DNA of 64,000 nt, taken from a virus. Both the position numbers and the translations under genes were made by a program. The DNA lies in IMG/VR virus record IMGVR_UViG_3300020477_001012, positions 109,843 through 173,842 of that record; one strand, written 5' to 3'. The notes under the pieces were generated by a model. It saw nothing but the letters and a program-made list of their open reading frames with translations. It was not told the DNA's origin and made no database searches. Every line of letters begins with the position of its first letter. The first letter of the stretch is position 1. This document shows, piece by piece, positions 1 through 64,000 of the stretch.

Positions 1-19
1 GCGTTGTTTAGGAAATAGC

Positions 20-961
20 ATGATCAGTTTATTTAATATACCCAACTACACTATTGATACTTCAAGATTCTCCAACCTACTTCATGATGGGGTGGTGGGC
101 GAGTTAGAGGAAAACTTTGCCCAATATGTTGGGGCCAAATATGCATGCACTGCCAACAGTGCATCCAGCCTTTTGTTCTTATCGCTACTCAAATACAAAG
201 AGATTATAGATATACCTAGCACTATGCCCATAGTTGTGCCAAACGCTATAGTAACGTCTGGGAATAAAGTTAGATTTTATAACGATACGGATTGGGTTGG
301 GCACTGCTACCATCTTCACGACAATATTTTTGATTCAGCACAAGAGGTCAGGAGAAACCAATATCAAGATCTAAAGAACGACGACGCCGTGGTGATATTT
401 AGTTTCTATCCAACCAAGCCAGTTAGCGGGTGCGACGGGGGAATTGTGGTATCTAACAACAAAGACTTAATAGAATATTATAAAACCATGACAATGAATG
501 GTACCAGCTTCGCAATGGACAATTGGGACCGGAAACACACGGTCGCGGGATACAAGATGCATTGCAACTCTATACAGGCATTTGTCGCTAACGAGAACCT
601 AAAAAAAATAGACCAGAAAAATGACATTTTAGATGAAATAAGCTGTGCCTATAATAGGACTTTAGGCTATAATAATAAAAGTAGGCATCTGTATAGAATC
701 AGAGTCAGAAACAATAAAGAGTTCATACAGTACATGAAAAGTAACGGAATTCAGTGTGGGGTGCATTACGCGCATTGTCACGGTAAACCAGCATTTGTAG
801 AGGCCGAGGTGCGTCAACCTAGCGAAAGCATGCTGAAATCCGAAAAGGAGTCGCATTCAACGGTTAGTTTGCCATTCCATGAAAACCTTACAAAATTAGA
901 AATCGAAAGGGTTACAAAATATGCGTTGGACTCAGGACTACTTGACAGAGGTTCACAGTAG
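20..961 (+). CDS. DegT/DnrJ/EryC1/StrS-family sugar aminotransferase
   Basis: Predicted PLP-dependent enzyme that aminates a keto group on a nucleotide-linked sugar. Near the N-terminus FAQYVGAKYA (about residues 33-42) matches the family pattern ahead of the cofactor pocket. DSAQ (Asp105) fits the aspartate that contacts the PLP ring nitrogen. SFYPTKPVSGCDGG carries the expected Schiff-base lysine (Lys133). At 313 residues it is shorter than usual for the family (about 370-400), the middle being compressed, so activity is likely but not certain. A ribosome site (AGGAAA) precedes the ATG. The 18 bases before it end in an in-frame TAG and may be the tail of an upstream gene. The end overlaps the next gene, an FdtA-like ketoisomerase; such pairs make 3-amino-3,6-dideoxy sugars in bacteria, which suggests the substrate here (inference). 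Confidence 0.85.
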   Translation: MISLFNIPNYTIDTSRFSNLLHDGVVGELEENFAQYVGAKYACTANSASSLLFLSLLKYKEIIDIPSTMPIVVPNAIVTSGNKVRFYNDTDWVGHCYHLHDNIFDSAQEVRRNQYQDLKNDDAVVIFSFYPTKPVSGCDGGIVVSNNKDLIEYYKTMTMNGTSFAMDNWDRKHTVAGYKMHCNSIQAFVANENLKKIDQKNDILDEISCAYNRTLGYNNKSRHLYRIRVRNNKEFIQYMKSNGIQCGVHYAHCHGKPAFVEAEVRQPSESMLKSEKESHSTVSLPFHENLTKLEIERVTKYALDSGLLDRGSQ

Positions 962-1313
962 CGAACGTGGATCGCTAACTGTCATGGAAAAAAATATACC
1001 CTTTATTCCTAAGAGGATATTCTATGTCAAAGATGTCCCCAAGGGGTCTCGCAGGGGAGAGCATGCCCACTACAAAAACAGGCAGGTTCTCATATGCATC
1101 AAGGGCAGCATATTAGTAGAGCTAGATTATGGAAACAGGGTAGAGCAAGTGACCCTGAAAGAAAACGATGGCGTCCTTGTCGAGAATATGGTGTGGGACT
1201 CACAGGTATATCAAACTGGCGAAGACATATTAATGTCGATATGCTCTACTGAGCATAACCCTGAAGACTACATTACAGATTACGGTGTTTTTCTAAAAAC
1301 TTTAACCCCATAG
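921..1313 (+). CDS. FdtA/WxcM-like cupin, sugar 3,4-ketoisomerase
   Basis: Small cupin predicted to move the keto group between C4 and C3 of a dTDP-4-keto-6-deoxyhexose, as FdtA and related enzymes do. The conserved start RGSLTVMEKNIPFIPKR, the signature RRGEHAH with its two histidines (about residues 44-48), and the following VLICIKGSILVEL beta strand all fit the family, and the length of 130 residues is normal. The conserved RGSLTV segment begins before the internal Met at 984, so the start must be upstream. ATG 921 (AAGGG about 10 bases before) is chosen, giving a 41-base overlap with the aminotransferase; TTG 942 is an alternative. The overlap implies co-translation and a joint pathway. 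No RmlA or RmlB is in the window, so the dTDP-sugar would come from the host or from phage genes elsewhere. Confidence 0.85.
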   Translation: MRWTQDYLTEVHSSERGSLTVMEKNIPFIPKRIFYVKDVPKGSRRGEHAHYKNRQVLICIKGSILVELDYGNRVEQVTLKENDGVLVENMVWDSQVYQTGEDILMSICSTEHNPEDYITDYGVFLKTLTP

Positions 1314-1326
1314 AGGAATCTTTACA

Positions 1327-1890
1327 ATGAAAGATCTTAAAGAAATCGTTGACATCTACACAACAGTGCGATCAGGTTTGGGTCGGCCCAAGGCCGCCTA
1401 CATTTGCGGAAGCAACCTTCATGCCGAGGGGCACGATGACGAAGTGCTTGCTATCCTGAGAGAGAAATGCGACACAGTTGATCCAGAAGGCCCGGGAGAA
1501 TACTCTGTTGGAACGCATTCTGACATTAAGTACGAAGTGCTTGTTCTGAATGGAGAGCCGGAAGCATTCGATCACCTACTCGATGGCGTGCAAATGGCAG
1601 TTTACATTGGCCCAAACACAGGAGTGAGGCAAGGGTTTAGAAACACGATGGATTGGAGCAAAAAGCACAATATCCACGACTTGATCATTACCCCTAAAGG
1701 CGCAGTCGTATATGCAATACGCGAAGTGATGGAAGTCTTACAGTCGGAACTAACCTTAACTTCAACTACACGCCCACCAGATGCTGTATGGGAAGAGACT
1801 ACAACTACCCCTGAGCCTGTGCTCGATGATCCAGAGCAACCAGTAAACACCACGCCTCCTCCAAGGGACTTCTTTTCTATGGGACAATAA
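1327..1890 (+). CDS. Protein of unknown function with Thr/Pro-rich tail
   Basis: Not recognised. Residues 1-140 look like a compact alpha/beta domain with alternating hydrophobic strands (KAAYICGSN, KYEVLVLNG, MAVYIGPNT, DLIITPKGA). Residues 140-187 are a low-complexity tail rich in Thr and Pro with no predicted fold. A clear ribosome site (AGAGGA) lies before the ATG. It sits between the ketoisomerase and the GDP-fucose-synthase-like gene with 13- and 3-base gaps, so it belongs to the sugar operon and might act on nucleotide sugars, but no catalytic motif can be assigned. Confidence 0.75.
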   Translation: MKDLKEIVDIYTTVRSGLGRPKAAYICGSNLHAEGHDDEVLAILREKCDTVDPEGPGEYSVGTHSDIKYEVLVLNGEPEAFDHLLDGVQMAVYIGPNTGVRQGFRNTMDWSKKHNIHDLIITPKGAVVYAIREVMEVLQSELTLTSTTRPPDAVWEETTTTPEPVLDDPEQPVNTTPPPRDFFSMGQ

Positions 1891-1893
1891 GCA

Positions 1894-2802
1894 ATGAAAA
1901 TACTACTCACCGGAGCAACTGGCTTCTTAGGAAACAACTTGGAACCTGTGTTGTCAAAGAAACATGTGGTTATTGGACATGGTTCTAGCACATGGGATCT
2001 GAGAAACCAAATGCAAACTGAGTACTGGGTGGGGCATATCAAGCCAGACGCCATTATTCACGCGGCAGGATCTGTTGGGGGTATTGGGGCTAACCAAGAA
2101 AACCCCGGAAAGTTTATGTATGAAAATCTCATTATGGGGGCCAACCTCATTCACCAAGCGTATAAGCACAAAATTCCAAAATTTATACTCTTGGGCACTG
2201 TGTGTGCATACCCTAAATACACTCCGGTTCCGTTCGTGGAAGAGGCTTTGTGGGATGGGTACCCAGAAGAAACAAATGCCCCTTACGGCATCGCCAAGAA
2301 GACGTTAATGCGGCTAGTGGAAGCATATCACGAGCAGTATGGTCTGAATGGCGTTAATCTCATCCCGGTCAACATGTATGGTCCACATGATCATTTTAAT
2401 TTGACCAGCAGCCATGTTATACCCGCCCTAATACTGAAAGTAAAAAACGCAATACAGAACAATAGCGAGTCTATCACTCTTTGGGGAACAGGGCAAGCGT
2501 CTAGAGAATTTCTATATGCCCCAGATTGCGCAGAGGCTATTTGTTTGGCAATTGAAAAAGATGTTTCACCCGAGCCAATAAATATTGGAACGGGCAGAGA
2601 AATCAAAATCTCTGAACTCATCGAAACAATAACTGACGTGATGGGCTACGACGGAAAGATCATATATGACTCTACTAAGCCTGATGGGCAACCAAGGCGA
2701 TGCCTAGATACCTCGCGGGCAAAGGAAAGGCTGGGCTTTGAAGCCAAGACTGGTCTTTTTGAGGGACTGACTAAAACAATAGAATGGTTCAGGGGGCAAT
2801 AG
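1894..2802 (+). CDS. fcl: GDP-L-fucose synthase-like NAD(P)-dependent epimerase/reductase
   Basis: Extended short-chain dehydrogenase that in GDP-L-fucose synthesis performs 3,5-epimerisation and NADPH reduction of GDP-4-keto-6-deoxymannose. It has the GATGFLG dinucleotide-binding loop (residues 7-13), HAAGSVGGI, LLGTVCAYP with the Cys104 expected for epimerisation, the YGIAK catalytic pair Tyr131/Lys135, and His174 in NLTSSHVIPALI, matching the second acid/base of E. coli Fcl. The catalytic Ser of the LGSS motif is Thr102 here, a conservative change. The length (302) is slightly below the usual 310-320. It lies 3 bases after the preceding gene and 1 base before glmS. No GDP-mannose dehydratase is in the window, so the donor must come from the host or a distant phage gene. 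A related epimerase specificity cannot be excluded. Confidence 0.9.
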   Translation: MKILLTGATGFLGNNLEPVLSKKHVVIGHGSSTWDLRNQMQTEYWVGHIKPDAIIHAAGSVGGIGANQENPGKFMYENLIMGANLIHQAYKHKIPKFILLGTVCAYPKYTPVPFVEEALWDGYPEETNAPYGIAKKTLMRLVEAYHEQYGLNGVNLIPVNMYGPHDHFNLTSSHVIPALILKVKNAIQNNSESITLWGTGQASREFLYAPDCAEAICLAIEKDVSPEPINIGTGREIKISELIETITDVMGYDGKIIYDSTKPDGQPRRCLDTSRAKERLGFEAKTGLFEGLTKTIEWFRGQ

Positions 2803-2803
2803 T

Positions 2804-4366
2804 ATGTGTGGTATATTTGGATCAATCAGTGACAATGCTCTTTCAGACATTTACGAGGGACTGTCTAGGCTAGAGTACCGTGGATATGACAGCTTTGGCT
2901 ATGTCCGAATTGACAACGGAAAGGTATATACATGTAGGCATCTTGGACCTATAGAAAAATCTTCGTTTACCGATGAGGCTGAGTTGGCTGTTGGGCATGT
3001 TCGGTGGGCCACCAACGGTGAAGTTACCCATGCAAACACCCACCCGCAGGCAACTGACGGGTTCTATGTGGTTCATAACGGTGTAATTGAAAACGCACCG
3101 CCACACATGCTTGATACCAAGTGGCTGGCAAACCTAATATCTTTATGCAATGGGAAGCCCAAAGAAATATACCATAAAGTACAAGGGGACAACGCCTTTG
3201 TGTTTGTTAGCGAGAACACCGAAGAGGTGTGGTGTGTTGCGAAAGGGACCAAGAGACTATTTATAACCCCCAACGGCTATGTGAGTAGTGATTTAAACGC
3301 GCTATCTGGTTTTAGTAAATCTGCGTGGATATTAGAGAACGGTGTATGCGGGCTAGATTCAGAAGAGCTGCCGTATGGCAGGGATGCGATACACGTCCCA
3401 AAGACAGACGATTTATTATTGAGTTCGGGCCATCGAATGCTCGCGGAGATCAAAGAGCAGTGCGACCTAAAGAGCTTAAGATGGCATAACATAGAAACCG
3501 ACTTAGACATAGTGGCAACGGGAAGCAGCCTGCACGCAGCTATGTTTGGGGCATACGCTTTAGAAAAACGAAAATCTATCAAGGTGAGATGCATACATGC
3601 CAGTCAAGCCAAATATAAATCAATAGGACCAAACATTCTTGCCATAAGCCAAAGCGGAGAAACAAAAGACGTGGTTAACGCTATGCAGGGAAGGGATTTT
3701 ATGTGCATTACAAATAATCCTCATTCCACGCTCTCTGGCATGTCTACAAGTCCCATTGATATGTACGCAGGAATAGAACGGGCCGTGGCGGCAACTAAAA
3801 CCTTCACTGCGTCGTGTATGAAGTTGTGCCAATCATCTGGGGTATCTTGTGGGGAAATGACCGAATGTATTGCAGACCTAATTCACAGAGTAGATGAAAT
3901 CAAACAAATTGCTGACAGGATCATGGGATATGAGCACTTTCTCTTTCTTGGAGACAGGCATAATTACCCCATAGCTCTTGAGGGCGCTCTCAAGTTTAAA
4001 GAGGTGGCTTATGTTCACGCAGAAGGAATGCCATCCTCTGAGATGAAACATGGTCCAATTGCCTTGGTAGACTACAGGGTTCCAAGCATGTTTGTTATTA
4101 CAGAGGGAGTGTCGCCAGAAACACTTGCCAATATGCAAGAAATTAAATGCCGAAAAGGGCTGGTTCTAGCCATTACCCATGATTCCATTAAGTCAGACAT
4201 AGAAAAGATAGCAGACATAGTGTTCTCGTGCAAGGACACGGGAGAGGAATTTTCCCAGTCCTTGGTGTTAAATGTTGTGCTGCAATTGTTATCTTACTAC
4301 ATAGCAGTGGAACGAGGGATAAACCCAGACCGCCCCCGTAATCTCGCTAAATGCGTGACAGTATAG
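2804..4366 (+). CDS. glmS: Glutamine-fructose-6-phosphate aminotransferase, compact GlmS
   Basis: Makes glucosamine-6-phosphate from fructose-6-phosphate and glutamine, the entry step of UDP-GlcNAc synthesis. The glutaminase begins MCGIFG, so Cys2 is exposed as N-terminal nucleophile after Met removal. RLEYRGYDS, GHVRWATNG, THPQ and HNGVIEN are all present. The hinge HRMLAEIKEQ is near residue 209. The isomerase half has a SIS-type ATGSS and SQSGETKD phosphate loops, EGALKFKE, SSEMKHGP and the terminal NLAKCVTV with the conserved Lys. At 520 residues it is about 90 shorter than bacterial GlmS; the loss falls in the glutaminase and in the linker after the hinge. AGGGGG precedes the ATG. All key residues seen are retained, so it is probably active. 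Confidence 0.94.
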   Translation: MCGIFGSISDNALSDIYEGLSRLEYRGYDSFGYVRIDNGKVYTCRHLGPIEKSSFTDEAELAVGHVRWATNGEVTHANTHPQATDGFYVVHNGVIENAPPHMLDTKWLANLISLCNGKPKEIYHKVQGDNAFVFVSENTEEVWCVAKGTKRLFITPNGYVSSDLNALSGFSKSAWILENGVCGLDSEELPYGRDAIHVPKTDDLLLSSGHRMLAEIKEQCDLKSLRWHNIETDLDIVATGSSLHAAMFGAYALEKRKSIKVRCIHASQAKYKSIGPNILAISQSGETKDVVNAMQGRDFMCITNNPHSTLSGMSTSPIDMYAGIERAVAATKTFTASCMKLCQSSGVSCGEMTECIADLIHRVDEIKQIADRIMGYEHFLFLGDRHNYPIALEGALKFKEVAYVHAEGMPSSEMKHGPIALVDYRVPSMFVITEGVSPETLANMQEIKCRKGLVLAITHDSIKSDIEKIADIVFSCKDTGEEFSQSLVLNVVLQLLSYYIAVERGINPDRPRNLAKCVTV

Positions 4367-4379
4367 AAGGAGAGGAATA

Positions 4380-4823
4380 ATGAATATAGGTTTTTATATT
4401 AACTCAACAAACGTAAACCCGCCAAATGATGCAATTTTCAAAGCTTTAAATGAAGCGGTATCCAACAAGGAAGTTACAGACGCCAGCGTGTTCTATAACG
4501 ATATAGATTTTAATCCAACAGAAACAAAGTTTGGCATGTTTAACTCTACTGAGTTGTGGGCATTCACCGGAGTGCTCGTTGCCACTAGTGTGGCCAATGT
4601 GGTTCGCTCCCTGAAAATTGTCAACAAGCTTCGCCCTGTTTATCTATACCATCAAGGCGATGAGGGTAGTAAGGATCTAATGGGGTTGCTACACATAACT
4701 AACCAAGTTAAAATTATTACCAGAAGCGAACAGGACAATAAAGAAGTCTACAGACTCACTGGTGAAAAGGCCACGGTTATTCCTGATCTGAATATTTCCA
4801 AGATTTTTGAGGCATCACAATGA
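4380..4823 (+). CDS. Unknown protein, possible glycosyltransferase-like fold
   Basis: Not recognised with confidence. The 147-residue product has alternating hydrophobic strands and helices (MNIGFYINST, LWAFTGVLVATS, RPVYLYHQGD, VKIITRSEQ, KATVIPDLN) that resemble half of a GT-B glycosyltransferase, including a late segment that looks like a nucleotide-sugar-binding half. No catalytic motif can be named and it is far too short for a full enzyme. A strong ribosome site (AAGGAGAGG) lies 13 bases after the glmS stop. The stop codon overlaps the start of the next gene as ATGA. Position suggests a sugar-related role (inference). Confidence 0.7.
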   Translation: MNIGFYINSTNVNPPNDAIFKALNEAVSNKEVTDASVFYNDIDFNPTETKFGMFNSTELWAFTGVLVATSVANVVRSLKIVNKLRPVYLYHQGDEGSKDLMGLLHITNQVKIITRSEQDNKEVYRLTGEKATVIPDLNISKIFEASQ

Positions 4824-5584
4824 ATAAACTTGACATAAGCATTATCAAAATGTACAATGAAGACAACAAGAGTACCTACGAAATAGCTGAGGCTCTCGGT
4901 ACGTACCCAAACAAGATTAGGAGAACCCTAAAGAAGCATGGATACGAACTGAAAGATAAAAAAACAGCACAACAGAATGCCCTAAAGAGCGGTAGAAGTC
5001 CGCACCCCACAAAGGGGAAAACAAGATCACTAGAAGAGAAAATAAAAATTAGCGGAGGCTTGGTCAACTACTGGGAAGATATGAGCGATGAGGAAAAAGA
5101 AAGAAGGGCAGAACAAGCAAAGGCAAGGTGGGAGGAGATGCCACAAGAACAAAAAGAGAAAATGAGAACGAGGGGAATAGAGGCCATCCAGAGATCAGCC
5201 AAAGAGGGATCTAAATTAGAAAGATTTTTGCTAGACAGACTGGGCAAGCTTGGATACGAGGTGAAGTTTCACCAAATGCTCATTCCCGCCGAAAAATTAG
5301 AAATTGATTTGTATATTCCCACACTCAAGACTATAATAGAAGTAGATGGGCCTTCACATTTCCTTCCCATATGGGGAGAGGAACGACTGCAAAAACAAAC
5401 GAATGCCGATCTGAGAAAAAGTGGAACTCTGCTTAGTAAAGGATATGTAGTTATCAGGGTTAAGACAGTTGGTTTTGAATCTATTAAAAGAAAGGAAGAT
5501 ATAATAAATCAGATTGCGTCTCATTTGAACAAAATTGAAACCAAGTTTCCAAAAAGATCGAAACGTTTTATTGAGGTTGAATAA
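4820..5584 (+). CDS. EDxHD/Vsr-type endonuclease with N-terminal HTH
   Basis: Probable free-standing homing-type or nicking endonuclease. Residues 15-45 form a helix-turn-helix (STYEIAEALGTYPNKIRR). Residues 58-115 are basic and repetitive (GKTRSLEEKIKIS, then RWEEMPQEQKEK), like the NUMOD-type DNA-binding modules of phage homing enzymes. Residues 130-235 hold a Vsr/PD-(D/E)XK-like nuclease core: Glu134, Asp163 in LEIDLY, IIEVDGPSHF with Glu174, Asp176 and His180, then NADLRKSGTLLSKGY. In the known EDxHD family the last motif residue is Asp; here it is Phe181, a variant. It starts inside the stop of the upstream gene (ATGA) and ends immediately before the next ATG. The target is unknown. Confidence 0.8.
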   Translation: MNKLDISIIKMYNEDNKSTYEIAEALGTYPNKIRRTLKKHGYELKDKKTAQQNALKSGRSPHPTKGKTRSLEEKIKISGGLVNYWEDMSDEEKERRAEQAKARWEEMPQEQKEKMRTRGIEAIQRSAKEGSKLERFLLDRLGKLGYEVKFHQMLIPAEKLEIDLYIPTLKTIIEVDGPSHFLPIWGEERLQKQTNADLRKSGTLLSKGYVVIRVKTVGFESIKRKEDIINQIASHLNKIETKFPKRSKRFIEVE

Positions 5585-6364
5585 ATGATTGATAACAGAT
5601 CGCGGGTCGACGAAGACCTGTTTAAAGATGTTGAGCTACAAACACCGGAGAATACAGAGGTTGGGACTACTGACGTTATGGATGATGGCAGACCCAACAT
5701 TGTGTCCCCCGAGTGGAATGATTTTGTCATGTCTCAATTTGAGGACAATGAACTCATAGAGGGCAGGCCAGTTGCCGCTGGTCTCAGACGTGTTGCGGAG
5801 ATGATGCTTGGGGAAATTATTTCTAGTGGACCCTCGCAAGTGTTTCCCCCAAGTGATGATAAGAGCATTGGTAGAGCCACGGTTGTGTGGCGAGTAGAGT
5901 TTTCTAATGGGACATCTTTTTCTGATGTGGCAGACTGCTGGGAAGGCAACACAGACGACACATTCTGCGTCTATGCGGTCGCAACAGCAGCTACTAGGGC
6001 AGAAGGCAGGGCGTTGAGAAAGGCTCTTAGACTGCGAACTGTGGCCGCTGAGGAGATTACCAAAAAGAATACGGCTAGTATTGCTCGCAGTATTAGCCAA
6101 GCCTCCGGCATGGAAACAACACAGGGCGAATACGAAGATCAGGGAAGAATGACTGATGCACAAGGCAACTTTATTGATGTCAAGTGCAGACAACTCAATA
6201 TTAATGGCTCTCTATTTTTCAAAGAGGCATTTGACATCTCATCAAAGCGTAAAATTACAAAGCAGCAAGCTAGTAACGCAATAGAGAGACTAAATGACTT
6301 TCAGAGAAACGAGAGTGGCGTACCAAAATCTATTTTAGGCTATAAAGAAGACTGGAGAGACTAA
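5585..6364 (+). CDS. Candidate Rad52-like DNA annealing/repair protein
   Basis: The central region resembles the Rad52/Sak group of single-strand annealing proteins. It has a beta-rich stretch (TVVWRVEFSNGTSFSDVADCWEG, about residues 99-121, quoted here only to mark the region's limits by its ends TVVW and CWEG), then an alanine- and arginine-rich helix AATRAEGRALRKALRL (135-150) like the helix of Rad52 that contacts DNA. Residues 1-45 and 165-195 are polar and probably disordered. Assignment rests on pattern alone and is moderate at best; a structure-based comparison would decide. Its ATG follows the endonuclease stop directly, with GAGG as ribosome site, and its stop overlaps the zinc-ribbon gene (TAATG), suggesting that the two proteins act together in recombination. 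Confidence 0.6.
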   Translation: MIDNRSRVDEDLFKDVELQTPENTEVGTTDVMDDGRPNIVSPEWNDFVMSQFEDNELIEGRPVAAGLRRVAEMMLGEIISSGPSQVFPPSDDKSIGRATVVWRVEFSNGTSFSDVADCWEGNTDDTFCVYAVATAATRAEGRALRKALRLRTVAAEEITKKNTASIARSISQASGMETTQGEYEDQGRMTDAQGNFIDVKCRQLNINGSLFFKEAFDISSKRKITKQQASNAIERLNDFQRNESGVPKSILGYKEDWRD

Positions 6365-6699
6365 TGAAAGTAACTTATACCACAAAGAACCATCGACTTA
6401 CAGCAGAGATTGAGGGAGATTCTCCACGAGATGTCTTCGAGAGTATCGCAAGGTTTCAGGAGGTGTTTGAAGAGAATGTATGTGGCAAATGCGGTTCTGA
6501 AAACGTAAAGCTTGTGGTAAGGAATGTCGATGACAATTTCTACTACGAAGTGAGATGTTTGGGATGCGGGGCTAGACTATCATTTGGTTCTCACAAGAAG
6601 GGAGGTGGTCTGTTTCCAAAGAGGAAAGATGGCGAAGGAAACTGGTTGCCCGACCACGGTTGGGTCAAATGGAATCCTAAAACGGAGAAAAACGAGTAG
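6364..6699 (+). CDS. Zinc-ribbon protein, probable recombination partner
   Basis: Small protein with a four-cysteine zinc ribbon: CGKC (Cys40, Cys43) and CLGC (Cys65, Cys68). The N-terminal 35 residues form a strand and a helix (RDVFESIARFQEVF). The C-terminal part is basic and aromatic (HKKGGGLFPKRK, then GWVKWNP). Similar small ribbon proteins are found beside recombination genes in many phages, and here it overlaps the preceding Rad52-like candidate by one base, which points to a single-strand DNA-binding or accessory role (inference). It is the last gene of the plus-strand operon and is followed by a terminator hairpin. Confidence 0.75.
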   Translation: MKVTYTTKNHRLTAEIEGDSPRDVFESIARFQEVFEENVCGKCGSENVKLVVRNVDDNFYYEVRCLGCGARLSFGSHKKGGGLFPKRKDGEGNWLPDHGWVKWNPKTEKNE

Positions 6700-6721
6700 C
6701 TGTTGAGAGCACAGCTAACAA

Positions 6722-6755
6722 AAAAGGGGGAGCATGAAGCTCCCCCTTTTCTTTT
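6722..6755. terminator. Bidirectional intrinsic terminator between convergent operons
   Basis: A perfect 12-bp inverted repeat (AAAAGGGGGAGC, loop ATGAA, GCTCCCCCTTTT), followed by CTTTT on the plus strand and preceded by A-rich sequence. The T tract serves plus-strand transcripts ending after 6699. On the minus strand the A-rich arm reads as T residues after the hairpin, so it can also end the late operon that finishes at 6770. Confidence 0.9.
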
Positions 6756-6769
6756 GCTACAATCAAAAA

Positions 6770-6976
6770 TCATTTAACGCAGTTTGGACATCCGCAATTT
6801 CCATCACAATCGCAAACATCTGCGTCAACGTGCTCGCATCCCTCTACACAGGTATCGCAGGCACAAGCCGTGTTAAGGTTTCCATCAATAATATTGTGAA
6901 ACCATGTACACTTGGCGGCAAAAACAATCATAGCCACGCCAAGCAGGATTCCACAAAGTTTAATTCTTCTTGTCAT
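6770..6976 (-). CDS. Tiny cysteine-rich membrane-anchored protein
   Basis: A 68-residue protein and the last gene of the late operon. RRIK at residues 3-6 followed by a hydrophobic stretch (residues 8-22) is a typical N-in membrane anchor or uncleaved signal. There is a cysteine at 23, but Lys22 before it makes a lipobox unlikely. The remaining 45 residues are acidic and hold nine cysteines in the last 31 residues (CACDTC at 38-43, Cys47, then CDCDGNCGCPNC at 55-66). This predicts metal binding or a tight disulfide knot on the periplasmic or outer side. AAGGAG sits 6-8 bases before the ATG. Function unknown; its position after the tail genes would fit a lysis-stage or superinfection-exclusion role, but no known family is recognised. 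Confidence 0.75.
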   Translation of the reverse strand: MTRRIKLCGILLGVAMIVFAAKCTWFHNIIDGNLNTACACDTCVEGCEHVDADVCDCDGNCGCPNCVK

Positions 6977-6986
6977 ATCTCACTCC

Positions 6987-7730
6987 TTACAGGTATTCTA
7001 AGGTAAAGTACAAACCATAATCAGTTTTGCTACCAATGCTATCTGGAGATGCGCTAAGCGCAATATACCAGTCGTGCCGCGTTGACTGGTGTGCGGAGCC
7101 TTCTTGGGTCAGCCAGTTCATGTAGCCATCGCCCGCCTCAGAGGGCAAAACCTCTGCTGCTGAGGTGTTCAGTCCGCTCATCCCCGGGGAAGCTGTGAAG
7201 GCTAAATCTGCCATTGCTTCTGGAGCATCATAAGATGTCCAGCCAAAATGATCAGAACCCCGATAAGCCAGTGACCCGCTGCCTGTGTTATGCACCTCAG
7301 TAGGATGGGGATGTCTAACTTCCATCACCTGAGTGGTCACCCCGCTAGCATGCTTGGTGATATCGTTACGATCAAAGATGCGAAGCTTGCAATTTTGAAC
7401 CCTCACAGCCTCAGAGTGTTCAAATCTGACATTTAAGGGGGCGTAATAATTAGGTACACCAGAAGTTCCTGCGGTAGAGCCGCCGTTATGAGACATGCCA
7501 CTCACGCTCACATACTTTGTATTGTTAATCTTTACGCCACTAGAAGTCCCATTAGAGTTCGTTACGTAAGATGAGTCTTGGTATTGAGAAACAGGCACAG
7601 ATATACCAAATCCGCCCCCAAAAAACCCTATCCCAGACCCGGATGTATGGTTGATTAGCGATGGATCAGTATCATATGCCGTGCTATACTGGGCTTTATG
7701 CCCGTTTGCATGGAATGTAATTGTAGCCAT
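6987..7730 (-). CDS. Virion-associated protein of unknown function
   Basis: A 247-residue protein rich in Ser, Gly, Thr and His with predicted beta structure, for example SVPVSQYQDSSYV and VRVQNCKLRIFD, and a glycine patch (GIGFFGGGFGIS). It ends in YGLYFTLEYL, a beta-strand end typical of phage structural proteins. No signal peptide or membrane segment is seen. It has its own candidate promoter about 30 bases upstream and a strong ribosome site (AAGGAG, 8 bases). It lies 10 bases before the cysteine-rich gene. Most likely a distal tail or decoration protein; not recognised. Confidence 0.7.
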   Translation of the reverse strand: MATITFHANGHKAQYSTAYDTDPSLINHTSGSGIGFFGGGFGISVPVSQYQDSSYVTNSNGTSSGVKINNTKYVSVSGMSHNGGSTAGTSGVPNYYAPLNVRFEHSEAVRVQNCKLRIFDRNDITKHASGVTTQVMEVRHPHPTEVHNTGSGSLAYRGSDHFGWTSYDAPEAMADLAFTASPGMSGLNTSAAEVLPSEAGDGYMNWLTQEGSAHQSTRHDWYIALSASPDSIGSKTDYGLYFTLEYL

Positions 7731-7754
7731 TTATTGGTCTCCTTAATAGAGTTC

Positions 7755-7779
7755 GTTATATTATACACGAAAATTAAGT
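7755..7779 (-). promoter_or_regulatory. Candidate late promoter, copy 1
   Basis: Reading the minus strand, the core TTTTCGTGTATAATAT lies here, with the TATAAT at 7765-7760, 29 bases from the ATG of the gene at 7730. The same core occurs upstream of two other late genes (42255-42280 and 51901-51925). An upstream ACTTA element is shared with the third copy at a spacing one base different. There is no obvious TTGACA at -35, as expected for a phage-directed polymerase. Confidence 0.65.
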
Positions 7780-7788
7780 TTTACTAGG

Positions 7789-10700
7789 TTAAACAGGGTC
7801 AATGGTAAGATCTATATATTGGTCACTATTGTTGGCGTAGCTACCCCAGTCGCCCCGACTCCAAAAAGTGTGAGATATGTCGTTTTGGAAATGAAAAAAT
7901 ATGTCATATTTACCCTCATCAGAGGGGTTGTCTATCATGGCTTGAGTTACCTTATTTCCCTGTGTCAGCTCCTTGGGGTCTGAGTGTTCTTTTGGGTAAT
8001 TAGGGGCTTGTATGGAAAGTTGGAAATTATCAATGGATGTTGCCATTTGGGGCTTAGCGTCCGTAGCGTCCATGGTTTTTACTCGCCCCTGAACCAGATA
8101 TGCCTTAAACCCCTTACCGTGTACAGACACGGAGCTTACAGGCTCAATTTTGGCAGATCCTTGGGTGAAGCTTTTGAGTTTATTCATATGAGCTTGGGTC
8201 ATATTTCCCTGATTTGAGAGCTTAAAAAGTTTAGTATGATCAAAATACGTGCCTGAACTTACAAGCTCAAATTGATTAATAAATCCTTTGTGATCACCCA
8301 AGTCTGTAACATAGCTCACCTTGAGTTCGCAATCGCTACCCGCAATTGTGAATCTGTCTCCCACCTTATAATTTTTACCCAAATCCTGAACCACCATGTT
8401 CACGACCCACGGAGTTTTCGTTTGCGCATCCGGCGTGCTTGGTTCATCAATGAACTTATGGGTAGACAGGTGGGTCTGTGGCAAGCCTCCGCTGTGATAG
8501 ACCCCGGCGCTTTGGGTCGCAAGAGATGCAACGTGATCAGTTAAGGTTATCTTGTCTCCTACATCCCAAGGAAATGCCACCCTCTTGTAAGCATATTTAA
8601 ACGGAAGTAATTTCCCCCTTCTAATTTTGTTTATTTCCCACTTACCGGAAGGCAGGAGTGGATCATTAATGGCTGCGGCCGTGTCTTTGCACGCATCTCC
8701 GAATATCTGGTAGTCATTCAAAAGTTCAGTGGGAAGGTTAAGAACGGTAGTATCCTCTTGGTCTGCTTTTTTGACGCAGGTGGGGATTCTTATGTCCACC
8801 GTGCTATCTGCGATGGCAATGTTATGATCTGGTATACCGTCCCCATCTGTGTCTTGGCCCTCTCTCCTGACAGCCACATCAAAAATCGTCGCCCCATGAT
8901 TGAAATGGTGGACCGCAAAGAATCTAGGATCATAAATTGTCTGCTCTCTGGGCCAAGCGTAATAAATTCTAGCGGACAAATTGGTGGTATGGAAGTCGTT
9001 ATACGTTAATGAGGGACCACCCCAAGTAGATAACCACTTGGTCGTATCCCCAATCCTGTAGCCAAAGTCTGATTGCATTCCAAATATCTGATCAGTGGTG
9101 AAATTAATAAACTGAGAGGCCGAAACCGTGCAAATAGCGCCTATAACACCCACAGCGCCTGCTGGCTCTGAATCTGATGTGGTCGGCCCGAGCGGCCACT
9201 TGTTCTGGTGAGCTGACCAAGAATCGTGTGACGAGAAGTGCTCAGATGGATCATTTGAGGCAAATAAGGACTGTGGATAATCCACGTTAAAGCTAAGACC
9301 ATAAGCTGGGCGATTATGAAAATCAGGAGCACCATTCATGTATAAATTGTTGAATCCTCCCGGGCCGAACTGCTTCTCTCTATCACGAGAAGTTTTGGAG
9401 ACAAGAGTTCCTCCGGGTATGCTGAAAAGACCGTGTGAAGCTAGTTGCGACATTTTTCTTTCGCCATAATGATAAAAATCTCGACGCTCAAACTCTGCCA
9501 GAACGGCGGCTGTTTCCGACATAGGGGTAACACCAGCATATACTTCTGCCTTAAGGGGCCGGAACTGTATTTTATTGGCCGTTTTGGGCTGGAAATCATA
9601 AGCGCTGTCGTCCGCAGCTCCAACTCCAGTATAATCGCTGCCCAAAGTGGCGTCATGACTAACTGTGTCTCCATCTGTATATTTCCGTTTATGTAACCAG
9701 TTATACGCACAATTTCCCAGAGGATCATCAGGGGAATAAAAGAAATGGTCCTTTAAGTGGGTTCTTAAAGCTGATCCGGTAAGTGTCGTATTATGTACCG
9801 CCTTGGTGATCTCATAAAGACTAGTTAATGGCCTACCGTAGCTGCCGCTGGGGGAAGCATTCATAGCAATGTCGGCGGGCAGATGGGGGACATCATGGTT
9901 ACCATTAAAAATATCCGCAAACATAGCTAGCCGTATGGTTTTGTCGGGATCATTGGGATCTATTATTGACGGGCTTTCCGAATAAACATGCCTATCCGAC
10001 TCCATACTAGTCCCGCCATCAAATGCTATTTCCGTAGAATCTATCCCTCCCGCGTTGAAATAAGCAGCATTCTGTCTTGGCGAAACCTCAAAAGATCGAG
10101 TGTCGGAATAATACTCTGCCCCATTTCTATCTACATCCTCATCCGCGCCCTTATAACCGTTCGGGAATACGCACCCAAAAAATGGCCCAGATGTTTCTGG
10201 TGGAGGATCACTAATCACAGTTCCAATGGGGTCTTGACCATACACGGTGGCCCCAAGAGACCTAGTCTCCCCTCTGGTTCCACCAACATATCTGTCCATA
10301 AAATCAAACGAGGTAAACTGATGATATCCATCCAGCTCAGTGTCAAAGGAACTGATATTTCTAGTGTAGAGATGTGGGCTTTGGGCGGGATCGGCATTCC
10401 AATTGTCGGCATCACCATGGTAATACTGGACATGAAAGGATTTCTCGGCACGTTCAGGAGAAATCCTTGCGTTGTTCTTGTCTCGGAAAAAATACTGGAG
10501 ACTTGTCGCAAAGTATGTAAAGTCCCATCGCCCCTCAAAAACCGAAACACCTACTGCATCCTCTGTAACACCACTTCCAAACTCTAAGGGCATCCAAAGT
10601 CCGTTGATTTCATTAAGTATAACAGTTGTGTCTGTCTCCCAGATGCGCCCGGGATCAGGATTGTGTACAATAACCTTAAACTTTTCTTTGTTGTCCTTGC

Positions 10701-11904
10701 GGCAATCTTTAGGCAGAACGTAATTGGGCGTCCACTGCATGGGATTCCCATTCTGCATGGTAATAGGTATTGCTGCCCCGCTCCCTAGAACCAAATGTTT
10801 TGGGTCTTCTGTGTCGTCTAAAACATCCTTGTTGTCTTGGTCCTCCATGTCTTTTGCTGTGGCGGCCCATGTCGCGGCGGGAATGGTCTGGGAAATTTTA
10901 GCTAACATCTGTTTACTTCCAGATTGCCATTTACCCGTCATGTGGTTCATGTGCATATCCACATCTCCCACCACCTTGTTCTCGGGCTTATCTTCTACTT
11001 CCGAAATTTCTCCATCTTCCGAGTTTCCGTCCCGGCCAGCCACGTCTCTTGGCACCCCAGCGTGTTTCATGGCGCTCATAATGGCTGTTCTTCCGGTCTT
11101 TCTCTCCGACCTTTCATCGTAAAGGTACAATTGAATGTTAAAGGATTCCGTCTTGTGTGCCGGAACAAGGTTTCCAGCATCATCACTAAATAGTTGCCCC
11201 GGCGCTACATCAAAGGTTACTGCCACCGGGTATATTAAGCAACCAGATTTGCTGGTTTTAATATCTTCAATGAACCTATGCCGGGCTTGAGCTTCGTCAT
11301 TCCACTTAGACACATCTGGCTCTTTCACTAAGTAGTCACGCACCCAGTCATTCATGGCAATAATATTAGTCACCTCGTATGTCCCACCGTCAGCGACTGG
11401 AAGTCCAAGAAGCCTTTTTGGTTCCAACAAATTAGAAAAAGTTCCATCGTTAATATCATCACTTGCGGCTGGAATCCACTTAATGGCTTTGAAAAAATCT
11501 ATGTCTAAGTCCGCGTAGTCGTAATTATTGCCATGCCACGGTTTATCTTCTGCCTCTGGTCTACCGTCAGCATAAGCCCAAGTTAGGTCAAATTTCTTTT
11601 CTTGATACTTACCCTTGTTGTTTCCCTCAAACCTCCACACTTCAGATGTCCCCTGTGAGGGCGGGTGTGGACCTGCGGCCCCCGCTATTGTCGGAGTCAT
11701 GTTAAAAAACACACTGGGCGTTATGTGCGATTGGTCCTGTAAGACTAGAGACCTATTTATAAACTTACCCCCTGCACCCCTATGGTACCACCAGTCGTAC
11801 AGTGTTCCTGTTGTAAATGTAGAAAGACCTAGCTCTTTCATCCACTCACTGTCGGTCACAAAGACGTGAAAATCCTCGGCCTCATTATTCTTAAATAAAT
11901 CCAT
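7789..11904 (-). CDS. Large virion protein (1371 residues), probable distal tail component
   Basis: Not recognised by family. The composition is that of a beta-rich structural protein, with many aromatic and Asp/Gly residues and no membrane segment. Around residue 1015 it carries DTDGDGIPD, the thrombospondin type-3-like calcium loop common in extracellular adhesins. Residues 290-320 are an acidic, probably flexible linker (about DGNSEDGEISEVEDKPENK). AAAGGA precedes the ATG at 11904. It follows the 1604-residue hub candidate by 12 bases and has a promoter after its stop. Position at the end of the tail module suggests a tail-tip or side-fibre protein (inference). Confidence 0.75.
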   Translation of the reverse strand: MDLFKNNEAEDFHVFVTDSEWMKELGLSTFTTGTLYDWWYHRGAGGKFINRSLVLQDQSHITPSVFFNMTPTIAGAAGPHPPSQGTSEVWRFEGNNKGKYQEKKFDLTWAYADGRPEAEDKPWHGNNYDYADLDIDFFKAIKWIPAASDDINDGTFSNLLEPKRLLGLPVADGGTYEVTNIIAMNDWVRDYLVKEPDVSKWNDEAQARHRFIEDIKTSKSGCLIYPVAVTFDVAPGQLFSDDAGNLVPAHKTESFNIQLYLYDERSERKTGRTAIMSAMKHAGVPRDVAGRDGNSEDGEISEVEDKPENKVVGDVDMHMNHMTGKWQSGSKQMLAKISQTIPAATWAATAKDMEDQDNKDVLDDTEDPKHLVLGSGAAIPITMQNGNPMQWTPNYVLPKDCRKDNKEKFKVIVHNPDPGRIWETDTTVILNEINGLWMPLEFGSGVTEDAVGVSVFEGRWDFTYFATSLQYFFRDKNNARISPERAEKSFHVQYYHGDADNWNADPAQSPHLYTRNISSFDTELDGYHQFTSFDFMDRYVGGTRGETRSLGATVYGQDPIGTVISDPPPETSGPFFGCVFPNGYKGADEDVDRNGAEYYSDTRSFEVSPRQNAAYFNAGGIDSTEIAFDGGTSMESDRHVYSESPSIIDPNDPDKTIRLAMFADIFNGNHDVPHLPADIAMNASPSGSYGRPLTSLYEITKAVHNTTLTGSALRTHLKDHFFYSPDDPLGNCAYNWLHKRKYTDGDTVSHDATLGSDYTGVGAADDSAYDFQPKTANKIQFRPLKAEVYAGVTPMSETAAVLAEFERRDFYHYGERKMSQLASHGLFSIPGGTLVSKTSRDREKQFGPGGFNNLYMNGAPDFHNRPAYGLSFNVDYPQSLFASNDPSEHFSSHDSWSAHQNKWPLGPTTSDSEPAGAVGVIGAICTVSASQFINFTTDQIFGMQSDFGYRIGDTTKWLSTWGGPSLTYNDFHTTNLSARIYYAWPREQTIYDPRFFAVHHFNHGATIFDVAVRREGQDTDGDGIPDHNIAIADSTVDIRIPTCVKKADQEDTTVLNLPTELLNDYQIFGDACKDTAAAINDPLLPSGKWEINKIRRGKLLPFKYAYKRVAFPWDVGDKITLTDHVASLATQSAGVYHSGGLPQTHLSTHKFIDEPSTPDAQTKTPWVVNMVVQDLGKNYKVGDRFTIAGSDCELKVSYVTDLGDHKGFINQFELVSSGTYFDHTKLFKLSNQGNMTQAHMNKLKSFTQGSAKIEPVSSVSVHGKGFKAYLVQGRVKTMDATDAKPQMATSIDNFQLSIQAPNYPKEHSDPKELTQGNKVTQAMIDNPSDEGKYDIFFHFQNDISHTFWSRGDWGSYANNSDQYIDLTIDPV

Positions 11905-11916
11905 CTTATTCCTTTC

Positions 11917-14900
11917 TTATTCCGGTCTTGGCTTTGGTGGTTTCGGGGCGGGCATATCAGGTTCATTGGGGTCATTAGAAACCCATTGAGCTAAAGAGTC
12001 ATGGGCATCATTTAAGTTACCAATAATGTTAATAGCCATCTTACCACCATTTATAATCGCATCAAGCATTCCTGCGTCTGCCTCTGTGGAGGTGGCTTCC
12101 GTTTGATCCGGCCCCGATGTAGCTCCCCCTTGAATAGCTGTACTTACCACATCTTTGGTTCCATCAACAGGAACTCCATGGTTATATCTTTCTTTATATC
12201 CAACCAAATAATCCATACGAGCTGCCTCGCCCTTTTCTAAAGTGGTAAAATGCTCCTCTGTTGATTTTGTTCTCGCCACTAGTTCCGCTCCCCCCGCAGA
12301 TAGAACACTACCAAACAAATTGACGTTGCTCGAAGATTTGCCCAACCCTCTTCTAATTGCAGAATTGTTTTGATCTATAATTTTTTGTCTTTCTCTGGAT
12401 ATTGTTGCTATGTTGCCCTCTTTTTGTTTTTGCAGCTTACCAAAGCTGGAAGTATATAGATCCATTTTTACGGCAGTGCTGATCTTATCAGTCCCAATGT
12501 CAACGCTAATCGAAGTGACCAGTGGGCCGCCCTTCTTTAATGCTTTTGCCAGACTTATACCTGTGGGAGCTTGAGGAAATGTAAAACCTCCACGCTCACT
12601 AAACAGAAGCAAGCTGTTAGAAAATTGGGCCTGCAATGATCCTGCCGCATTCATGAGCTGATACCCAGCAAAATTCCAAGGGGCAAGGTTTTCATCCTTA
12701 ACAAATTCTATTTTGCCCCCAATATTCATCACCCCCGGAGATCCAGTGTTAGGATCTAATGATGTTGCGGACAGCCAAGGTCCATAACATCTCTCCATTG
12801 ACATTAATGGCATAGCCACCATGCTAGGGTATACCGGAGAAGGCGATATGAAAGATAGCTTACTAGCATCAAGGCTGGCCCCCTGCATCGCCTGCTTCTG
12901 CAATCTTCTTGCTGTTCCCAGATCCTCGAAATCAAACTTGACCACTTTATCCACATGTATAGGTTTATCGCTATTTACAATCGGGGCCGGTTTGTCAAAG
13001 CCCGGGACACCCCTAACTACATCTCGCGTCATAAGGTTATACATACCAACCGCATTAAAAGAAGCTAATGGGCCATCTAGGTACCTCATGTCTACACCGG
13101 GTTTAATACGTCCCGGCAGTGTAATTAAGGCATACACATTGCTGGCGTCCAAATTATCCGTCCTTGAATTAACAATTTCGCCTTTCAGATTGTCATCATA
13201 GAATCTTACAAAGTCTTCATTTTGAACAGTTTTTTTCTTCCCCTCTGCTGGGGAAAAGCTAGGTTGTAATTTTTCAGTAACCTTTTTAGCCACCTTGCAC
13301 CCATCCGAATCTTTGGTGAATTCTACTCTAACCTTGGGTTTTGATATTTTTACCTTAAAATCCCTTGCCCACACTTTTGTGGGAACCTCTGCTGTGCGAG
13401 GGGGCATATATAATTCTTCACTGACATCACATTTGACATAAGCAACAGACGGTCCCTGACGTTTCAAAAGCTTATCATCTGCAATTTTGGCCTGCACCTG
13501 CTGCATGCTCATTTTCCTATCTGGATGAAGATTGTCTAACTCCTCCATCACATCAGGAATAAAACCTTTCGCTGTAATACTTTGCTGAGCAATAGACTTA
13601 GAATCAACAGTGCTAAAATCGAGGTGTTCACTGTGGTCATACCTAGCATAGCAAGACACCCTACCCCCATCGCCCAGCAGATTAGTTAAATCCATAGGGG
13701 CTAATGATTGCTGTGAGGCTGGAGGGAGGTTAGCAAACGGAACATTGCTTGCTTCTGCAAGCGACAAGTTTCTGTTATAGAGAGCAAAATTAAAGAACCC
13801 TCCTTGTGGCTCAGGCTTGTAATTAAATTCCCACTTTTCAGAGATAGGATTGAAGCTGCCCTTTAAAGCACCGTAGGTATACTTAGCCACATGAGTGTTG
13901 TCTAAATAATGCTCATATGTATCTTTAAACAGCACATTGCTTTGTAATATCGACATTTCTGTTGTAAATGAAAAGCTACTCGCAAAGTTCAGGGTGTTGT
14001 TCACTGGCTGGGGTCTAAAGCCAAACGGACCATTCTCTATGCTCCCAACCTCCTCTGGGCTGTACAGAGTTATATCAGAGGAATAATTTACATTGCAAGA
14101 GTTGGGAATCTTCACCAAGAATTTTTTGCCCAAATTCTCCTCAGCAACCTTCTTTACAAAGTTGTAAACTTTTTTTGCGTTTTTCAGGTGCTCTTTGGCC
14201 ATACGGGACATATTTTTCACTAGACCCATGTTGGCATTAAGGGTGCTTTTTATTTCTTGTAGTTCAACCTTATCACTGGCCTGAATTGATGCCAACATCT
14301 GATCAAGTGTCTCTGAATATTTCTTGGCTTCCGCTATAGCGGTTGCGACTTCGGCTAACTGGGCTGCAAGCTTGATTCGATCTGGCCAACCCATATCACC
14401 AAGAAGCAACCGATGCGTTCTCGCAAACGCTTTCTCCAATCTTGTTATTTCCTCCATCGCGTCGTCTTTTAAAATTTTGAACTCAGGAGCGTTGTTGTCT
14501 AGTTTCTTTTTAAGTCGCTCAACATTACTCATGCATGACGTGACTGCGCTTTGAATAGACGCGATGCCGCCCTCGGGAATACCTATTTTCTCAGCGCGCT
14601 TGTAGTATAATGGATAACCATAAGGAGGCGCACACGGGCTGGCAGGAAGGCCATCTGGCCCCATGTAATTTTTATCAGAATTAAATAAACATCTTGGTAC
14701 AGACACGCCGAAATCTCTACCCGTGAACATGGATTTTAGGGCATCTTTTGCGTCTGCGTCACCAGATAGTGCATCAATCTTGTTCTCTGCATCCGCCGTG
14801 AGTCCACCGCCCGCAGCGATCAATGTGGTCTCCCAAGTCTGGTTCTCTGACAATTCCTGCATGTACACTTCGTCATATTGCAATAATAATGTCTTCCACT

Positions 14901-16731
14901 GTTCATATGACACTAGAGCGGCACGAAGCTCAATTTCTGTAGCTATGTAATAATTCCCCACACCATAGGCATTTAAAGAGGTGGCATCTAGCATTATTTG
15001 TTGATAAGAACCAAAACCCTTGGGTATTGTTACAGCTTTATCTGCCCCAAGGAAACCATAAAAGGGCAAAATTTGTTGTTTTAGGGATGTAGACAATCGC
15101 CACTTATCGGTCTGCAATAATTCATAGGAGTTGGGTCTGCCGTTGTTCTTTTTTCTAAGCTCTAAATTGTCCCTGTCTTTATTGTTACTAAAATAATACA
15201 TCTCAACTTCTTGAGCGCCAACTACAAACTTGTCAGTTGTAACGTTAGACAACTCGTAACCTAAATCTTGACTCTCTACGTCTACACCCCGTGCGTGCAG
15301 AGTATCCAAATAGGATTTGATGGCCCCGTATTTTGGAGGCTTGCTTTTATCTATAGCGTCCACGCGAATAATACCGGCAATGACCTGAGACGCATTAATG
15401 GGCGCTATATATTTATTCCACTCGTCGATAAAACTACAAGCAGGATGATCAATTATGGGCAATAAGCTAACAAACAGCTCATGACTTGTAACGTCACATA
15501 TCTCTTGGGCCAACTCCAAAAGATTCATCTGATCAAAATCCATAAAATACATTGACGGAATATGCTTTGTGGGCAGCCCAGAGAAATCTACAACATATTT
15601 ATATCCCCTAAAATCTATCGCCCCGCCAAAGCCAGCGTCAACATACTCTTGTGGTAGCAACCCATTGTAATTAAATAGCGATACTAACGCTTGTTCAATT
15701 CTGTACCAAGGCATACCCTTGTCGCTTCTTCTAGAGAAGCCTTGACCAGTAACCGGGAAGTACTCAGGAAGTTCACCAAAGGGCGGGGGCACATTGCATT
15801 TTCTAGCAGGGGCGCCAACTGGACCCAAGTAATACATATCATTACCAAAATACCCAACGTTTCCAAATGCGTCCACCCCTTTAGTAAGTATGCTCTTACC
15901 CATAGCATTGCTGTCTAAGCAGTTCCGAACGCTATCGCTAAGATCATATTCTAAGAAACCATATACATTAATTAGATTCTTATTATTAAATGTGCTTCCT
16001 TGGTAATTATTTAATAAGATAACCGCGTTGGTCAAAATTTCTCTAGGGTCAGTAACCTGCACTGAGTACAGCGGGTTGCCAGCAGAGCTACGATTTTGAG
16101 TGTAGCTCTGTAAAATTCCACCAAATGCAAAATGGTCTTTACCTCTCCATTTTGTATTTGGATTCCATAAAGCTGACCTGTCTTCCCATATCCCCTTCTT
16201 TGCATCTGAATCAGTGGTTTTTACCAAGAAGTGATGGGGCAATTGGACTTCTGTTGAGCCTGCTACTTGAGGGAAAGCAACTGGGGCAGCCAATGTGTCG
16301 CCGTAACTTGGGTATGTGTCATCAAATGTCTTTCGGTAAGCCTGCTCAATGTCTGCGGGGTTTCCACCAAACTTAAAATAAACAGGTGTCCCAACCACGG
16401 GGGGCATGAATTGATCCCTACCCCCGTTGTGGTAAGCGTCATCTCCGCTACCAAGAAGTGTCTGGTCAGACAAATTATACTCGTCGTTAACTAGTTCCAC
16501 AGATAGAGTGGACGTGGTATCTCCAAAACCTGCGTTAAGATTAAAACTTCTAATTGATGCGCCCAGAAAGGTCTGCTGAGGGAGGCCCTCATTACCCTTA
16601 GTCCACCCAGCCGACGAGAAAGAACCCCCTTTCCCGTGAGGCAGGTTGTGGTGCTTGGGCCAATCTTGCTGATAATATCCACTGGGTCTTACGAACCCAT
16701 GAACATTGTCTGTGTCATAATTGTAACTCAT
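11917..16731 (-). CDS. Putative tail hub or baseplate protein (1604 residues)
   Basis: The N-terminal part has the feel of phage tail hub proteins: ASIRSFNLNAGFGDTTSTLS followed by VELVNDEYNL (from about residue 50) resembles the opening of gp27-like or gpP-like domains, and a later QVTDPREIL segment fits such hubs. A long charged coiled-coil stretch covers about residues 720-890 (ERLKKKLDNN, EEITRLEKAF, MAKEHLKNAKKVY). A second beta-rich half runs to about 1480, then a Pro-rich end (PAPKPPKPRPE). The correct start is ATG 16731, with AGGAAGGA 5 bases upstream; a TTG 15 bases earlier in frame is part of that ribosome site. The gene follows the 184-residue protein with 18 bases between. The hub assignment is inference; no lysozyme or peptidase motif was seen. 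Confidence 0.6.
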   Translation of the reverse strand: MSYNYDTDNVHGFVRPSGYYQQDWPKHHNLPHGKGGSFSSAGWTKGNEGLPQQTFLGASIRSFNLNAGFGDTTSTLSVELVNDEYNLSDQTLLGSGDDAYHNGGRDQFMPPVVGTPVYFKFGGNPADIEQAYRKTFDDTYPSYGDTLAAPVAFPQVAGSTEVQLPHHFLVKTTDSDAKKGIWEDRSALWNPNTKWRGKDHFAFGGILQSYTQNRSSAGNPLYSVQVTDPREILTNAVILLNNYQGSTFNNKNLINVYGFLEYDLSDSVRNCLDSNAMGKSILTKGVDAFGNVGYFGNDMYYLGPVGAPARKCNVPPPFGELPEYFPVTGQGFSRRSDKGMPWYRIEQALVSLFNYNGLLPQEYVDAGFGGAIDFRGYKYVVDFSGLPTKHIPSMYFMDFDQMNLLELAQEICDVTSHELFVSLLPIIDHPACSFIDEWNKYIAPINASQVIAGIIRVDAIDKSKPPKYGAIKSYLDTLHARGVDVESQDLGYELSNVTTDKFVVGAQEVEMYYFSNNKDRDNLELRKKNNGRPNSYELLQTDKWRLSTSLKQQILPFYGFLGADKAVTIPKGFGSYQQIMLDATSLNAYGVGNYYIATEIELRAALVSYEQWKTLLLQYDEVYMQELSENQTWETTLIAAGGGLTADAENKIDALSGDADAKDALKSMFTGRDFGVSVPRCLFNSDKNYMGPDGLPASPCAPPYGYPLYYKRAEKIGIPEGGIASIQSAVTSCMSNVERLKKKLDNNAPEFKILKDDAMEEITRLEKAFARTHRLLLGDMGWPDRIKLAAQLAEVATAIAEAKKYSETLDQMLASIQASDKVELQEIKSTLNANMGLVKNMSRMAKEHLKNAKKVYNFVKKVAEENLGKKFLVKIPNSCNVNYSSDITLYSPEEVGSIENGPFGFRPQPVNNTLNFASSFSFTTEMSILQSNVLFKDTYEHYLDNTHVAKYTYGALKGSFNPISEKWEFNYKPEPQGGFFNFALYNRNLSLAEASNVPFANLPPASQQSLAPMDLTNLLGDGGRVSCYARYDHSEHLDFSTVDSKSIAQQSITAKGFIPDVMEELDNLHPDRKMSMQQVQAKIADDKLLKRQGPSVAYVKCDVSEELYMPPRTAEVPTKVWARDFKVKISKPKVRVEFTKDSDGCKVAKKVTEKLQPSFSPAEGKKKTVQNEDFVRFYDDNLKGEIVNSRTDNLDASNVYALITLPGRIKPGVDMRYLDGPLASFNAVGMYNLMTRDVVRGVPGFDKPAPIVNSDKPIHVDKVVKFDFEDLGTARRLQKQAMQGASLDASKLSFISPSPVYPSMVAMPLMSMERCYGPWLSATSLDPNTGSPGVMNIGGKIEFVKDENLAPWNFAGYQLMNAAGSLQAQFSNSLLLFSERGGFTFPQAPTGISLAKALKKGGPLVTSISVDIGTDKISTAVKMDLYTSSFGKLQKQKEGNIATISRERQKIIDQNNSAIRRGLGKSSSNVNLFGSVLSAGGAELVARTKSTEEHFTTLEKGEAARMDYLVGYKERYNHGVPVDGTKDVVSTAIQGGATSGPDQTEATSTEADAGMLDAIINGGKMAINIIGNLNDAHDSLAQWVSNDPNEPDMPAPKPPKPRPE

Positions 16732-16749
16732 AATATCCTTCCTCAATAA

Positions 16750-17304
16750 CTAAGCATATATTGTAGCAGCGTAGGGGACATATGCCGTGCTTACAATGTA
16801 ATCAGATACGTATGGGATAAAAACTGGCAGACCTGTATCCAAATCGTAATGGTGAACGTAGGGATTGAAAACATTGAAATCGGTAACTGGCGGGACTGTC
16901 CCATGCTTGTTAAACTTTCCTTCAAATCCATTGTAATAAAAAACTCCGGTGTGCCCTGCTGCACTTGCGCCGGTCAAGACGCCATAAGTCTTCCAATGAT
17001 TCAGATCGGGGTTCTCTGCTGGTACTTCCCCATCAGTTTTAATTAATCCTGACGCCGCCCAATACTCATCAGAAAACTTCCCATCCGCAGGGTGAGGAAA
17101 ATACACATTAATACCACTACCATTATGATACTCGTGAGCCTGCCTAGTGTCATAAAAATGAGCCTCTGAAGATGGCAACATCACCCCGCTACCTATACCC
17201 CACTGGTCTTCCCCAAGGGGCAAGCAAGGGTTATTCCAATGATAAGTATCATCAGTTTCTACAACGGTCGAAGTTGGTTGACACGTAGTCGTAGTAGTAG
17301 TCAT
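16750..17304 (-). CDS. Small tail-module protein of unknown function
   Basis: A 184-residue protein starting MTTTTTTCQPTSTVVE and rich in Tyr, His and Pro. It has short beta strands (GVFYYNGF, PVFIPYVSDYIVSTAYVPY) and no recognised motif. Its ATG overlaps the stop of the 625-residue gene (TAATG), so it is translationally coupled to it. It probably sits on the distal tail or acts as an adaptor between the neighbouring large proteins. Confidence 0.7.
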   Translation of the reverse strand: MTTTTTTCQPTSTVVETDDTYHWNNPCLPLGEDQWGIGSGVMLPSSEAHFYDTRQAHEYHNGSGINVYFPHPADGKFSDEYWAASGLIKTDGEVPAENPDLNHWKTYGVLTGASAAGHTGVFYYNGFEGKFNKHGTVPPVTDFNVFNPYVHHYDLDTGLPVFIPYVSDYIVSTAYVPYAATIYA

Positions 17305-19181
17305 TATTTATCCATCTCATATGTGAACGAGATATTAAAACTATAATTTCCATCCTTTGGACTCCAAGTCTCCGAAGGGGGAGACACAAAACACTTCCTG
17401 ACACCCGGCTCGCTATTGGGGCTAACCTCACGCAATAATTCTGCAATCTGTGTGGCCATTGGCTCAACTACGCTGGGCTTTTTAAGTATCAATGGGTTTC
17501 TACCAGAGCCATAAGGAATCTTAGTATAATCCATAACTAAATTCAAAGACACATCTCTTTTGTACTCTGTCCTGCCCCCAATATTTTGTAATATAGGACC
17601 AGTTGCTCTTCCTATAACGGGGACAATGGCAAAAACATCACCGGGATATGTATCGCTCACTTGCAAAGTCTCTACTATCGCTCCAGATATAATATTTGTG
17701 GGACGATTATCAAACGCTAAACTGTAGCTAAGTTCTCCAGTGTACTCATTAGACCCTATAGACACCGAAAGCGGTTGAGAGTTAAGCTGAACAGCAACCA
17801 TATTGTTGGCACGCCTATAAATGTCTGACCCCACCCCAAAAAGCCCACTGTTGGATATAGTGTTATATTTTCTTACGGCATTTTGATATGGGGTCTGCGC
17901 TGTTGTGGGTGTCGCCGGTGGTGGCGCCGGAGCCAAAGATTGAGGGAACCCACCAACAGGGCCTCCCAAGCCAATGCCGCCATACATTTCTCCACTGGGA
18001 GTGATGGTGCTCAGTCCCTTAATGTTGCCATCGATATTAACGCTCACGAACGGGGCGCTGTTGGATGTAGATAAATTAATATTGTAGTTCTCAAAAGCTG
18101 TGCCACTGGCCAAGAACCAGTTTTCAGTGACACTAAATGTACCCGCAGATTCACTAACATTCTCAGTTCTAACGCAGTTAAACCCACCATAATCATCCAT
18201 TAGATTTATGACGCCACTGCTTATCTTCCCGTATATGTTGGGATAACCAGAGGGAACCGCATCCTTGTGTAAACGTTGTGTTACAAACTTCCGAGCAGAT
18301 TCCCAAGCTGGAATTTTTTCTACAGATTCATTCTCCTTCATCATATAGTGTTTTTTGCCGGTAGCATTCAAAGAGTGGGATATTCTATATGACTTGGGCC
18401 TGATTTGTGTTACCCCGTTTGCATCGGTATATGTCTCGCCATTCTCGTCAACTTCAATCGACCAGTCTTCACTGAAGTCAGCAATGAACGCCCCGCTCAT
18501 TTCTACGACCAAGTCTTCTTCGGTTATACCAGAGGTTGCTGTACCGAAAGCTGGAGTGTCTAATAGTGATCTAAATTCTCCCGAAGCGTGCGGTATGAAT
18601 GTTCCCTCTTGGTCTACGTTAAGGGCGGCGTCATCTCTGTGAAACAGAATGTCGGCCTCTAGGTTAATCGTATAATCTGACCTAAGAACGTATGGGCCTT
18701 CCGAGAAGTCAATATTGGTTAGTCTCGGAAAACAAATAACAGCAGGCTGGTCTTCACTAAGGTCTGTAATTTCTAGCCGTTGCCCATCCTGCGCAAACAG
18801 TGCCCTAAGTGCTCTTTGTTTTGAAATCAATGCTGTTGCATGATGATCCATAGGCACTAGCTGGGTGGGTGGCCTACTACTAACGTGAGATATATTGTTG
18901 TCAAAAGAGCCGTGTGGACCAATACGAAGGGGGGCAGGCGTGGGTATGCCAAAGAATGGGAAAGTTCCACCAACAATACCAGCGTTCAAGCCAGTGTTAT
19001 CCGTAGCATAAGGCGTGCCCTCGTTGGGCAAAAGCGTGCCAGTTAATGTGATGCTGTAAGTAACACCATAAGCCTCGCCAGCACCATTCTTCAAGATGTT
19101 GGTAGATATTGAAATAAGCGGAGTGGGCCTAATGGTACACTCTTGATTTGAATCATTCTGATATCTAATTCTAATAGGCAT
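17304..19181 (-). CDS. Virion structural protein, probable distal tail/baseplate component
   Basis: A 625-residue protein with alternating beta strands throughout. Three parts can be told apart. The N-terminal barrel-like region (TPLISISTNILK, GVTYSITLTG, then LFAQDGQRLEI and YTINLEADILF) resembles the opening of phage distal tail proteins. A middle region (residues 225-345) carries helices (PAWESARKFVTQRLH) and repeated strands (TENVSESAGTFSVTENWFL). The C-terminal region is again beta (ELSYSLAFDN, RDVSLNLVMDYT, YSFNISFTYEMDK). It starts by TAATG overlap with the giant gene, with GAGAGG as ribosome site. A ring-forming tail component is the best guess. Confidence 0.65.
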   Translation of the reverse strand: MPIRIRYQNDSNQECTIRPTPLISISTNILKNGAGEAYGVTYSITLTGTLLPNEGTPYATDNTGLNAGIVGGTFPFFGIPTPAPLRIGPHGSFDNNISHVSSRPPTQLVPMDHHATALISKQRALRALFAQDGQRLEITDLSEDQPAVICFPRLTNIDFSEGPYVLRSDYTINLEADILFHRDDAALNVDQEGTFIPHASGEFRSLLDTPAFGTATSGITEEDLVVEMSGAFIADFSEDWSIEVDENGETYTDANGVTQIRPKSYRISHSLNATGKKHYMMKENESVEKIPAWESARKFVTQRLHKDAVPSGYPNIYGKISSGVINLMDDYGGFNCVRTENVSESAGTFSVTENWFLASGTAFENYNINLSTSNSAPFVSVNIDGNIKGLSTITPSGEMYGGIGLGGPVGGFPQSLAPAPPPATPTTAQTPYQNAVRKYNTISNSGLFGVGSDIYRRANNMVAVQLNSQPLSVSIGSNEYTGELSYSLAFDNRPTNIISGAIVETLQVSDTYPGDVFAIVPVIGRATGPILQNIGGRTEYKRDVSLNLVMDYTKIPYGSGRNPLILKKPSVVEPMATQIAELLREVSPNSEPGVRKCFVSPPSETWSPKDGNYSFNISFTYEMDK

Positions 19182-22100
19182 TATTTACCTCTCACCCTTA
19201 GATTTAATTGTTCAGTAGTCTGCGTGCTGGTCATATTAAGGTTAAGAGCACCTGAAGCTACGCCGCTCGGGGCATCAATGTACAATGGCATGGAGCCGCT
19301 GGCTATGTCACTGCACCCAAAAGTAACCAAGTCTACATTATTATACACATATGCTGATGATGGGCCGGGGATCGTGAGATTCATAGACCCGCTAACAGGA
19401 TGCGGCGCACCGGATATATGTAAGTTTAATGTAGCGTTAACAGGCGTGCCGGGCAATAAATCACCCGTTACGTACTCTACAAAGGGCCTGTGGGCTACAA
19501 AACCCTTAGTGGATGGATCAAATCCAGACGCCTCAATGAATATGTCTCCGTTGACGTTAGAGAAGATAATCCCGCTGGTAATGTAAGATATTGGGTCTCC
19601 TGTTTCATTCTGATACACCCTATTCGTTAGCCTGTTATTGCCATCTTCTGCTTTATCCCCAAATATCTCAACATCTATCCAGCTTCCTGCATTCGGGATA
19701 GACGGTAGCTGCTCTCTCAACATTGCGTCGTATGTGTATGCAGCACCAGCATTGGCAAGGCCACTCGTCATGTGGTTTCCACTTGTCGGGTGGTCATGGA
19801 ACGGAGCGCCAACAGACAGTGTGTAATCGCTATCCCCACGCTCAGATCTATATATTGCTACAGATTGCCCAAATCCATCATTCTCACAACCACTAACAAC
19901 TATAACCCCACCTGCCCCGTGAGTGGTGCCCGTTCTTGCTAAATATCCATGTGCATATAATTTTTCTGCGTATTGCCACGTCTTGATTCTATTCGGCCAG
20001 TCTGTTATCTCGTGGCGGTAATTAAACACGGCCCCATTATTGAGAACCATGACTCCACTGTCTCCACCAAACTGGTCGTATCTCACGCCAGAACTGCCCA
20101 AGTCATAATACTTATGTCCGGGGATTTCAAACTCCGCATTAAAGCTCTTGCGCTGGAACGCCGAGGTGCCGCTATAAATGTGATCGTGCAGGGTTGCAAA
20201 ATCATGATGTGGGGCGCCCACAGCTATCATGTCTGCATCAATAGCGACTGAATATCCAAATTTGTCTGTCCTACCAGCATGGTCTACTACAAAGTCTGAG
20301 TTGAGATTGTGGTCCCCTCTTTGTAACTGCAACTGAGACGATGTGCAATTATCCAAACCAACATTAACGCTACTGGGTTTGATTTTTTCCTTGAATTCCC
20401 AAGGCAAGAATTCACTAACCACATTGCTTCCGCTGCCCGTTCTCTCAAAGTAGAATGCGGCTCCAGCCCCACCGTTTTGGCTGACCTTCATGCCAGATCG
20501 ATTGGGGTCATTCTTAATCTCGTGCCACTGCACAATGCCACTAACACCACTGATTGCATTCTCAGTATGGAATCCATTAAATGGAGTCCCAACAACCAGC
20601 TTGTTTTGTGATAGATCAACTGAGAAGCCAAACAGATCACCCGGACACCCAGATGTGTAGAGATCAAAATCAAGGTAGTCGGTACCATTGAACTTCATTA
20701 GGTCTGGCGGCCCGCCAATAGTTTTGGCGTCTACCAAGAAATCTTTAGTTACGCCATCTATAGTGTATAGTCCCTCGTTAAGGAAGTCTCCGCTGAATCT
20801 AGGATAAATACCAAACTTATTTACCGCTTCGGCGCCACCAAACTTATCTACTTCTTCTTTCTTTTTCTCTCCAAGAGGATCAGGCTCTCTGAGGAAGCCC
20901 GGGTTGGCGGGATGGTATGTATCTTCATTATCAACATATGAGCCTAAGTTTCCGGCGGCTCCTCCAGCCCCATAGAGAGGCATGGTTGTGTTCGCTATAC
21001 CGCTCACCGCATAGTACTTGGCGGCACTGCCACGTTCCGGCGCCCTAAGCTTCTGGGTAAACTTAAACTGTCTACCAGTGTCATCATCCCCCTTCTGTGT
21101 GTTCATGCTATAGGCACTTAACGCCGAGTCCTCATGCGGACTTGTCGGGTACAGGCTTCGGATGAACTTCTGATTTTCCTTTATTGCATCGCTTCTATAC
21201 TGGGGACACTGCCCCTGAATCATTGTGGAATCAGAAAGGACTACAATCTTAGACCTCTTGCCTCCAGCAGGGAACGCCGAGAACTGCTCAAATTCCTCTG
21301 CGGCAATCACGGGGCCATCTTCAATTTCATTGTCACCCCTATCATCACACCTAGCGTTTGGATTACAATACCTCTCGCTCTTGTGCTTAATTGGTCTAAA
21401 TGCCCCCTTGACTGTTCCACTCTGTGCTGGCACATACCAAGGATGCTCAATGGTAATTTCACCGCTGGGAACTTGTATCCATCTGGTTGTGGTCGTTATC
21501 GTGGTCTCAATTGGGAGTGGGCACCCAGATATAGATAAAATACGCGGGGTCAATGGGTCTCCCGTGAAATCGCCATCTTTGGCAGGAATTATACCTCTGG
21601 GTAATTTATACCTGTCAGTATCAAGAGAAACCCTAATTGCAGAACCCTTGGCCCTAACATCCACATGCGTAGATTTAACCGAATTGGTTGCAGTATTGTT
21701 GAAATACTCATGCTGATTGAAAGACACCCTATCCATTGGGTCGTTGGGGTCTTCCTCGGCGCTCAACGAGATGTTCCGGGCTTCGCCATGAATCGTAAAT
21801 TTCTCGTTGGGAGTTTCCGACACCCAGTCTACGAATATTCTATAGCCTGACCCCTCTTCAACGGGGAATTCTCCACTAGCCTTGCCGTTAATAAAGTAAA
21901 TGGTTTTCTCGGTGTCATACGTGCAGGTGTCAGTAATTGCATCCTCGTAGTATACAATTTTCTCAAAGTCCCCACCACCAGAAATGGGGATGTAATTTAA
22001 CCTACTAGAGCCAGCCTCTCCCGCCTTGGGCCACAACGAGAGCTTTGGAACATTTGTTTCCACATTCACATGACTGTTCCACCCATAGCCCAGCTCGCAT

Positions 22101-25100
22101 CCTGAAATAGCCTCTTCGGCATAGTTTAATTTTTGCTTGGGGGTCATTATGTTGCAAGTGTCTTGGGAGTCTACACGTTGCCGATTGCTATCACCAACTT
22201 GTGAAGACTGTTGAACAAAATAATCACCCAAACATGGACGGAAGAATGGCCTGCTGGATATGCCCAGCTTTTCACAAAGAACCTTGACATTTTCGGCAAT
22301 CGTCTGCCTCGTGTCTGGGTCCGTGCCGGAATAGGTAATTACAACCTTTTTCTTTCCACCCTTAAGCCAGTTCTTTATAATCGAAATGTCACCATCATCT
22401 GGCTGGCCATCAGGATTAGCAATCCACAGAACGTCTACAGCCGCAGGAATAATGTCACCTTCATTGTATATTTGATTCTCTTTAACGGCGTGATTTCCGT
22501 CTGTATCAATATACAAATTGAGCCTATCCAAAAGAACCGATCCATCATATGCTTCTTTAAATGATTGACGCTTAGTCCACCCTCCTAGCTGCACAATTAA
22601 TGGCGCTTCGTCACAATCGTTCTTCACTAAATTCGCATAAAAGTAATGATTCCTATCGCAGTTACCATTGGGATCGTCAAACGCCTCCTCGCTCTCCCCG
22701 TTCAAGTGGGCGAGCAGATAAACGTTGTTATTGTCATCTACAGGGTTGCCATCTTCATCGTCGTAGATATATTTCTCACGTAACGCTAAAACGCTTTCGT
22801 CTGAAAGTACTTTGTTAACCTTTTTAACTCCGCTTTCGATCATCCAATCGCCTCTACCCTGAACCAAGGCGTCTCGACGATTTTCTGCGGTTGCCGTTGG
22901 CCAAGGATCTGGGTCAATAAAGCCCCCTTGGGTTTTTTCTACATCAAAATAATTGTAGATTCCGCTAACGTTGGAGTTGGAATCTTCAGCAACGTTGAAA
23001 GCCACTTCTTCCAAGTTGTAGTCAGCAAACTCAACCACCTTGTCAGTGGTGACCTTTTTGATAAACTTGTAAATAGTTCGTTTTTCAATACGCACACCGC
23101 TTCTGGCGGGAATGTACCAATGTGTATCTGGTAGGAACTCGGCGGCAGTTAGAATGGGCGAAACATCTTTATATGGTCTGTTGATAAACGGTTGAGGATC
23201 TACTGGGTAATCATCGCAGCCTTGCGCCGCGTTCGGATTAGCAAAATGAAAGCCCCAGTTCTTTTGGTACAGAACTTTGACTTTGTTACCTCTGCCAACT
23301 GTTTTTTCACATTCCTCTGTCCACTCTGCCCGTAGATCTCCATTATGTTTTAGGGGCATATTGCAGACATCTGCATTCAGCTTATCGCATGGGGCTATCT
23401 GGACCATTTCTTGTAAATCGATATCTGACAGGTCCATCCTGATGTCGCCCACACCTTTGGCAAATATGTTATCGGTGCTAATCTTAGACTTGTAGCCATC
23501 GTACTTGGTGTGAGCGTATGTGGGCACATATGCTTTGGTTACATTCCACCTGTCATTAGAAACATCAGAAGAACTCACGCAATCCGGTAGCGATTCGTAT
23601 TTTGTCGCCGCCGGATGGATACGCATTCTAGATCCCAGCTTACCAAGAATCTTATTGACCAACTTGTTAGAATCGCCATACAAACCGTTTTCTTCATACA
23701 CTGGGTCGTTACCAACCAGCACCAGCGTTCTATCTCCAAGGGCCAACCAGTGCTTAATGTTGTCAATGATCTCATCGCTCGCAGCGTCAAGTTCTGGAGT
23801 AATAATAAACGCCAAACCAGCGTCTCTGGGGATTTCTATTTCAGAGAAGTCCATCCTTCTGAAGGACTTGTCATCTGGCTGGAAGTACAAGCCCATTTGA
23901 TCATAGAAACCCTGATCTCGCTCTGTCTCATGAGCGGATCTGTCGAGGTTGCCAAACCTAGTGAACTCCACTACGCCACTATGGGGAATATATTTTCTGG
24001 ACTCAAACATCCTCACAGCACCAGCGTTTGTGTAGGAGGCCCAAGTGTTCTTTTCTTTATACCAAACATTAGTATCTTCAAACAGTGTCGTCGAATCAGT
24101 GGGGGCACCAAAGGCGACAATGTCTCCATCATCACTGACAGACGTGCTGTATCCTAATCGAGATGTGCCTGCAAATTCATTTAAAATGAACTTCCACGTT
24201 CCGGTCGAGGTGATGTCGGAATAAGCATATTGATAAACTGGCTTATATAGCTCAATAGTTTTGTTAGTACCCCAGAAGTTTTCATCAATTCTAAAACTAA
24301 ATTTATTACTCTGGGACAACTCGTGATACACCACATTCTGTGCTACAGACTTTCCAGAAGCAGCCAGAAGATCATCATACCTATTCACCTCAGCAGTCAT
24401 TGATGTGAATACGAGCCAGTCCCGAAGGTTCTTATACATACGCTCATTTTCAGAATTGTCTCTTTCAAAGATTTCGCAAGGAGTATTCGTGAATGGAGAA
24501 CCTATAGAAACTACCTGAGAATTTTGGCTAATGCCCACAGAGTGACCAAAGCGGTCGTTATATTCATCACGATATGGACCCAACCACTCCTCGTTCGACG
24601 CAGCAGTATTAGAGGGGTCTGTAACGGCCCCGCCGGTGTGGTATGTGCCACCACCTCCGAACTTCAAGGATTCTCTTACGCTAAGAGGTTTGATCTCTTG
24701 CACACAATTAAATATGCCACTTTCTTTCTCGAATATGTAAACTCTACCACCAGAACCCGGAGGAATTTGGAACTCATAGGCATTCGGATTTGCCCACTCT
24801 TGGCCAACGCCACTGGTAATGAATTTCATTACGTCATTATTGATTAAATAGCCAGAATCAAGAGTGTCATGGATCAAATCTATAGACGTGTCAGCCCAAT
24901 CCAGTGAAGACCCAGCCACCCTTCTGACGTGTCCAGTAGCAGCCAAGTCTACGTTGGGATCAATGACGCCGCTTGCGTAAGAATACTGTTCATAGAAATC
25001 AACAAACTCATCAATGATACTTACGCCATCATGCACAAAAGCAGCGCCATTCATTGAACTTGGGCTGCGTTCCTCGAACAGGCCCATAATTGGGGGTATG

Positions 25101-28100
25101 CCACTGTGGGGAGAAAATTCACTAGAGCCGCTCGGGAACACACGTAAGAACCCATTTTCTTTTATGCCGCTCAACATTCTGTCGTGGGTTTCCTGTTTTA
25201 GGTCAGCTAGATCTGGGTCTATCATACTTGGAATCCACGTATGGTGGAACCAACTCGGCCCCTCTGGCTCTTGCTTTGGCTCAGACCCTTTGTATGTCTC
25301 GAAGACCATAACATCCACGTTGATTTGTGGCTGGAATTCTTCTGGCGTCTGGGCGTTCCATGGAGCGGAGAAATATTTATACAATATGTCCCACTTGCCC
25401 GCTGCGTTTCCAATTCGACCAATGTCGGCTTCACTGTATTGAAACTCATCAATGAACACAAACATGCAAACCGGAATGCCCGACGTTTGAATATCCTGAA
25501 ACTTGCGGCTCCACCCAGCAAACGGGGCGCCAACGATAATGGTCTCTCTGTCTCCGCTAGCCCCGATGTCTAATGAGCTGCCAAACCTTCTGCCCTCTTG
25601 GCCAATATTCCATCTTTGGCCGGAAATACTAAATGTATCAAATTTAATAAGGTTGTCTACTACCTTGCTGACATAATCCCTTCTGAAACCTGACGGCAGC
25701 ATGAGTTGGTCCTGCATCTGCCAGTCTGCCTTCTTGCCCGCAACATCAGCTCCACGCCGATACACGAACGCAGAGCCTGCGTCTGGTATCATGTGCCCAG
25801 AACTATCTGCTATTTCTCTACGCGGAGCAGAAACAACCATGGCATCATCCATCACAGCCACGGCCTTGCCATACTGATCTTGCAGGTCTCGGGTGTTAGG
25901 AGGCGTGAGTGATGCATCGCCGCTCATGTGTGGGTAGTCGCCAATCATCTTGGCACCAGAATATACTAAGTTTTGATCGCAATCAGCGGTGCAGCATCCA
26001 CTATCTGAATAGAAATCAGGCCCGCAGATTCCATACTCCCAGTCCTCAAAGTTTCTGGGAACCTTAATGGCATCAGTAGAGCCGGTGGTGATTTTCATTG
26101 TTGCCCAATATGGGGCGTGCGGGATAAGATTCCGACTTTTTCTTATACCATAATAATTGCCACTGTAGCCCAGCCCGCCAGAGAAGTTTATAGCCCCAGA
26201 GTTGGTATATAAACCAACAGCCCTGAAAATTCCCCCGTCATTACACGTCTCTTCTCTCCAGACTGTGTCATCAGTAACAATCGCCTTGTCAATGGCTTTG
26301 CGTGGGCTGTCACTCAGACAATGACCATAACCAATAAGGTCCACACCTCTTATTTCATTGCCAACAGGTAACGATGCATATGTGTTGTCTTCTATATTTA
26401 TACCGGTTCCATAATTATAATTGAACCAATTGAAGAACGTAGAGCCAACACCCCCGTAATTGGACATAAACAGGTTCATACCCAGTTGCGGGCTACCAGT
26501 CGTCCCCGTCCCACTGGATGAGGCAAAACTGGTGGTAAGATCATCCCCATAAAGCACTAAGTTCATGTTCTCAGAAAGCAGCGGTGTGCCCTCTATGAAC
26601 AGGTTCATCTTAACTAATGGTAAAGAATCCACCAAAGATGTAGAACCAAGGGTAAACAGGTTCAACAAAGTAGAAGAAGCTACCGGATCGGCAGCGTGAG
26701 TGTTTGCAAGGACCAACGGCATAGAATCTCTAAGGCCCACAGAACCACTGGTGGCATAAGTAAACAGTGGTAATAGCCCGCCGCTTGGAACATAAGATAG
26801 ATCGTCGTTCCGAATCGAAAGCGGGAAGATAGCTGACCCAAGCCCAACACCTTCAACATTTAAGTTAAATGCCCCACTGCCATCAGTAATTGGATAATAT
26901 TTACCAGAAACATTAAGATTGATTCCAGAACTTTGCGTTACATAGCTTAGGGTGTTAAGGTGGAGACTTTGCAACTCTCTAAATGAACCACTAGTGAATA
27001 GCGTAAGGCCAGAGCCGTTATAACCACCAGCTCCCCCGGTTCCAGAGCTGCCCAGCCCTATCGGCCCGACAGCAAACAAGTTTAATATACCGCTGTCAGA
27101 CGGAGCGTAGTTCTTTAAGAATAAGTCCAGATTTTGCGCAACAACATTACCACCACTGGCGATCAAGTTTACGTTAGAATTGGCATCAGTGTCCTTAACG
27201 TATGCATCATCCAATCTCACATGGGAGGTATGGATATTAATTCTAGACTCAAACGGTTTGCCAGAAGGATACACCAAGTCATATTGCAGGAACATGTCGT
27301 CGACATCCTGCGAATAATATTTCTCAGAGAATTCGCTAAGAACAGGCTCGTCTGGGAAGAGCGCCCACTGTTCAGACGTGTCTACTAGACTATCATATGT
27401 AAACTTACTGTCAACCCTCATAATACAGCTTGAAGGCTCTAAATAATGTATGTCTCTATTGATCAGGCCCCAGTTAGGCTCATCAGGAACCCAGTACGGT
27501 TCTTTCTTCTTGGTGTACAAACTAACAATAAGCTTGGGTCCAACCGTGCCCGTACAATTTGGCCACACAATATCATGGTCAGTTTTGTGCTCCATTACGG
27601 TTTCGACAACCAAGGCCCTATCGGAGAATACATAATCACGAGGTAAGTCTTTGGTAATCCTTCTTTGGGTAGAATAGAAGTTGTCAGAGGTATCACTCAA
27701 ATGGAATCGCAAGAAGTCATTCTCGATCTGAGTATGATACGACACCCCACTGTCAACGTTTGAAGGAAGTGTTAGATCGTTTCTGGTTATATATCCAGAA
27801 CCATCATGGTTGATATTAAAGCTAACAAGGTCGCGGCCAGTACGCTTGGTGAGCTGATTAAACGCTATGCCAAACTGGCAATACTTGAACGCACCTATAT
27901 CCCAATCTGAATAAGTATTCTCATTAACATAATCCCAGAGCTTAAACGTATCAATATGATAATCTTCATCTGGACTGTAGAACTTAGCCCGATGATTGTC
28001 AAAGAACTTCTCAGCAGTCACCTGCTTGTATGTTGCGTCTGGATTGGCTTCAACAATGTTGGTGCCGGAGCCTTTGACTCCCACCGTGTAAGTGGAAATA

Positions 28101-31100
28101 CCAAACTCACTGAGTAGCATGTTCATCCCAACGCCAGAGCCGGGAGAGTGACCCACAATCAAATTAGCGTTAGTGGTGTTCTTGTAGAATGGGACTGAAC
28201 TAGCTCGTAAGAACAGGTGGTCGCCATCAAACCCATCACCAAAATCATGGGTATAAGTGTTCCGGTCGGCCTCATTGTCAGTATAAAGTTTCAGCCCGCT
28301 ACCATTGTGGTCGTTATAAGTAAGAATAACGGACAGTGGGAATTGATAGCCACTATACGGAAGGGTGTCAGCAACCGTAATAACATTGCCATCTATGTCT
28401 TTAGAGTACCCACACAGGAATCCTCCACTATAACCAAGGGCAAAGTCAAGATCTGCTGCACTGTCCCATTTAGAGAAGAGCACGCCAGAATTGAACAGAT
28501 TGTAGTCTACTCCGCTAATATTAGCATCTGGTGTGAACCTAGTAAATATGGAGAACCCGCTAGTGGTGTCTATATTCCCAAAATTGATATTTTGACTGTG
28601 GCCGGATATTCTAACAACGTTATTGAATGCGTCTGCAATACGCCCATAAAGCTTGTCGTCCTCAAAGTTGGTGGAAGTGGAATCATTGGTCATGGATGTC
28701 CAGTCACTTGTCTTATAAGCCCCGCTATAACCCGGGAGTTGGTCACTGAACAATGTGCCGCTGCTAAATCTCCAGCCGATGTTTTTGTATATCTCAGGAG
28801 TAGTGCTAAACAGGCCGCTCACGTTGCCGAAGCCACTCCCCAGTGGGCGAGACTTAACATAGAGACCGTCCATCTCGTCAAAATCATAAAATCCAGACAG
28901 GAACGGGAAGTCCATGTGCGGATTCTCAAACCCGAACCCAAACATGTCTGGGTCAAACGGACCACGGACGGTGCCCTCCATCCCTCTCCATCGACGGGAA
29001 TAATTAGATTTTATACTAGAGGGCGTAGTAAAGGCGTGGGGAATTCCCTCAATCGTGGAAATTGGCCCATAACCGGAACCCGCATTAAGCATGTCATCTG
29101 TAGAGCCGCGCGATATCGGATAGATCGACCCTTCGGACCTACCATCCTGTATCTTGCGTATCTTATCCCCACCCTCAATGGACAACTTGAGGGCATTTTG
29201 CGGCTTGTACCTAACCAGCAAATGCACGCTTGCGATGCTGGCCCCACTGGGGAGTGGGTATATGTCTAAGTATAAGTGCTCAAAAAGAGAACTCATGCTG
29301 TAGTCTCTGGATTGACCCAGAGTTACCCGGTCGTCATATATCTTAAGTGGCACTTCATAGTCGACAAAGTCGGTAGTGCTGACCACAGGATAGTTTGTCA
29401 AAGAGTAGTGATCGCCCCCAAGGTTTCCACTAGTTTCAGTGTATCTTTCTTTTTCAGATAAACTCTCAGAGGCAATAGCAAGGTCGTCGCCATCGGCCAA
29501 AAATCCAGAGGTAACGGGATGAGTGCCATCGCTGCTGATTATCTGATCATTGAGCTGTACGCTGTATGGATTTTGCAGAAAGCCACTAGGAGCACTGCTA
29601 ACATTTAACAGTCCATCATCACTATATCCAACCACATCCAAAACGTAGTTTCTTGATCCGGTAGCCTTTTTAGCCTTGACCTTAAGTGTAATAGATTCAA
29701 TGTCAAAGAAGCCATCGTCTACACCTAGCTGGGTTCTGTTTTGAGTATTGAAAGCTCCACTGGGATCGAACCAAGTGGGGCAGATGGTCTGGTCAAAACC
29801 ACAATCAAAAGCACCCTTAGTGACTTCATTAACTATTCCCCTGCCGTGGGAGAATTTAAGGGTTAGCTTTCCAGAATCCAGATGAGGCCCCGTAGAGTGA
29901 AGCTCGGCGTAGTCATGGGCGGTCTCTCTTTGTATTGCCGAAACTAATCCAGTGGCACCGCAAGAATCCAAGTTGGAGCCTATAGTGACATGTCCCATGT
30001 TGCTATTTTTATGGTGCCAAATACTACTGACAGAAGGCCAAACCCCAGTGTCAAATTCAGCAAGAGGCATAAAGGATGGGAGAATCTTACGCTCCAGTCT
30101 TCGTCCCTTCTCGGGAACTTGGGCAAACAGGCCGATGTAGTCCTCTGGCCTTGGACCATATCCGCCACTATTGCATATTTCTAATGCAGAGATTCTAATC
30201 GCTTTAGTCGGGTTAATTAAAGATTGATCTTGAGTAGATAATGGGGCGCCGTCTAACGCTAGGTAATCATCCCCGCTGGCGTATGTATCATGTATTATAT
30301 AGTTGTCTTCAAAACCATCGCTAAAACCGGGAGCAAATGGATCATCCAACGCTTCAGATCTAACATCGAATGTTAATTTATACCCACTAATCTGATACAT
30401 ATGAGGGGCGGATGTACGCTGCCAATCATACAGATCCGCCTTGTTGGTAACAGCCGCTGAAGAGTAGGTGGAAAAGTTAGCGTGAGTAGCTGAATTTGTA
30501 TAGTCTACATCTCCATATACAATAATGTCTTCATACTTAACCACCAAGTTGCCAGATGGATCTTCAAACTTAATGTTATGGATAGTATATCTTGGGGGAA
30601 CATTAGCTTCATAGTTATTGATCGGAGCTGAAGCCCTGATCCGTAAGCGGGTCTCCTCTGGTCTGACAAGGAAGTTGGTTAAGTTACACTTATATTGAAA
30701 TAGCCCTTCTGTGTGAAACGTGTCGGGGTGGATAAATGAGTTGGCGTCGTCTGATATAATAATACTGTTGCCAAACTGCTTATCATAGTCGCCCGTAAAG
30801 ACGCCTTCGTCAATGAAGCGGTAAAGGTTGCCAGACGAGTTGTCTGAGCCAACAAAATTGCCCATACCGGCATCGATGGGCAGGTCTCCGCTTGGGTAGA
30901 GTTTTTCTACGCATTCAAAATCACCAAAATCTCCATAGAACTTATCGGCGCGGGTTGCTCTAAGATTAAATCCGCCCAGCATCTTTTGATGAATGTTGTA
31001 GTCAGTTGTAAGCCCATTGTTAATTTTCCCCACAGCAGATAGGGAGTTTTCCCCCATTCTTATGCGACCAGACAACTTAGAGGAAATATGCACTGAGGCC

Positions 31101-31624
31101 GCAATAGATGTGGAGCACACCCTTGCCCTAGCAAGTCTGGGGTTGGACTGCTCAGTCTCGCTGCATAATTTGATAAGGCATATGTTGTCATACCCACCTG
31201 AGCACAAGCTAGAAATGGGCGTGTCAGGGGCATCTTGACCCAGACGATAAAAAAGGATTATCTCCTTACTGTTGATGCCCAAGATAGAATATGTATACGT
31301 CTGACCCGACTTCTCTATGGTGGCAATATCCCCAACAGAGATATAGCAAGATACGGCTTCTTTAAGGGTGACGGTATAAATTGGGCCTGTACCGTCAACA
31401 TCTGTAAACTCTACAGATTGGCAGAACTTATAGGGGGAAAAAAGCAGGCCGGTGCAGTGCATTCCGGCTCTGGATTCTCTACCGCACTTGCTTGTTACAA
31501 TGTTCTTTTTAAGGGCGACATTGCAACTTAATTTGGCTTTAACCGTAATACCAGTAGCTGTCAAGGTGCCTGTTGCGGCCTTGACGCATAAGCATTCTAA
31601 GGTTTTTAAGTGCCTATTAGCCAT
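19181..31624 (-). CDS. Giant multidomain tail adhesin (4147 residues) with FG-GAP repeats
   Basis: Starts at ATG 31624 with AAAGGA upstream; a TTG three bases before it is not needed. Modules in order: residues about 1-990, beta-rich unknown regions; 1000-1180, a LamG-like jelly-roll (FSIFTRFTPD, LIVGHSPGSGVGM); 1500-1700, short LxLxxxG repeats (LNLFTLGS, MNLFIEG); 1900-2500, four FG-GAP repeats (YGKAVAVMDDAMVVSAP, FGSSLDI with IIVGAPF, FGHSVGI with VVSIGSPF, LGYSTSVSDDGDIVAFGAP); 2590-2660 and 3060-3140, two segments like a GATase/DUF4350 fold; 3650-3930, three more FG-GAP repeats (FGFSVDL with LVVGTPF, FGYSVAIDADMIAVGAP, FGQSVAI with LSVGAPF); 4060-4147, more LxLxxxG repeats. It follows the tape measure gene, the place of tail-tip and host-recognition proteins. 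No enzyme site was identified. Confidence 0.85.
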   Translation of the reverse strand: MANRHLKTLECLCVKAATGTLTATGITVKAKLSCNVALKKNIVTSKCGRESRAGMHCTGLLFSPYKFCQSVEFTDVDGTGPIYTVTLKEAVSCYISVGDIATIEKSGQTYTYSILGINSKEIILFYRLGQDAPDTPISSLCSGGYDNICLIKLCSETEQSNPRLARARVCSTSIAASVHISSKLSGRIRMGENSLSAVGKINNGLTTDYNIHQKMLGGFNLRATRADKFYGDFGDFECVEKLYPSGDLPIDAGMGNFVGSDNSSGNLYRFIDEGVFTGDYDKQFGNSIIISDDANSFIHPDTFHTEGLFQYKCNLTNFLVRPEETRLRIRASAPINNYEANVPPRYTIHNIKFEDPSGNLVVKYEDIIVYGDVDYTNSATHANFSTYSSAAVTNKADLYDWQRTSAPHMYQISGYKLTFDVRSEALDDPFAPGFSDGFEDNYIIHDTYASGDDYLALDGAPLSTQDQSLINPTKAIRISALEICNSGGYGPRPEDYIGLFAQVPEKGRRLERKILPSFMPLAEFDTGVWPSVSSIWHHKNSNMGHVTIGSNLDSCGATGLVSAIQRETAHDYAELHSTGPHLDSGKLTLKFSHGRGIVNEVTKGAFDCGFDQTICPTWFDPSGAFNTQNRTQLGVDDGFFDIESITLKVKAKKATGSRNYVLDVVGYSDDGLLNVSSAPSGFLQNPYSVQLNDQIISSDGTHPVTSGFLADGDDLAIASESLSEKERYTETSGNLGGDHYSLTNYPVVSTTDFVDYEVPLKIYDDRVTLGQSRDYSMSSLFEHLYLDIYPLPSGASIASVHLLVRYKPQNALKLSIEGGDKIRKIQDGRSEGSIYPISRGSTDDMLNAGSGYGPISTIEGIPHAFTTPSSIKSNYSRRWRGMEGTVRGPFDPDMFGFGFENPHMDFPFLSGFYDFDEMDGLYVKSRPLGSGFGNVSGLFSTTPEIYKNIGWRFSSGTLFSDQLPGYSGAYKTSDWTSMTNDSTSTNFEDDKLYGRIADAFNNVVRISGHSQNINFGNIDTTSGFSIFTRFTPDANISGVDYNLFNSGVLFSKWDSAADLDFALGYSGGFLCGYSKDIDGNVITVADTLPYSGYQFPLSVILTYNDHNGSGLKLYTDNEADRNTYTHDFGDGFDGDHLFLRASSVPFYKNTTNANLIVGHSPGSGVGMNMLLSEFGISTYTVGVKGSGTNIVEANPDATYKQVTAEKFFDNHRAKFYSPDEDYHIDTFKLWDYVNENTYSDWDIGAFKYCQFGIAFNQLTKRTGRDLVSFNINHDGSGYITRNDLTLPSNVDSGVSYHTQIENDFLRFHLSDTSDNFYSTQRRITKDLPRDYVFSDRALVVETVMEHKTDHDIVWPNCTGTVGPKLIVSLYTKKKEPYWVPDEPNWGLINRDIHYLEPSSCIMRVDSKFTYDSLVDTSEQWALFPDEPVLSEFSEKYYSQDVDDMFLQYDLVYPSGKPFESRINIHTSHVRLDDAYVKDTDANSNVNLIASGGNVVAQNLDLFLKNYAPSDSGILNLFAVGPIGLGSSGTGGAGGYNGSGLTLFTSGSFRELQSLHLNTLSYVTQSSGINLNVSGKYYPITDGSGAFNLNVEGVGLGSAIFPLSIRNDDLSYVPSGGLLPLFTYATSGSVGLRDSMPLVLANTHAADPVASSTLLNLFTLGSTSLVDSLPLVKMNLFIEGTPLLSENMNLVLYGDDLTTSFASSSGTGTTGSPQLGMNLFMSNYGGVGSTFFNWFNYNYGTGINIEDNTYASLPVGNEIRGVDLIGYGHCLSDSPRKAIDKAIVTDDTVWREETCNDGGIFRAVGLYTNSGAINFSGGLGYSGNYYGIRKSRNLIPHAPYWATMKITTGSTDAIKVPRNFEDWEYGICGPDFYSDSGCCTADCDQNLVYSGAKMIGDYPHMSGDASLTPPNTRDLQDQYGKAVAVMDDAMVVSAPRREIADSSGHMIPDAGSAFVYRRGADVAGKKADWQMQDQLMLPSGFRRDYVSKVVDNLIKFDTFSISGQRWNIGQEGRRFGSSLDIGASGDRETIIVGAPFAGWSRKFQDIQTSGIPVCMFVFIDEFQYSEADIGRIGNAAGKWDILYKYFSAPWNAQTPEEFQPQINVDVMVFETYKGSEPKQEPEGPSWFHHTWIPSMIDPDLADLKQETHDRMLSGIKENGFLRVFPSGSSEFSPHSGIPPIMGLFEERSPSSMNGAAFVHDGVSIIDEFVDFYEQYSYASGVIDPNVDLAATGHVRRVAGSSLDWADTSIDLIHDTLDSGYLINNDVMKFITSGVGQEWANPNAYEFQIPPGSGGRVYIFEKESGIFNCVQEIKPLSVRESLKFGGGGTYHTGGAVTDPSNTAASNEEWLGPYRDEYNDRFGHSVGISQNSQVVSIGSPFTNTPCEIFERDNSENERMYKNLRDWLVFTSMTAEVNRYDDLLAASGKSVAQNVVYHELSQSNKFSFRIDENFWGTNKTIELYKPVYQYAYSDITSTGTWKFILNEFAGTSRLGYSTSVSDDGDIVAFGAPTDSTTLFEDTNVWYKEKNTWASYTNAGAVRMFESRKYIPHSGVVEFTRFGNLDRSAHETERDQGFYDQMGLYFQPDDKSFRRMDFSEIEIPRDAGLAFIITPELDAASDEIIDNIKHWLALGDRTLVLVGNDPVYEENGLYGDSNKLVNKILGKLGSRMRIHPAATKYESLPDCVSSSDVSNDRWNVTKAYVPTYAHTKYDGYKSKISTDNIFAKGVGDIRMDLSDIDLQEMVQIAPCDKLNADVCNMPLKHNGDLRAEWTEECEKTVGRGNKVKVLYQKNWGFHFANPNAAQGCDDYPVDPQPFINRPYKDVSPILTAAEFLPDTHWYIPARSGVRIEKRTIYKFIKKVTTDKVVEFADYNLEEVAFNVAEDSNSNVSGIYNYFDVEKTQGGFIDPDPWPTATAENRRDALVQGRGDWMIESGVKKVNKVLSDESVLALREKYIYDDEDGNPVDDNNNVYLLAHLNGESEEAFDDPNGNCDRNHYFYANLVKNDCDEAPLIVQLGGWTKRQSFKEAYDGSVLLDRLNLYIDTDGNHAVKENQIYNEGDIIPAAVDVLWIANPDGQPDDGDISIIKNWLKGGKKKVVITYSGTDPDTRQTIAENVKVLCEKLGISSRPFFRPCLGDYFVQQSSQVGDSNRQRVDSQDTCNIMTPKQKLNYAEEAISGCELGYGWNSHVNVETNVPKLSLWPKAGEAGSSRLNYIPISGGGDFEKIVYYEDAITDTCTYDTEKTIYFINGKASGEFPVEEGSGYRIFVDWVSETPNEKFTIHGEARNISLSAEEDPNDPMDRVSFNQHEYFNNTATNSVKSTHVDVRAKGSAIRVSLDTDRYKLPRGIIPAKDGDFTGDPLTPRILSISGCPLPIETTITTTTRWIQVPSGEITIEHPWYVPAQSGTVKGAFRPIKHKSERYCNPNARCDDRGDNEIEDGPVIAAEEFEQFSAFPAGGKRSKIVVLSDSTMIQGQCPQYRSDAIKENQKFIRSLYPTSPHEDSALSAYSMNTQKGDDDTGRQFKFTQKLRAPERGSAAKYYAVSGIANTTMPLYGAGGAAGNLGSYVDNEDTYHPANPGFLREPDPLGEKKKEEVDKFGGAEAVNKFGIYPRFSGDFLNEGLYTIDGVTKDFLVDAKTIGGPPDLMKFNGTDYLDFDLYTSGCPGDLFGFSVDLSQNKLVVGTPFNGFHTENAISGVSGIVQWHEIKNDPNRSGMKVSQNGGAGAAFYFERTGSGSNVVSEFLPWEFKEKIKPSSVNVGLDNCTSSQLQLQRGDHNLNSDFVVDHAGRTDKFGYSVAIDADMIAVGAPHHDFATLHDHIYSGTSAFQRKSFNAEFEIPGHKYYDLGSSGVRYDQFGGDSGVMVLNNGAVFNYRHEITDWPNRIKTWQYAEKLYAHGYLARTGTTHGAGGVIVVSGCENDGFGQSVAIYRSERGDSDYTLSVGAPFHDHPTSGNHMTSGLANAGAAYTYDAMLREQLPSIPNAGSWIDVEIFGDKAEDGNNRLTNRVYQNETGDPISYITSGIIFSNVNGDIFIEASGFDPSTKGFVAHRPFVEYVTGDLLPGTPVNATLNLHISGAPHPVSGSMNLTIPGPSSAYVYNNVDLVTFGCSDIASGSMPLYIDAPSGVASGALNLNMTSTQTTEQLNLRVRGK

Positions 31625-31658
31625 CAAAAAATATCCTTTATGTCCTGCATCTTAAGAG

Positions 31659-34600
31659 TTATTCACCCATACCGGCGATTTTCTTTAGTCCATTGTTAGT
31701 TGCTTTGTATTTAGGTATTTCGTCACGCACGGCGTCAAGCACTATATCTCTAATGGCTGGTTCAAGTTTTGGAAGAACCACGTTAACACTGATGGGCGGC
31801 ATGGAGTTAATATCAACACCCATGGTAAACCCTGTAAGCTTGTCAATAGCATTGGCAAATGAGGTTACAGCCGTGCCTAACGCTGGCATAGCATCACCAA
31901 ACATTGAACCCATTTTCTGCACAAGGTCACCAAATTGATAATAACCAACTGGACCGCCTGCGCTCATGGCGGTGGCGGGCGCGGTGGCATCTTGTCGACC
32001 ACTGCTATTCATGGCCCTAAGTATCTGCAAGTTATTACCACGATTAACGGCAGCACGATTAACCACAAATTCTCCCGGGGTCAACATGGCAGGAACAGTG
32101 TCAGTTCCACGAGGAACAAAAATACCCCTATTGGCATAAACTACGCCGCCTCTATACATGCCAGCTAGTTCTCCCACTCCCCTATCTGCCGCAGTTTGCG
32201 AGGCCACTTTTCGTTGCATCGTTTCATCAAATACTACTTGAGCATTTGTAATTGTTACTGTAGCCTTAGCAACTTCCATCTTCTTAATCTCTGCCATTTG
32301 CTGGGCTTGGGCGCCCAACTCTGAGGCCAACCCTCTACCCTCAGCTCGCAGGGCCTCAGTTTCTGCATCTCGCCCAACCATGACTCCGGCAGATCTGGCA
32401 TCCGTAATGCCCATAGTCGACAGAGTGATACCAGCAGCCCGTTGCATTTCCGCATCAGACATCCCAGTGCCTTCTAGGCTCTTCATTCCGGCACCAAGGG
32501 CTGACGGGCTAAACAAGCTAGCCATGTTGGCGTCCCCGGCTCGTAAGGCGGCAGCAGCCCCAGCAGCGGCTTGTTGCTCGATGAAACCCTCAATATCTCC
32601 AGCCATTAATTTTTCAAAAGAACTTTTTTCAGCAGCATTCTTCTTGGCTATAATAGCAATCTCTTCCTTGATTTGATCAATCCTCTGTCTCGTCAGAGCC
32701 ATAAGGGCATCGTTGGTCTTGGCTAATTCTGTTGTTCTATCTTCGTCAATTCCTCCCGGCCCCTGAAAACCACCGCTGGCCTTGCGTGCCATCTGCACAT
32801 CAGTCTTGGCTGCCACCTCTTCTCTTGCTCTGGCAAGCTCGCCAGCACTAGCATTGCGAAGAGTCTTGATCCCAGCGTCTTGGGCGACCAAGTTGAACTG
32901 AGCCACACGCGCTTGCTCTTTTTGTTCTGAGCTAAGCTTGTCTCCACCAAAGTCCTCAAAAATCTTAGCTGCCTGTAACTGCACATCAATAGCTTTCTTC
33001 TGTGCCTCAATATAGGCAAGCTCTGACGCCCTCCTAGCCTTGGTTAATGCTACGATGGTCTTTTGGTGTTCCAGTACAGCCTTGGCGGATTCCAGAGCAG
33101 TTTTTCTGAGTGGGTCTAAGCCGGATTTGATTTCTTCAATTAAACTGCTCGCGTCTCTGCCTCTGATGTCTCCTAGACTCTGAACAGCCCCCATTATAGC
33201 TTCTTGGGTAGCCTTGTCGGTAACACCAGCTAACAGGGAAGTTTCTAAGCTTGACTTGGCTGCCGCCTCACTACTTTGGTTAATGTCTAACCCGCTAATT
33301 CGCTTCTGCAAGCTGCCCATGAACTGGTTAACGCCCTGCGCCCGATCAAATGACCGGTTAACAGCTTGACCAACAGAGCTATTCTCACCCCCACCGACTG
33401 AGGCTAAAACTTGTTCGCGCGCGTCGTTTAAAGCCCTCTCGCCCTCTTCTCCCATCCCCATGTTAGCTTGAGCAGTCTCTATGGTCGCAATAGTGCTTTC
33501 TAATGCCAGCGATCCGGTTTCTAACGACGATAAGAAGTTATTCACAGCGTTGCTCGACGCGGCGAACACCGACATAACCTTAAGATTATCAAAGTTTGCT
33601 TTCGCTACCGCCTCCATCGCCGCTTTCATCTTGAAGGCCGCAACTGCTGCCGCTTTCTGTGCCTCTGCTCCTGCGGCAGTAGCGCCTCCAAACTCATCAA
33701 AGAATTTAGTAAGCTGATTAATGCTCGTGGCATTCTTACCCATAATCGCGGCAGCTTCTAGTTCTTGTTTCTTGAGGGCATTTAACTTTTCAGTCTTTGC
33801 CTGCCCCTCATCCATCCTATTGATGAAACCCATAGCCTCGGTGCTGGACCTTAACACCGACTCGCCCAGCTTTTCTACCTTAACTCCTCCAGCTCCCACA
33901 AATTCGCTCGCTCTACCCTCTACGGTCTTTCCAGTCTTTGCTTCTTCAATGAACTTGGACTGTTTGCCCACCGCCGCCTCTGTCGCATCCGTTGCTGCCT
34001 GAGTAACGACCTGTTGGTGTATCTGGTCTCTTAGTTCTTTTGGGTCCGTAGTAAGCGCCCTGATGATTCCTTGCATGGTGAACATCTCCGAAAATGCTTC
34101 ATTCATTGCACGCTCTTGTCCAGCCTTGCCCGCCCCCGTCACATCTCCTTTGTCTTTTGCTTTTTCAGCTTTTCTTCCGGCTATCTCCGCTAACGCCCCG
34201 AACACTTGACCTGAAATCATGGCTGCCGACATCGCTAGTCCCGCCGCACCGCCAATGGCGGTAGCGCCCCTGCTCATGCCTTTCCCGACCCTGCCCTTCA
34301 TGCGGGACATCATCCCGCCACCTTTCGTTTTTCGCATCTGGGCGTTCATTTTCTTCAGGGCGCGAGCAGCTTTGTTGGCGTCTTTTGGTAGTATCTTTAA
34401 TTGCTTACGGAAGCCGTTGAGCTTCTGTTTGCCCTTTGTGAAGCCAATGCTTAATAATTTCAACCCGTATCTGTACCCTTTGGTTCCTTTTAACGCTTTC
34501 CTTTTTGCTATTAGCTCTCTGTTTAGTTCCCGCCCGTATGCCCTCGCGTGCTTCACGGCGGGATGATAGTGTTTGGCCTCTTTGTTTCTAGTCATCGCCA

Positions 34601-37600
34601 ATTTTTTGGCAGAAGTCCGAAGATTGTTCTGGCTACCAGCTAATTTCTTGTTGGCTTGACCAAGATCATTTTGCGTTGTTTTCAATCTCTTTTGAGTATT
34701 AACGTATCTATTGTTAGCATCCCTTGAGTCTTTCACAGCCGCTGCTTCTTTCCTGAGTGCTTTGGCTTTCTCCTCTGCGGCAGCCTTAGTAACGACGGCT
34801 TGCTTCTTAGACGCATCGGCACTGTTTTTGGCTGCTAGAATTGCGGCCTTTTCCGTTCTAACGGCACCTTCCCGATTCTTATTATAGCTCTTCTGTCTCC
34901 GCTCTGCGTTCTTCAGTTCGTCTTGCAGTTTTCTAAGTTGTTTCTCCCACCCTGCCGATTTAACACCTCCGCTGACACCTTTCTTGGTGTGAATGAAAGC
35001 GCCGTCGCCTTTCCTCCTCTTCCTTGTAATTCCTCGGTCTTCTAATTGCTTCCTGTGGGCGCGTATCTCGGCCTTCTTTCGATTTACCGCCTCGGCTTTT
35101 TTACCGCCCGGCTCCCAACCCTTCTCCATTTGCTTTCTGTGTCTTGTTGCGTCGTCAGCCCCAGCCTGATCTTTCGCTGCTTTGGCTTTTTTCTGTGCTA
35201 GACGGGTTTCTTCTGTCGCAGCCACCCCAGTCGCTGCCGCCGCCGTTTTCGTAGCCGCTCTTTTCCTCTTGTTGGCTTCAGTCCGGTCGCCCTCATCAAC
35301 AGCGACCTGCTTCTCTAGTCGGTTCCTTTTTTTGTGTAGCCTTCTTTTTTCGTTTCTGTCTTCTTTCATCTCCTTGCCTTTGTTGGCAAGATCTTTCTCT
35401 CCCTTTTGTACCGCTTTCTCCTTGGCAAGCTCAGACACGTTGCGAGCGTCACTGACCTTTTTCTTCTTCTTCTTGCCCTTCTTTTTAGACTTCTCCGTTT
35501 TCTCTTCTTCTTTTTTGGTCTTGGTCTCTTCAGTGGCCGACTCGGAAGTTGCCTTGTCTGCCTTCTTCTTGTCTTTCTTCTTCTTGGACGAGCTTTTTTT
35601 GGTATCTTCTGCCTCAGACGAAGCCTCTGCCTCGGCCTTCTTCTCGGTCTTCTTCTTTTTCTTCTTCTTCTTGCCCTCGGCCTCCTCCAAGGCTTTTTCT
35701 AACTTAGGCTTCTTGTCTTTTTTCTTTTTATCTTTCTTGACATCTTTGGCGGATTTCTCAAGAGCTTTCCCCCATTCTTTGAGTTTCTTCGTAAGCAGCA
35801 TACTAGCCTGTATGATAATAGCAAGCTGTATTAGAGACTGAGAAACCCGCTCCGCAGCAACGGCGGATACGAACTGGGCGTCAGTAGCTTCTTTGCTCTT
35901 GTCTCCAAAATTGCTTAATGCCGTGGCCGCGAAGCCAGACATAAGCATCATCTTTTCCATACCCCCAAATCCGCCACCACCACCAGCCGCGCCACCCTTG
36001 GCAAATTTCTGCACTCCCACTGGGCCGCCCGCAGCAAACCCAGTCACGCCCTTTTTGTTCATTCGGTTCAGGTTAGCGTAACCGATACTTCGAGCAGATT
36101 TTTTATTGACGACAAATTCGCCGGGAGTGAGGAGGGCGGGGACCGTGTCTGAGCCAGAAATTCCACCGCCAGAGGCTCGCCTTGTACGTCCAAATTCGCC
36201 AGCTTTCCTTCTTTTTCCTACTTCTGATTTACTCAGCCCTGTAAGTTTAGCAACTGCGCTATCGGCCACATCAACTTGCTTGCTCTTGGCGTAAATAGCA
36301 TTAATCTCGCTACTTTTTGCAGCAAGGGTTTCTTGGCCCTTGAGACTCTTAAACAGTTTGTATTCTTCTGCTAATAAGTTGGGGTATTTCTTATTAATAA
36401 CCTCGTCAACATATGATTTATTTAGGGTTCTTTTTGCGTCTATTGGTATACTGGCAAACTCAGAAAATTTACCTCTAGCTAGAGATCCTAAACCTGACGG
36501 AAAATCAAATGCTGAATTGTTATCTGATTTAGTCTTGGCTCTTTGTCGTGCGTCTTGCGATCCAGAATCAAAGGGCGCGCCGATCTTAACCAACAGAGCT
36601 TCAAATGCATTCCCAATAACCCCTTCAATCCCAAGCTTATCCAAGTCTGTGAGAGATAAGTCTCGACCGGTAACCTTTCCTTCTCCAGATAGACCCGAAA
36701 AATAGGTCTTTAAGCTATCGCCACTGGCATTGATAGCCTGTAGAAACGAATCCTTGATTGCCGCTTCAGTTTTGTCTCCAACGGTCTGATCACCAATCGC
36801 CATGCCGCGCGAGGTGACAGATAGTGAGCCACGCTTAGCTAGGAGTTGTTGAAATTCTGGACTAAAACTCCTCTTGGCACTCTGTAATACTTGTGCATTT
36901 TCCCTTATTTTCTTAACGCCTTTGGCATCTGCTGAAAATCCAGCTTTACCAGCAACATCTTTGAGTGTTACAGAACCCTTGGCTTCCAGAGGTTTGTTTG
37001 GGGGGTCTTTGTCATATGGTCGCAGCGCTATAATGCCACCTGCGGCATATTTATTTTGATTCATCGCCTGAAGCTGGTCGGCCCCAATCTTCTTCACGCT
37101 ACTCTTGCGAATAACAAATTCCCCGGGCTGTAGCATAGCCGGGACTGTGTCTCGGTTTCCAGAACCGGGCACAAAACCACCACGGGCAAAGTGGTGGATT
37201 TTACCACCCTGATGTTTTGCCTTGACGCCCCTGAGTGATGCGCCAATTCCAGCAGCAAAACCGCCAATACCTTGACTGACCTTAACTGCGGCAAATGCAC
37301 CAAGAAGTGGGATGATGGGCTTGAGGGCATCGGCAACTTTGATCAGGGCAGAAGCAAGACCAAGGGCCGTTTTTGCCATCACCTGAAAAGATGTGGACTC
37401 AGTAATTCCCCTTACCAAGGCAAGAAATTCTTCTTTAACCTTGACGATCTGAACGGCCAAAGCCTGTTGGGCCGTGGCAGCGTCTCTTGTTAAAGAGTCC
37501 CCACCAGCGATGGCGGCCTGTCGCGCCCTCTCGGCTGTCTCAAATTGCTGCAAGAGGGGGATGACTTTACCGATTTGCCTAAAGCCACCAAGTTGCTCTG

Positions 37601-38561
37601 CTATCTGAATAAACTTCAGGTCACCAGCAGGAACGTCAGCAAGAGCTTTACTGAGTCTTTTTACGGCCTCGAATGGGCCAACAAATCTACCATTAAGATC
37701 TGTAAGAGAAACACCTAACTCCTTTAGGTATTGAATGGTAGCTGGTCTTTGAATACGTGTAAGAATGGTACGCAAACCAGTAGCAATAGACTCAGAACTT
37801 TCACGAGTCGTAGCACGGATGGATGTAAAGAGACCTAGAAATTCTTCGAGGCTACCACCAGCAGCTTTAAAGACACCACCAGTACGGCGAATAGCACCAA
37901 TAAGGTCACCAGACTCAACGGCAAACTGGCCTGCCACAGCATTGATGGCACCCAGTTGTCTCTCTAATTCTCCCACGCCCTTTCCAAACTGGGCGAGAAT
38001 AGCAACAGCACCTTCTGCTGTCTTGTTTATATCCTCAAAGGTGGGGGCCAAGGTAGTTTTAGCTAAAGCTTCTAGCGCAACCTTCAAGTCACCAGCCTGA
38101 ATACCAGCCTGAGCCAAGATTCTAGTGACAGCCACCAAGTCTGTAGAAGATGTACCTAGAGTGACAGACAAACGAGAAATTTCATCACTAAGGCCCTTAA
38201 GCTCTTTAGTGGTCTTGCCCGTCACTTGGGCAATTTTGATGATTTCCCGTTGAAAATCTATAGACTCTTGGACGGCACCAGCTAAGCTATTGGTAAACAG
38301 GCTAACTGCCCTAGAAGCAATCGTAAAGGCAGCAAATCGCTTGAGGGCGACCCCAAACGTTTTGCCCATATTGTGTGCAGCACTTGTGGCTTGATTTGTA
38401 GCCGCAGTAATCTGCTTGATCTGCCTTTGAGCCTGTGTAGCACCTTTAACATTTACATTTACAGACACACCAGATAATTGGCTTTTTATCTGGTTTACAA
38501 CCTGTTGAGTATTCTTAGGCGCTTGTAGCTTAAGTTGTGCAGTCAGTACAAATTTAGACAT
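31659..38561 (-). CDS. Tail tape measure protein, TP901 type (2300 residues)
   Basis: Sets tail length and is ejected with the DNA. Residues 1-420 form the TP901-type core (repeated QIKSQLSGVSVNV, LFTNSLAGAVQES, ISRLSVTLGTSS, RTGGVFKAAGG, LRTILTRIQRPA). Hydrophobic segments lie near 400-445, 900-920 and 1430-1460. The motif DTVPAMLTPGEFVV, found in many tape measure proteins, occurs three times (about 470, 805 and 2150), each time with a basic helix and a MN residue pair after it. Residues 935-1040 are a Lys/Glu-rich low-complexity block. Residues 1040-1430 are a long charged helical region. Fully helical, 2300 residues would span roughly 345 nm at 0.15 nm per residue, so the tail should be very long. 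The ribosome site is weak (GAGAGA). Confidence 0.95.
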   Translation of the reverse strand: MSKFVLTAQLKLQAPKNTQQVVNQIKSQLSGVSVNVNVKGATQAQRQIKQITAATNQATSAAHNMGKTFGVALKRFAAFTIASRAVSLFTNSLAGAVQESIDFQREIIKIAQVTGKTTKELKGLSDEISRLSVTLGTSSTDLVAVTRILAQAGIQAGDLKVALEALAKTTLAPTFEDINKTAEGAVAILAQFGKGVGELERQLGAINAVAGQFAVESGDLIGAIRRTGGVFKAAGGSLEEFLGLFTSIRATTRESSESIATGLRTILTRIQRPATIQYLKELGVSLTDLNGRFVGPFEAVKRLSKALADVPAGDLKFIQIAEQLGGFRQIGKVIPLLQQFETAERARQAAIAGGDSLTRDAATAQQALAVQIVKVKEEFLALVRGITESTSFQVMAKTALGLASALIKVADALKPIIPLLGAFAAVKVSQGIGGFAAGIGASLRGVKAKHQGGKIHHFARGGFVPGSGNRDTVPAMLQPGEFVIRKSSVKKIGADQLQAMNQNKYAAGGIIALRPYDKDPPNKPLEAKGSVTLKDVAGKAGFSADAKGVKKIRENAQVLQSAKRSFSPEFQQLLAKRGSLSVTSRGMAIGDQTVGDKTEAAIKDSFLQAINASGDSLKTYFSGLSGEGKVTGRDLSLTDLDKLGIEGVIGNAFEALLVKIGAPFDSGSQDARQRAKTKSDNNSAFDFPSGLGSLARGKFSEFASIPIDAKRTLNKSYVDEVINKKYPNLLAEEYKLFKSLKGQETLAAKSSEINAIYAKSKQVDVADSAVAKLTGLSKSEVGKRRKAGEFGRTRRASGGGISGSDTVPALLTPGEFVVNKKSARSIGYANLNRMNKKGVTGFAAGGPVGVQKFAKGGAAGGGGGFGGMEKMMLMSGFAATALSNFGDKSKEATDAQFVSAVAAERVSQSLIQLAIIIQASMLLTKKLKEWGKALEKSAKDVKKDKKKKDKKPKLEKALEEAEGKKKKKKKKTEKKAEAEASSEAEDTKKSSSKKKKDKKKADKATSESATEETKTKKEEEKTEKSKKKGKKKKKKVSDARNVSELAKEKAVQKGEKDLANKGKEMKEDRNEKRRLHKKRNRLEKQVAVDEGDRTEANKRKRAATKTAAAATGVAATEETRLAQKKAKAAKDQAGADDATRHRKQMEKGWEPGGKKAEAVNRKKAEIRAHRKQLEDRGITRKRRKGDGAFIHTKKGVSGGVKSAGWEKQLRKLQDELKNAERRQKSYNKNREGAVRTEKAAILAAKNSADASKKQAVVTKAAAEEKAKALRKEAAAVKDSRDANNRYVNTQKRLKTTQNDLGQANKKLAGSQNNLRTSAKKLAMTRNKEAKHYHPAVKHARAYGRELNRELIAKRKALKGTKGYRYGLKLLSIGFTKGKQKLNGFRKQLKILPKDANKAARALKKMNAQMRKTKGGGMMSRMKGRVGKGMSRGATAIGGAAGLAMSAAMISGQVFGALAEIAGRKAEKAKDKGDVTGAGKAGQERAMNEAFSEMFTMQGIIRALTTDPKELRDQIHQQVVTQAATDATEAAVGKQSKFIEEAKTGKTVEGRASEFVGAGGVKVEKLGESVLRSSTEAMGFINRMDEGQAKTEKLNALKKQELEAAAIMGKNATSINQLTKFFDEFGGATAAGAEAQKAAAVAAFKMKAAMEAVAKANFDNLKVMSVFAASSNAVNNFLSSLETGSLALESTIATIETAQANMGMGEEGERALNDAREQVLASVGGGENSSVGQAVNRSFDRAQGVNQFMGSLQKRISGLDINQSSEAAAKSSLETSLLAGVTDKATQEAIMGAVQSLGDIRGRDASSLIEEIKSGLDPLRKTALESAKAVLEHQKTIVALTKARRASELAYIEAQKKAIDVQLQAAKIFEDFGGDKLSSEQKEQARVAQFNLVAQDAGIKTLRNASAGELARAREEVAAKTDVQMARKASGGFQGPGGIDEDRTTELAKTNDALMALTRQRIDQIKEEIAIIAKKNAAEKSSFEKLMAGDIEGFIEQQAAAGAAAALRAGDANMASLFSPSALGAGMKSLEGTGMSDAEMQRAAGITLSTMGITDARSAGVMVGRDAETEALRAEGRGLASELGAQAQQMAEIKKMEVAKATVTITNAQVVFDETMQRKVASQTAADRGVGELAGMYRGGVVYANRGIFVPRGTDTVPAMLTPGEFVVNRAAVNRGNNLQILRAMNSSGRQDATAPATAMSAGGPVGYYQFGDLVQKMGSMFGDAMPALGTAVTSFANAIDKLTGFTMGVDINSMPPISVNVVLPKLEPAIRDIVLDAVRDEIPKYKATNNGLKKIAGMGE
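35458..35750 (-). repeat. Lysine-rich low-complexity tract inside the tape measure gene
   Basis: The minus strand reads runs of AAG and AAA triplets broken by GAG/GCC, coding KKDKKKKDKK, GKKKKKKKKTEKK, SSSKKKKDKKK and SKKKGKKKKKK. It is a slippage-prone stretch and codes a highly basic segment in a protein that otherwise has mixed charge. It is coding sequence, not a separate element. Confidence 0.85.
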
Positions 38562-38596
38562 CTTATCTCTCTAAAATTAAGTGACTACACTATCCA

Positions 38597-39460
38597 TTAG
38601 CTTTCCGTGGTGCTTGTTTCGGGAGTTTCACTATCTGTTTTTTTTGTCGTTTTCCTACGCTTGGGTTTAGGCTTAGGGGTCAGATCGTTTTCGTAATCCA
38701 CCATAACATAAGAGCCATCGTTGTCTAATGGAAAACCATCAACATCAACACGATTCCCCTTCTCGTCTAAATAGTGCCCATCTTCATTGATCCTGTTCCC
38801 TTTGCGATCAGTCAACTCTCCCTCATCATTAACTAACCCCAAGTCTTCATTAATTAACTCAAAATTCTTAAGCCATTTATTCTCCGGCAGATTCTCCTCA
38901 AAAGAAGCGTCCAGATTATAAAGGATATCCCCCAGCATAGACGCGGCGGCAAAAGCCATATCGTCTGAGCTACGCTGATTATAATCCTCTAAGCTATTAT
39001 ACACCTTTTTTTGAGTATCTTTATAAAAGGTACATGTGGCCACAAAATAATCAAATCTAGCATTGTCTGCTAAGGATTCTGCCGTGTTTTCCTCTAAGGC
39101 CAATCGCTCACCAATAAGCTCTCTCAGCTTGATTCTGAGATCCCTCATTTGCATGGCAATGTCCCGCCCCTCAGAGACCTTGGGCTTCTGGCCATCTTTA
39201 CCCCTGTATAGATCTCTTTCCAAGCTCTGTATATTGTCGGTTATCTCTGTCTCCTTGCTGCTTTTCTCCTTGTTCCATATGCCGCGATCTTCCATTAATA
39301 CAGAAAGCTCTTTCTTGGTGATAATACCATCCCTGATACATTCATTCCACCTCTTCGCCCTGATCATGTCCGCTTGGGCAATGGTCTGGTTATTAGGCTT
39401 CACCACATAAATAGTGGTCTTGGTTCCATCCGGCAGTGTAATTTCTCGTTCTTCGTTCAT
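38597..39460 (-). CDS. Tail assembly chaperone-like protein with DG-repeat tail
   Basis: Begins at ATG 39460: AGGAGG lies 9 bases upstream, while the in-frame extension of 10 codons lacks a better site. Residues 1-95 resemble the 346-residue protein two genes upstream: ADMIRAKRWNECIRDGI then a helix EELSVLMEDRGIW-like region matches AHMESYERALEAGLM with MLDWMRSRQLW. The C-terminal part has short repeats (TDRKGNRINEDGHY, DEKGNRVDVDGFP, DNDGSYV) with Asp/Asn/Gly spacing like calcium loops, then a basic end (KPKPKRRKTTKK) and Thr/Ser tail. Lying between tail tube and tape measure genes, it fits the position of tail assembly chaperones; no classical slippery heptamer was seen. Confidence 0.7.
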   Translation of the reverse strand: MNEEREITLPDGTKTTIYVVKPNNQTIAQADMIRAKRWNECIRDGIITKKELSVLMEDRGIWNKEKSSKETEITDNIQSLERDLYRGKDGQKPKVSEGRDIAMQMRDLRIKLRELIGERLALEENTAESLADNARFDYFVATCTFYKDTQKKVYNSLEDYNQRSSDDMAFAAASMLGDILYNLDASFEENLPENKWLKNFELINEDLGLVNDEGELTDRKGNRINEDGHYLDEKGNRVDVDGFPLDNDGSYVMVDYENDLTPKPKPKRRKTTKKTDSETPETSTTES

Positions 39461-39464
39461 AGTC

Positions 39465-39839
39465 CTAGTCCTCCTGAGATTGATTTTCACATGTCTTAAC
39501 TGGAATAGTAACAGAATACCTCAACCATTTTACATCATACTGGTTGAGTTCTGCATCGACATTGCGTGCCTGTGTATTACCTTTGTCTAAAATTTCCGAT
39601 CTTACTTTTTGGAACGTGTCGTGCATAATCTTCTGCTCTGGGGTTAACTCTCCCCCGGACTGATTAGTCCATAGAAATGAAAAGTGCTCCTCCACAGAAC
39701 TGAGAGCACCGATCATGGTGGTCTCTACTTTTTTCTTTAATATTTTAGACAATCTATGCTTGGAATCATGTTTAAACTTGTCCTCTCTTACGCTCTTGTA
39801 TTCCTTTTGCTGCCTAATCAGCTCATTAAATTCGTCCAT
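39465..39839 (-). CDS. Small helical protein of the tail chaperone cluster
   Basis: A 124-residue, strongly helical and charged protein (ELIRQQKEYKSVRED, KHRLSKILKKKVE, TPEQKIMHDTFQKVRSE). Ends YSVTIPVKTCENQSQED. Its ribosome site (TAGGAGA) spans the stop of the upstream gene and its own 3' end carries the ribosome site of the next gene, so the three are coupled. Position between two paralogous chaperone-like genes and before the tape measure supports a tail-assembly role (inference). Confidence 0.7.
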   Translation of the reverse strand: MDEFNELIRQQKEYKSVREDKFKHDSKHRLSKILKKKVETTMIGALSSVEEHFSFLWTNQSGGELTPEQKIMHDTFQKVRSEILDKGNTQARNVDAELNQYDVKWLRYSVTIPVKTCENQSQED

Positions 39840-39841
39840 AA

Positions 39842-40882
39842 TTATCTCCTAAATTTTCCCTTAAACTGTTCATTGGATTTTTGAGTCATCTTGCGTTGTT
39901 GGTCCTTGAAGTCTAGATCTCTTGCCTGTCCTTTGGACTGTATAACTTCCATTCTTTCTTTTTTAACCATTTGGGATTGAAAAGTGTTTACCCTGTTGAT
40001 ACTGTTTGCATCATCTTGAGTTTGAGCCATCACAAACACTTCCTCTGAATTAGAAATCTTCTCGTTGCCCACTCTGTTCTCAAGCTCTGATTCGGCCCTG
40101 TCTTTTTCTTGCTTCTTTCTTTGGATAACAAACCAGCCGTCTAGCATGTCATCATCATTTATAACATCATCGCTAGGGCAGTCCATTGACTCTTGAATAT
40201 TGTCGTACATCCTTGACCAAACAATAATATTTTTTTGGTCTATAGACAGGTCTCTGTCTTGATTGGCAAAAATTGAAAACTTACAAGACTCCCTCATCAT
40301 CCACAAAGATCGCCACGGGTCGTTACGTGCTAAATTTCTAATGTCTCCTTCATCCAAAACCATATTGTTAAACTCGTGCAGTACATTATTGATGTCAATG
40401 TCGTCAAAATTGCAAGGCTCAGAACCAACGAACGTACATTGCTTTATGAAAGACAAAGATTTTTCTAAACTTGCTAATCCTTCGCAGGTATTTTGCCGAT
40501 TTCCATGCTTCTTTTCTAGTTGTTCACCAATGGCTTTCTCTGTCACCCTTATGTATTTTCTAATATGCTCTCTTTTTTCGCTTTGATACCTAGCATTGAA
40601 AATCTCCACACGCAGTCGTTCTAGGTTATCCTCTAGTTGTTTAACTTGGTTGTCGTCATCCTCTGTCCATAGCTGTCTGGATCTCATCCAGTCAAGCATC
40701 TCCTCCTCTGTCATCAATCCCGCTTCGAGCGCCCTTTCATAACTCTCCATGTGAGCGGCGTTAATAATGAAATCATCTTCAATTGAGGGCGAAACAATTG
40801 TAAGAGTAACTCCACTTTGTTTGACCCTATAAACTCCACTGCGTATCCTAGATATAAAATACTCCCGCTCATGATTCTTCAT
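39842..40882 (-). CDS. Tail assembly chaperone-like protein, paralogue of the 38597-39460 product
   Basis: A 346-residue, mostly helical and charged protein. Residues 40-95 share a pattern with the protein at 38597-39460 (HMESYERALEAGLMTEEEM; then a long helix QVKQLEDNLERLRVEIF against SLERDLYRG-type sequence), so the two probably arose by duplication. The C-terminal 90 residues are coiled-coil-like and basic (QKKQEKDRAESE, KDQQRKMTQKSNEQFKGKF). ATG 40882 has GAGG 7 bases upstream. It follows the tail tube gene after an intergenic region with a strong RNA structure and a short upstream ORF that overlaps its start, pointing to controlled expression. Function by position, not by family match. 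Confidence 0.7.
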   Translation of the reverse strand: MKNHEREYFISRIRSGVYRVKQSGVTLTIVSPSIEDDFIINAAHMESYERALEAGLMTEEEMLDWMRSRQLWTEDDDNQVKQLEDNLERLRVEIFNARYQSEKREHIRKYIRVTEKAIGEQLEKKHGNRQNTCEGLASLEKSLSFIKQCTFVGSEPCNFDDIDINNVLHEFNNMVLDEGDIRNLARNDPWRSLWMMRESCKFSIFANQDRDLSIDQKNIIVWSRMYDNIQESMDCPSDDVINDDDMLDGWFVIQRKKQEKDRAESELENRVGNEKISNSEEVFVMAQTQDDANSINRVNTFQSQMVKKERMEVIQSKGQARDLDFKDQQRKMTQKSNEQFKGKFRR

Positions 40883-40916
40883 ACAAAAACCTCATGGCGG
40901 GAGTATGGTATTTCAT
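40869..40916 (-). CDS. Short leader ORF overlapping the chaperone gene start
   Basis: Sixteen codons including stop (MKYHTPAMRFLYEES). A strong ribosome site (AAAGGAAGGA, about 8 bases) lies directly after the closing stem of the RNA structure and before this ATG, stronger than the site of the chaperone gene (GAGG). The reading frame ends 14 bases inside the chaperone gene. Either a translated leader that couples or tunes chaperone translation, or a chance ORF. Confidence 0.4.
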   Translation of the reverse strand: MKYHTPAMRFLYEES

Positions 40917-40929
40917 ATATGTATCCTTC

Positions 40930-41017
40930 CTTTAACGCTACGACATACTTGCCTATCCTCTCCCCTCTGGGGTATTAGCTATCGCAAGTCGTAACATTGG
41001 TTCCTTAGCGGTTAAAG
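40930..41017 (-). ncRNA. Structured intergenic RNA between tail tube and chaperone genes
   Basis: On the minus-strand transcript four nested helices can be paired by eye. Outer: CTTTAACCGC (41017-41008) with GCGTTAAAG (40938-40930), one bulge. Second: TACGAC (40993-40988) with GTCGTA (40944-40939). Third: TTGC with GCAA. Inner: CCCC-AGA-GGGG (40972-40962). The second, third and inner helices have no mismatches. It lies in the 148-base gap after the tail tube stop. There is no U tract, so it is not a simple terminator. The ribosome site of the short leader begins within the 3' end of the outer stem, so folding could gate translation. Not recognised as a known riboswitch class. Confidence 0.6.
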
Positions 41018-41030
41018 CCCACTAATACTA

Positions 41031-42221
41031 TTATGTAGCTTGATATATATTCGCTGGGAACGTGAATTCCCGAGCAGCTCCATTAAGCACTTTTAACTCT
41101 TCAAATCCAATATAGCCATTTTCTGTATAGTGTTGAACATCCAACTCATTAAAGTTAGTGTAGCTGTAAGTGCAGGTTGCGTTTCCACCACCGGCATCGC
41201 CTCCACCATAACTGACACTAGCCAGTCGGTTCTTTTGGCCAAGGTCAAAACCATAGCCCGCTCTGGTGCAGAAGAAGATATTTTCTTCACTCGTGTTGTT
41301 TCCAGAATCGGCTGTGGTATCTAAAGCAGAATCACCAAACTCATAGGCGTTTACAAAATCGCCAGACGTGGTAATAGCTTCAATTTCACAACTAACTTCA
41401 ATTGGGAACGTGGCAGGACGCGCATATGGAGTTTTCCGGCCAAGCTCTAAGATATCTTCACGAGAGAAGTCGGTGCTAACAGAAACGTTCTGGAGGTGAA
41501 CGCGATTGTTAAGCGTTGTACCGTCAAGGCCATTTGCATAATTTGTTCCAATAACGCCCTTGATGCTGGCTGGAAGAATAGAACCAGACATTATAACATC
41601 TTCACGCTGCTGAATACCACCACTATGGGTAGCAGCCCCATCGCTCGTTCCAGCGGTTTTAGCTGCGGGAGAATCTGTACCATCAAACGGATCTACCGCT
41701 GTAGCAATCATTTTCTGCCCAGTCGTCAACCACACCTTGTTGTTACCAACCAAAGTCACGGACTCTGTAGCGTTGCCATCTACCGGCAATGTATAACTAA
41801 TACTACTGACGTACATGCCAGAGCAGTAAACTTCAGCTTCTGCTGGGTCAGTTCCTGCGCCAACGTTATTGAAGTTGTCTGGAAAAATGCCAAGGCGAAT
41901 GTCAGATCGGGCCTTGGACCGTCCCACTAAACCTGAACCAGCGGGCGAGCCATCAAGATTACCCCTAGTTGCCATGTGGTAAATCAGTGGATATCCATCT
42001 AAAACTTTCTCTAATGTCATCTCGACATCAGGCGTGCCTTCGATATTTTCGTAAATCTCAATCTGACCAAGCTCAAAAGCCTGTTCCAAGTTGAAATTCG
42101 TGTTCATACCCACACTTTGCAGACCATGCACCATGTCCGCAGGCACCACATTCAACCCATCACCGTGAGGTTGAATGCCTACGGCCTGTGTTGCATAAAA
42201 TATTCTATCATTAGTTGACAT
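41031..42221 (-). CDS. Major tail tube protein
   Basis: The 396-residue product has the look of a phage tail tube: YENIEGTPDVEMTLEKV near residues 56-72 matches a beta-hairpin element common in large-phage tube proteins, and the rest is beta strands with Gly/Thr loops (SGMYVSSISYTLP, ATESVTLVGNNKVWL, VHLQNVSVSTDFSRED). It sits between neck genes and the chaperone/tape measure genes, the standard place. A candidate late promoter lies 37 bases upstream and AAGGAGA is the ribosome site, as expected for an abundant virion protein. No tail sheath gene is present in the window, favouring a non-contractile tail. Confidence 0.85.
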   Translation of the reverse strand: MSTNDRIFYATQAVGIQPHGDGLNVVPADMVHGLQSVGMNTNFNLEQAFELGQIEIYENIEGTPDVEMTLEKVLDGYPLIYHMATRGNLDGSPAGSGLVGRSKARSDIRLGIFPDNFNNVGAGTDPAEAEVYCSGMYVSSISYTLPVDGNATESVTLVGNNKVWLTTGQKMIATAVDPFDGTDSPAAKTAGTSDGAATHSGGIQQREDVIMSGSILPASIKGVIGTNYANGLDGTTLNNRVHLQNVSVSTDFSREDILELGRKTPYARPATFPIEVSCEIEAITTSGDFVNAYEFGDSALDTTADSGNNTSEENIFFCTRAGYGFDLGQKNRLASVSYGGGDAGGGNATCTYSYTNFNELDVQHYTENGYIGFEELKVLNGAAREFTFPANIYQAT

Positions 42222-42254
42222 TGTTATTCTCTCCTTGGATGGAAATAGTTTCTA

Positions 42255-42280
42255 GTAAATTATACACAAAAAGCTTAAAT
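42255..42280 (-). promoter_or_regulatory. Candidate late promoter, copy 2 (tail tube gene)
   Basis: Core TTTTTGTGTATAATTT on the minus strand with TATAAT at 42264-42259, 37 bases from the tail tube ATG. Its upstream side overlaps the stop of the preceding gene (TAA at 42277-42275). Identical to copy 3 across TTTTTGTGTATAAT and one base different from copy 1. Confidence 0.7.
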
Positions 42281-43267
42281 ATTTGACTTAATTATGTCTG
42301 TAGTCACTCTAACTACGCCCCCAAAAATGTTACTATCGACCATAGTCATCTCTTGAACAGTGGATTTGCTTAAGCGGCAATTACCACCGTAATAAGTCTC
42401 TAGTAAATCGGGATATCTAAGGGCGCTAGGAACAGGAGTTCCTCTATAATCCAGCGGAAACGCTCCGCTACTATTAATCCTGTTACTGTCAAAAAGAGCG
42501 ACATTTTTATCGTTTTGTAACGAAAATATGTCTACAAGCTTATTTCTAGTAACCTCATCCTCTGCAATGCAGTGAAACAAAACGTCAGTATATACCCATT
42601 GGCCGCCTCCTAATTGGTACCCCTTGAAAGTCCTAAAGGGCACCACTTCAATAGCCACAGCGGGAAGCTGCAACCTGCTCTCTGGGGGTATGTTCCAAAC
42701 ACCTTTGTTTGAATCAAAAAAGCTGCTCGTGGGCTGTAGCGTTCTTGTTTGTAACTCCTTTAACCAAGGTATATTGTTGGCGTATACTACGTTAATATGT
42801 TTGTAGCTATGTTCAACCTGCACTTTCGAGCCAGTTGGAATAGCCGTATCAAAAATTACCCTACCATTGAAATAGTCGACGTGGTGTGAGTAATCCCCAG
42901 TAGTATCAGAAGGATAAAAGGCATCGTCCACCCAGACCCCAGACACTCCCGGTTTTTCATGGTTGGTTCCTACAATTGGTGGTGTTATCAAGCCGTCTAG
43001 CCCACTTGGAGCAAGGCCGCTTTGCCAGACCCAGTTTTTCCTAAACCCTTCCCACACCTGACCAGATGTATATTGATCGTTTGCGGACAATCTAAGCTTG
43101 CTGTAATCTTGACCATTGGGGGCCAGCTCTGACAGAGTGCTATTAAAATAGTTGCCCTTATCAAGTAGCGCCCAGTCAAAATACTCAACTAGATTATCCT
43201 GAATGTCGTTACTTAGGGTAGACTGAAAAACACTAGTAAACCCTTTTAAAGGAGAATATCTATGCAT
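42275..43267 (-). CDS. Neck/tail-completion protein, unknown family
   Basis: A 330-residue protein just upstream of the tail tube gene. It is beta-rich with many aromatic residues: a helix-rich N-terminus (NDIQDNLVEYFDWAL), a strand and turn block (GRVIFDTAIPTGSKVQVEHSY) and a C-terminal segment with strands (AVAIEVVPFRTF, VYTDVLFHCIAED, GGVVRVTTDIIKS). A position right before the tube is typical of tail terminator or completion proteins, but its length is larger than usual for those families. Ribosome site weak. It starts 5 bases after the previous stop. Confidence 0.65.
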   Translation of the reverse strand: MHRYSPLKGFTSVFQSTLSNDIQDNLVEYFDWALLDKGNYFNSTLSELAPNGQDYSKLRLSANDQYTSGQVWEGFRKNWVWQSGLAPSGLDGLITPPIVGTNHEKPGVSGVWVDDAFYPSDTTGDYSHHVDYFNGRVIFDTAIPTGSKVQVEHSYKHINVVYANNIPWLKELQTRTLQPTSSFFDSNKGVWNIPPESRLQLPAVAIEVVPFRTFKGYQLGGGQWVYTDVLFHCIAEDEVTRNKLVDIFSLQNDKNVALFDSNRINSSGAFPLDYRGTPVPSALRYPDLLETYYGGNCRLSKSTVQEMTMVDSNIFGGVVRVTTDIIKSNI

Positions 43268-43271
43268 GGTT

Positions 43272-43904
43272 CTACTCTAAGAAACTGGTTAATATTCTTG
43301 CCAACTCTTTATCTCTACCCGAAAACGCTCTAGTGACAAAGTTATTATCCGCCGTTCCAGAATATTGCGGTGGAACTCTAAACACGCCACCTATATCCAT
43401 CGTTCCTCCCCCTGACCTGCCACTATTAGACGGCTGGTATAAGTACCCCTTGACAATAACGCTGTCCCCCTTCGTGATCAGCCAGTCTAGCCAATGTAAA
43501 TCTGTACCCGCTTCTGAGAATTGGTGTCCTTGTGGTAACCCCAAGAGGTTGACAAAATCTGTTGACTGAAAATTAAATGTAACCCCTCCTTCAAGTGTGT
43601 TTGATACCCTTCTAAAGTCTATCGAAATAGCTTCCGCTATCTCAGAGACAATCGCCTTAACAGCATCTTCCGGGCTGCCGGGAGTGAGGCCGAAGGTGGC
43701 GTTAAGACTCCCGGGGATTCCCTGACTTAGCAAGCTTTCTATTTCTTCTGATTGCATCATCCATTTTTTAATATTTTCCTTTAACTCGCGTGTGTTTCTC
43801 TGAACCTTCTTCCTCATTATTTGGTTTATCTGGACAGCTAAAGCTTTGTATATGTCTTTTTCAATTTTTGGAAAGGAGTCTATCAGCTCCAATGAGATAC
43901 TCAT
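43272..43904 (-). CDS. HK97-gp10-like neck/tail-completion protein
   Basis: A 210-residue protein that starts at ATG 43904, where it overlaps the upstream stop as ATGA; a TTG 15 bases earlier in the same frame lies inside the upstream gene and is not needed. N-terminal helices (ELIDSFPKIEKDIYKALA, VQINQIMRKKVQR) followed by a beta region fit the general pattern of HK97 gp10-type head-tail joining proteins, which prepare the neck for tail attachment. Position among neck genes supports this. Sequence similarity by eye is moderate. Confidence 0.6.
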   Translation of the reverse strand: MSISLELIDSFPKIEKDIYKALAVQINQIMRKKVQRNTRELKENIKKWMMQSEEIESLLSQGIPGSLNATFGLTPGSPEDAVKAIVSEIAEAISIDFRRVSNTLEGGVTFNFQSTDFVNLLGLPQGHQFSEAGTDLHWLDWLITKGDSVIVKGYLYQPSNSGRSGGGTMDIGGVFRVPPQYSGTADNNFVTRAFSGRDKELARILTSFLE

Positions 43905-44383
43905 ACTGAACGCTCCCAAAAACAGCCGAAGTATCTTTCTTGCTTCAGACCCATTGGAAACGGTTCGCCCAACTTCTTAAACCTCATTTCCTTCAGGTCT
44001 TTGATACCCTTGTGAGCAATTAACTCTTTCGCCCTCATAATTTTATGGAGATCTGTTGCGTAGAAAATCGTTTGGATAGAATTGTCTGGGATAACCATAT
44101 CGCTGCCCACTTTGGTCCAGCTTTTGCTATCCCAGTATATCTTTAGTATAATATCCTCCAGCTTCTCTACTTCTTTAATTGTCTTGTTCTGTCTTTTATA
44201 CTGTTCCTGTCTCCTGCGGTGAGAATTAATAGAAGGGTTGCTTGGGATGTTATCAAACGTATTGGATATCTCTTCTACCTTCTCAATATATACTAATTGA
44301 CAGGTGACTCCGAATATGTTGAACGTAGAGTCCACCACGTCATAGTACTTATCGAAAACACTCTGAGGGATGTTTATTGGCAT
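43901..44383 (-). CDS. Probable head-completion/neck protein
   Basis: A 160-residue protein starting MPINIPQSVFDKYYDVV, with a basic middle (SHRRRQEQYKRQNK) and a beta C-terminal half (ILKIYWDSKSW, TIFYATDLHK, EPFPMGLKQERYFGCF). The length and place before the gp10-like gene fit a head-closure or stopper-type protein. The stop overlaps the next gene's start. Weak ribosome site (AGGG). Confidence 0.6.
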   Translation of the reverse strand: MPINIPQSVFDKYYDVVDSTFNIFGVTCQLVYIEKVEEISNTFDNIPSNPSINSHRRRQEQYKRQNKTIKEVEKLEDIILKIYWDSKSWTKVGSDMVIPDNSIQTIFYATDLHKIMRAKELIAHKGIKDLKEMRFKKLGEPFPMGLKQERYFGCFWERSV

Positions 44384-44391
44384 TTGTTGCC

Positions 44392-45219
44392 CTATATAGT
44401 TATTTCTAATTTTGCGGGATTGCTGTTAGTGTTGTCATAAGATTCAAAACTAACGTAGTTAGTCAGGCCGCCACTGTACGCTCCTGAGTACGCCGCGTTG
44501 TTCAGGTACATGACAATCACTATCGCGTTGCCGGACGACCAGCCGCTGCGGTTGACAATTTCTTGAATTACGTCTTTAAGATCTGGGGATGTAACCTCAC
44601 TGGAGTTGCTTTCTGCTCTCAGTGTGTCGTGGTCCCACAATCCTTCCGCTGCGGTATATAGCCCCGGAACATTGCCGCGCAGATCAGACGCTGACGATGG
44701 GGCCGCCGGATCGTCTTGGTCCAAGGCTCTGATTTTGAAATTAATGTCCGGGTTGACAGCACTACCCACAAACGACATCTTGTACGGTTTGAGGTACGCA
44801 CTCTGGATAGTGGCTCCTTGAGCAGCGGTAATGTTATCAAACCGGAAAAACCCGATGCTGTGATCCCACTCGACTTCCTCCCCCTCATATAGCGCACCTA
44901 TCTGAATGTACGTTCTGCTGGTGTTGAGGGAAGAGGGGCTGAGGGTATTGTTTGTGTAGGACACGTAGCCAGTTGACCCAACTCCGTCATCTCCGTTAGC
45001 AGCCACTGTGTAAGTTGTAGTTGTTTCTGGGGGGGTAAGCCCATTTTCGTCACCGCTATAAAATCTATGGAGTTTCATGCGATTCTCAAGAATACTAGAG
45101 TGGTGAACACCGTCAAGCGAAACACTGACGGGGACAACCTCCGAATTTCCAAGCTGATCGGTGGAAAATACGGAGGAGCCGTGCCTTATGTCATTACCAC
45201 TAATTATTTTTTCAAACAC
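44392..45219 (-). CDS. DNRLRE-like beta-sandwich virion protein, GTG start
   Basis: A 275-residue protein starting with GTG at 45219 (GGGG about 10 bases upstream). Residues 100-275 match the DNRLRE-type beta-sandwich pattern: HSIGFFRFDNITAAQGATI, SAYLKPYKMSF, DVIQEIVNRSGWSSG, IVIVMYLNN, then YVSFESYDN and PAKLEITI at the end. Such domains occur in secreted adhesins and polysaccharide-binding proteins. Residues 1-60 differ and may anchor it to the virion. Likely a decoration or small fibre protein. Confidence 0.7.
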   Translation of the reverse strand: MFEKIISGNDIRHGSSVFSTDQLGNSEVVPVSVSLDGVHHSSILENRMKLHRFYSGDENGLTPPETTTTYTVAANGDDGVGSTGYVSYTNNTLSPSSLNTSRTYIQIGALYEGEEVEWDHSIGFFRFDNITAAQGATIQSAYLKPYKMSFVGSAVNPDINFKIRALDQDDPAAPSSASDLRGNVPGLYTAAEGLWDHDTLRAESNSSEVTSPDLKDVIQEIVNRSGWSSGNAIVIVMYLNNAAYSGAYSGGLTNYVSFESYDNTNSNPAKLEITI

Positions 45220-45236
45220 TGTTATTGTACCCCAAG

Positions 45237-45443
45237 TTAGTCGCTGGTGTCACCAGTGTAATACCTAACATCGTCAAACCGATCTTCATAGCGAGTCTGC
45301 AACGTACCAGAAGGTACGAACTTATTGATCATGGAACCGGAAGCTGCTACGTACTGTCCCGTTTCCCGAACAAAAGTCACAATCCCGCCATTATTAATCG
45401 GGCTTACTGCCGATTTGGCTCTGTTTGTAATTTCGTCAGGCAT
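45237..45443 (-). CDS. Small virion-operon protein of unknown function
   Basis: A 68-residue protein (starts MPDEITNRAK, then GGIVTFVRETGQYVAA and a Tyr/Asp-rich end). No motif recognised. A clear ribosome site (TGGAGA) precedes the ATG and it sits 30 bases after the 1348-residue fibre stop, so it is probably expressed; it may be a fibre adaptor. Confidence 0.6.
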   Translation of the reverse strand: MPDEITNRAKSAVSPINNGGIVTFVRETGQYVAASGSMINKFVPSGTLQTRYEDRFDDVRYYTGDTSD

Positions 45444-45473
45444 TTTTTATCTCCAAAAATTGTTAGTGCCATG

Positions 45474-48400
45474 TTACATTTCTGTCAAAGCGTCAGTTTT
45501 AAACCAATTAGTTCCATTAGTTACTATTAGTCTCCAATCGCTTCCGTCCTTATATAAGGCAACGACTCCTTCTTCTTTGTCTATTTTATATTCTTGATCG
45601 GTTAATGTTGCATGTGTATATGCGTTGGCAGTCGAGCCAGTACCATTGACGTTGAGGGCTACCGGCAATTCCAACCACCCATGTTTATTCACGATAGTAT
45701 TCGCAAGCCCAGCAGAAGTGATAGATGACTGTATCTGGTCAGCCGACTGGGCTGACTGCTTGCGGGTTTTTAGTACAACATCCGTGGAAGACGCGGGATT
45801 TAGAGTCAACGTTGTTGTAAGTAAATCGGTTAAGCCGGGAACATTGCCAATACTTAAATTCTTTGAGGATGTTCCATCGGATCTGCCATGAATAATATCT
45901 GCTATGTCAATATAGCCATCCAAGGCACTCGTCGTCCAAGTAGTTGGGACGACCCTATTGCTCGGATTGATAACCAAGTGATTATCGGTATTGACTTGCA
46001 TTCCAAAACCAGCCCTGTATCCTAAGAAGATAGAGTTCTTGTTTTGGTCTACCCCCGAACCAGCTTCAGCTCCAATAAAGATGCTGTAATCACACCCTGT
46101 GCTAGAAGCTCCAGCCTTGTGTCCTATTACGGTCCCGTAGTCAAGACCCGAGGCCGCTTGACCAGCATGACGACCAATCATTTCGCTAAGCTTGATATCT
46201 TCTGCGTATGTTCCGGCAGAGTGGCCAATGGCGACCGAGTTTTGAATTCCGGTGCCGTGAGCAAAAGCGTTTAACCCAATACCCACTGATTGCTTAAGCC
46301 CACTGCCATATGCTGCGGCGCTCTCTCCCAGATAAACCCCGGTCGTCGCATTAGCGCTCTCTTTGCCCGCATTGACACCAATAAATGTAGTGCTATAATT
46401 ACCTGAAGAAAGAAGACCGGCTTGATAGCCCATCATATTGGCGTGTTGAACATGTTTCGTCCCAGATCCAGCAGCCCAACCCAAAGCAGTATTATGACTA
46501 CCAACAATAGCCCCAAATGCGGCATCTTTTCCAATGGCTATTAAGTAATCGCAACCCGAAGCTTGAAATGCAGCATGATGGCCTATAATATTCACATAGT
46601 GAGAATCTTTTGTAGAAAATCCAGCCCTGTAACCAACCATGGTACTTGAAGAGCTAAGCATAGCACCATACCCAGCCCCGGGACCAACCATAGTCGCGTG
46701 GGGGCAGCCACTGGACTCGTAGCCCGCACTCGGGCCAACCATTGCGGAGTAAAAATTCCCGCTCGCCCGGGAACCCGCGCTTAACCCAGCCATTAGTGAC
46801 ATGTTGCAGCCGCTGGCGCGATATGCTGCATAACGCCCAATCATAACGGAATTAGCACAATCCAGCGAACTATATCCCGCATGGCCGCCAATCATATCTG
46901 CGCCCACGTTGTTATGGGTATTATATCCAGCATTCTGACCTATCATGGTTGAGTCAAAACAGCCAGTCGATAGATGACCAGCACCCGACCCAATCATATT
47001 GGTATAATCACAGCCGCTAGACAATTTCCCAGCATTCTGACCTATCATCACGGTGGAGTCATTACCGCTAGCTCCATACCCAGCAGCCGTACCGATGGCT
47101 ATCCAGTGCGACCCCGTGTCTCCCAGATCAAAAGAATCGCCACCACTAGTGCCTATTCTAATCTGATCATTGTTAAATATCAGGTGCTCTAATTGACCAG
47201 AACCATTAATGTCCATATGGATGGTGTCGTCCACCTTGGTTAAGCCACTACCGGCAGCAGTGCTGCCAACACTAATACCGTCAATTTGAGACTGCATAAC
47301 CCCAGAAAGACCGCTGGGATTCAGCGTAAGCATGTTAGTACTAGCGTCGTAATGCGTACCAACACCACTAACACCACTAATGGTAACTGTTTGGCCACCG
47401 GCAATTAAATCATCAGCAACCCAACCGTCTGTTATATTCCAACCGGCATAAGTAGCGGCATTATCAATATCATAACGGAGAACACCAGACAGGCCGCTGG
47501 GGTTCAGCGTAAGCGTATTAGTGCTGGCATCATAATGGGTGCCTACGCCACTAGCTCCACTAACGGTAAACGTCTGGGCGTTGGCAATATTGTCTCCGGC
47601 GACAGTGCCATCTGTAAATGTCCAGTGTGTATAACTACCCGCAGCGAGTACTGCTGCGTCGGTATATGCCTTGGATACGCCATGAAGATCTTCGGTATAC
47701 CCTGATATGGCAGCGCCGCTAGCTGAATTTACTCGTATTTCACCGAGATTGAAATCACCACTGGCTGAATTAACTCGAATCTCTGTTAAATTAAAGTTAC
47801 CACTGGAGGAGTTGGCTCTTATTTCTGTAAGATTAGACGCTATTTGTGGCGTCAATACCCCGGATAGCCCACTAGCATTAAAGACAAGATGATTAGACGA
47901 GGCGTCATAATGCGTACCGACGCCACTCGCTCCACTAATAATAACCGTTTGGGCGCCACCAATCAAATCACCCGCAACGGTGCCGTCTGTTAGATTCCAA
48001 CCCGCATAAGCAGTAGCATTATCAATCTGATATTGCATAACACCAGACAGGCCGCTAGGATTAATTATAAGTAACCCGCTGTTGCTCGCTGGGTCAGTCG
48101 TGAACTCTGTGTGAATACCACTCACGCCACTAATAGACAGAAGGTATTTAGTATGAATATCACCGGAGGTGGCCGCACTGTCTCCAATCTGGAAAATGTT
48201 TCCGGGGAAAGTTAACCCGCTAACATGAATCTTCTGATCAGTAGTCCATGCGTCCGTAGAGTCTCTCCATGTCCACTTCTTGTCAGTATCAGTAGACTTG
48301 ACGATAATACCAGCATCGTCTACATTGGCGTCATTATAGAGTGCGGTGCCACTCATCGATGCCAACTCAAGATTCTTGTCCCAGATGGTAACAGTACTGC

Positions 48401-49520
48401 TATCTACATATGTCAAATCACCACGAACATCAAGGTTACCACTGATCGTGGCATTTCTCCCAACCACCAAATCTCTAGTAAGCACAGAATCACCAGAGAC
48501 TAAAATATCACCACTGACACTAGCCGCCCCATTGACATCCAATGTGGTTCGCGGGTCATCTATGTTGACACCCAGCCTGTTGTCAGTTTTTAAGAATACG
48601 AGCTGGGGATCATAAGTTACAATACCACTCTCTTTGTATAGAGCAACCGACCCCGCTGGGATAGTAGAAGCATCAATCCCCATGTTGGTATCTTGAACAA
48701 TGTAAAAGTCGCCAAGATCGGGGATGTCACCTGAATTAAGAAGCCTAAATGAGGGATAGTCCGGGGTGCAGCTCCCATCAGCACAACCACTAATTGGGCC
48801 AGCAAAGAAGGTGTTCGTATCTTGCTTCAACAGGGTGATTCTCTGGTCTACAAGACCGCTCAACGCAAACACGGCATTCGATCCGGTTGTGGCATCAAGC
48901 TCATTTCTGACAAAGGGTTCTAGCTGCCTACCACCTGAAGCTACAGTGCCACCAAGTGTGGTTTGCCCACCAGAGAACAAAATTCCAGATCCACCATCCA
49001 AGAAGCCGGAAGCCTGAATTTGTGAATAATCAACGGTACCGCCAATGTCCAAAGCATACTGGGGGTCTGGCTGGGTAATTCCCAGCTTGTCTCCTGACGC
49101 ATTCCAGACCAAGCTGTCGTCATGACACAATATCTGAGAACTACCCCAGAAAGCTAGCCCGCTAGGCTTAGGCTCTTTAAAATCGCCCAGACCGGACGCA
49201 GTGAATACCGCATACTGACCCGGGTACGTAACATAAACTTCTTTAACTCCCGCAGCAAAATCAACAGCATTGTTACTATTAGTACTCCTGAAGGGAAATC
49301 GTACCAAGCTATTGCTGCTACCATCAGGAAGATATTGGCCAGAACCAACTTCATAGTCTGTACCATCAGTCACGGCATAATACAACGCATCGCCAGACTC
49401 ATAGAAATCACCAAAGGCACTAAAGCCCGTGGCGGCCCCGTCTAAACGAAGAGATCCCGTACCTATGGAATGAGATAGCTCTTTAATTCTATCTGATAAT
49501 ACAATTATTTGGTCTGACAT
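45474..49520 (-). CDS. Long trimeric fibre with 17-residue beta-roll repeats
   Basis: A 1348-residue fibre. Residues 1-30 (DQIIVLSDRIKELSHS) resemble a trimeric coiled-coil attachment segment. Residues 30-470 are beta-rich. Residues 470-740 contain about three copies of a 62-residue repeat (AGWNLTDGTVAGDLIGG, then SGVGTHYDAS and LNPSGLSGV). Residues 803-1173 carry about 22 repeats of 17 residues with pattern SxMIGxxAGxxxSGC, a YadA-like left-handed beta roll; seven repeats end with Cys. The C-terminus (residues 1174-1348) is a different beta domain ending NWFKTDALTEM. Such proteins form homotrimeric receptor-binding fibres. AAAGGT precedes the ATG. Confidence 0.85.
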   Translation of the reverse strand: MSDQIIVLSDRIKELSHSIGTGSLRLDGAATGFSAFGDFYESGDALYYAVTDGTDYEVGSGQYLPDGSSNSLVRFPFRSTNSNNAVDFAAGVKEVYVTYPGQYAVFTASGLGDFKEPKPSGLAFWGSSQILCHDDSLVWNASGDKLGITQPDPQYALDIGGTVDYSQIQASGFLDGGSGILFSGGQTTLGGTVASGGRQLEPFVRNELDATTGSNAVFALSGLVDQRITLLKQDTNTFFAGPISGCADGSCTPDYPSFRLLNSGDIPDLGDFYIVQDTNMGIDASTIPAGSVALYKESGIVTYDPQLVFLKTDNRLGVNIDDPRTTLDVNGAASVSGDILVSGDSVLTRDLVVGRNATISGNLDVRGDLTYVDSSTVTIWDKNLELASMSGTALYNDANVDDAGIIVKSTDTDKKWTWRDSTDAWTTDQKIHVSGLTFPGNIFQIGDSAATSGDIHTKYLLSISGVSGIHTEFTTDPASNSGLLIINPSGLSGVMQYQIDNATAYAGWNLTDGTVAGDLIGGAQTVIISGASGVGTHYDASSNHLVFNASGLSGVLTPQIASNLTEIRANSSSGNFNLTEIRVNSASGDFNLGEIRVNSASGAAISGYTEDLHGVSKAYTDAAVLAAGSYTHWTFTDGTVAGDNIANAQTFTVSGASGVGTHYDASTNTLTLNPSGLSGVLRYDIDNAATYAGWNITDGWVADDLIAGGQTVTISGVSGVGTHYDASTNMLTLNPSGLSGVMQSQIDGISVGSTAAGSGLTKVDDTIHMDINGSGQLEHLIFNNDQIRIGTSGGDSFDLGDTGSHWIAIGTAAGYGASGNDSTVMIGQNAGKLSSGCDYTNMIGSGAGHLSTGCFDSTMIGQNAGYNTHNNVGADMIGGHAGYSSLDCANSVMIGRYAAYRASGCNMSLMAGLSAGSRASGNFYSAMVGPSAGYESSGCPHATMVGPGAGYGAMLSSSSTMVGYRAGFSTKDSHYVNIIGHHAAFQASGCDYLIAIGKDAAFGAIVGSHNTALGWAAGSGTKHVQHANMMGYQAGLLSSGNYSTTFIGVNAGKESANATTGVYLGESAAAYGSGLKQSVGIGLNAFAHGTGIQNSVAIGHSAGTYAEDIKLSEMIGRHAGQAASGLDYGTVIGHKAGASSTGCDYSIFIGAEAGSGVDQNKNSIFLGYRAGFGMQVNTDNHLVINPSNRVVPTTWTTSALDGYIDIADIIHGRSDGTSSKNLSIGNVPGLTDLLTTTLTLNPASSTDVVLKTRKQSAQSADQIQSSITSAGLANTIVNKHGWLELPVALNVNGTGSTANAYTHATLTDQEYKIDKEEGVVALYKDGSDWRLIVTNGTNWFKTDALTEM
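45990..47112 (-). repeat. 51-base tandem coding repeats (about 22 copies)
   Basis: Diverged 51-base units coding the 17-residue roll of the fibre protein. Copies differ at the DNA level, but IG followed by two residues and AG recurs in nearly all. Cys codons fall at the last position of seven units (near 46076, 46555, 46708, 46808, 46861, 46958 and 47009). Confidence 0.8.
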
Positions 49521-49538
49521 TTATGTTACCTTTATACA

Positions 49539-50510
49539 TTAAAATGTTGGACTGCCAAACTCATCTAGGATGGCCGGTTGTGTACCAGAGGTCTCAGCAG
49601 GCTCAAAGCCATAAGCTACAAATTGACACATGGCGCTGTCTGTGTACGAGCCGCCTTCATCCCTAATGACATAAGTTACCGACCTCAGCATGGTCTCATC
49701 GTTCCCAGACCTAGCTATGCAGGCGACAGTATTAGTTTCCATGTCGTTGAGAGTGCCGCTAGCGTCGGTGCCGTTAGAGGTACCCATTGCCACAAAATTA
49801 TTGTTATCAAAAGTACCCGAAGCAAACGTAATCTTAAGCTGCCCCTTGGCCTTTTTCGATACACTATGAATGTTGTGCGAAGCGTGAACCACTGGCAGAT
49901 GCCCACCAATCCCGCTAGCATTAAAATAGGCCCAAGCCTTAGCTGTGCCCTTGGCATTTGCTATTGTAGAGTTATCACCAAACTTAAGTGTTCCAGACGT
50001 GAGAATATTTTGAGTTTTGCCGTCTGAAGACCGTGGCTCAAATTTCAAACCAACGTTATCATAACCAGATGCATTAATCCAGTTATTGCCCACTGGAACA
50101 TTACCATTGAGAACATTGTTAGCCTGATCCACACCATCAACATGATAGTACTGAGTGTGTACATGACCAACATCCAAGTTCTTAAGCTGATTGTGATCTA
50201 TGTTGCCTACGCCGGGATATGGCTCCACTTGTAATACGGTGGGGTTGACAGGGGCGTTCGGGAACAAAACACCAGACTCTGCAATAAATCTTCCCTTGGC
50301 TCCAGCCACGGTATCTTTCTTTGCTCGAACGTCATTAAAAAACGGAAATTGAACGTCTGTATCCCCACTCGCAACGATGCGATTAATGGAGAACACCGTA
50401 TCTTCCATATTATGGCGAACATCCTCTGCCGAAATGAGACCGGCGTTGTTGTCCGCCATGTCCGCACTGATGCTGGCGATGAGGTCGCCCGAACTTTTCA
50501 TTGTAGCCAT
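49539..50510 (-). CDS. Tail-fibre or adaptor-type virion protein
   Basis: A 323-residue protein. An N-terminal helix (GDLIASISADMADNNAG, ISAEDVRHNMEDTVFSIN) looks like the anchor of phage fibre proteins. A central loop-rich part contains HNQLKNLDVGHVHTQYYHVDG, a pattern seen in marine phage fibre proteins, here between residues 115 and 140. The C-terminal half is a beta-sandwich (KGQLKITFASGTF, SVTYVIRDEGG, CQFVAYGFEPAET). AAAGGAG is a strong ribosome site. It precedes the beta-roll fibre gene and may connect it to the particle. Confidence 0.65.
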   Translation of the reverse strand: MATMKSSGDLIASISADMADNNAGLISAEDVRHNMEDTVFSINRIVASGDTDVQFPFFNDVRAKKDTVAGAKGRFIAESGVLFPNAPVNPTVLQVEPYPGVGNIDHNQLKNLDVGHVHTQYYHVDGVDQANNVLNGNVPVGNNWINASGYDNVGLKFEPRSSDGKTQNILTSGTLKFGDNSTIANAKGTAKAWAYFNASGIGGHLPVVHASHNIHSVSKKAKGQLKITFASGTFDNNNFVAMGTSNGTDASGTLNDMETNTVACIARSGNDETMLRSVTYVIRDEGGSYTDSAMCQFVAYGFEPAETSGTQPAILDEFGSPTF

Positions 50511-50522
50511 TTAAAATCTCCT

Positions 50523-51041
50523 TTAATAATTAAAATATCCACCAGATCTGTAGTCCGAGTAGTTTCTACTCACAACATCAGAACCGGGGCTATACGGTCC
50601 AAGTATGGACTGTCCAGTCACACTGTTGCCAGCCCGGTACTCTAGCATGGAATGTTCATACTTATCACATAGATCCTTGTACAAAATTGCTAGGGTTTGA
50701 GTCACGCCTCTTAAGTCTATAGCAGAGGGTCCGTCTTTAATGGAGATAGCGTTCCCAGACTCTTTTCGTATTTCACTGCCCACTATAATACAAGCGGCCC
50801 TCAAGCAAACAAGAGAAATAAAGGCTTCATCTCTAGTTCCTGCATCTGTGGGGTCGGGATCTAAATATCCAGTCTCCACATTGATGCTATAAGTATTGCC
50901 AAAATCCACATTCATAATGATAAGCTGCGCAGCAACGAGAATTGAGGTCTCCATCCTGTCTGCGGAAAATGTGTACGCAGAAGGGTCAACATCATTAATA
51001 AGGTGTCGTACAACTGTGGACATCTGGCCTTGCCAAGACAT
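50523..51041 (-). CDS. Probable head-tail connector-like protein
   Basis: A 172-residue, mostly helical protein (VVRHLINDVD, TSILVAAQLIIMNVDFG, EAFISLVCLRAACIIVGSEIR, TLAILYKDLCDKYEHSML) followed by a Gly/Ser/Tyr-rich disordered tail. Helical bundles of this size between capsid and neck genes are typical of connector or adaptor proteins. AGGTGA is the ribosome site, with 8 bases to the preceding gene. Confidence 0.55.
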   Translation of the reverse strand: MSWQGQMSTVVRHLINDVDPSAYTFSADRMETSILVAAQLIIMNVDFGNTYSINVETGYLDPDPTDAGTRDEAFISLVCLRAACIIVGSEIRKESGNAISIKDGPSAIDLRGVTQTLAILYKDLCDKYEHSMLEYRAGNSVTGQSILGPYSPGSDVVSRNYSDYRSGGYFNY

Positions 51042-51049
51042 ATGGTCAC

Positions 51050-51364
51050 CTATAGATTAGTGTGGACTTTAAATGTGTAAACATCTGTAAAATATGTTCC
51101 GCTAGGGATTACCACTTTGGCTTGTAGCTTATAAGTTCCAGCTTGGTCCAAATCTCCAGCGATTGTGTCATAATACATAACCCCCGATATGCCAACGTCA
51201 CGCAGGGTTGCGCTCCTGTTGACAACCGTATCATCAGGTTTTTTAATATTTATCTGATGAGTAGAGGTGCCGGGATCGCCAGATATGTTCACCACATTAC
51301 CATCATCTTTGATAGTAATTAGGAATCTGGTCCCTATGTCATTTTTATGAATTTCGCTGGGCAT
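51050..51364 (-). CDS. BppU-N-terminal-like beta-sandwich protein
   Basis: A 104-residue Ig-like or BppU N-terminal-like domain: RFLITIKDDGNVVNISG, HQINIKKPDDTVVN, then GTYKLQAKVVIPSGTYFTD and VYTFKVHTNL. Domains of this type attach receptor-binding proteins to phage particles. AAGG lies before the ATG. It is the whole protein here, so it probably serves as an attachment or decoration module. Confidence 0.7.
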   Translation of the reverse strand: MPSEIHKNDIGTRFLITIKDDGNVVNISGDPGTSTHQINIKKPDDTVVNRSATLRDVGISGVMYYDTIAGDLDQAGTYKLQAKVVIPSGTYFTDVYTFKVHTNL

Positions 51365-51368
51365 AAGT

Positions 51369-51431
51369 CTACCTTATCAAGCTTATTACGGATTCTCTTT
51401 GGATATTCAGCGTTACTTTGATTATCATCAT
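51369..51431 (-). CDS. Very short candidate ORF
   Basis: Twenty codons (starts MMIIKVTLNIQRES). Its ATG overlaps the stop of the 45-codon ORF as ATGATGA, and GGAG lies 8 bases upstream. It ends 5 bases before the ATG of the BppU-like gene. It may be a leftover or a translational bridge. Confidence 0.3.
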   Translation of the reverse strand: MMIIKVTLNIQRESVISLIR

Positions 51432-51565
51432 GTTTGCAGCTCCAGTGTAATATTTACAGACGGCTGTACTGACAATATAATAGAGAAAATTTCTCCATTA
51501 AACCTATTCTCCATATCAGAGAGGCTGGAGAAGGGCAAATCGCTGAGTGTGGTGCCTAATAACAT
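51428..51565 (-). CDS. Small candidate gene in the 51365-51573 gap
   Basis: A 45-codon ORF (starts MLLGTTLSDLPFSSLSD, ends NITLELQT) filling most of the 209-base gap between two virion genes. It starts 9 bases after the upstream stop; the ribosome site is weak (AGGG). Overlap with the next short ORF and tight packing are typical of phage genes. No homologue recognised. Confidence 0.45.
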   Translation of the reverse strand: MLLGTTLSDLPFSSLSDMENRFNGEIFSIILSVQPSVNITLELQT

Positions 51566-51573
51566 ATTTAGCC

Positions 51574-51864
51574 CTACAGTGCGGGGTCGTTGATATTGAC
51601 AGACGTATTTGCGGCGTCCACGGCGGCTTGTCTGGCCGCATTAAGCTCGTAAGCTGCCACATGCTCAGACAGGAACTGCCTGACTATTCTGTTGGCAAAC
51701 TGAGCCATGGTCTCTGGGTTGTCAATCATCTCATCCACGAGAACTTCCGCATCTGGATCAAAATCGGGGTTAGGAACCTGAGCTGGCCTGCTGTAATTGG
51801 CTGCTATGGCAGTTAAAACTCTGCCAACGTCCGCGTCGTCGATTTCTATCGCAAATTGAGCCAT
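51574..51864 (-). CDS. Small acidic/helical virion-operon protein
   Basis: A 96-residue protein, acidic and helical (MAQFAIEIDDADVGRVLTAI, DEMIDNPETMAQFANRIV, EHVAAYELNAARQAAVDAA). No motif recognised; similar small proteins with an opening like FAIEIDDADV occur among structural genes of other phages. It lies first after a candidate late promoter and has a strong ribosome site (TAGGAG). Confidence 0.65.
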   Translation of the reverse strand: MAQFAIEIDDADVGRVLTAIAANYSRPAQVPNPDFDPDAEVLVDEMIDNPETMAQFANRIVRQFLSEHVAAYELNAARQAAVDAANTSVNINDPAL

Positions 51865-51900
51865 TTTTTATCTCCTAGTTTAAAAGGGTCTTAATCTCCG

Positions 51901-51925
51901 GTTTATTATACACAAAAATAAGTAT
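51901..51925 (-). promoter_or_regulatory. Candidate late promoter, copy 3
   Basis: Minus-strand core TTTTTGTGTATAATAA with TATAAT at 51910-51905, 41 bases from the ATG of the gene at 51864. An ACTTA element precedes the T run as in copy 1. It lies in the 78-base gap after the beta-helix gene. Confidence 0.7.
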
Positions 51926-51942
51926 TTTAGAAGTAAAGGGGG

Positions 51943-54432
51943 TTAATCCATGAGTAGTAAAAATGCTGGACTTCCAGTCGCAGCAGAAGCAACAAACTGA
52001 TCAGCCCCAATATCCCATGTATCTTCTTCAGCATCCCTGTCTCTGTTATCTATGTCAAACTGTGGACCCATGTCCCACCCCGCCTCAATATTAGCATCTC
52101 CAGCGGTAGTAGAGTATGTTGTGCCCAAATCTGTTCCAGCACCAAGTGCCGCCGCCCCAGATTTCAAGTGTAAATCTTCACTACCTCCACTATTCGACAC
52201 AAACAAGTCGGCAGCAGATTCCCCTGTTATGGAATTCGACCCATCTGCGCTGCTATCACTAGAAAGATTATGAGTAAACGTGGCTGTGGGAGAATCGTTG
52301 AAATCCTTTGCAACGGCACCGTTTGTGCCAGCCGTATCGGTAGCGGTGCCTACAACAATATTATTTCTCACTGAAGATCCAGCAGTACCAGAACTTAGGT
52401 CTTTTACGATACCTGTAGCAAACTGACCGCCACCCCATGAATTGGTGCTATGAACCTTGTAAACTGTATTGTTGTCGCACAGGAGGTGTGTTCCACGTTG
52501 CCATATACCATAGTGATAAGTATAATGTCCAGTACCCCAGCTACTTGTAGTAGTTGAATCTATGTTATATATAATATTATTACAAATTATACCAGTAGTA
52601 ACACATCTTGAACCGGGGTTCCCTCCCCCCGATCCACCTATTGTTACATCGTGGATTATGCAATGAGTTACTGCAAAATGAAATCCATCTATGAATTGCT
52701 TATCGCCAGATGACCCGCTAATATCTAACCAAGACATAATCAAAGGAGCGCCAGCATGAGTAATCTGACTAGTCTGAGTAACTTTAACATGACTCCCAGA
52801 TTCAGTACCATCGTGTCGGTGGTCTTCCGCCGCAGTTAACACTTTGCACACCAGTCCGATAGTGCTCCCTCCTCCTATTTGTCCAATATTTACACTAAAT
52901 ACAGAATCTGGATATAGCTCCCCGCGAGCTATCGAACCATTTCCATAATATGTATCATCATCTAAATCTGCTTCCCACGCCGCTATCGTGGCATAGTCTC
53001 TGCCACTGGGGTGATTAGATCCAATTTTTGATATTATGGCCTGTAACACAGCGCCGATATCCCAAGCTTGAGTGCGAGCCTCTCTGTTGCAGCCGTGGGC
53101 ATCTATATTTATCGCGGTTCCTCTTGCAGAGCTACCCATAACAACACCGTTAACAGTAACACTTGTGCCTAAATCGTCTCCCGCCCCCACAGCGGCTGAA
53201 GATCGCTTTATATGCAAATCTTCAGAACCACTTGTAGTTGAAATAAATAAACTAGCTGCTGTTTTCCCAGTAAAAGAATTACTTCCCGAAGCTGTAGAGT
53301 CCCCTGAAATATTGTGAGTACCAACAGCGTCATCATCGCCACTCCCATATGTATCTTTTGTATAAAAATCATGGGTAGTGTTAGAGCTGTTGCTAACATA
53401 TGCTCCTATACCTATATTGTTTTTATTAGTACTATCTTCGTCGGTGGATCTTATACATTGAGCTTCCCTAGAACCCGCGTTAGCAGCCGAACCATACGTT
53501 AATCCATGCTTGTAAACCGTATTGTTTGTTACCATTCCGTTGGTGCTCAGACTAATCCCCGGACCCACTAATGCGGAAGAGTTGTCATATAGAAGATTGT
53601 TATGTATGGCGCTCCCCTGACTGTGACCGTAGATAATGCCACCTACATTTGTGCCCTGCGAGTTATGACAACCATGAATCAAAAGATGTGAAGCTGTTCC
53701 CTTTAAATAACAATGCATCCATACCACGCCGTTGCTGTCGAAATTTTGAGAGCTGTCACCGCCATCTAACTCCAGCCATTCTATAGTTCGGTTAATGTTT
53801 GGACTGGTTGTCTCTAACTTGAATCTCCCCCCACTTGTCAAATTTACCTTAGCTCCTGAATCCGCAGTTCCGTCGTGCCTTTGCCCCTCGGCTACAGTCA
53901 GAATAGATGTGGTTAGGCCGATAGTTTCCCCGTCATTAAATATTAGTTCACCTGACTGGCTAAAGTCCGAATCTTTATAACACTCACCTTTAGCCGTATC
54001 GCCACTATCGTAGAAGACATCTGTGTCAAGGTCTGCCTCCCAAGTACTTATAGAAGAGAAGCATCTTACGATATAGGGCTGAGCTGTTGATCCAGCTTCA
54101 TCGGAGTCCAGATTAGCGAACGGATCAACAGAATCTGCTGTGCCTCCTCTAATATGTCTAACGGTAAGAGTGTTCGTACTCGTGTTAATTGCGGTGATTA
54201 AATAATCGACCTCTAGAGGGCCATCGGCGCACGAAGAGTAGCCATCGCAATTATAATACACATCCTTATAATGGAGGATATCCCCCACATTGACAGTTGG
54301 GTCGCTTCCGGTATAAGTTACAGTGCCAGACCACGGAGTACCAGAACCTGAAGATCCAGATACTGTAATCTGTGCATTAACCGGGCTTGTATGCTCGGAT
54401 TTAGATCCAATACTAGTAATTACAGTTGCCAT
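51943..54432 (-). CDS. Duplicated right-handed beta-helix virion protein
   Basis: A 829-residue protein made of two similar halves about 352 residues apart: STWEADLDTDVFYDSGD near residue 127 and AAWEADLDDDTYYGNGS near 479, followed in both by a DGT..G.KV strand and then NN/asparagine-ladder segments typical of pectate-lyase-type beta helices (GSAIHNNLLYDNS, VTNNTVYKHG; VTTGIICNNIIYNID, LLCDNNTVYKVHS). Each half ends with a WDIGA motif. Such helices bind or cut polysaccharides. No catalytic residues of a known lyase could be assigned, so binding is the safer call. AGGTGAAG precedes the ATG. Confidence 0.8.
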   Translation of the reverse strand: MATVITSIGSKSEHTSPVNAQITVSGSSGSGTPWSGTVTYTGSDPTVNVGDILHYKDVYYNCDGYSSCADGPLEVDYLITAINTSTNTLTVRHIRGGTADSVDPFANLDSDEAGSTAQPYIVRCFSSISTWEADLDTDVFYDSGDTAKGECYKDSDFSQSGELIFNDGETIGLTTSILTVAEGQRHDGTADSGAKVNLTSGGRFKLETTSPNINRTIEWLELDGGDSSQNFDSNGVVWMHCYLKGTASHLLIHGCHNSQGTNVGGIIYGHSQGSAIHNNLLYDNSSALVGPGISLSTNGMVTNNTVYKHGLTYGSAANAGSREAQCIRSTDEDSTNKNNIGIGAYVSNSSNTTHDFYTKDTYGSGDDDAVGTHNISGDSTASGSNSFTGKTAASLFISTTSGSEDLHIKRSSAAVGAGDDLGTSVTVNGVVMGSSARGTAINIDAHGCNREARTQAWDIGAVLQAIISKIGSNHPSGRDYATIAAWEADLDDDTYYGNGSIARGELYPDSVFSVNIGQIGGGSTIGLVCKVLTAAEDHRHDGTESGSHVKVTQTSQITHAGAPLIMSWLDISGSSGDKQFIDGFHFAVTHCIIHDVTIGGSGGGNPGSRCVTTGIICNNIIYNIDSTTTSSWGTGHYTYHYGIWQRGTHLLCDNNTVYKVHSTNSWGGGQFATGIVKDLSSGTAGSSVRNNIVVGTATDTAGTNGAVAKDFNDSPTATFTHNLSSDSSADGSNSITGESAADLFVSNSGGSEDLHLKSGAAALGAGTDLGTTYSTTAGDANIEAGWDMGPQFDIDNRDRDAEEDTWDIGADQFVASAATGSPAFLLLMD

Positions 54433-54439
54433 ACTTCAC

Positions 54440-55270
54440 CTATATAGTTACGATTCCGGCGGCCACTTTATCCACACAGATATCATCCAAATGGTTGTGA
54501 TTGTGTTCCATTCCAGTGCGACCATCATGAATTAATTCTCGGTCTCTTGCGTCGTAAACGTCAATCCCTAACTCAGAGGCTAAATCCCAATAGGGCACTT
54601 GCCATTTCTTTTTAGCAATAAAAATTTTCTGTGGAATACCGTCTTCGTCGGGTTCACCATCAATTTCTACACAGCAGGCTCTTTCTCCACAAGTCCCATC
54701 GGAGATCTCTGTTTCTACCCCATTCATAAATCCACAACAATCTATTGGAAGAAAATGGGCCTTTTCTATGGGACTGAAAGGGAACTGGGAATGATCAGCC
54801 TTTAATTTTTCGCTGTGCCCCTCTATATAGTCCCATAACACGTCGGCGTGCCCCCTGTCTCTGGGGGCGTTTCCTCCATACCAAACCTCGGCGCCTTGCT
54901 GGTCTCCAAATATTTTATGCCTTTTATTGACCAGTCTTCTGGCTAGGTAACTAGCAACATTCATGGCCTCCCCAGCTTCGTTTGGCGTATTGCTAATAAT
55001 ATCCACTTCGTCAGTAAGTAGATTGTGTCTTTGCACTTCATTACTGTTAAGTCTAGTAAATCTATACTTACTTGTAAGGGCCATAAAATTCTCTAATAGT
55101 GTATTTGTATCTCTCAATCCCACCGAGTTGAACCCATGCAGGTCCACATGGCAAATCATTTCGGCATGACAAAAATGAGTTTGGGTTTTGGATACAGCGC
55201 ATACGATATCACCATCTTGATATTTTTTTTGGTCTGGGGATATCGCACTCGTCTTAATTAAAATTTCCAT
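54440..55270 (-). CDS. Virion-operon protein of unknown function
   Basis: A 276-residue protein with a His/Cys-rich middle and end (THFCHAEMICHVDLHGF, CCGFMNGVETEISDGTCGERACC). The spacing could form zinc sites or disulfides but matches no family I can name. The end HNHNHLDDICVDKV adds further histidines. A strong ribosome site (TAGGAGA) lies before the ATG. It sits between a fibre protein and the beta-helix gene. Confidence 0.65.
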   Translation of the reverse strand: MEILIKTSAISPDQKKYQDGDIVCAVSKTQTHFCHAEMICHVDLHGFNSVGLRDTNTLLENFMALTSKYRFTRLNSNEVQRHNLLTDEVDIISNTPNEAGEAMNVASYLARRLVNKRHKIFGDQQGAEVWYGGNAPRDRGHADVLWDYIEGHSEKLKADHSQFPFSPIEKAHFLPIDCCGFMNGVETEISDGTCGERACCVEIDGEPDEDGIPQKIFIAKKKWQVPYWDLASELGIDVYDARDRELIHDGRTGMEHNHNHLDDICVDKVAAGIVTI

Positions 55271-55278
55271 GTTTTCTC

Positions 55279-55935
55279 CTATATATTTTGTCCTATTACA
55301 TATCCGTCAAATTTGTTTTCATCTCGCACTATGAATCCATAGGTGTCTGCCTTTCCGTTTGTAGCCGTCATTGTTGGGGTTGTTCCTCCAGCCCAGCGCA
55401 TCGTAACCGCAGCAGGGCTTCCGCCCCCATCTTGATCATGCGTAACCGCAGTCCAAGCTATAGCGTAATTTGCACCCGCTGGCTGCTCAAACCTAACTAC
55501 AAACCTTTGGCCATCTTGCCCATTAGTGAAATCTACATCTGTTACGGCGGCTCCTAAAGTTACCTCAAAATAATTACCTTTACTTAAGTCTATATCAACA
55601 ACAGCATTTTCGGGTTCAGCTTCAGCATTTGCAATGGGTTGGTTCACTGCTTTGTGCATAGTGATCTTAGACGAGTACTCACCAACATCCACCTCCCCGC
55701 TTGCATTGACAGACAAATGGGAGAGACCGGATATGTCATTAACTGAAAATATAACCCCGCTCTGTAGCTCATTAGTTATGGAGAATAATTGCCCCTGATC
55801 ACTCTCCCAAGAAAGCTGTGATCCACCAAGTATATTAAGGTCTACATTTGGATCAGATGCGCCAGACCCAACGTGTCTCATTCTAGGGATCAGCCCGCCG
55901 TCCCCGGAAGGCCACATTTTAATATCTTGAACCAT
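55279..55935 (-). CDS. Fibre-type virion protein with C-terminal beta domain
   Basis: A 218-residue protein. Residues 1-105 contain a fibre-like region (QLSWESDQGQLFSITNE, VIFSVNDISGLSHLSV). Residues 105-218 hold a beta domain found in many marine phage fibres (GNYFEVTLGAAVTDVDF, GQRFVVRFEQPAGANY, then WAGGTTPTMTATNGKADTYG and KFDGYVIGQNI at the end). Probably a receptor-binding or decoration protein. TAGGAG precedes the ATG. Confidence 0.75.
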   Translation of the reverse strand: MVQDIKMWPSGDGGLIPRMRHVGSGASDPNVDLNILGGSQLSWESDQGQLFSITNELQSGVIFSVNDISGLSHLSVNASGEVDVGEYSSKITMHKAVNQPIANAEAEPENAVVDIDLSKGNYFEVTLGAAVTDVDFTNGQDGQRFVVRFEQPAGANYAIAWTAVTHDQDGGGSPAAVTMRWAGGTTPTMTATNGKADTYGFIVRDENKFDGYVIGQNI

Positions 55936-55948
55936 TGTAAACTCCTAA

Positions 55949-57370
55949 TTAATGCCCAAAGCGGCCTTTAGTTTTTTGATAATTGTCCATTATTTCTGCG
56001 GCGGATAATGTTTTAGTATAGAGTCGTACTGATCCTATCTTACCATCAAGATCATTTTGAATCGTACTACCGTCTAATCGGCAGCCTATAGTTGTACCAG
56101 TTTTAATAGTAAATCCATGCCCCGCCGTCAAACTCTTGCTATCTCCATTCTGATATACTGCAACTATTTCGTCAGAAGCATTTATAGTTACAGCCCAACA
56201 TGTCCAAACTCCGTCAGAGACAGTAGTGCTAACACCGTAGGTGTAATTGGAGCCACTATTTTCCGATCTAAAAGCCATCCATACAGTCCCGCCAGTCTCA
56301 TACTGACCAAAAGAAACACAAAATTGGTCGGCAGCACTTTGAAAAGGAGTGTAGACTCCCCCATCCATATCGTCCACACTAAACCATATAATAGCAGATC
56401 TTGCTGTACCAGAATAATCAGGAAGTGTTGTAATATTCACATAATCATCAGAGCCATCAAACACTAAGCTGCCACCATTAGCAGAATCAAAAGAAATATC
56501 TCCACCCGAACCGTTATTTACAAAAGTTCCGTCATAATTATTGGCCGTATCTTTCAGTGTGGTTCCACCACTATAGCTATTAGGATCACCAGCGTCCCAA
56601 CTGGCAAATAGGCCATCTGTAGTAATTCTCGGCGCAAAGCGGGGTTTTGTTGCTTCGTAGTTTTGGAGGATTTGAGCAGCAGTTAATTCTTTATTATAAA
56701 GAGCGACTCGGCCTATATATCCCTCGAAGGCACCAGAGCCATTCCTGTCCAACCCCCACCGAGTAGCGTTCTCCTCCCCACCATTACCAGCGCCACCCAT
56801 GGTCCCATCGTCTTTCTCTTCACCATTATAATAAATTTTGTAACTACTGTAAACAGCAGAGTCACCACCACTATATGTAAAAGTCCAATTCGCCCACTTC
56901 CCAATATTAGCCGAAAGTTCTGCGGCAGCGTCATTCGATCTTCGATTAGTACCAACACCCCCTGTAGTCGTCCTTTTTCCACATCTTACTGAATAGTTAT
57001 GCTGATCTTTGTCCATTATCCAAAAAGTAAATTCTTCTCCAGCTCCCCCTCCACTATTATAGAGAGAAAAAACTGTATACTTAGCGCTATCCATATCAAG
57101 AAAATATAACCATATATCAAAGGTGAATCCACCATCTCCGTCTATATCAGTAGTATTCGCCACAGTAACTTTTTCGTCAGTTCCGTCTAAAGCAATAACG
57201 CCCATATTTACATCTGCAAACCCAGCATCATTATCTAGAACTGCTGGAGCGCTTACACCCAAGCTATTCCACGTACCCCCATCACTCGGAGTACCACACC
57301 TGCGATTACCTGCATCCCAACAGGCCACAAGCCCATCAGTAACTATATTAGTAGAGGCTACAGCACCCAT
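55949..57370 (-). CDS. Double LamG/concanavalin-like lectin protein
   Basis: A 473-residue protein with two LamG-type jelly-roll domains (residues about 1-235 and 240-473). Each starts with a TDGLxAxWDAG motif and ends with a VxLYxKxLxAAEI helix. Domain 1 contains GFTFDIWLYF, domain 2 ARSAIIWFSV, the usual core strands. The ending KTKGRFGH is shared with the gene at 58380-59105. Such domains bind carbohydrates or proteins. The start overlaps the stop of the preceding gene (TAATG). Confidence 0.85.
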   Translation of the reverse strand: MGAVASTNIVTDGLVACWDAGNRRCGTPSDGGTWNSLGVSAPAVLDNDAGFADVNMGVIALDGTDEKVTVANTTDIDGDGGFTFDIWLYFLDMDSAKYTVFSLYNSGGGAGEEFTFWIMDKDQHNYSVRCGKRTTTGGVGTNRRSNDAAAELSANIGKWANWTFTYSGGDSAVYSSYKIYYNGEEKDDGTMGGAGNGGEENATRWGLDRNGSGAFEGYIGRVALYNKELTAAQILQNYEATKPRFAPRITTDGLFASWDAGDPNSYSGGTTLKDTANNYDGTFVNNGSGGDISFDSANGGSLVFDGSDDYVNITTLPDYSGTARSAIIWFSVDDMDGGVYTPFQSAADQFCVSFGQYETGGTVWMAFRSENSGSNYTYGVSTTVSDGVWTCWAVTINASDEIVAVYQNGDSKSLTAGHGFTIKTGTTIGCRLDGSTIQNDLDGKIGSVRLYTKTLSAAEIMDNYQKTKGRFGH

Positions 57371-58095
57371 TATGTAAACCTCCCTTTAGTTGCGTTGTAG
57401 TTTTGGCTGACTTCGTCAGCAGATAGGGCGCGATTGTAAATATGCGCCAATGCTAAACTACCACCCCAGATGTGATCCACAGTGTCACCAACATGCCATA
57501 TTCCTCCCATATACAAACCCCCATTGCTTGTATAGTCAACAGACCCGTAACCCGCGCCCAAATCAGTAGTTGCGTCCAACACCCCATCTACATATAAATA
57601 AATATACTGACCATTACGCATACCAACAACATAGTGCCATTTACCGTCTGTGAGTCCATCGGTATCTGAGCCGTTGGCTGCTTTAAGAGTAACGTCATTA
57701 TCCATAGCAAAACTTATTTTATTACCACTATTATCGTATTGAATAAGATATCTTTTCCCACCTGATCCGGCTGCGCCCATTGCTATTAAAGTTCCCTCAT
57801 GCTCGTCTGATTTCATCCATACGCCAACGGTGCCATTTCCACTACCCCAATTTAACACAGAGCTTGCGCCATATGCACCAATCTCAACATAGTCATTAGT
57901 TCCATCGAAGCGAATAATGCCGCCCTTTTCAGAATCAAAACCGTAAGAAGCAGACATGTTCTCTAATGTTCCATTATTACCATTTACAACATCAGTCCAC
58001 GTAGTCCCCGTCGCAGGAAAACTTCTGCGGTTACCCGCATCTGCGTAATACACAAGGCCATCAGTAACTACATTTGGATGATGCACTAAACCCAT
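57370..58095 (-). CDS. Single LamG/concanavalin-like lectin protein
   Basis: A 241-residue LamG protein: NVVTDGLVYYADAGNRRSF, NNGTLENMSA, GTVGVWMKSDEH, KWHYVVGMRNG, AHIYNRALSADEVSQNYN, ATKGRFT at the end. Its last codons (AAAGGGAGG) also form the ribosome site of the next gene. It shares a 26-base exact stretch with the gene at 58380-59105 (57986-58011 and 58996-59021). It starts by TAATG overlap with the 88-residue gene. Confidence 0.85.
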   Translation of the reverse strand: MGLVHHPNVVTDGLVYYADAGNRRSFPATGTTWTDVVNGNNGTLENMSASYGFDSEKGGIIRFDGTNDYVEIGAYGASSVLNWGSGNGTVGVWMKSDEHEGTLIAMGAAGSGGKRYLIQYDNSGNKISFAMDNDVTLKAANGSDTDGLTDGKWHYVVGMRNGQYIYLYVDGVLDATTDLGAGYGSVDYTSNGGLYMGGIWHVGDTVDHIWGGSLALAHIYNRALSADEVSQNYNATKGRFT

Positions 58096-58361
58096 TATTC
58101 ACCTTCCATTGGGGGAGTCCAAGCTTCTGTTGCAAGAATAGCTAAAATTTCTTCATGACTATAAACTTCACTCTTGTTTTGGAGTGCTGTTACGGTGGCT
58201 GGCATATCGTGCCCATCCCACTTAACAAATGTCTGCGTGCCATCTACTGATTTTCTAACTGTATCAATAGAAGTTTCACAAACCTGCGAAAAATCTACAT
58301 TGTCTAATTCTGTTACTGGAATGATTACCCAGTGTCGATGATCCCACCTACTATGTGCCAT
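58095..58361 (-). CDS. Small protein inserted between two lectin genes
   Basis: An 88-residue protein: WVIIPVTELDNVDFSQV, ETSIDTVRKSVDGTQTFVKW, SEVYSHEEILAILATEAWT. The pattern is familiar from small proteins near fibre genes of marine phages; its function is unknown. A strong ribosome site (AAAGGAG) precedes the ATG. Confidence 0.7.
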   Translation of the reverse strand: MAHSRWDHRHWVIIPVTELDNVDFSQVCETSIDTVRKSVDGTQTFVKWDGHDMPATVTALQNKSEVYSHEEILAILATEAWTPPMEGE

Positions 58362-58379
58362 TCTTAATCTCCTTTAAAA

Positions 58380-59105
58380 TTAGTGCCCAAAGCGGCCTTT
58401 AGTTTTTTGATAATTGTCTAAAATTTCTGCGGCGGATAGAGCTTTGTCATAAAATCTAACAACTGCTATCTCTCCCTCGAAGCTTCTTGAGGTATCTCCC
58501 GCATAATTCCCTATTCTGGGACTAACGCTAGAGTTATCAATAGATCCAACCCCAGCCGTATCGGTTGCTAATGTTAGCTTTACTCCATCTTTATACTGTT
58601 TGATTTTTTTACTACCATCTTCATTAAAAACCATAACAAGATGCGTCCATGTGCTTAAAGATAAAACACTTGTGGCAGACACAGATCTTGCGTTAGTGGT
58701 ACTGCAACCAACAGCAGCGCCAAGGGAATTGCTAGTGTTGCAGTGAAAATGGAATCCGTCTAAGGTGCTACTGGATAGTGCCGATGCCTTATCTATTATT
58801 CTTCCAAAATTACTTTCCCCTAAGCTATCTAGATAAACCCAAGCAGTAATAGTACAGGCCGTTCCAATATCAAAATTTGATTCATTAGCAATTTCTACGT
58901 AATCGTCAGTACCATCAAAATCTAAACATCCCAACTTGGAAGAGTCAAAAGTAAGGCCAGAGCTATTATTATTTAGTGTACCATTATTTCCACCAACAAC
59001 ATCAGTCCACGTAGTCCCCGTGCCCGGATAACTCCTACGGTTACCAGCGTCCCAACAGGCAATTAGCCCATCAGTAACTATATTTGGATTATATGATGTT
59101 CCCAT
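58380..59105 (-). CDS. Single LamG/concanavalin-like lectin protein
   Basis: A 241-residue LamG protein: NIVTDGLIACWDAGNRRSY, NNGTLNNNSSG, CTITAWVYLDSLG, TWTHLVMVFNEDG, AVVRFYDKALSAAEI, KTKGRFGH. Its 3' end is nearly identical to that of the gene at 55949-57370, with 35 bases exact (58384-58418 and 55953-55987). Coupled to the upstream fibre gene by TAATG with GGTGGAG as ribosome site. Confidence 0.85.
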   Translation of the reverse strand: MGTSYNPNIVTDGLIACWDAGNRRSYPGTGTTWTDVVGGNNGTLNNNSSGLTFDSSKLGCLDFDGTDDYVEIANESNFDIGTACTITAWVYLDSLGESNFGRIIDKASALSSSTLDGFHFHCNTSNSLGAAVGCSTTNARSVSATSVLSLSTWTHLVMVFNEDGSKKIKQYKDGVKLTLATDTAGVGSIDNSSVSPRIGNYAGDTSRSFEGEIAVVRFYDKALSAAEILDNYQKTKGRFGH

Positions 59106-62100
59106 TATATCTCCACCTGTAACGGGGCAACGTCTTTACGTGTTCCATGAACATTATAATATGCGTTAATCGCCCTGTCAGATAACAGGTGAACCCTATT
59201 GTCTTCAATTTTATTAACGAAGAGATACGGTTGGGCAGAACCCTTGGGCGTTAATTGAACCGTAATGGAGCTGGGGTCTACCAGTCCAATCCAGTAATCG
59301 GGAAGATCAATAACATTGCTATCTGCGTGCCCTCTGACGTAAACACCGTTTTCGGGGCCTTCCAAACAGGCGTACTGCAACTGCATATCGGGCTTGGTGG
59401 GGTGATCAATCAAGAAGGACTTGGTGGATGCACTGATGTGGCCACTAACGGCGAGGATAGTTGTGCTCTTGTTCCATGTGAAGTTGGGATCGCCCGCCAT
59501 TGCCCCATTGTCATTAAACTGAATCTCAGTGTTAGAGCCAGACGGGGGAGAAAGGTCTCCAGCACCGCCAGCGGCTGCTTCCCAGTTGGGAACATTGCCA
59601 TTCATGGTAAGGACGTGGTTATCAGTTCCCTTTGCTAACCTGACATAACTAGTACCGTTATGGTAAAGCATATCCCCTTCAGCATCCGAACCAACAGCAA
59701 AGCCCGCCGCGAAGGTGACTTTACCCCCATCAGCAATGGTCATGGCGTCGTCGCCATCTGTATACTCTAAGCTCGTCAATCTCAGCGGAGTGTAAAGGTT
59801 CAAGAAGCCATTGGAACCACCAGCAGTTGTATTAAACTGACCAGACATGAGGTAGTTATTGGTGCCAGCACCTATAGCAACACCAGAAGTAAGAGCAACT
59901 GCTTTCTTACCTAAAGCTACACCAAGCTCACCAGCCACTGTCTCCGCGCCGACAGCTATAGCACCGCTCGACGTTGCGTAGGACTCATGGCCAATCGCAA
60001 TTGAGTAGTCTGACGTAGCACTCCCAGCTTCAGCTCCATAACCTAAAGCTAGTGATCCAAAACCAACCGCTTTAGTACCATTTGGATCGTGCCCTCCTAT
60101 TGCAACAGCACCCTTACCGTATGCTTGCGAGTTATAACCAATAGCCAGAGAGGCTCTGGTCTCGCCGCCATGATACGTGCTTGCCGATTTTCCTATAGCC
60201 ACAGAGAAGTTGCCCGCATTCGCACTTCCTCCTATCGCAACCGCTTCGGCAGGCGCGGATGCGGTATTTCCTATTGATACACTGTTACCATTAGTAGTAT
60301 TAGCGTTGCTACCAATAGCAACACCAGCATAGGAAAGAGTGCTAGTATTAAAAGTTTGAGCATTATAACCAATAGCAACACCACGAGCAGACTTATTCTC
60401 GGCCAGTTGCCCAATAGCAACTCCTGCATCTTGAGTGCTAAAAGCCCCCGAGCCAATACTAACTACTCCATGACGATCAGCGTCAGCAGCATTACTGACA
60501 ATGGTGCCACTAACCAACAGAGTAGCAATATTCGGGCTATTGTCTATTTTCATACTAGCCAGTACATCGCCAGCCAAGGTCTTCCACTGGGCTAAATCAT
60601 CAGATGGAGCTGCCGCAGCTACCTGTATAAACTTTTGGCCATTGGGAATAGTGAGGTGAGAACCAAATACGCCAGAGAGTAAAACACTCGTTTGGGCAGA
60701 ACCAGAAGCCACCACAAAATGCTTTTCGGGAGCGACTGCGTTGTAACCCAACGCTATAGCAAATGGGCCAGCAGCATTTGCCTCGTAACCAATTGCAACA
60801 CTACCATATTCGGCAGATGCTTTACCACCGAACACACACGCATAACTAGAATCATACCCTGCAATATATGCAGCCTGAGTACCCACTATGGTACTCCAAT
60901 TTCCCGTGGTATTGGTAGATCCCGTGTTTATCCGATTGCCTATTCCCACCGTATCTTGCCAAGATGCACCGGTCACACCCCTGCCCAGAATGGCATTTCT
61001 CCGATGTGTGGGGTTGCCGCCAATATTTACAGATCCATCGTGAGCGTCTGAATTGCTGCCAATACCAATGCCGTCGTATGCACAATATACATTATGACCT
61101 ATAGATATTCCTATCTCGGCACCGGCGTTTTCGCCTATACAAATATTGTCATTTTGCGACCAAGCATTTGTGCCTATAGCTATACCCTTGCCTGAAATAA
61201 CGCGAGCGCCTGACCCTATAGCAACACCCCAGTCCGTTTTTGAATAAGCTTTTGTCCCGATAGCTATTGCGTCATCACCACCAATCCAAGCCCCAGAACC
61301 AATACTAATGGGATTTAGGTGATTGGCATCTCCACTGTTAGAAATGATTGTTCCACTTACCATGAGTAGACCGATCTCATTGCCCAGCAATCCTGCACTC
61401 ATCACCACCTTGCCGCCAGCATTCTTGCTCTCAAAGTGGATGGTATCATTCACTATAGCAATACCAGAACCGGCGCTGTAGGTGGTTCCACCAGCGGCTG
61501 CTTCCCAGTTGGGAACATTGCCATTCATGGTGAGAACGTGATTGTCGGTTCCTTTAGCTAATCTCACATAGCTGGTACCGTTATGGTAAAGCATGTCTCC
61601 TTCAGCATCCGAACCAACGGCAAAACCGGCTGCGAAGGTGACTTTACCCCCGTCCGCGATGGTCATGGCGTCGTCGCCATCTGTATATTCTAAGCTAGTC
61701 AATCTCAGCGGAGTGTAAAGGTTCAAGAAGCCATTGGAACCACCAGCAGTTGTATTAAACTGACCAGACATGAGGTAGTTGTTTGTCTTAGCGCCCACAG
61801 CAAAGCCAGAGACAGTAGCCACCGTTTGGTAACCCAAGGCTATAGCATATGCATCAGACTCTGCATAATTACCTATACAAACATCATAACCATCATGAGA
61901 AGAATTACTATGATTAGTTTTATGCCCTAAAGAAACTGAATAAGGACCGCCTGCTCTAGAATCATATCCTATAGCAACACAACTAGAAGCGTTATCAGCA
62001 AGAGATCTAGCACTATTTATAAAAACAGACCGGGAGGAACCAGTGTAACTAGAATGGCCAGCGCCGTGACCAATTGCCACTGTGTTTTGAGACGCATGAG

Positions 62101-64000
62101 AGTTGTAACCTATAGCAACACCGTAGTGTCCTTGTACCCAAGAATCAAAGCCTGCGGAAAAACCCGTGCTGGCTGTCGACTTTACCTCACACCCCCAACC
62201 CAAAGCCACACTATAGGGGCCATCTGCATATGCATCAGTTCCTATAGCAATAGTATTGTCTCCAGCAGCCCTTGATCCAGAACCAATACTTATGAGGTTA
62301 CCGGGATAATACATTCCGCCAGCCTTGCTTCTATTATAATCATCTTCGTTAGAAACAATTGAGCCACTACCCAGAAGAAGTGTAGCGCCCCCCATGTTCG
62401 ACGGGGCCACGCTAGCTAGTACAACACCAGCCGAGTTCTTCCACTCTTGCAGGTTGGCACTCTGCGCGGAAGCGCCCTTAACAGTAAACGGCACGTTCGC
62501 AGCGGCATTGTTGATAATGGTAGCTGGAGTGTAGAAGTTCAGGTAACCATCAGAGCCACCGGCCTCGCCATTAAACTGGCCAGATATCAGATAGTTATTG
62601 GCACCAGCACCAATAGCTACACCAGAGGTAAGAGCAATTACGTTTTTCCCAATAGCAACAGCGTCATTATCAGCAGTCGCTACATAACCCATAGCTACAC
62701 CATAAGAATCAGCGTCTGCACTTCTACCAATAGCAACAGAGTAAGATCCGGCTGCATTCACATTACGACCGATACCAATTGCAGAATTATTATCAGCGTC
62801 AGCACTGTCGCCAATTGCGATAGCCCTTTGGCCAGCAGCGGCTGATTCATGACCTAATGCTACTGCGCCGACCGCTGAGGCGGATGCCTCATCTCCAATA
62901 GCGACCGTTTCACCAGCCGAACCCGCGCTATTAATACCAACGGCCACACCGCCAGCGTCTGCGTTTGCCTCTCCACCTATAGCAATGGCGTTATTGCCAG
63001 CAACGCGAGCGCCAGATCCAATACTAACTACCCCAACACGAGCGGCGTCCGTAGCATTGCTAACAATCGTACCACTCACCAAGAGGGTGGCGTGAATATC
63101 ATTGTCTTCCTTAATGCTCGCCAACACATCACCGGCGGCATTCTTGCTCTCGAAGTGGATCGTGTCATTGTCTATGGTAATACCAGATCCAGCACTGAGA
63201 GCTGAGCCACCAGTCGTGTCAATTTCATCCTGCAAGTTGTCAATAGTAACGTACTTCCAGCTACTGGCGTCTTCATCCCATATAAGCAAACGGTCATCAG
63301 TGGCTATGGTGCTCTCATCGATGGAAGTCCCATTAGCTGGATCGTCTAGTGTAAACTGGGAGCCAGTCAACAATAAACCATTACCGGCTGTGTATGTCGC
63401 AATACCGGAGATCACGACTCCACTAGCAGCATTTGCCCTAGTCTCGTTTAATAAGAAATCTCCCGAAGCATTGATGGCTGTGGCATTGGTATTGGCTATC
63501 CCAGAAATAACCACACCACTGGCTGCGTTTGCCCGGGTCTCGTTTAGTAAGAAATCACCAGATGCATTAATAGCCGTAGTGTTGGCTGTGATATTCGTAA
63601 CATTAGTAGCGATGTCGGTAACATTGGTGGCGATACTCGTTTTATTAGTGTTCGCTATTCCAGATATTACAACCCCACTAGCAGCATTCGCTCTGGTCTC
63701 ATTGAGTAAGAAATCACCCGATGCATGCACTAAATTTGTATTAGAAGTAATATTCGTAGCGTTGGTATTGGCTATTCCAGAAATAACCACGCCACTCGCT
63801 GAGTTAGCCCTAACCTCTGTCGTATTTGCGGTGATTTGATTAGTGAGCGTGGTAGCAATATTAGAGTCATCATTAATGGCAGCGGCTATTTCATTCAGTG
63901 TGTCTAAGGTTGCTGGAGCGCCATCGATCAACGCCGCAATTTGTATATCAGTGTAACCCTTATTGTACCCAGAGATGGCAACACCACTAGCTGAATTAGC
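59105..64000 (-). CDS. Trimeric fibre with YadA-like modules, 5' end beyond the window
   Basis: The frame stays open to base 64000, so the N-terminus is missing; 1631 residues are visible. After a fibre linker (YTDIQIAALIDGAPATLDTL) and a repeated helix/strand shaft (SGVVISGIANTNATNI-type units), four blocks of 14-residue YadA-head repeats follow (NAIAIGGEANADAG, RAIAIGDSADADNN, and so on), each beginning with SIGSGA and separated by shaft domains. The C-terminal domain (KSFLIDHPTKPDMQLQYA, CLEGPENGVYVRG) is a common fibre end in marine phages, related by position to chaperone-type fibre ends. Probably a main receptor-binding fibre. The TTG at 63931 is an internal codon, not the start. Confidence 0.85.
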   Translation of the reverse strand, partial: ANSASGVAISGYNKGYTDIQIAALIDGAPATLDTLNEIAAAINDDSNIATTLTNQITANTTEVRANSASGVVISGIANTNATNITSNTNLVHASGDFLLNETRANAASGVVISGIANTNKTSIATNVTDIATNVTNITANTTAINASGDFLLNETRANAASGVVISGIANTNATAINASGDFLLNETRANAASGVVISGIATYTAGNGLLLTGSQFTLDDPANGTSIDESTIATDDRLLIWDEDASSWKYVTIDNLQDEIDTTGGSALSAGSGITIDNDTIHFESKNAAGDVLASIKEDNDIHATLLVSGTIVSNATDAARVGVVSIGSGARVAGNNAIAIGGEANADAGGVAVGINSAGSAGETVAIGDEASASAVGAVALGHESAAAGQRAIAIGDSADADNNSAIGIGRNVNAAGSYSVAIGRSADADSYGVAMGYVATADNDAVAIGKNVIALTSGVAIGAGANNYLISGQFNGEAGGSDGYLNFYTPATIINNAAANVPFTVKGASAQSANLQEWKNSAGVVLASVAPSNMGGATLLLGSGSIVSNEDDYNRSKAGGMYYPGNLISIGSGSRAAGDNTIAIGTDAYADGPYSVALGWGCEVKSTASTGFSAGFDSWVQGHYGVAIGYNSHASQNTVAIGHGAGHSSYTGSSRSVFINSARSLADNASSCVAIGYDSRAGGPYSVSLGHKTNHSNSSHDGYDVCIGNYAESDAYAIALGYQTVATVSGFAVGAKTNNYLMSGQFNTTAGGSNGFLNLYTPLRLTSLEYTDGDDAMTIADGGKVTFAAGFAVGSDAEGDMLYHNGTSYVRLAKGTDNHVLTMNGNVPNWEAAAGGTTYSAGSGIAIVNDTIHFESKNAGGKVVMSAGLLGNEIGLLMVSGTIISNSGDANHLNPISIGSGAWIGGDDAIAIGTKAYSKTDWGVAIGSGARVISGKGIAIGTNAWSQNDNICIGENAGAEIGISIGHNVYCAYDGIGIGSNSDAHDGSVNIGGNPTHRRNAILGRGVTGASWQDTVGIGNRINTGSTNTTGNWSTIVGTQAAYIAGYDSSYACVFGGKASAEYGSVAIGYEANAAGPFAIALGYNAVAPEKHFVVASGSAQTSVLLSGVFGSHLTIPNGQKFIQVAAAAPSDDLAQWKTLAGDVLASMKIDNSPNIATLLVSGTIVSNAADADRHGVVSIGSGAFSTQDAGVAIGQLAENKSARGVAIGYNAQTFNTSTLSYAGVAIGSNANTTNGNSVSIGNTASAPAEAVAIGGSANAGNFSVAIGKSASTYHGGETRASLAIGYNSQAYGKGAVAIGGHDPNGTKAVGFGSLALGYGAEAGSATSDYSIAIGHESYATSSGAIAVGAETVAGELGVALGKKAVALTSGVAIGAGTNNYLMSGQFNTTAGGSNGFLNLYTPLRLTSLEYTDGDDAMTIADGGKVTFAAGFAVGSDAEGDMLYHNGTSYVRLAKGTDNHVLTMNGNVPNWEAAAGGAGDLSPPSGSNTEIQFNDNGAMAGDPNFTWNKSTTILAVSGHISASTKSFLIDHPTKPDMQLQYACLEGPENGVYVRGHADSNVIDLPDYWIGLVDPSSITVQLTPKGSAQPYLFVNKIEDNRVHLLSDRAINAYYNVHGTRKDVAPLQVEI
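59568..59857 (-). repeat. 290-base direct repeat, copy A, in the fibre gene
   Basis: About 90 percent identical by eye to 61491-61780. It codes the same shaft module ending in NVPNWEAAAGG in both places. Long runs are identical, for example around 59767-59849. Confidence 0.85.
61491..61780 (-). repeat. 290-base direct repeat, copy B, in the fibre gene
   Basis: Second copy of the shaft module at 59568-59857, separated by about 1.6 kb that codes YadA-like repeat blocks. Most differences are third-position changes, so the protein sequence is conserved under selection or kept similar by recombination. Confidence 0.85.

What the first reader, a model, noticed from the sequence alone, without database searches (positions are those of the whole stretch)
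19181..31624. Integrin-like FG-GAP repeats in a 4147-residue phage tail protein
Seven segments fit the FG-GAP pattern FGxSVAIxxDxIxVGAP, each followed or preceded by a strand like GAVYxF and a W...KL element (for example GRVYIFEKESG and GAAFYFERTG). They form two clusters, residues about 1900-2500 and 3650-3930. FG-GAP repeats build the seven-bladed propeller of integrin alpha chains and occur in bacterial surface proteins; four plus three repeats across a 1200-residue insert could complete one propeller or make two partial ones. I am not aware of this as a standard tail-tip module.
Basis: partly seen in the sequence, partly recalled or inferred. Interest (0 to 1): 0.75.

Follow-up and report, generated by a model that had tools for sequence, protein, structure and literature searches.

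The report
Integrin-like propeller in phage tail proteins
A giant tail-gene protein of an uncultured phage, and of at least 80 related virus contigs, carries seven propeller-blade repeats like those of the animal cell-adhesion receptor integrin, interrupted by other domains, which probably makes it a device for gripping the host cell.

Summary
The 4147-aa protein (window 19181-31624, minus strand, directly after the tape-measure gene) has seven FG-GAP_2 repeats (Pfam E=1.1e-18): four at residues 1915-2545, three at 3655-3990. Profile-profile comparison links all seven and finds no eighth. Relatives occur in at least 80 uncultured viral contigs (down to ~28% identity); those aligned in detail keep the 4+3 layout. 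AlphaFold (60 homologues; pLDDT 84.6, pTM 0.80) builds the first four blades; the best PDB matches are integrin alpha chains, led by those with an inserted I domain.

Two things were missed. An alpha/beta domain with a conserved MIDAS-like [DE]x[ST]xS motif (59/60 homologues) sits inside blade 2. The ~1100-aa insert between blades 4 and 5 holds two GldG/DUF4350-like domains. In at least 10 relatives the module is a separate gene.

Best reading: one seven-bladed propeller, a conserved scaffold displaying faster-changing host-binding inserts. It lacks integrin calcium loops, and FG-GAP_2 repeats also occur in some deposited phage proteins, so the novelty is the interrupted, domain-bearing layout. 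Ring closure, metal binding and receptor role are inferred.

The parts
19181..31624 (-). Whole 4147-aa protein P0001 (stop codon included)
26315..31624 (-). N-terminal part, residues 1-1770; a separate ~1500-aa gene in L039, L049, L050 and others
25940..25975 (-). Conserved N-terminal strand 'SGxKLIGD' (1884-1895), candidate closing strand of blade 7
   Evidence: inference
25700..25882 (-). FG-GAP blade 1 (1915-1975)
25487..25603 (-). Blade 2, strands 1-2 (2008-2046)
24755..25486 (-). Insert A (2047-2290): alpha/beta domain, vWA/I-domain-like order of elements
25058..25072 (-). MIDAS-like motif (2185-2189), ExSxS here, [DE]x[ST]xS in 59 of 60 homologues
24689..24754 (-). Blade 2, strands 3-4 (2291-2312, GGRVYIF)
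24455..24571 (-). Blade 3 (2352-2390)
24215..24454 (-). Helical insertion in blade 3 and its outer strand (2391-2470)
23990..24175 (-). Blade 4, strands 1-3 (2484-2545)
20663..23989 (-). Insert B (2546-3654), ~1100 aa between blades 4 and 5, kept in the relatives aligned
23465..23872 (-). GldG/DUF4350-like domain, copy 1 (2585-2720)
22145..22507 (-). GldG/DUF4350-like domain, copy 2 (3040-3160)
20369..20662 (-). Blade 5 (3655-3752)
19940..20287 (-). Blade 6 (3780-3895)
19655..19903 (-). Blade 7 (3908-3990)
31659..38561 (-). Upstream tape-measure gene (context)
   Evidence: PhageMin_Tail E=2.1e-26; also upstream in L001, L012, L019

Best explanation
The C-terminal ~2370 residues form a host-recognition module of the distal tail. 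Seven FG-GAP_2 blades most likely close into one integrin-type seven-bladed propeller, although ~1100 residues separate blades 4 and 5. The conserved propeller is a scaffold that displays insertions: an alpha/beta (vWA/I-domain-like) domain with a MIDAS-like loop from blade 2, helices in blade 3, and a pair of GldG-like domains from blade 4. The variable inserts would contact the host envelope, possibly sugars and possibly through a bound metal. Shown here: seven homologous blades, the layout in the relatives examined, a confident four-blade model, the inserts, and tail-gene context. Inferred: ring closure, metal binding, presence in the virion and receptor binding.
For: FG-GAP_2 E=1.1e-18, in 60/60 homologues for blades 1-4 and 23/23 for blades 5-7. 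All seven blades mutually homologous, no eighth. AF2 pLDDT 84.6, pTM 0.80. The three PDB hits below E=1e-3 are all I-domain integrin alpha chains. Insert layout conserved. Closing-strand and blade-4-strand candidates. The module is a separate gene in at least 10 contigs. It follows the tape-measure gene. Blade cores 45-76% identical, inserts 24-40% outside the first GldG copy.
Against: The two halves were not modelled together. Long Foldseek alignments to integrins do not superimpose rigidly (TM <=0.19, rmsd 17-19 A); tight matches cover ~137 columns. No calcium loops. No sequence link of insert A to vWA, and its motif follows the fourth strand, not the first. No receptor, host or virion proteomics known.
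Confidence: 0.6

Rival explanations
1. The two FG-GAP clusters form two separate open arcs (4 and 3 blades), or complete rings with blades from neighbouring subunits of the tail tip, and do not form one intramolecular propeller.
For: 1100 residues separate the halves; the four-blade part models confidently on its own; subunits of tail tips are usually oligomeric (general knowledge).
Against: The total is seven in every relative checked; an N-terminal closing strand and the split blade 4 fit one ring.
Confidence: 0.22
2. The propeller is purely structural (assembly or spacer of the tail tip) and receptor binding lies elsewhere, for example in the downstream 1609-aa or 1371-aa proteins or the YadA-head protein.
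For: Blades are the best conserved part; several other large adhesin-like genes lie in the window.
Against: The inserts are variable and surface-type; FG-GAP propellers with inserted domains are adhesion heads in integrins (PMC3192720, for the fold).
Confidence: 0.3
3. The FG-GAP pattern is chance similarity in a Gly/Ser-rich protein.
For: Blades 2 and 4 lack significant single-domain hits.
Against: Pfam E=1.1e-18, segment and shuffle controls, AF2 and Foldseek.
Confidence: 0.01

Closest known systems
Integrin alpha chain head (seven-bladed FG-GAP propeller with inserted alphaI/vWA domain, e.g. alphaX, alphaE)
   Same: Seven FG-GAP blades; an alpha/beta domain with a MIDAS-like DxSxS motif inserted at blade 2; best PDB fold matches; N-terminal strand placed to close the ring
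   Different: No DxDxDG calcium loops; insert lies between strands 2 and 3 of blade 2, not between blades 2 and 3; extra ~1100-aa insert after blade 4; no sequence-level vWA match; no beta-subunit partner known
Bacterial integrin-type propellers (PMC3192720)
   Same: FG-GAP repeats in sevens with an N-terminal strand completing blade 7
   Different: Those carry one calcium site per repeat and are contiguous; this one has none and is interrupted
FG-GAP_2 proteins of phages: C48C1 (8 stretches), Sinorhizobium phage Phosso (24), and relatives in cyanophages S-TIM5 and S-MbCM6
   Same: FG-GAP_2 family; structural or baseplate annotation in several cyanophages
   Different: Not homologous along their length (no tblastn hit of this protein to them; one weak 10% hit of L050 to C48C1); inserts A and B were not examined in them
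GldG / DUF4350 / ABC_transp_aux domain (GIFT family)
   Same: Two copies in insert B by Pfam and profile match
   Different: Weak Pfam scores, found inside a phage protein and not in a gliding-motility or transport protein

Membership tests
Pfam FG-GAP_2 (PF14312) | Profile match above the curated cut-off | tested here: met
   67.6 bits, cut-off 23
Pfam FG-GAP (PF01839) | Profile match above the curated cut-off | tested here: not met
   no match in the contig
Integrin-type beta-propeller | Seven FG-GAP/Cage repeats | tested here: met
   seven mutually homologous repeats, no eighth
Integrin-type beta-propeller | DxDxDG calcium loop in some or all blades | tested here: not met
   no DxDxDG in the protein
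Integrin-type beta-propeller | Single closed seven-bladed ring with N-terminal strand completing blade 7 | tested here: inconclusive
   four blades modelled; closing strand conserved; halves not modelled together
vWA / integrin I domain (insert A) | Sequence profile match to vWA families | tested here: not met
   no Pfam vWA hit among 40 members, no PDB vWA hit
vWA / integrin I domain (insert A) | MIDAS motif DxSxS after strand 1, with T and D in later loops | tested here: inconclusive
   [DE]x[ST]xS in 59/60 but after the fourth strand; D2059 after the first strand in 83%
GldG/DUF4350 | Profile match above the curated cut-off | tested here: inconclusive
   DUF4350 in 10/15 members, best E 2.7e-5; window protein 18 bits against a cut-off of 30.4
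Phage receptor-binding protein | Encoded among tail genes after the tape measure | tested here: met
Phage receptor-binding protein | Binds host surface or determines host range | not testable with these tools
   only genomic context and insert variability

The most novel reading that the evidence does not exclude
A large clade of uncultured tailed phages adsorbs with an integrin-alpha-like head: a single seven-bladed FG-GAP propeller carrying an inserted, metal-dependent I-domain-like module plus GldG-type domains, so that phage tail adhesion and animal integrin adhesion share one architecture, by descent or convergence.
Probability: 0.28. Interest if true: 0.85.

Novelty: new variant of a known kind. 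Interest (0 to 1): 0.6.

Why it matters
It gives a testable candidate for how a large group of uncultured tailed phages recognises its hosts. It also documents an integrin-alpha-like layout (seven FG-GAP blades with an inserted alpha/beta domain bearing a MIDAS-like motif) outside animals, which bears on whether that layout arose more than once. The pairing with GldG-like domains is, to my knowledge, undescribed; searches of the open full-text library found no paper describing FG-GAP repeats in phage tails.

Tried and rejected
(1) Direct homologues among 50,697 phage records: none for this protein; only weak FG-GAP hits with a distant relative. (2) PDB sequence searches with the protein and four profiles: nothing meaningful. 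(3) First AF2 job, 16 sequences: pLDDT 52, used only as a lead. (4) vWA by Pfam: no hit in 40 members. (5) Circular permutation of vWA in insert A, considered because DxSxS comes late; disfavoured because strands B and C are joined without a helix, as in the classical b2-b3 hairpin, but not excluded. (6) Host assignment: TerL is only ~25% identical to isolates; two SAR202 and one Verrucomicrobiales MAG contig carry homologues but may be misbinned phages; left open. (7) Joining blades 1-4 to 5-7 in one construct for folding was not attempted, because the tool does not take changed sequences.

Full report
What was checked. The window is the last 64 kb of a 173,842-bp virus record. The gene directly upstream (31659-38561) is a tape-measure protein (PhageMin_Tail E=2.1e-26), and a tape-measure protein also lies upstream in L001, L012 and L019. 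The protein is therefore encoded where tailed phages keep distal-tail genes; that it is in the virion is inferred.

Are the repeats more than chance? Yes. FG-GAP_2 (PF14312) scores 67.6 bits, E=1.1e-18; the contig-wide search places hits on blades 1, 5, 6 and 7. For the weaker blades I compared alignment profiles of each blade: every blade is linked at >=64% probability to at least two others, whereas seven control segments from the same protein stay at <=0.8%. Scanning residues 201-4147 with blade profiles finds these seven places and no eighth. A core HMM trained only on blades 1, 5 and 6 scores blade 3 at 6.3 bits, above the best of 200 shuffles (2.7); blades 2 and 4 are not significant in that single-sequence test.

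Relatives. Five scans of IMG/VR gave at least 80 distinct contigs with relatives; none is among 50,697 deposited phage records at useful similarity. Identity goes down to ~28%. The relatives aligned in detail keep four blades, an insert of ~1000-1210 aa and three blades (two contig-end fragments, L011 and L015, stop inside the insert). In L039, L049, L050 and at least seven other contigs the gene is split, mostly at residue ~1770, so that the blade-bearing part is its own protein of about 2180-2360 aa. The module is therefore an independent unit, fused to an N-terminal tail protein here.

Structure. With 60 homologues, AlphaFold models residues 1880-2560 at pLDDT 84.6, pTM 0.80, with blade strands at the expected places. 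Foldseek's best PDB matches are integrin alpha chains. The three hits below E=1e-3 are all I-domain integrins (alphaX 1.9e-5, alphaE 8.9e-5, alphaX 4.1e-4) with alignments of 662-689 columns, whereas I-less integrins align over ~130-180 columns. An important caveat: the long alignments do not superimpose rigidly (TM <=0.19, rmsd 17-19 A); the tight matches cover ~137 columns at 3.8-4.0 A with probability 1.00. Viral predicted structures matched include FG-GAP proteins of giant viruses and of uncultured Caudovirales, and more weakly (E=2.7e-3) one of cyanophage S-TIM5.

Inside blade 2, between its second and third strand, lies an alpha/beta domain (2047-2290) whose order of elements (b-a-b-b-a-b-a-b-a) is that of a vWA domain. 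It carries [DE]x[ST]xS at 2185-2189 in 59 of 60 homologues, DxSxS in 37; the window protein has ExSxS. No sequence method links it to vWA, and the motif follows the fourth strand rather than the first, so membership is not claimed. The 1100-aa insert contains two GldG/DUF4350-like domains, at 2585-2720 and 3040-3160: DUF4350 in 10 of 15 members, ABC_transp_aux in relatives, and a 94.9% profile match between the two copies.

One ring or two arcs? For one ring: the total is seven in every complete relative checked; a conserved 'SGxKLIGD' strand precedes blade 1, where integrin-type propellers keep the strand that completes blade 7 (PMC3192720), and this strand is poorly defined in the four-blade model where blade 7 is absent; blade 4 lacks its fourth strand before the insert, while a conserved 'LMK' stretch just after it could supply it. 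Against: the halves were never modelled together. I put the single ring at about 75%.

How it probably works. The propeller is conserved (blade cores 45-76% identity to relatives) while residues 2047-2290 (35%), 2676-3050 (33%) and 3131-3430 (24%) vary most; the first GldG-like copy is an exception at 75%. That pattern suits a scaffold presenting contact surfaces. I therefore favour a host-recognition head at the tail tip. Metal-dependent contact through the DxSxS loop and sugar contact through the GldG-like pair are speculative.

Known or new. FG-GAP_2 repeats in phages are not new as such: Phage C48C1 (8 stretches, E=8.7e-57) and Sinorhizobium phage Phosso (24 stretches, E=6.1e-173) have them, and S-TIM5, S-MbCM6 and S-H9-1 hold tblastn relatives of the C48C1 protein in genes annotated as structural or baseplate proteins. 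Searches of the open literature found no discussion of FG-GAP repeats in phage tails; subscription journals are mostly not covered. What is new is the conserved, interrupted 4+3 propeller with an integrin-like inserted domain and GldG-like domains. I rate it a new variant of a known kind.

Noticed in passing
window 59105-63931 (-): 1608-aa protein with YadA head repeats (Pfam YadA_head E=2.2e-28, 6 stretches), an adhesin-type fold in a phage genome.
   Followed up: no
window 55949-57370 (-): 473-aa protein with a Laminin_G_3 domain and a C-terminal part shared (~32% identity) with virion proteins of cyanophages S-PM2 and S-SKS1 and a Flavobacterium phage.
   Followed up: partly
window 1894-4366 (+): Nucleotide-sugar epimerase-like gene next to a SIS plus glutamine-amidotransferase gene (GlmS-like), on the opposite strand to the tail genes; possible sugar-nucleotide metabolism of the phage.
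   Followed up: no
residues 1480-1740 (window 26405-27187) and 4060-4147 (window 19184-19447): Short 'LNL..xxG' strand-like repeats flank the blade module on both sides; the first stretch is among the least conserved regions of the protein (24% identity).
   Followed up: no
L130 8710-13149 and L131 5403-16241: Deposited phage proteins annotated 'hypothetical' that hold 8 (C48C1) and 24 (Sinorhizobium phage Phosso) FG-GAP_2 stretches.
   Followed up: partly
L132, L133, L134: Homologues sit in two contigs of a SAR202 MAG and one of a Verrucomicrobiales MAG; either host hints or phage contigs binned by mistake.
   Followed up: no

What the first reader, a model, noticed from the sequence alone, without database searches (positions are those of the whole stretch)
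40917..41030. Multi-helix RNA element between tail tube and chaperone genes
The 148-base gap forms four nested helices by eye (outer 41017-41008 with 40938-40930; then TACGAC/GTCGTA; TTGC/GCAA; CCCC/GGGG). A ribosome site (AAAGGAAGG) begins inside the last bases of the outer stem. Tail tube protein is needed in far larger amounts than chaperones, so a fold that lowers or times downstream translation, or protects the tube mRNA end from decay, would make sense. It matches no riboswitch class that I can recognise.
Basis: partly seen in the sequence, partly recalled or inferred. Interest (0 to 1): 0.7.

Follow-up and report, generated by a model that had tools for sequence, protein, structure and literature searches.

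The report
New RNA control element before tape-measure genes
Between the tail-tube gene and the tail-length genes of a group of uncultured aquatic phages lies a conserved, previously unlisted RNA structure, followed by a tiny reading frame and a hairpin that encloses the next gene's start codon, which together probably set how much of the next genes is made.

Summary
The minus-strand gap holds a conserved RNA cassette of up to four parts. (1) An upstream hairpin with a 7-nt loop, where some relatives carry an intrinsic terminator. (2) A ~60-nt element: freely covarying stem P1 around a near-invariant core, GCGAUAGC...GGA...GCRAGU. (3) A short leader ORF with its own Shine-Dalgarno, ending at the start of the next gene. 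(4) A hairpin enclosing that gene's start codon, followed by a U-run.
P1 covaries at all nine pairs over 39 distinct sequences (score 0.637 against 0.185 shuffled). Hairpin (4) forces Arg6 to be CGG in 54 of 57 genes (background 1.8%). The core occurs once in each whole contig in which it was found (8 checked), always before this gene where readable. No Rfam family matches.
Best reading: cis-regulatory leader in which leader translation opens a start-codon, terminator-like hairpin, limiting chaperone and tape-measure expression relative to the tail tube; P1-core gates the leader through an unknown partner. Structures are shown; the mechanism is inferred.

The parts
41031..42221 (-). major tail tube protein gene (396 aa), upstream neighbour
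   Evidence: AlphaFold model (low confidence, pLDDT 61.5) matches phage tail tube proteins of the T5 pb6 type, Foldseek E 4e-9 to 3e-7; next to a tape measure gene
41005..41025 (-). SL0: hairpin UUAGUGG-(GCUUUAA)-CCGCUAA followed by GGA; replaced at the same place by an intrinsic terminator in some relatives
   Evidence: fold; mean stem score over 32 loci 15.9 vs 11.2 shuffled, 15-20 nt before the core in about 23 of 32; terminators in L128, L130, L144, L146-L148, L151
40934..40998 (-). P1-core RNA element: stem P1 (40998-40988 / 40944-40934) enclosing GCGAUAGC (40985-40978), AGGA (40959-40956) and GCAAGU (40952-40947); private CCCC/GGGG insert 40972-40962
   Evidence: covariation; CM hit window 59.5 bits E 8e-14 (the window was in the seed); no Rfam match
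40924..40933 (-). Shine-Dalgarno AAAGGAAGGA of the leader ORF, starting right after P1
   Evidence: sequence; same layout in almost all core-bearing relatives
40869..40916 (-). leader mini-ORF MKYHTPAMRFLYEES*, ending 14 nt past the first base of the next gene's AUG
   Evidence: leader in 31 of 32 non-redundant core loci; frame varies, peptide not conserved, never in frame with the next gene
40859..40906 (-). start-site hairpin AUACUCCCGC.CAUGA / UCAUG.A.GCGGGAGUAU; SD GAGG and AUG of the next gene lie at the base of and in its loop; UUUU follows
   Evidence: z -6.26; 9 of 15 pairs with double-sided changes, 0/500 shuffles; codon constraint R6 CGG 54/57 vs 1.8%
39842..40882 (-). downstream gene, 346 aa, in the tail-assembly-chaperone position; its first 9 codons contain the 3' arm of the hairpin and the U-run
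   Evidence: helical AlphaFold model pLDDT 82, no fold match; position between tube and tape measure
31659..38561 (-). tape measure protein gene (2300 aa), downstream in the same direction
   Evidence: PHROG tape measure families, E 2e-25

Best explanation
It is a cis-regulatory mRNA leader between the tail-tube gene and the chaperone/tape-measure genes. The start codon of the first downstream gene sits inside a stable hairpin followed by a U-run. The hairpin keeps ribosomes off that start and, to an unknown degree, ends transcription there. A ribosome translating the short leader ORF stops at or just past the start codon, melts the hairpin and can re-initiate, so downstream expression depends on leader translation and stays below that of the tail tube. 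The P1-core element sits directly upstream of the leader's Shine-Dalgarno. Its near-invariant internal-loop nucleotides are most likely a recognition site for a protein or other ligand that tunes leader translation. Shown: structures, conservation, position, leader geometry. Inferred: repression, opening by leader translation, attenuation. Unknown: what binds the core.
For: P1: all nine pairs show double-sided changes in 39 distinct sequences; 87.3% of cells paired vs 60.4% shuffled; slid controls 30-40%. Arms pair within a locus (20.2) but not between loci (9.7 +- 3.6). The unfitted seed alignment gives the same. Core near-invariant over ORF346 homologues down to about 30% identity. G-U pairs in P1 favour RNA over DNA. 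One copy in each of eight whole contigs, before the same gene wherever the downstream side is readable. Leader: 31 of 32 core loci, different frames, never in frame with the gene. Start hairpin: 9 of 15 pairs double-sided; R6 CGG P 6e-91, E7 GAG P 1e-23; both arms about 10% unpaired, leader SD 71% unpaired, mean energy -23 kcal/mol. U-run: TTT at codons 8-9 enriched, odds ratio 4.3, P 5e-4; TAT 5.7, P 0.006; L148 and L151 have hairpins with long U-runs there. Loci without the start hairpin mostly carry a canonical terminator after the tube gene. Both parts of the mechanism are established for bacteria: translation opening RBS structure, ribosomes preventing terminator hairpins (PMC12548453).
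Against: No expression data of any kind. The start hairpin has a 17-20 nt loop and in the window only four U, so as a terminator it would be weak; the terminator scan did not report it. About half of the relatives have hairpin and U-run but no core, and around ten of these have no clear leader AUG, so the core is not needed for the basic function. L128, L144, L146 and L147 have the core but a weak or absent start hairpin and no clear leader. The terminator/hairpin alternation is confounded by phylogeny (five of the terminator loci are one clade). The leader start is only 53% unpaired on average.
Confidence: 0.55

Rival explanations
1. The P1-core element is a riboswitch-like sensor of a small molecule acting on the leader Shine-Dalgarno; the hairpin is its expression platform.
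For: About 18 near-invariant nucleotides in internal and terminal loops around a freely varying stem, as in aptamers; placed just before an SD.
Against: No Rfam class matches. The regulated genes are tail-assembly genes with no metabolic link; the motif was found in no cellular gene context in 85,000 genomes (three true hits, all of this phage gene). No alternative pairing that would make a switch is conserved.
Confidence: 0.12
2. The element is a protein-binding operator for feedback: a phage structural protein (tube, ORF346 or tape measure) or a host RNA-binding protein binds the core and blocks leader translation when in excess.
For: Conserved core loops next to an SD; strict association with one gene; phage translational operators are well known (MS2 coat protein, T4 gp32, gp43, RegA; from own knowledge).
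Against: ORF346 has no recognisable RNA-binding fold. Many homologues of the same gene lack the core, so an autogenous role would have been lost in them.
Confidence: 0.3
3. Only the start-site hairpin matters, as a plain attenuator or terminator that steps transcription down after the tail-tube gene; the P1-core is an mRNA-processing or stability element.
For: Hairpin also present in many relatives that lack the core; U-run codon bias; canonical terminators at this junction in relatives lacking the hairpin; terminators directly before the core in L128, L130, L144, L146-L148, L151.
Against: Does not explain the leader ORF with its stop kept at the next start, nor the near-invariant core.
Confidence: 0.2
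4. DNA-level element (origin, packaging or recombination site).
For: Inverted repeats in one copy per genome.
Against: G-U pairs tolerated in P1; strand-specific link with leader SD, stop and start codon; codon constraint inside the gene.
Confidence: 0.03

Closest known systems
Translational coupling by RNA unfolding, e.g. f1 genes VII/IX, fr coat/lysis (PMC12548453)
   Same: Downstream start inside or next to a hairpin, upstream ORF stops at or next to it
   Different: Here the upstream ORF is a dedicated non-conserved mini-ORF, preceded by a conserved structured RNA
Transcription attenuators with leader peptides (trp/his type)
   Same: Short leader ORF before a hairpin with U-run; translation would decide whether the hairpin forms
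   Different: No conserved codon or amino-acid signal in the leader; the hairpin overlaps the structural gene's start; antiterminator-like segments seen only in L148 and L151, weakly in L150
Phage translational operators (MS2 replicase start hairpin, T4 gp32 pseudoknot; own knowledge)
   Same: Start codon in a hairpin that a protein could hold shut
   Different: Separate upstream RNA domain with an internal-loop core; no binder known
Candidate structured RNAs of phages in Rfam (manA, wcaG, c4; PMC2864571)
   Same: Found by covariation mainly in environmental or phage sequence; function inferred
   Different: Different gene context; no Rfam hit
Intrinsic terminators after major virion genes (e.g. 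T7 T-phi after gene 10; own knowledge)
   Same: Would step down expression after an abundant virion protein
   Different: Hairpin lies within the next gene and appears coupled to its translation start

Membership tests
Any Rfam 15 family, riboswitches included | score at or above gathering threshold | tested here: not met
   window and four relatives: 0 matches; permissive search gives only chance-level hits, mostly snoRNA/miRNA-like
Structured cis-regulatory RNA | compensatory base-pair changes across homologues | tested here: met
Structured cis-regulatory RNA | effect on expression of the linked gene | not testable with these tools
   no expression data available; sequences are from uncultured phages
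Translational coupling | upstream ORF stop close to the downstream start, with RBS structure | tested here: met
   leader stops mostly from -13 to +14 of the start; hairpin over SD and AUG
Leader-peptide attenuator | regulatory codons or conserved leader peptide | tested here: not met
   leader peptides differ in frame and sequence
Leader-peptide attenuator | mutually exclusive antiterminator and terminator | tested here: inconclusive
   competing segment only in L148 and L151, weakly in L150; not in the window group
Intrinsic terminator | GC-rich stem directly followed by a U-run | tested here: inconclusive
   stem and at least 5 T within 8 nt in 55 of 56, but long loop, only 4 U after the window stem, and not reported by the scan; L148 and L151 look canonical
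Riboswitch | direct small-molecule binding | not testable with these tools
   needs in-line probing
Tail assembly chaperone (G/GT type) | position between tube and tape measure | tested here: met
Tail assembly chaperone (G/GT type) | sequence or fold similarity to known chaperones | tested here: not met
   no PHROG, Pfam or PDB match
Tail assembly chaperone (G/GT type) | programmed -1 frameshift | not tested
   ORF124/ORF297 overlap 39465-39490 noted only

The most novel reading that the evidence does not exclude
The P1-core is a new class of sensor RNA with which phages measure a structural-protein or assembly signal and adjust tape-measure and chaperone synthesis relative to tail tube, working through a mini-ORF-opened attenuator that overlaps the start codon.
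Probability: 0.25. Interest if true: 0.85.

Novelty: new variant of a known kind. Interest (0 to 1): 0.72.

Why it matters
Tail assembly needs many tube subunits for few tape-measure and chaperone molecules; how siphophages other than the model phages set this ratio is little known. A strongly covarying RNA with a near-invariant core, fixed at this one gene junction in at least 45 contigs and absent from Rfam, makes that question directly testable with a reporter and an RNA pull-down. It also shows a hairpin so constrained that it dictates codon choice (Arg6 CGG) at the start of a structural gene.

Tried and rejected
UUGC/GCAA as a conserved helix: some loci break it (e.g. L070, L076, L102, L128) and none compensates; P2 (GCY/RGC) fits the variation at its third pair better, though 12 of 36 cells there are unpaired. 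CCCC/GGGG as part of the element: only in the window and L031. Known RNA families: none. tRNA: none. Cellular occurrence: 5 hits in genome contigs, 3 of them this same phage gene junction, 2 without P1. Further copies in the same genome: none. General antiterminator segment before the start hairpin: only L148 and L151, weakly L150. Cultured phages: no match to the tube or ORF346 proteins. Literature: no description of the motif in the searches made.

Full report
What was checked. The window lies in a 173,842-base virus record. On the minus strand the gene order is tail tube (41031-42221), a 148-nt gap, ORF346 (39842-40882), ORF124, ORF297 and a 2300-aa tape measure protein. The tube assignment is supported by fold: the AlphaFold model, though low in confidence, matches T5-type tail tube proteins at Foldseek E 4e-9 and below 1e-6 for several. 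ORF346 has the chaperone position but no recognisable relative of known function. No cultured phage record matches tube or ORF346.

The P1-core segment alone gives -3.49, the start hairpin -6.26, and 191 nt including it -3.94. The outer stem CUUUAACCGC/GCGUUAAAG competes with P1 and is not conserved; its 5' arm forms a local hairpin, SL0.

Relatives. One close relative (L001/L031, ORF346 91% identical) has the same gap with scattered changes. ORF346 homologues at 43-47% identity showed the shared motif UUGCGAUAGC..AGGA..GCRAGU between unrelated but complementary arms. A pattern scan of IMG/VR gave 25 contigs; 22 of them are this gene junction and 3 are chance. An alignment search with ORF346 gave 80 loci; with the window and two genome loci, 41 of 83 have the core, 32 of them non-redundant. 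Two further scans added L144 and L147-L151, again after the same kind of tube gene where readable; the next gene is ORF346-like wherever it is readable (L149 ends too early, L144 shows only its start). A scan of 85,000 cellular genomes found three true copies, all in this phage gene context inside assembled contigs, and two chance hits. Each of eight whole contigs with a hit has exactly one copy.

Covariation. In the CM alignment of 39 distinct rows all nine P1 pairs show double-sided changes, 87.3% of cells pair, and the covariation score is 0.637 against 0.185 +- 0.020 in shuffles and 0.08-0.14 when the partner is slid. That alignment is fitted to the model and includes two chance hits (L055, L137), so two independent checks were made: the unfitted seed alignment (0.692 vs 0.276), and a comparison of 5' arms with 3' arms of the same or of other loci (20.2 vs 9.7 +- 3.6). 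P2 (GCY/RGC) has two invariant pairs and a third that goes UA, UG, CG or unpaired. G-U pairs in P1 argue for RNA.

Start hairpin. In front of almost all of these ORF346 genes, with or without the core, CUCCCGY and a copy of RCGGGAG inside codons 5-7 pair, with the SD at the base of and the AUG in the loop. Nine of 15 pairs show double-sided changes and 0/500 shuffles reach the observed pairing or covariation. The constraint is visible in codon choice: Arg6 is CGG in 54 of 57 genes although CGG is 1.8% of Arg codons in these genes (P 6e-91), and Glu7 is GAG in 51 of 55. Codons 8-9 prefer TTT and TAT (P 5e-4 and 0.006), which keeps a U-run after the stem. In L148 and L151 the hairpin is followed by seven to eight U.

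Leader ORF. 31 of 32 non-redundant core loci have an SD-preceded AUG about 30-43 nt before the ORF346 start, and the frame ends close to it, mostly between -13 and +14. The peptide and its frame differ between lineages (YTPAMRF.., YSRREVL....FPLVKF..) and the leader is never in frame with ORF346. What is kept is therefore the stop position, as expected for coupling by RNA unfolding or re-initiation (PMC12548453).

Comparative anatomy. Relatives without the start hairpin mostly have an ordinary intrinsic terminator after the tube gene (L122-L126, L128, L129, L133, L134). In one sublineage the core directly follows such a terminator (L128, L130, L144, L146-L148, L151), where other loci have SL0. 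This fits a junction that is under pressure to separate tube expression from what follows. It is confounded by phylogeny and is not proof. The ORF346 tree needs four gains or losses of the core, the core being present on both sides of the root as drawn, so it is probably old within the family.

Mechanism. Shown: structures, positions, leader geometry, conservation. Inferred: the hairpin holds down translation and possibly transcription of ORF346 and the genes after it; leader translation opens it; the core gates the leader. Predicted accessibility fits: leader SD 71% unpaired, hairpin arms 10%. The core's near-invariant internal loop suggests a specific partner, more likely protein than metabolite given the gene context; this is inference. 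The core is dispensable in half the family, so it is an added control on a basic coupled hairpin.

Limits. The set is viral contigs from public metagenomes, many incomplete; hosts are unknown. CM E-values come from a model seeded with nine of the sequences, so the seed members match by construction. Sequence identity in the gap between the window and L031 alone would prove nothing; the case rests on the distant relatives.

Noticed in passing
39465-39490: ORF124 and ORF297 overlap by 26 nt just before the tape measure gene; a G/GT-like programmed frameshift is possible but was not tested.
   Followed up: no
31659-38561: The tape measure protein carries at least three copies of a motif like GxDTVPAxLxPGEFVxxxxA and a long lysine/glutamate-rich stretch.
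   Followed up: no
45474-49520: 1348-aa protein with many repeats of the type MIGxxAGxxSxG, probably a repetitive tail or fibre protein.
   Followed up: no
L004-L018, between tube and ORF346 homologue: Most of these tube relatives carry a separate ~50-codon ORF (MEEIFSTIGKLYLDLLQSQKIIEGLQKK..) in the place where the window has SL0, core and leader.
   Followed up: partly
L148, L150 and L151, upstream of the ORF346 start: Extra CGGGA-type segments could pair with the 5' arm of the start hairpin, giving an antiterminator/terminator-like choice; the fold program prefers the start hairpin.
   Followed up: partly
20-4366: Sugar-metabolism genes (DegT-type aminotransferase, nucleotide-sugar epimerase, SIS/glutamine amidotransferase protein), followed by an HNH endonuclease at 4820-5584.
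   Followed up: partly
55949-57370: Structural protein with a concanavalin-like lectin domain; its C-terminal half is about 30% identical to virion proteins of Synechococcus and Flavobacterium phages.
   Followed up: partly
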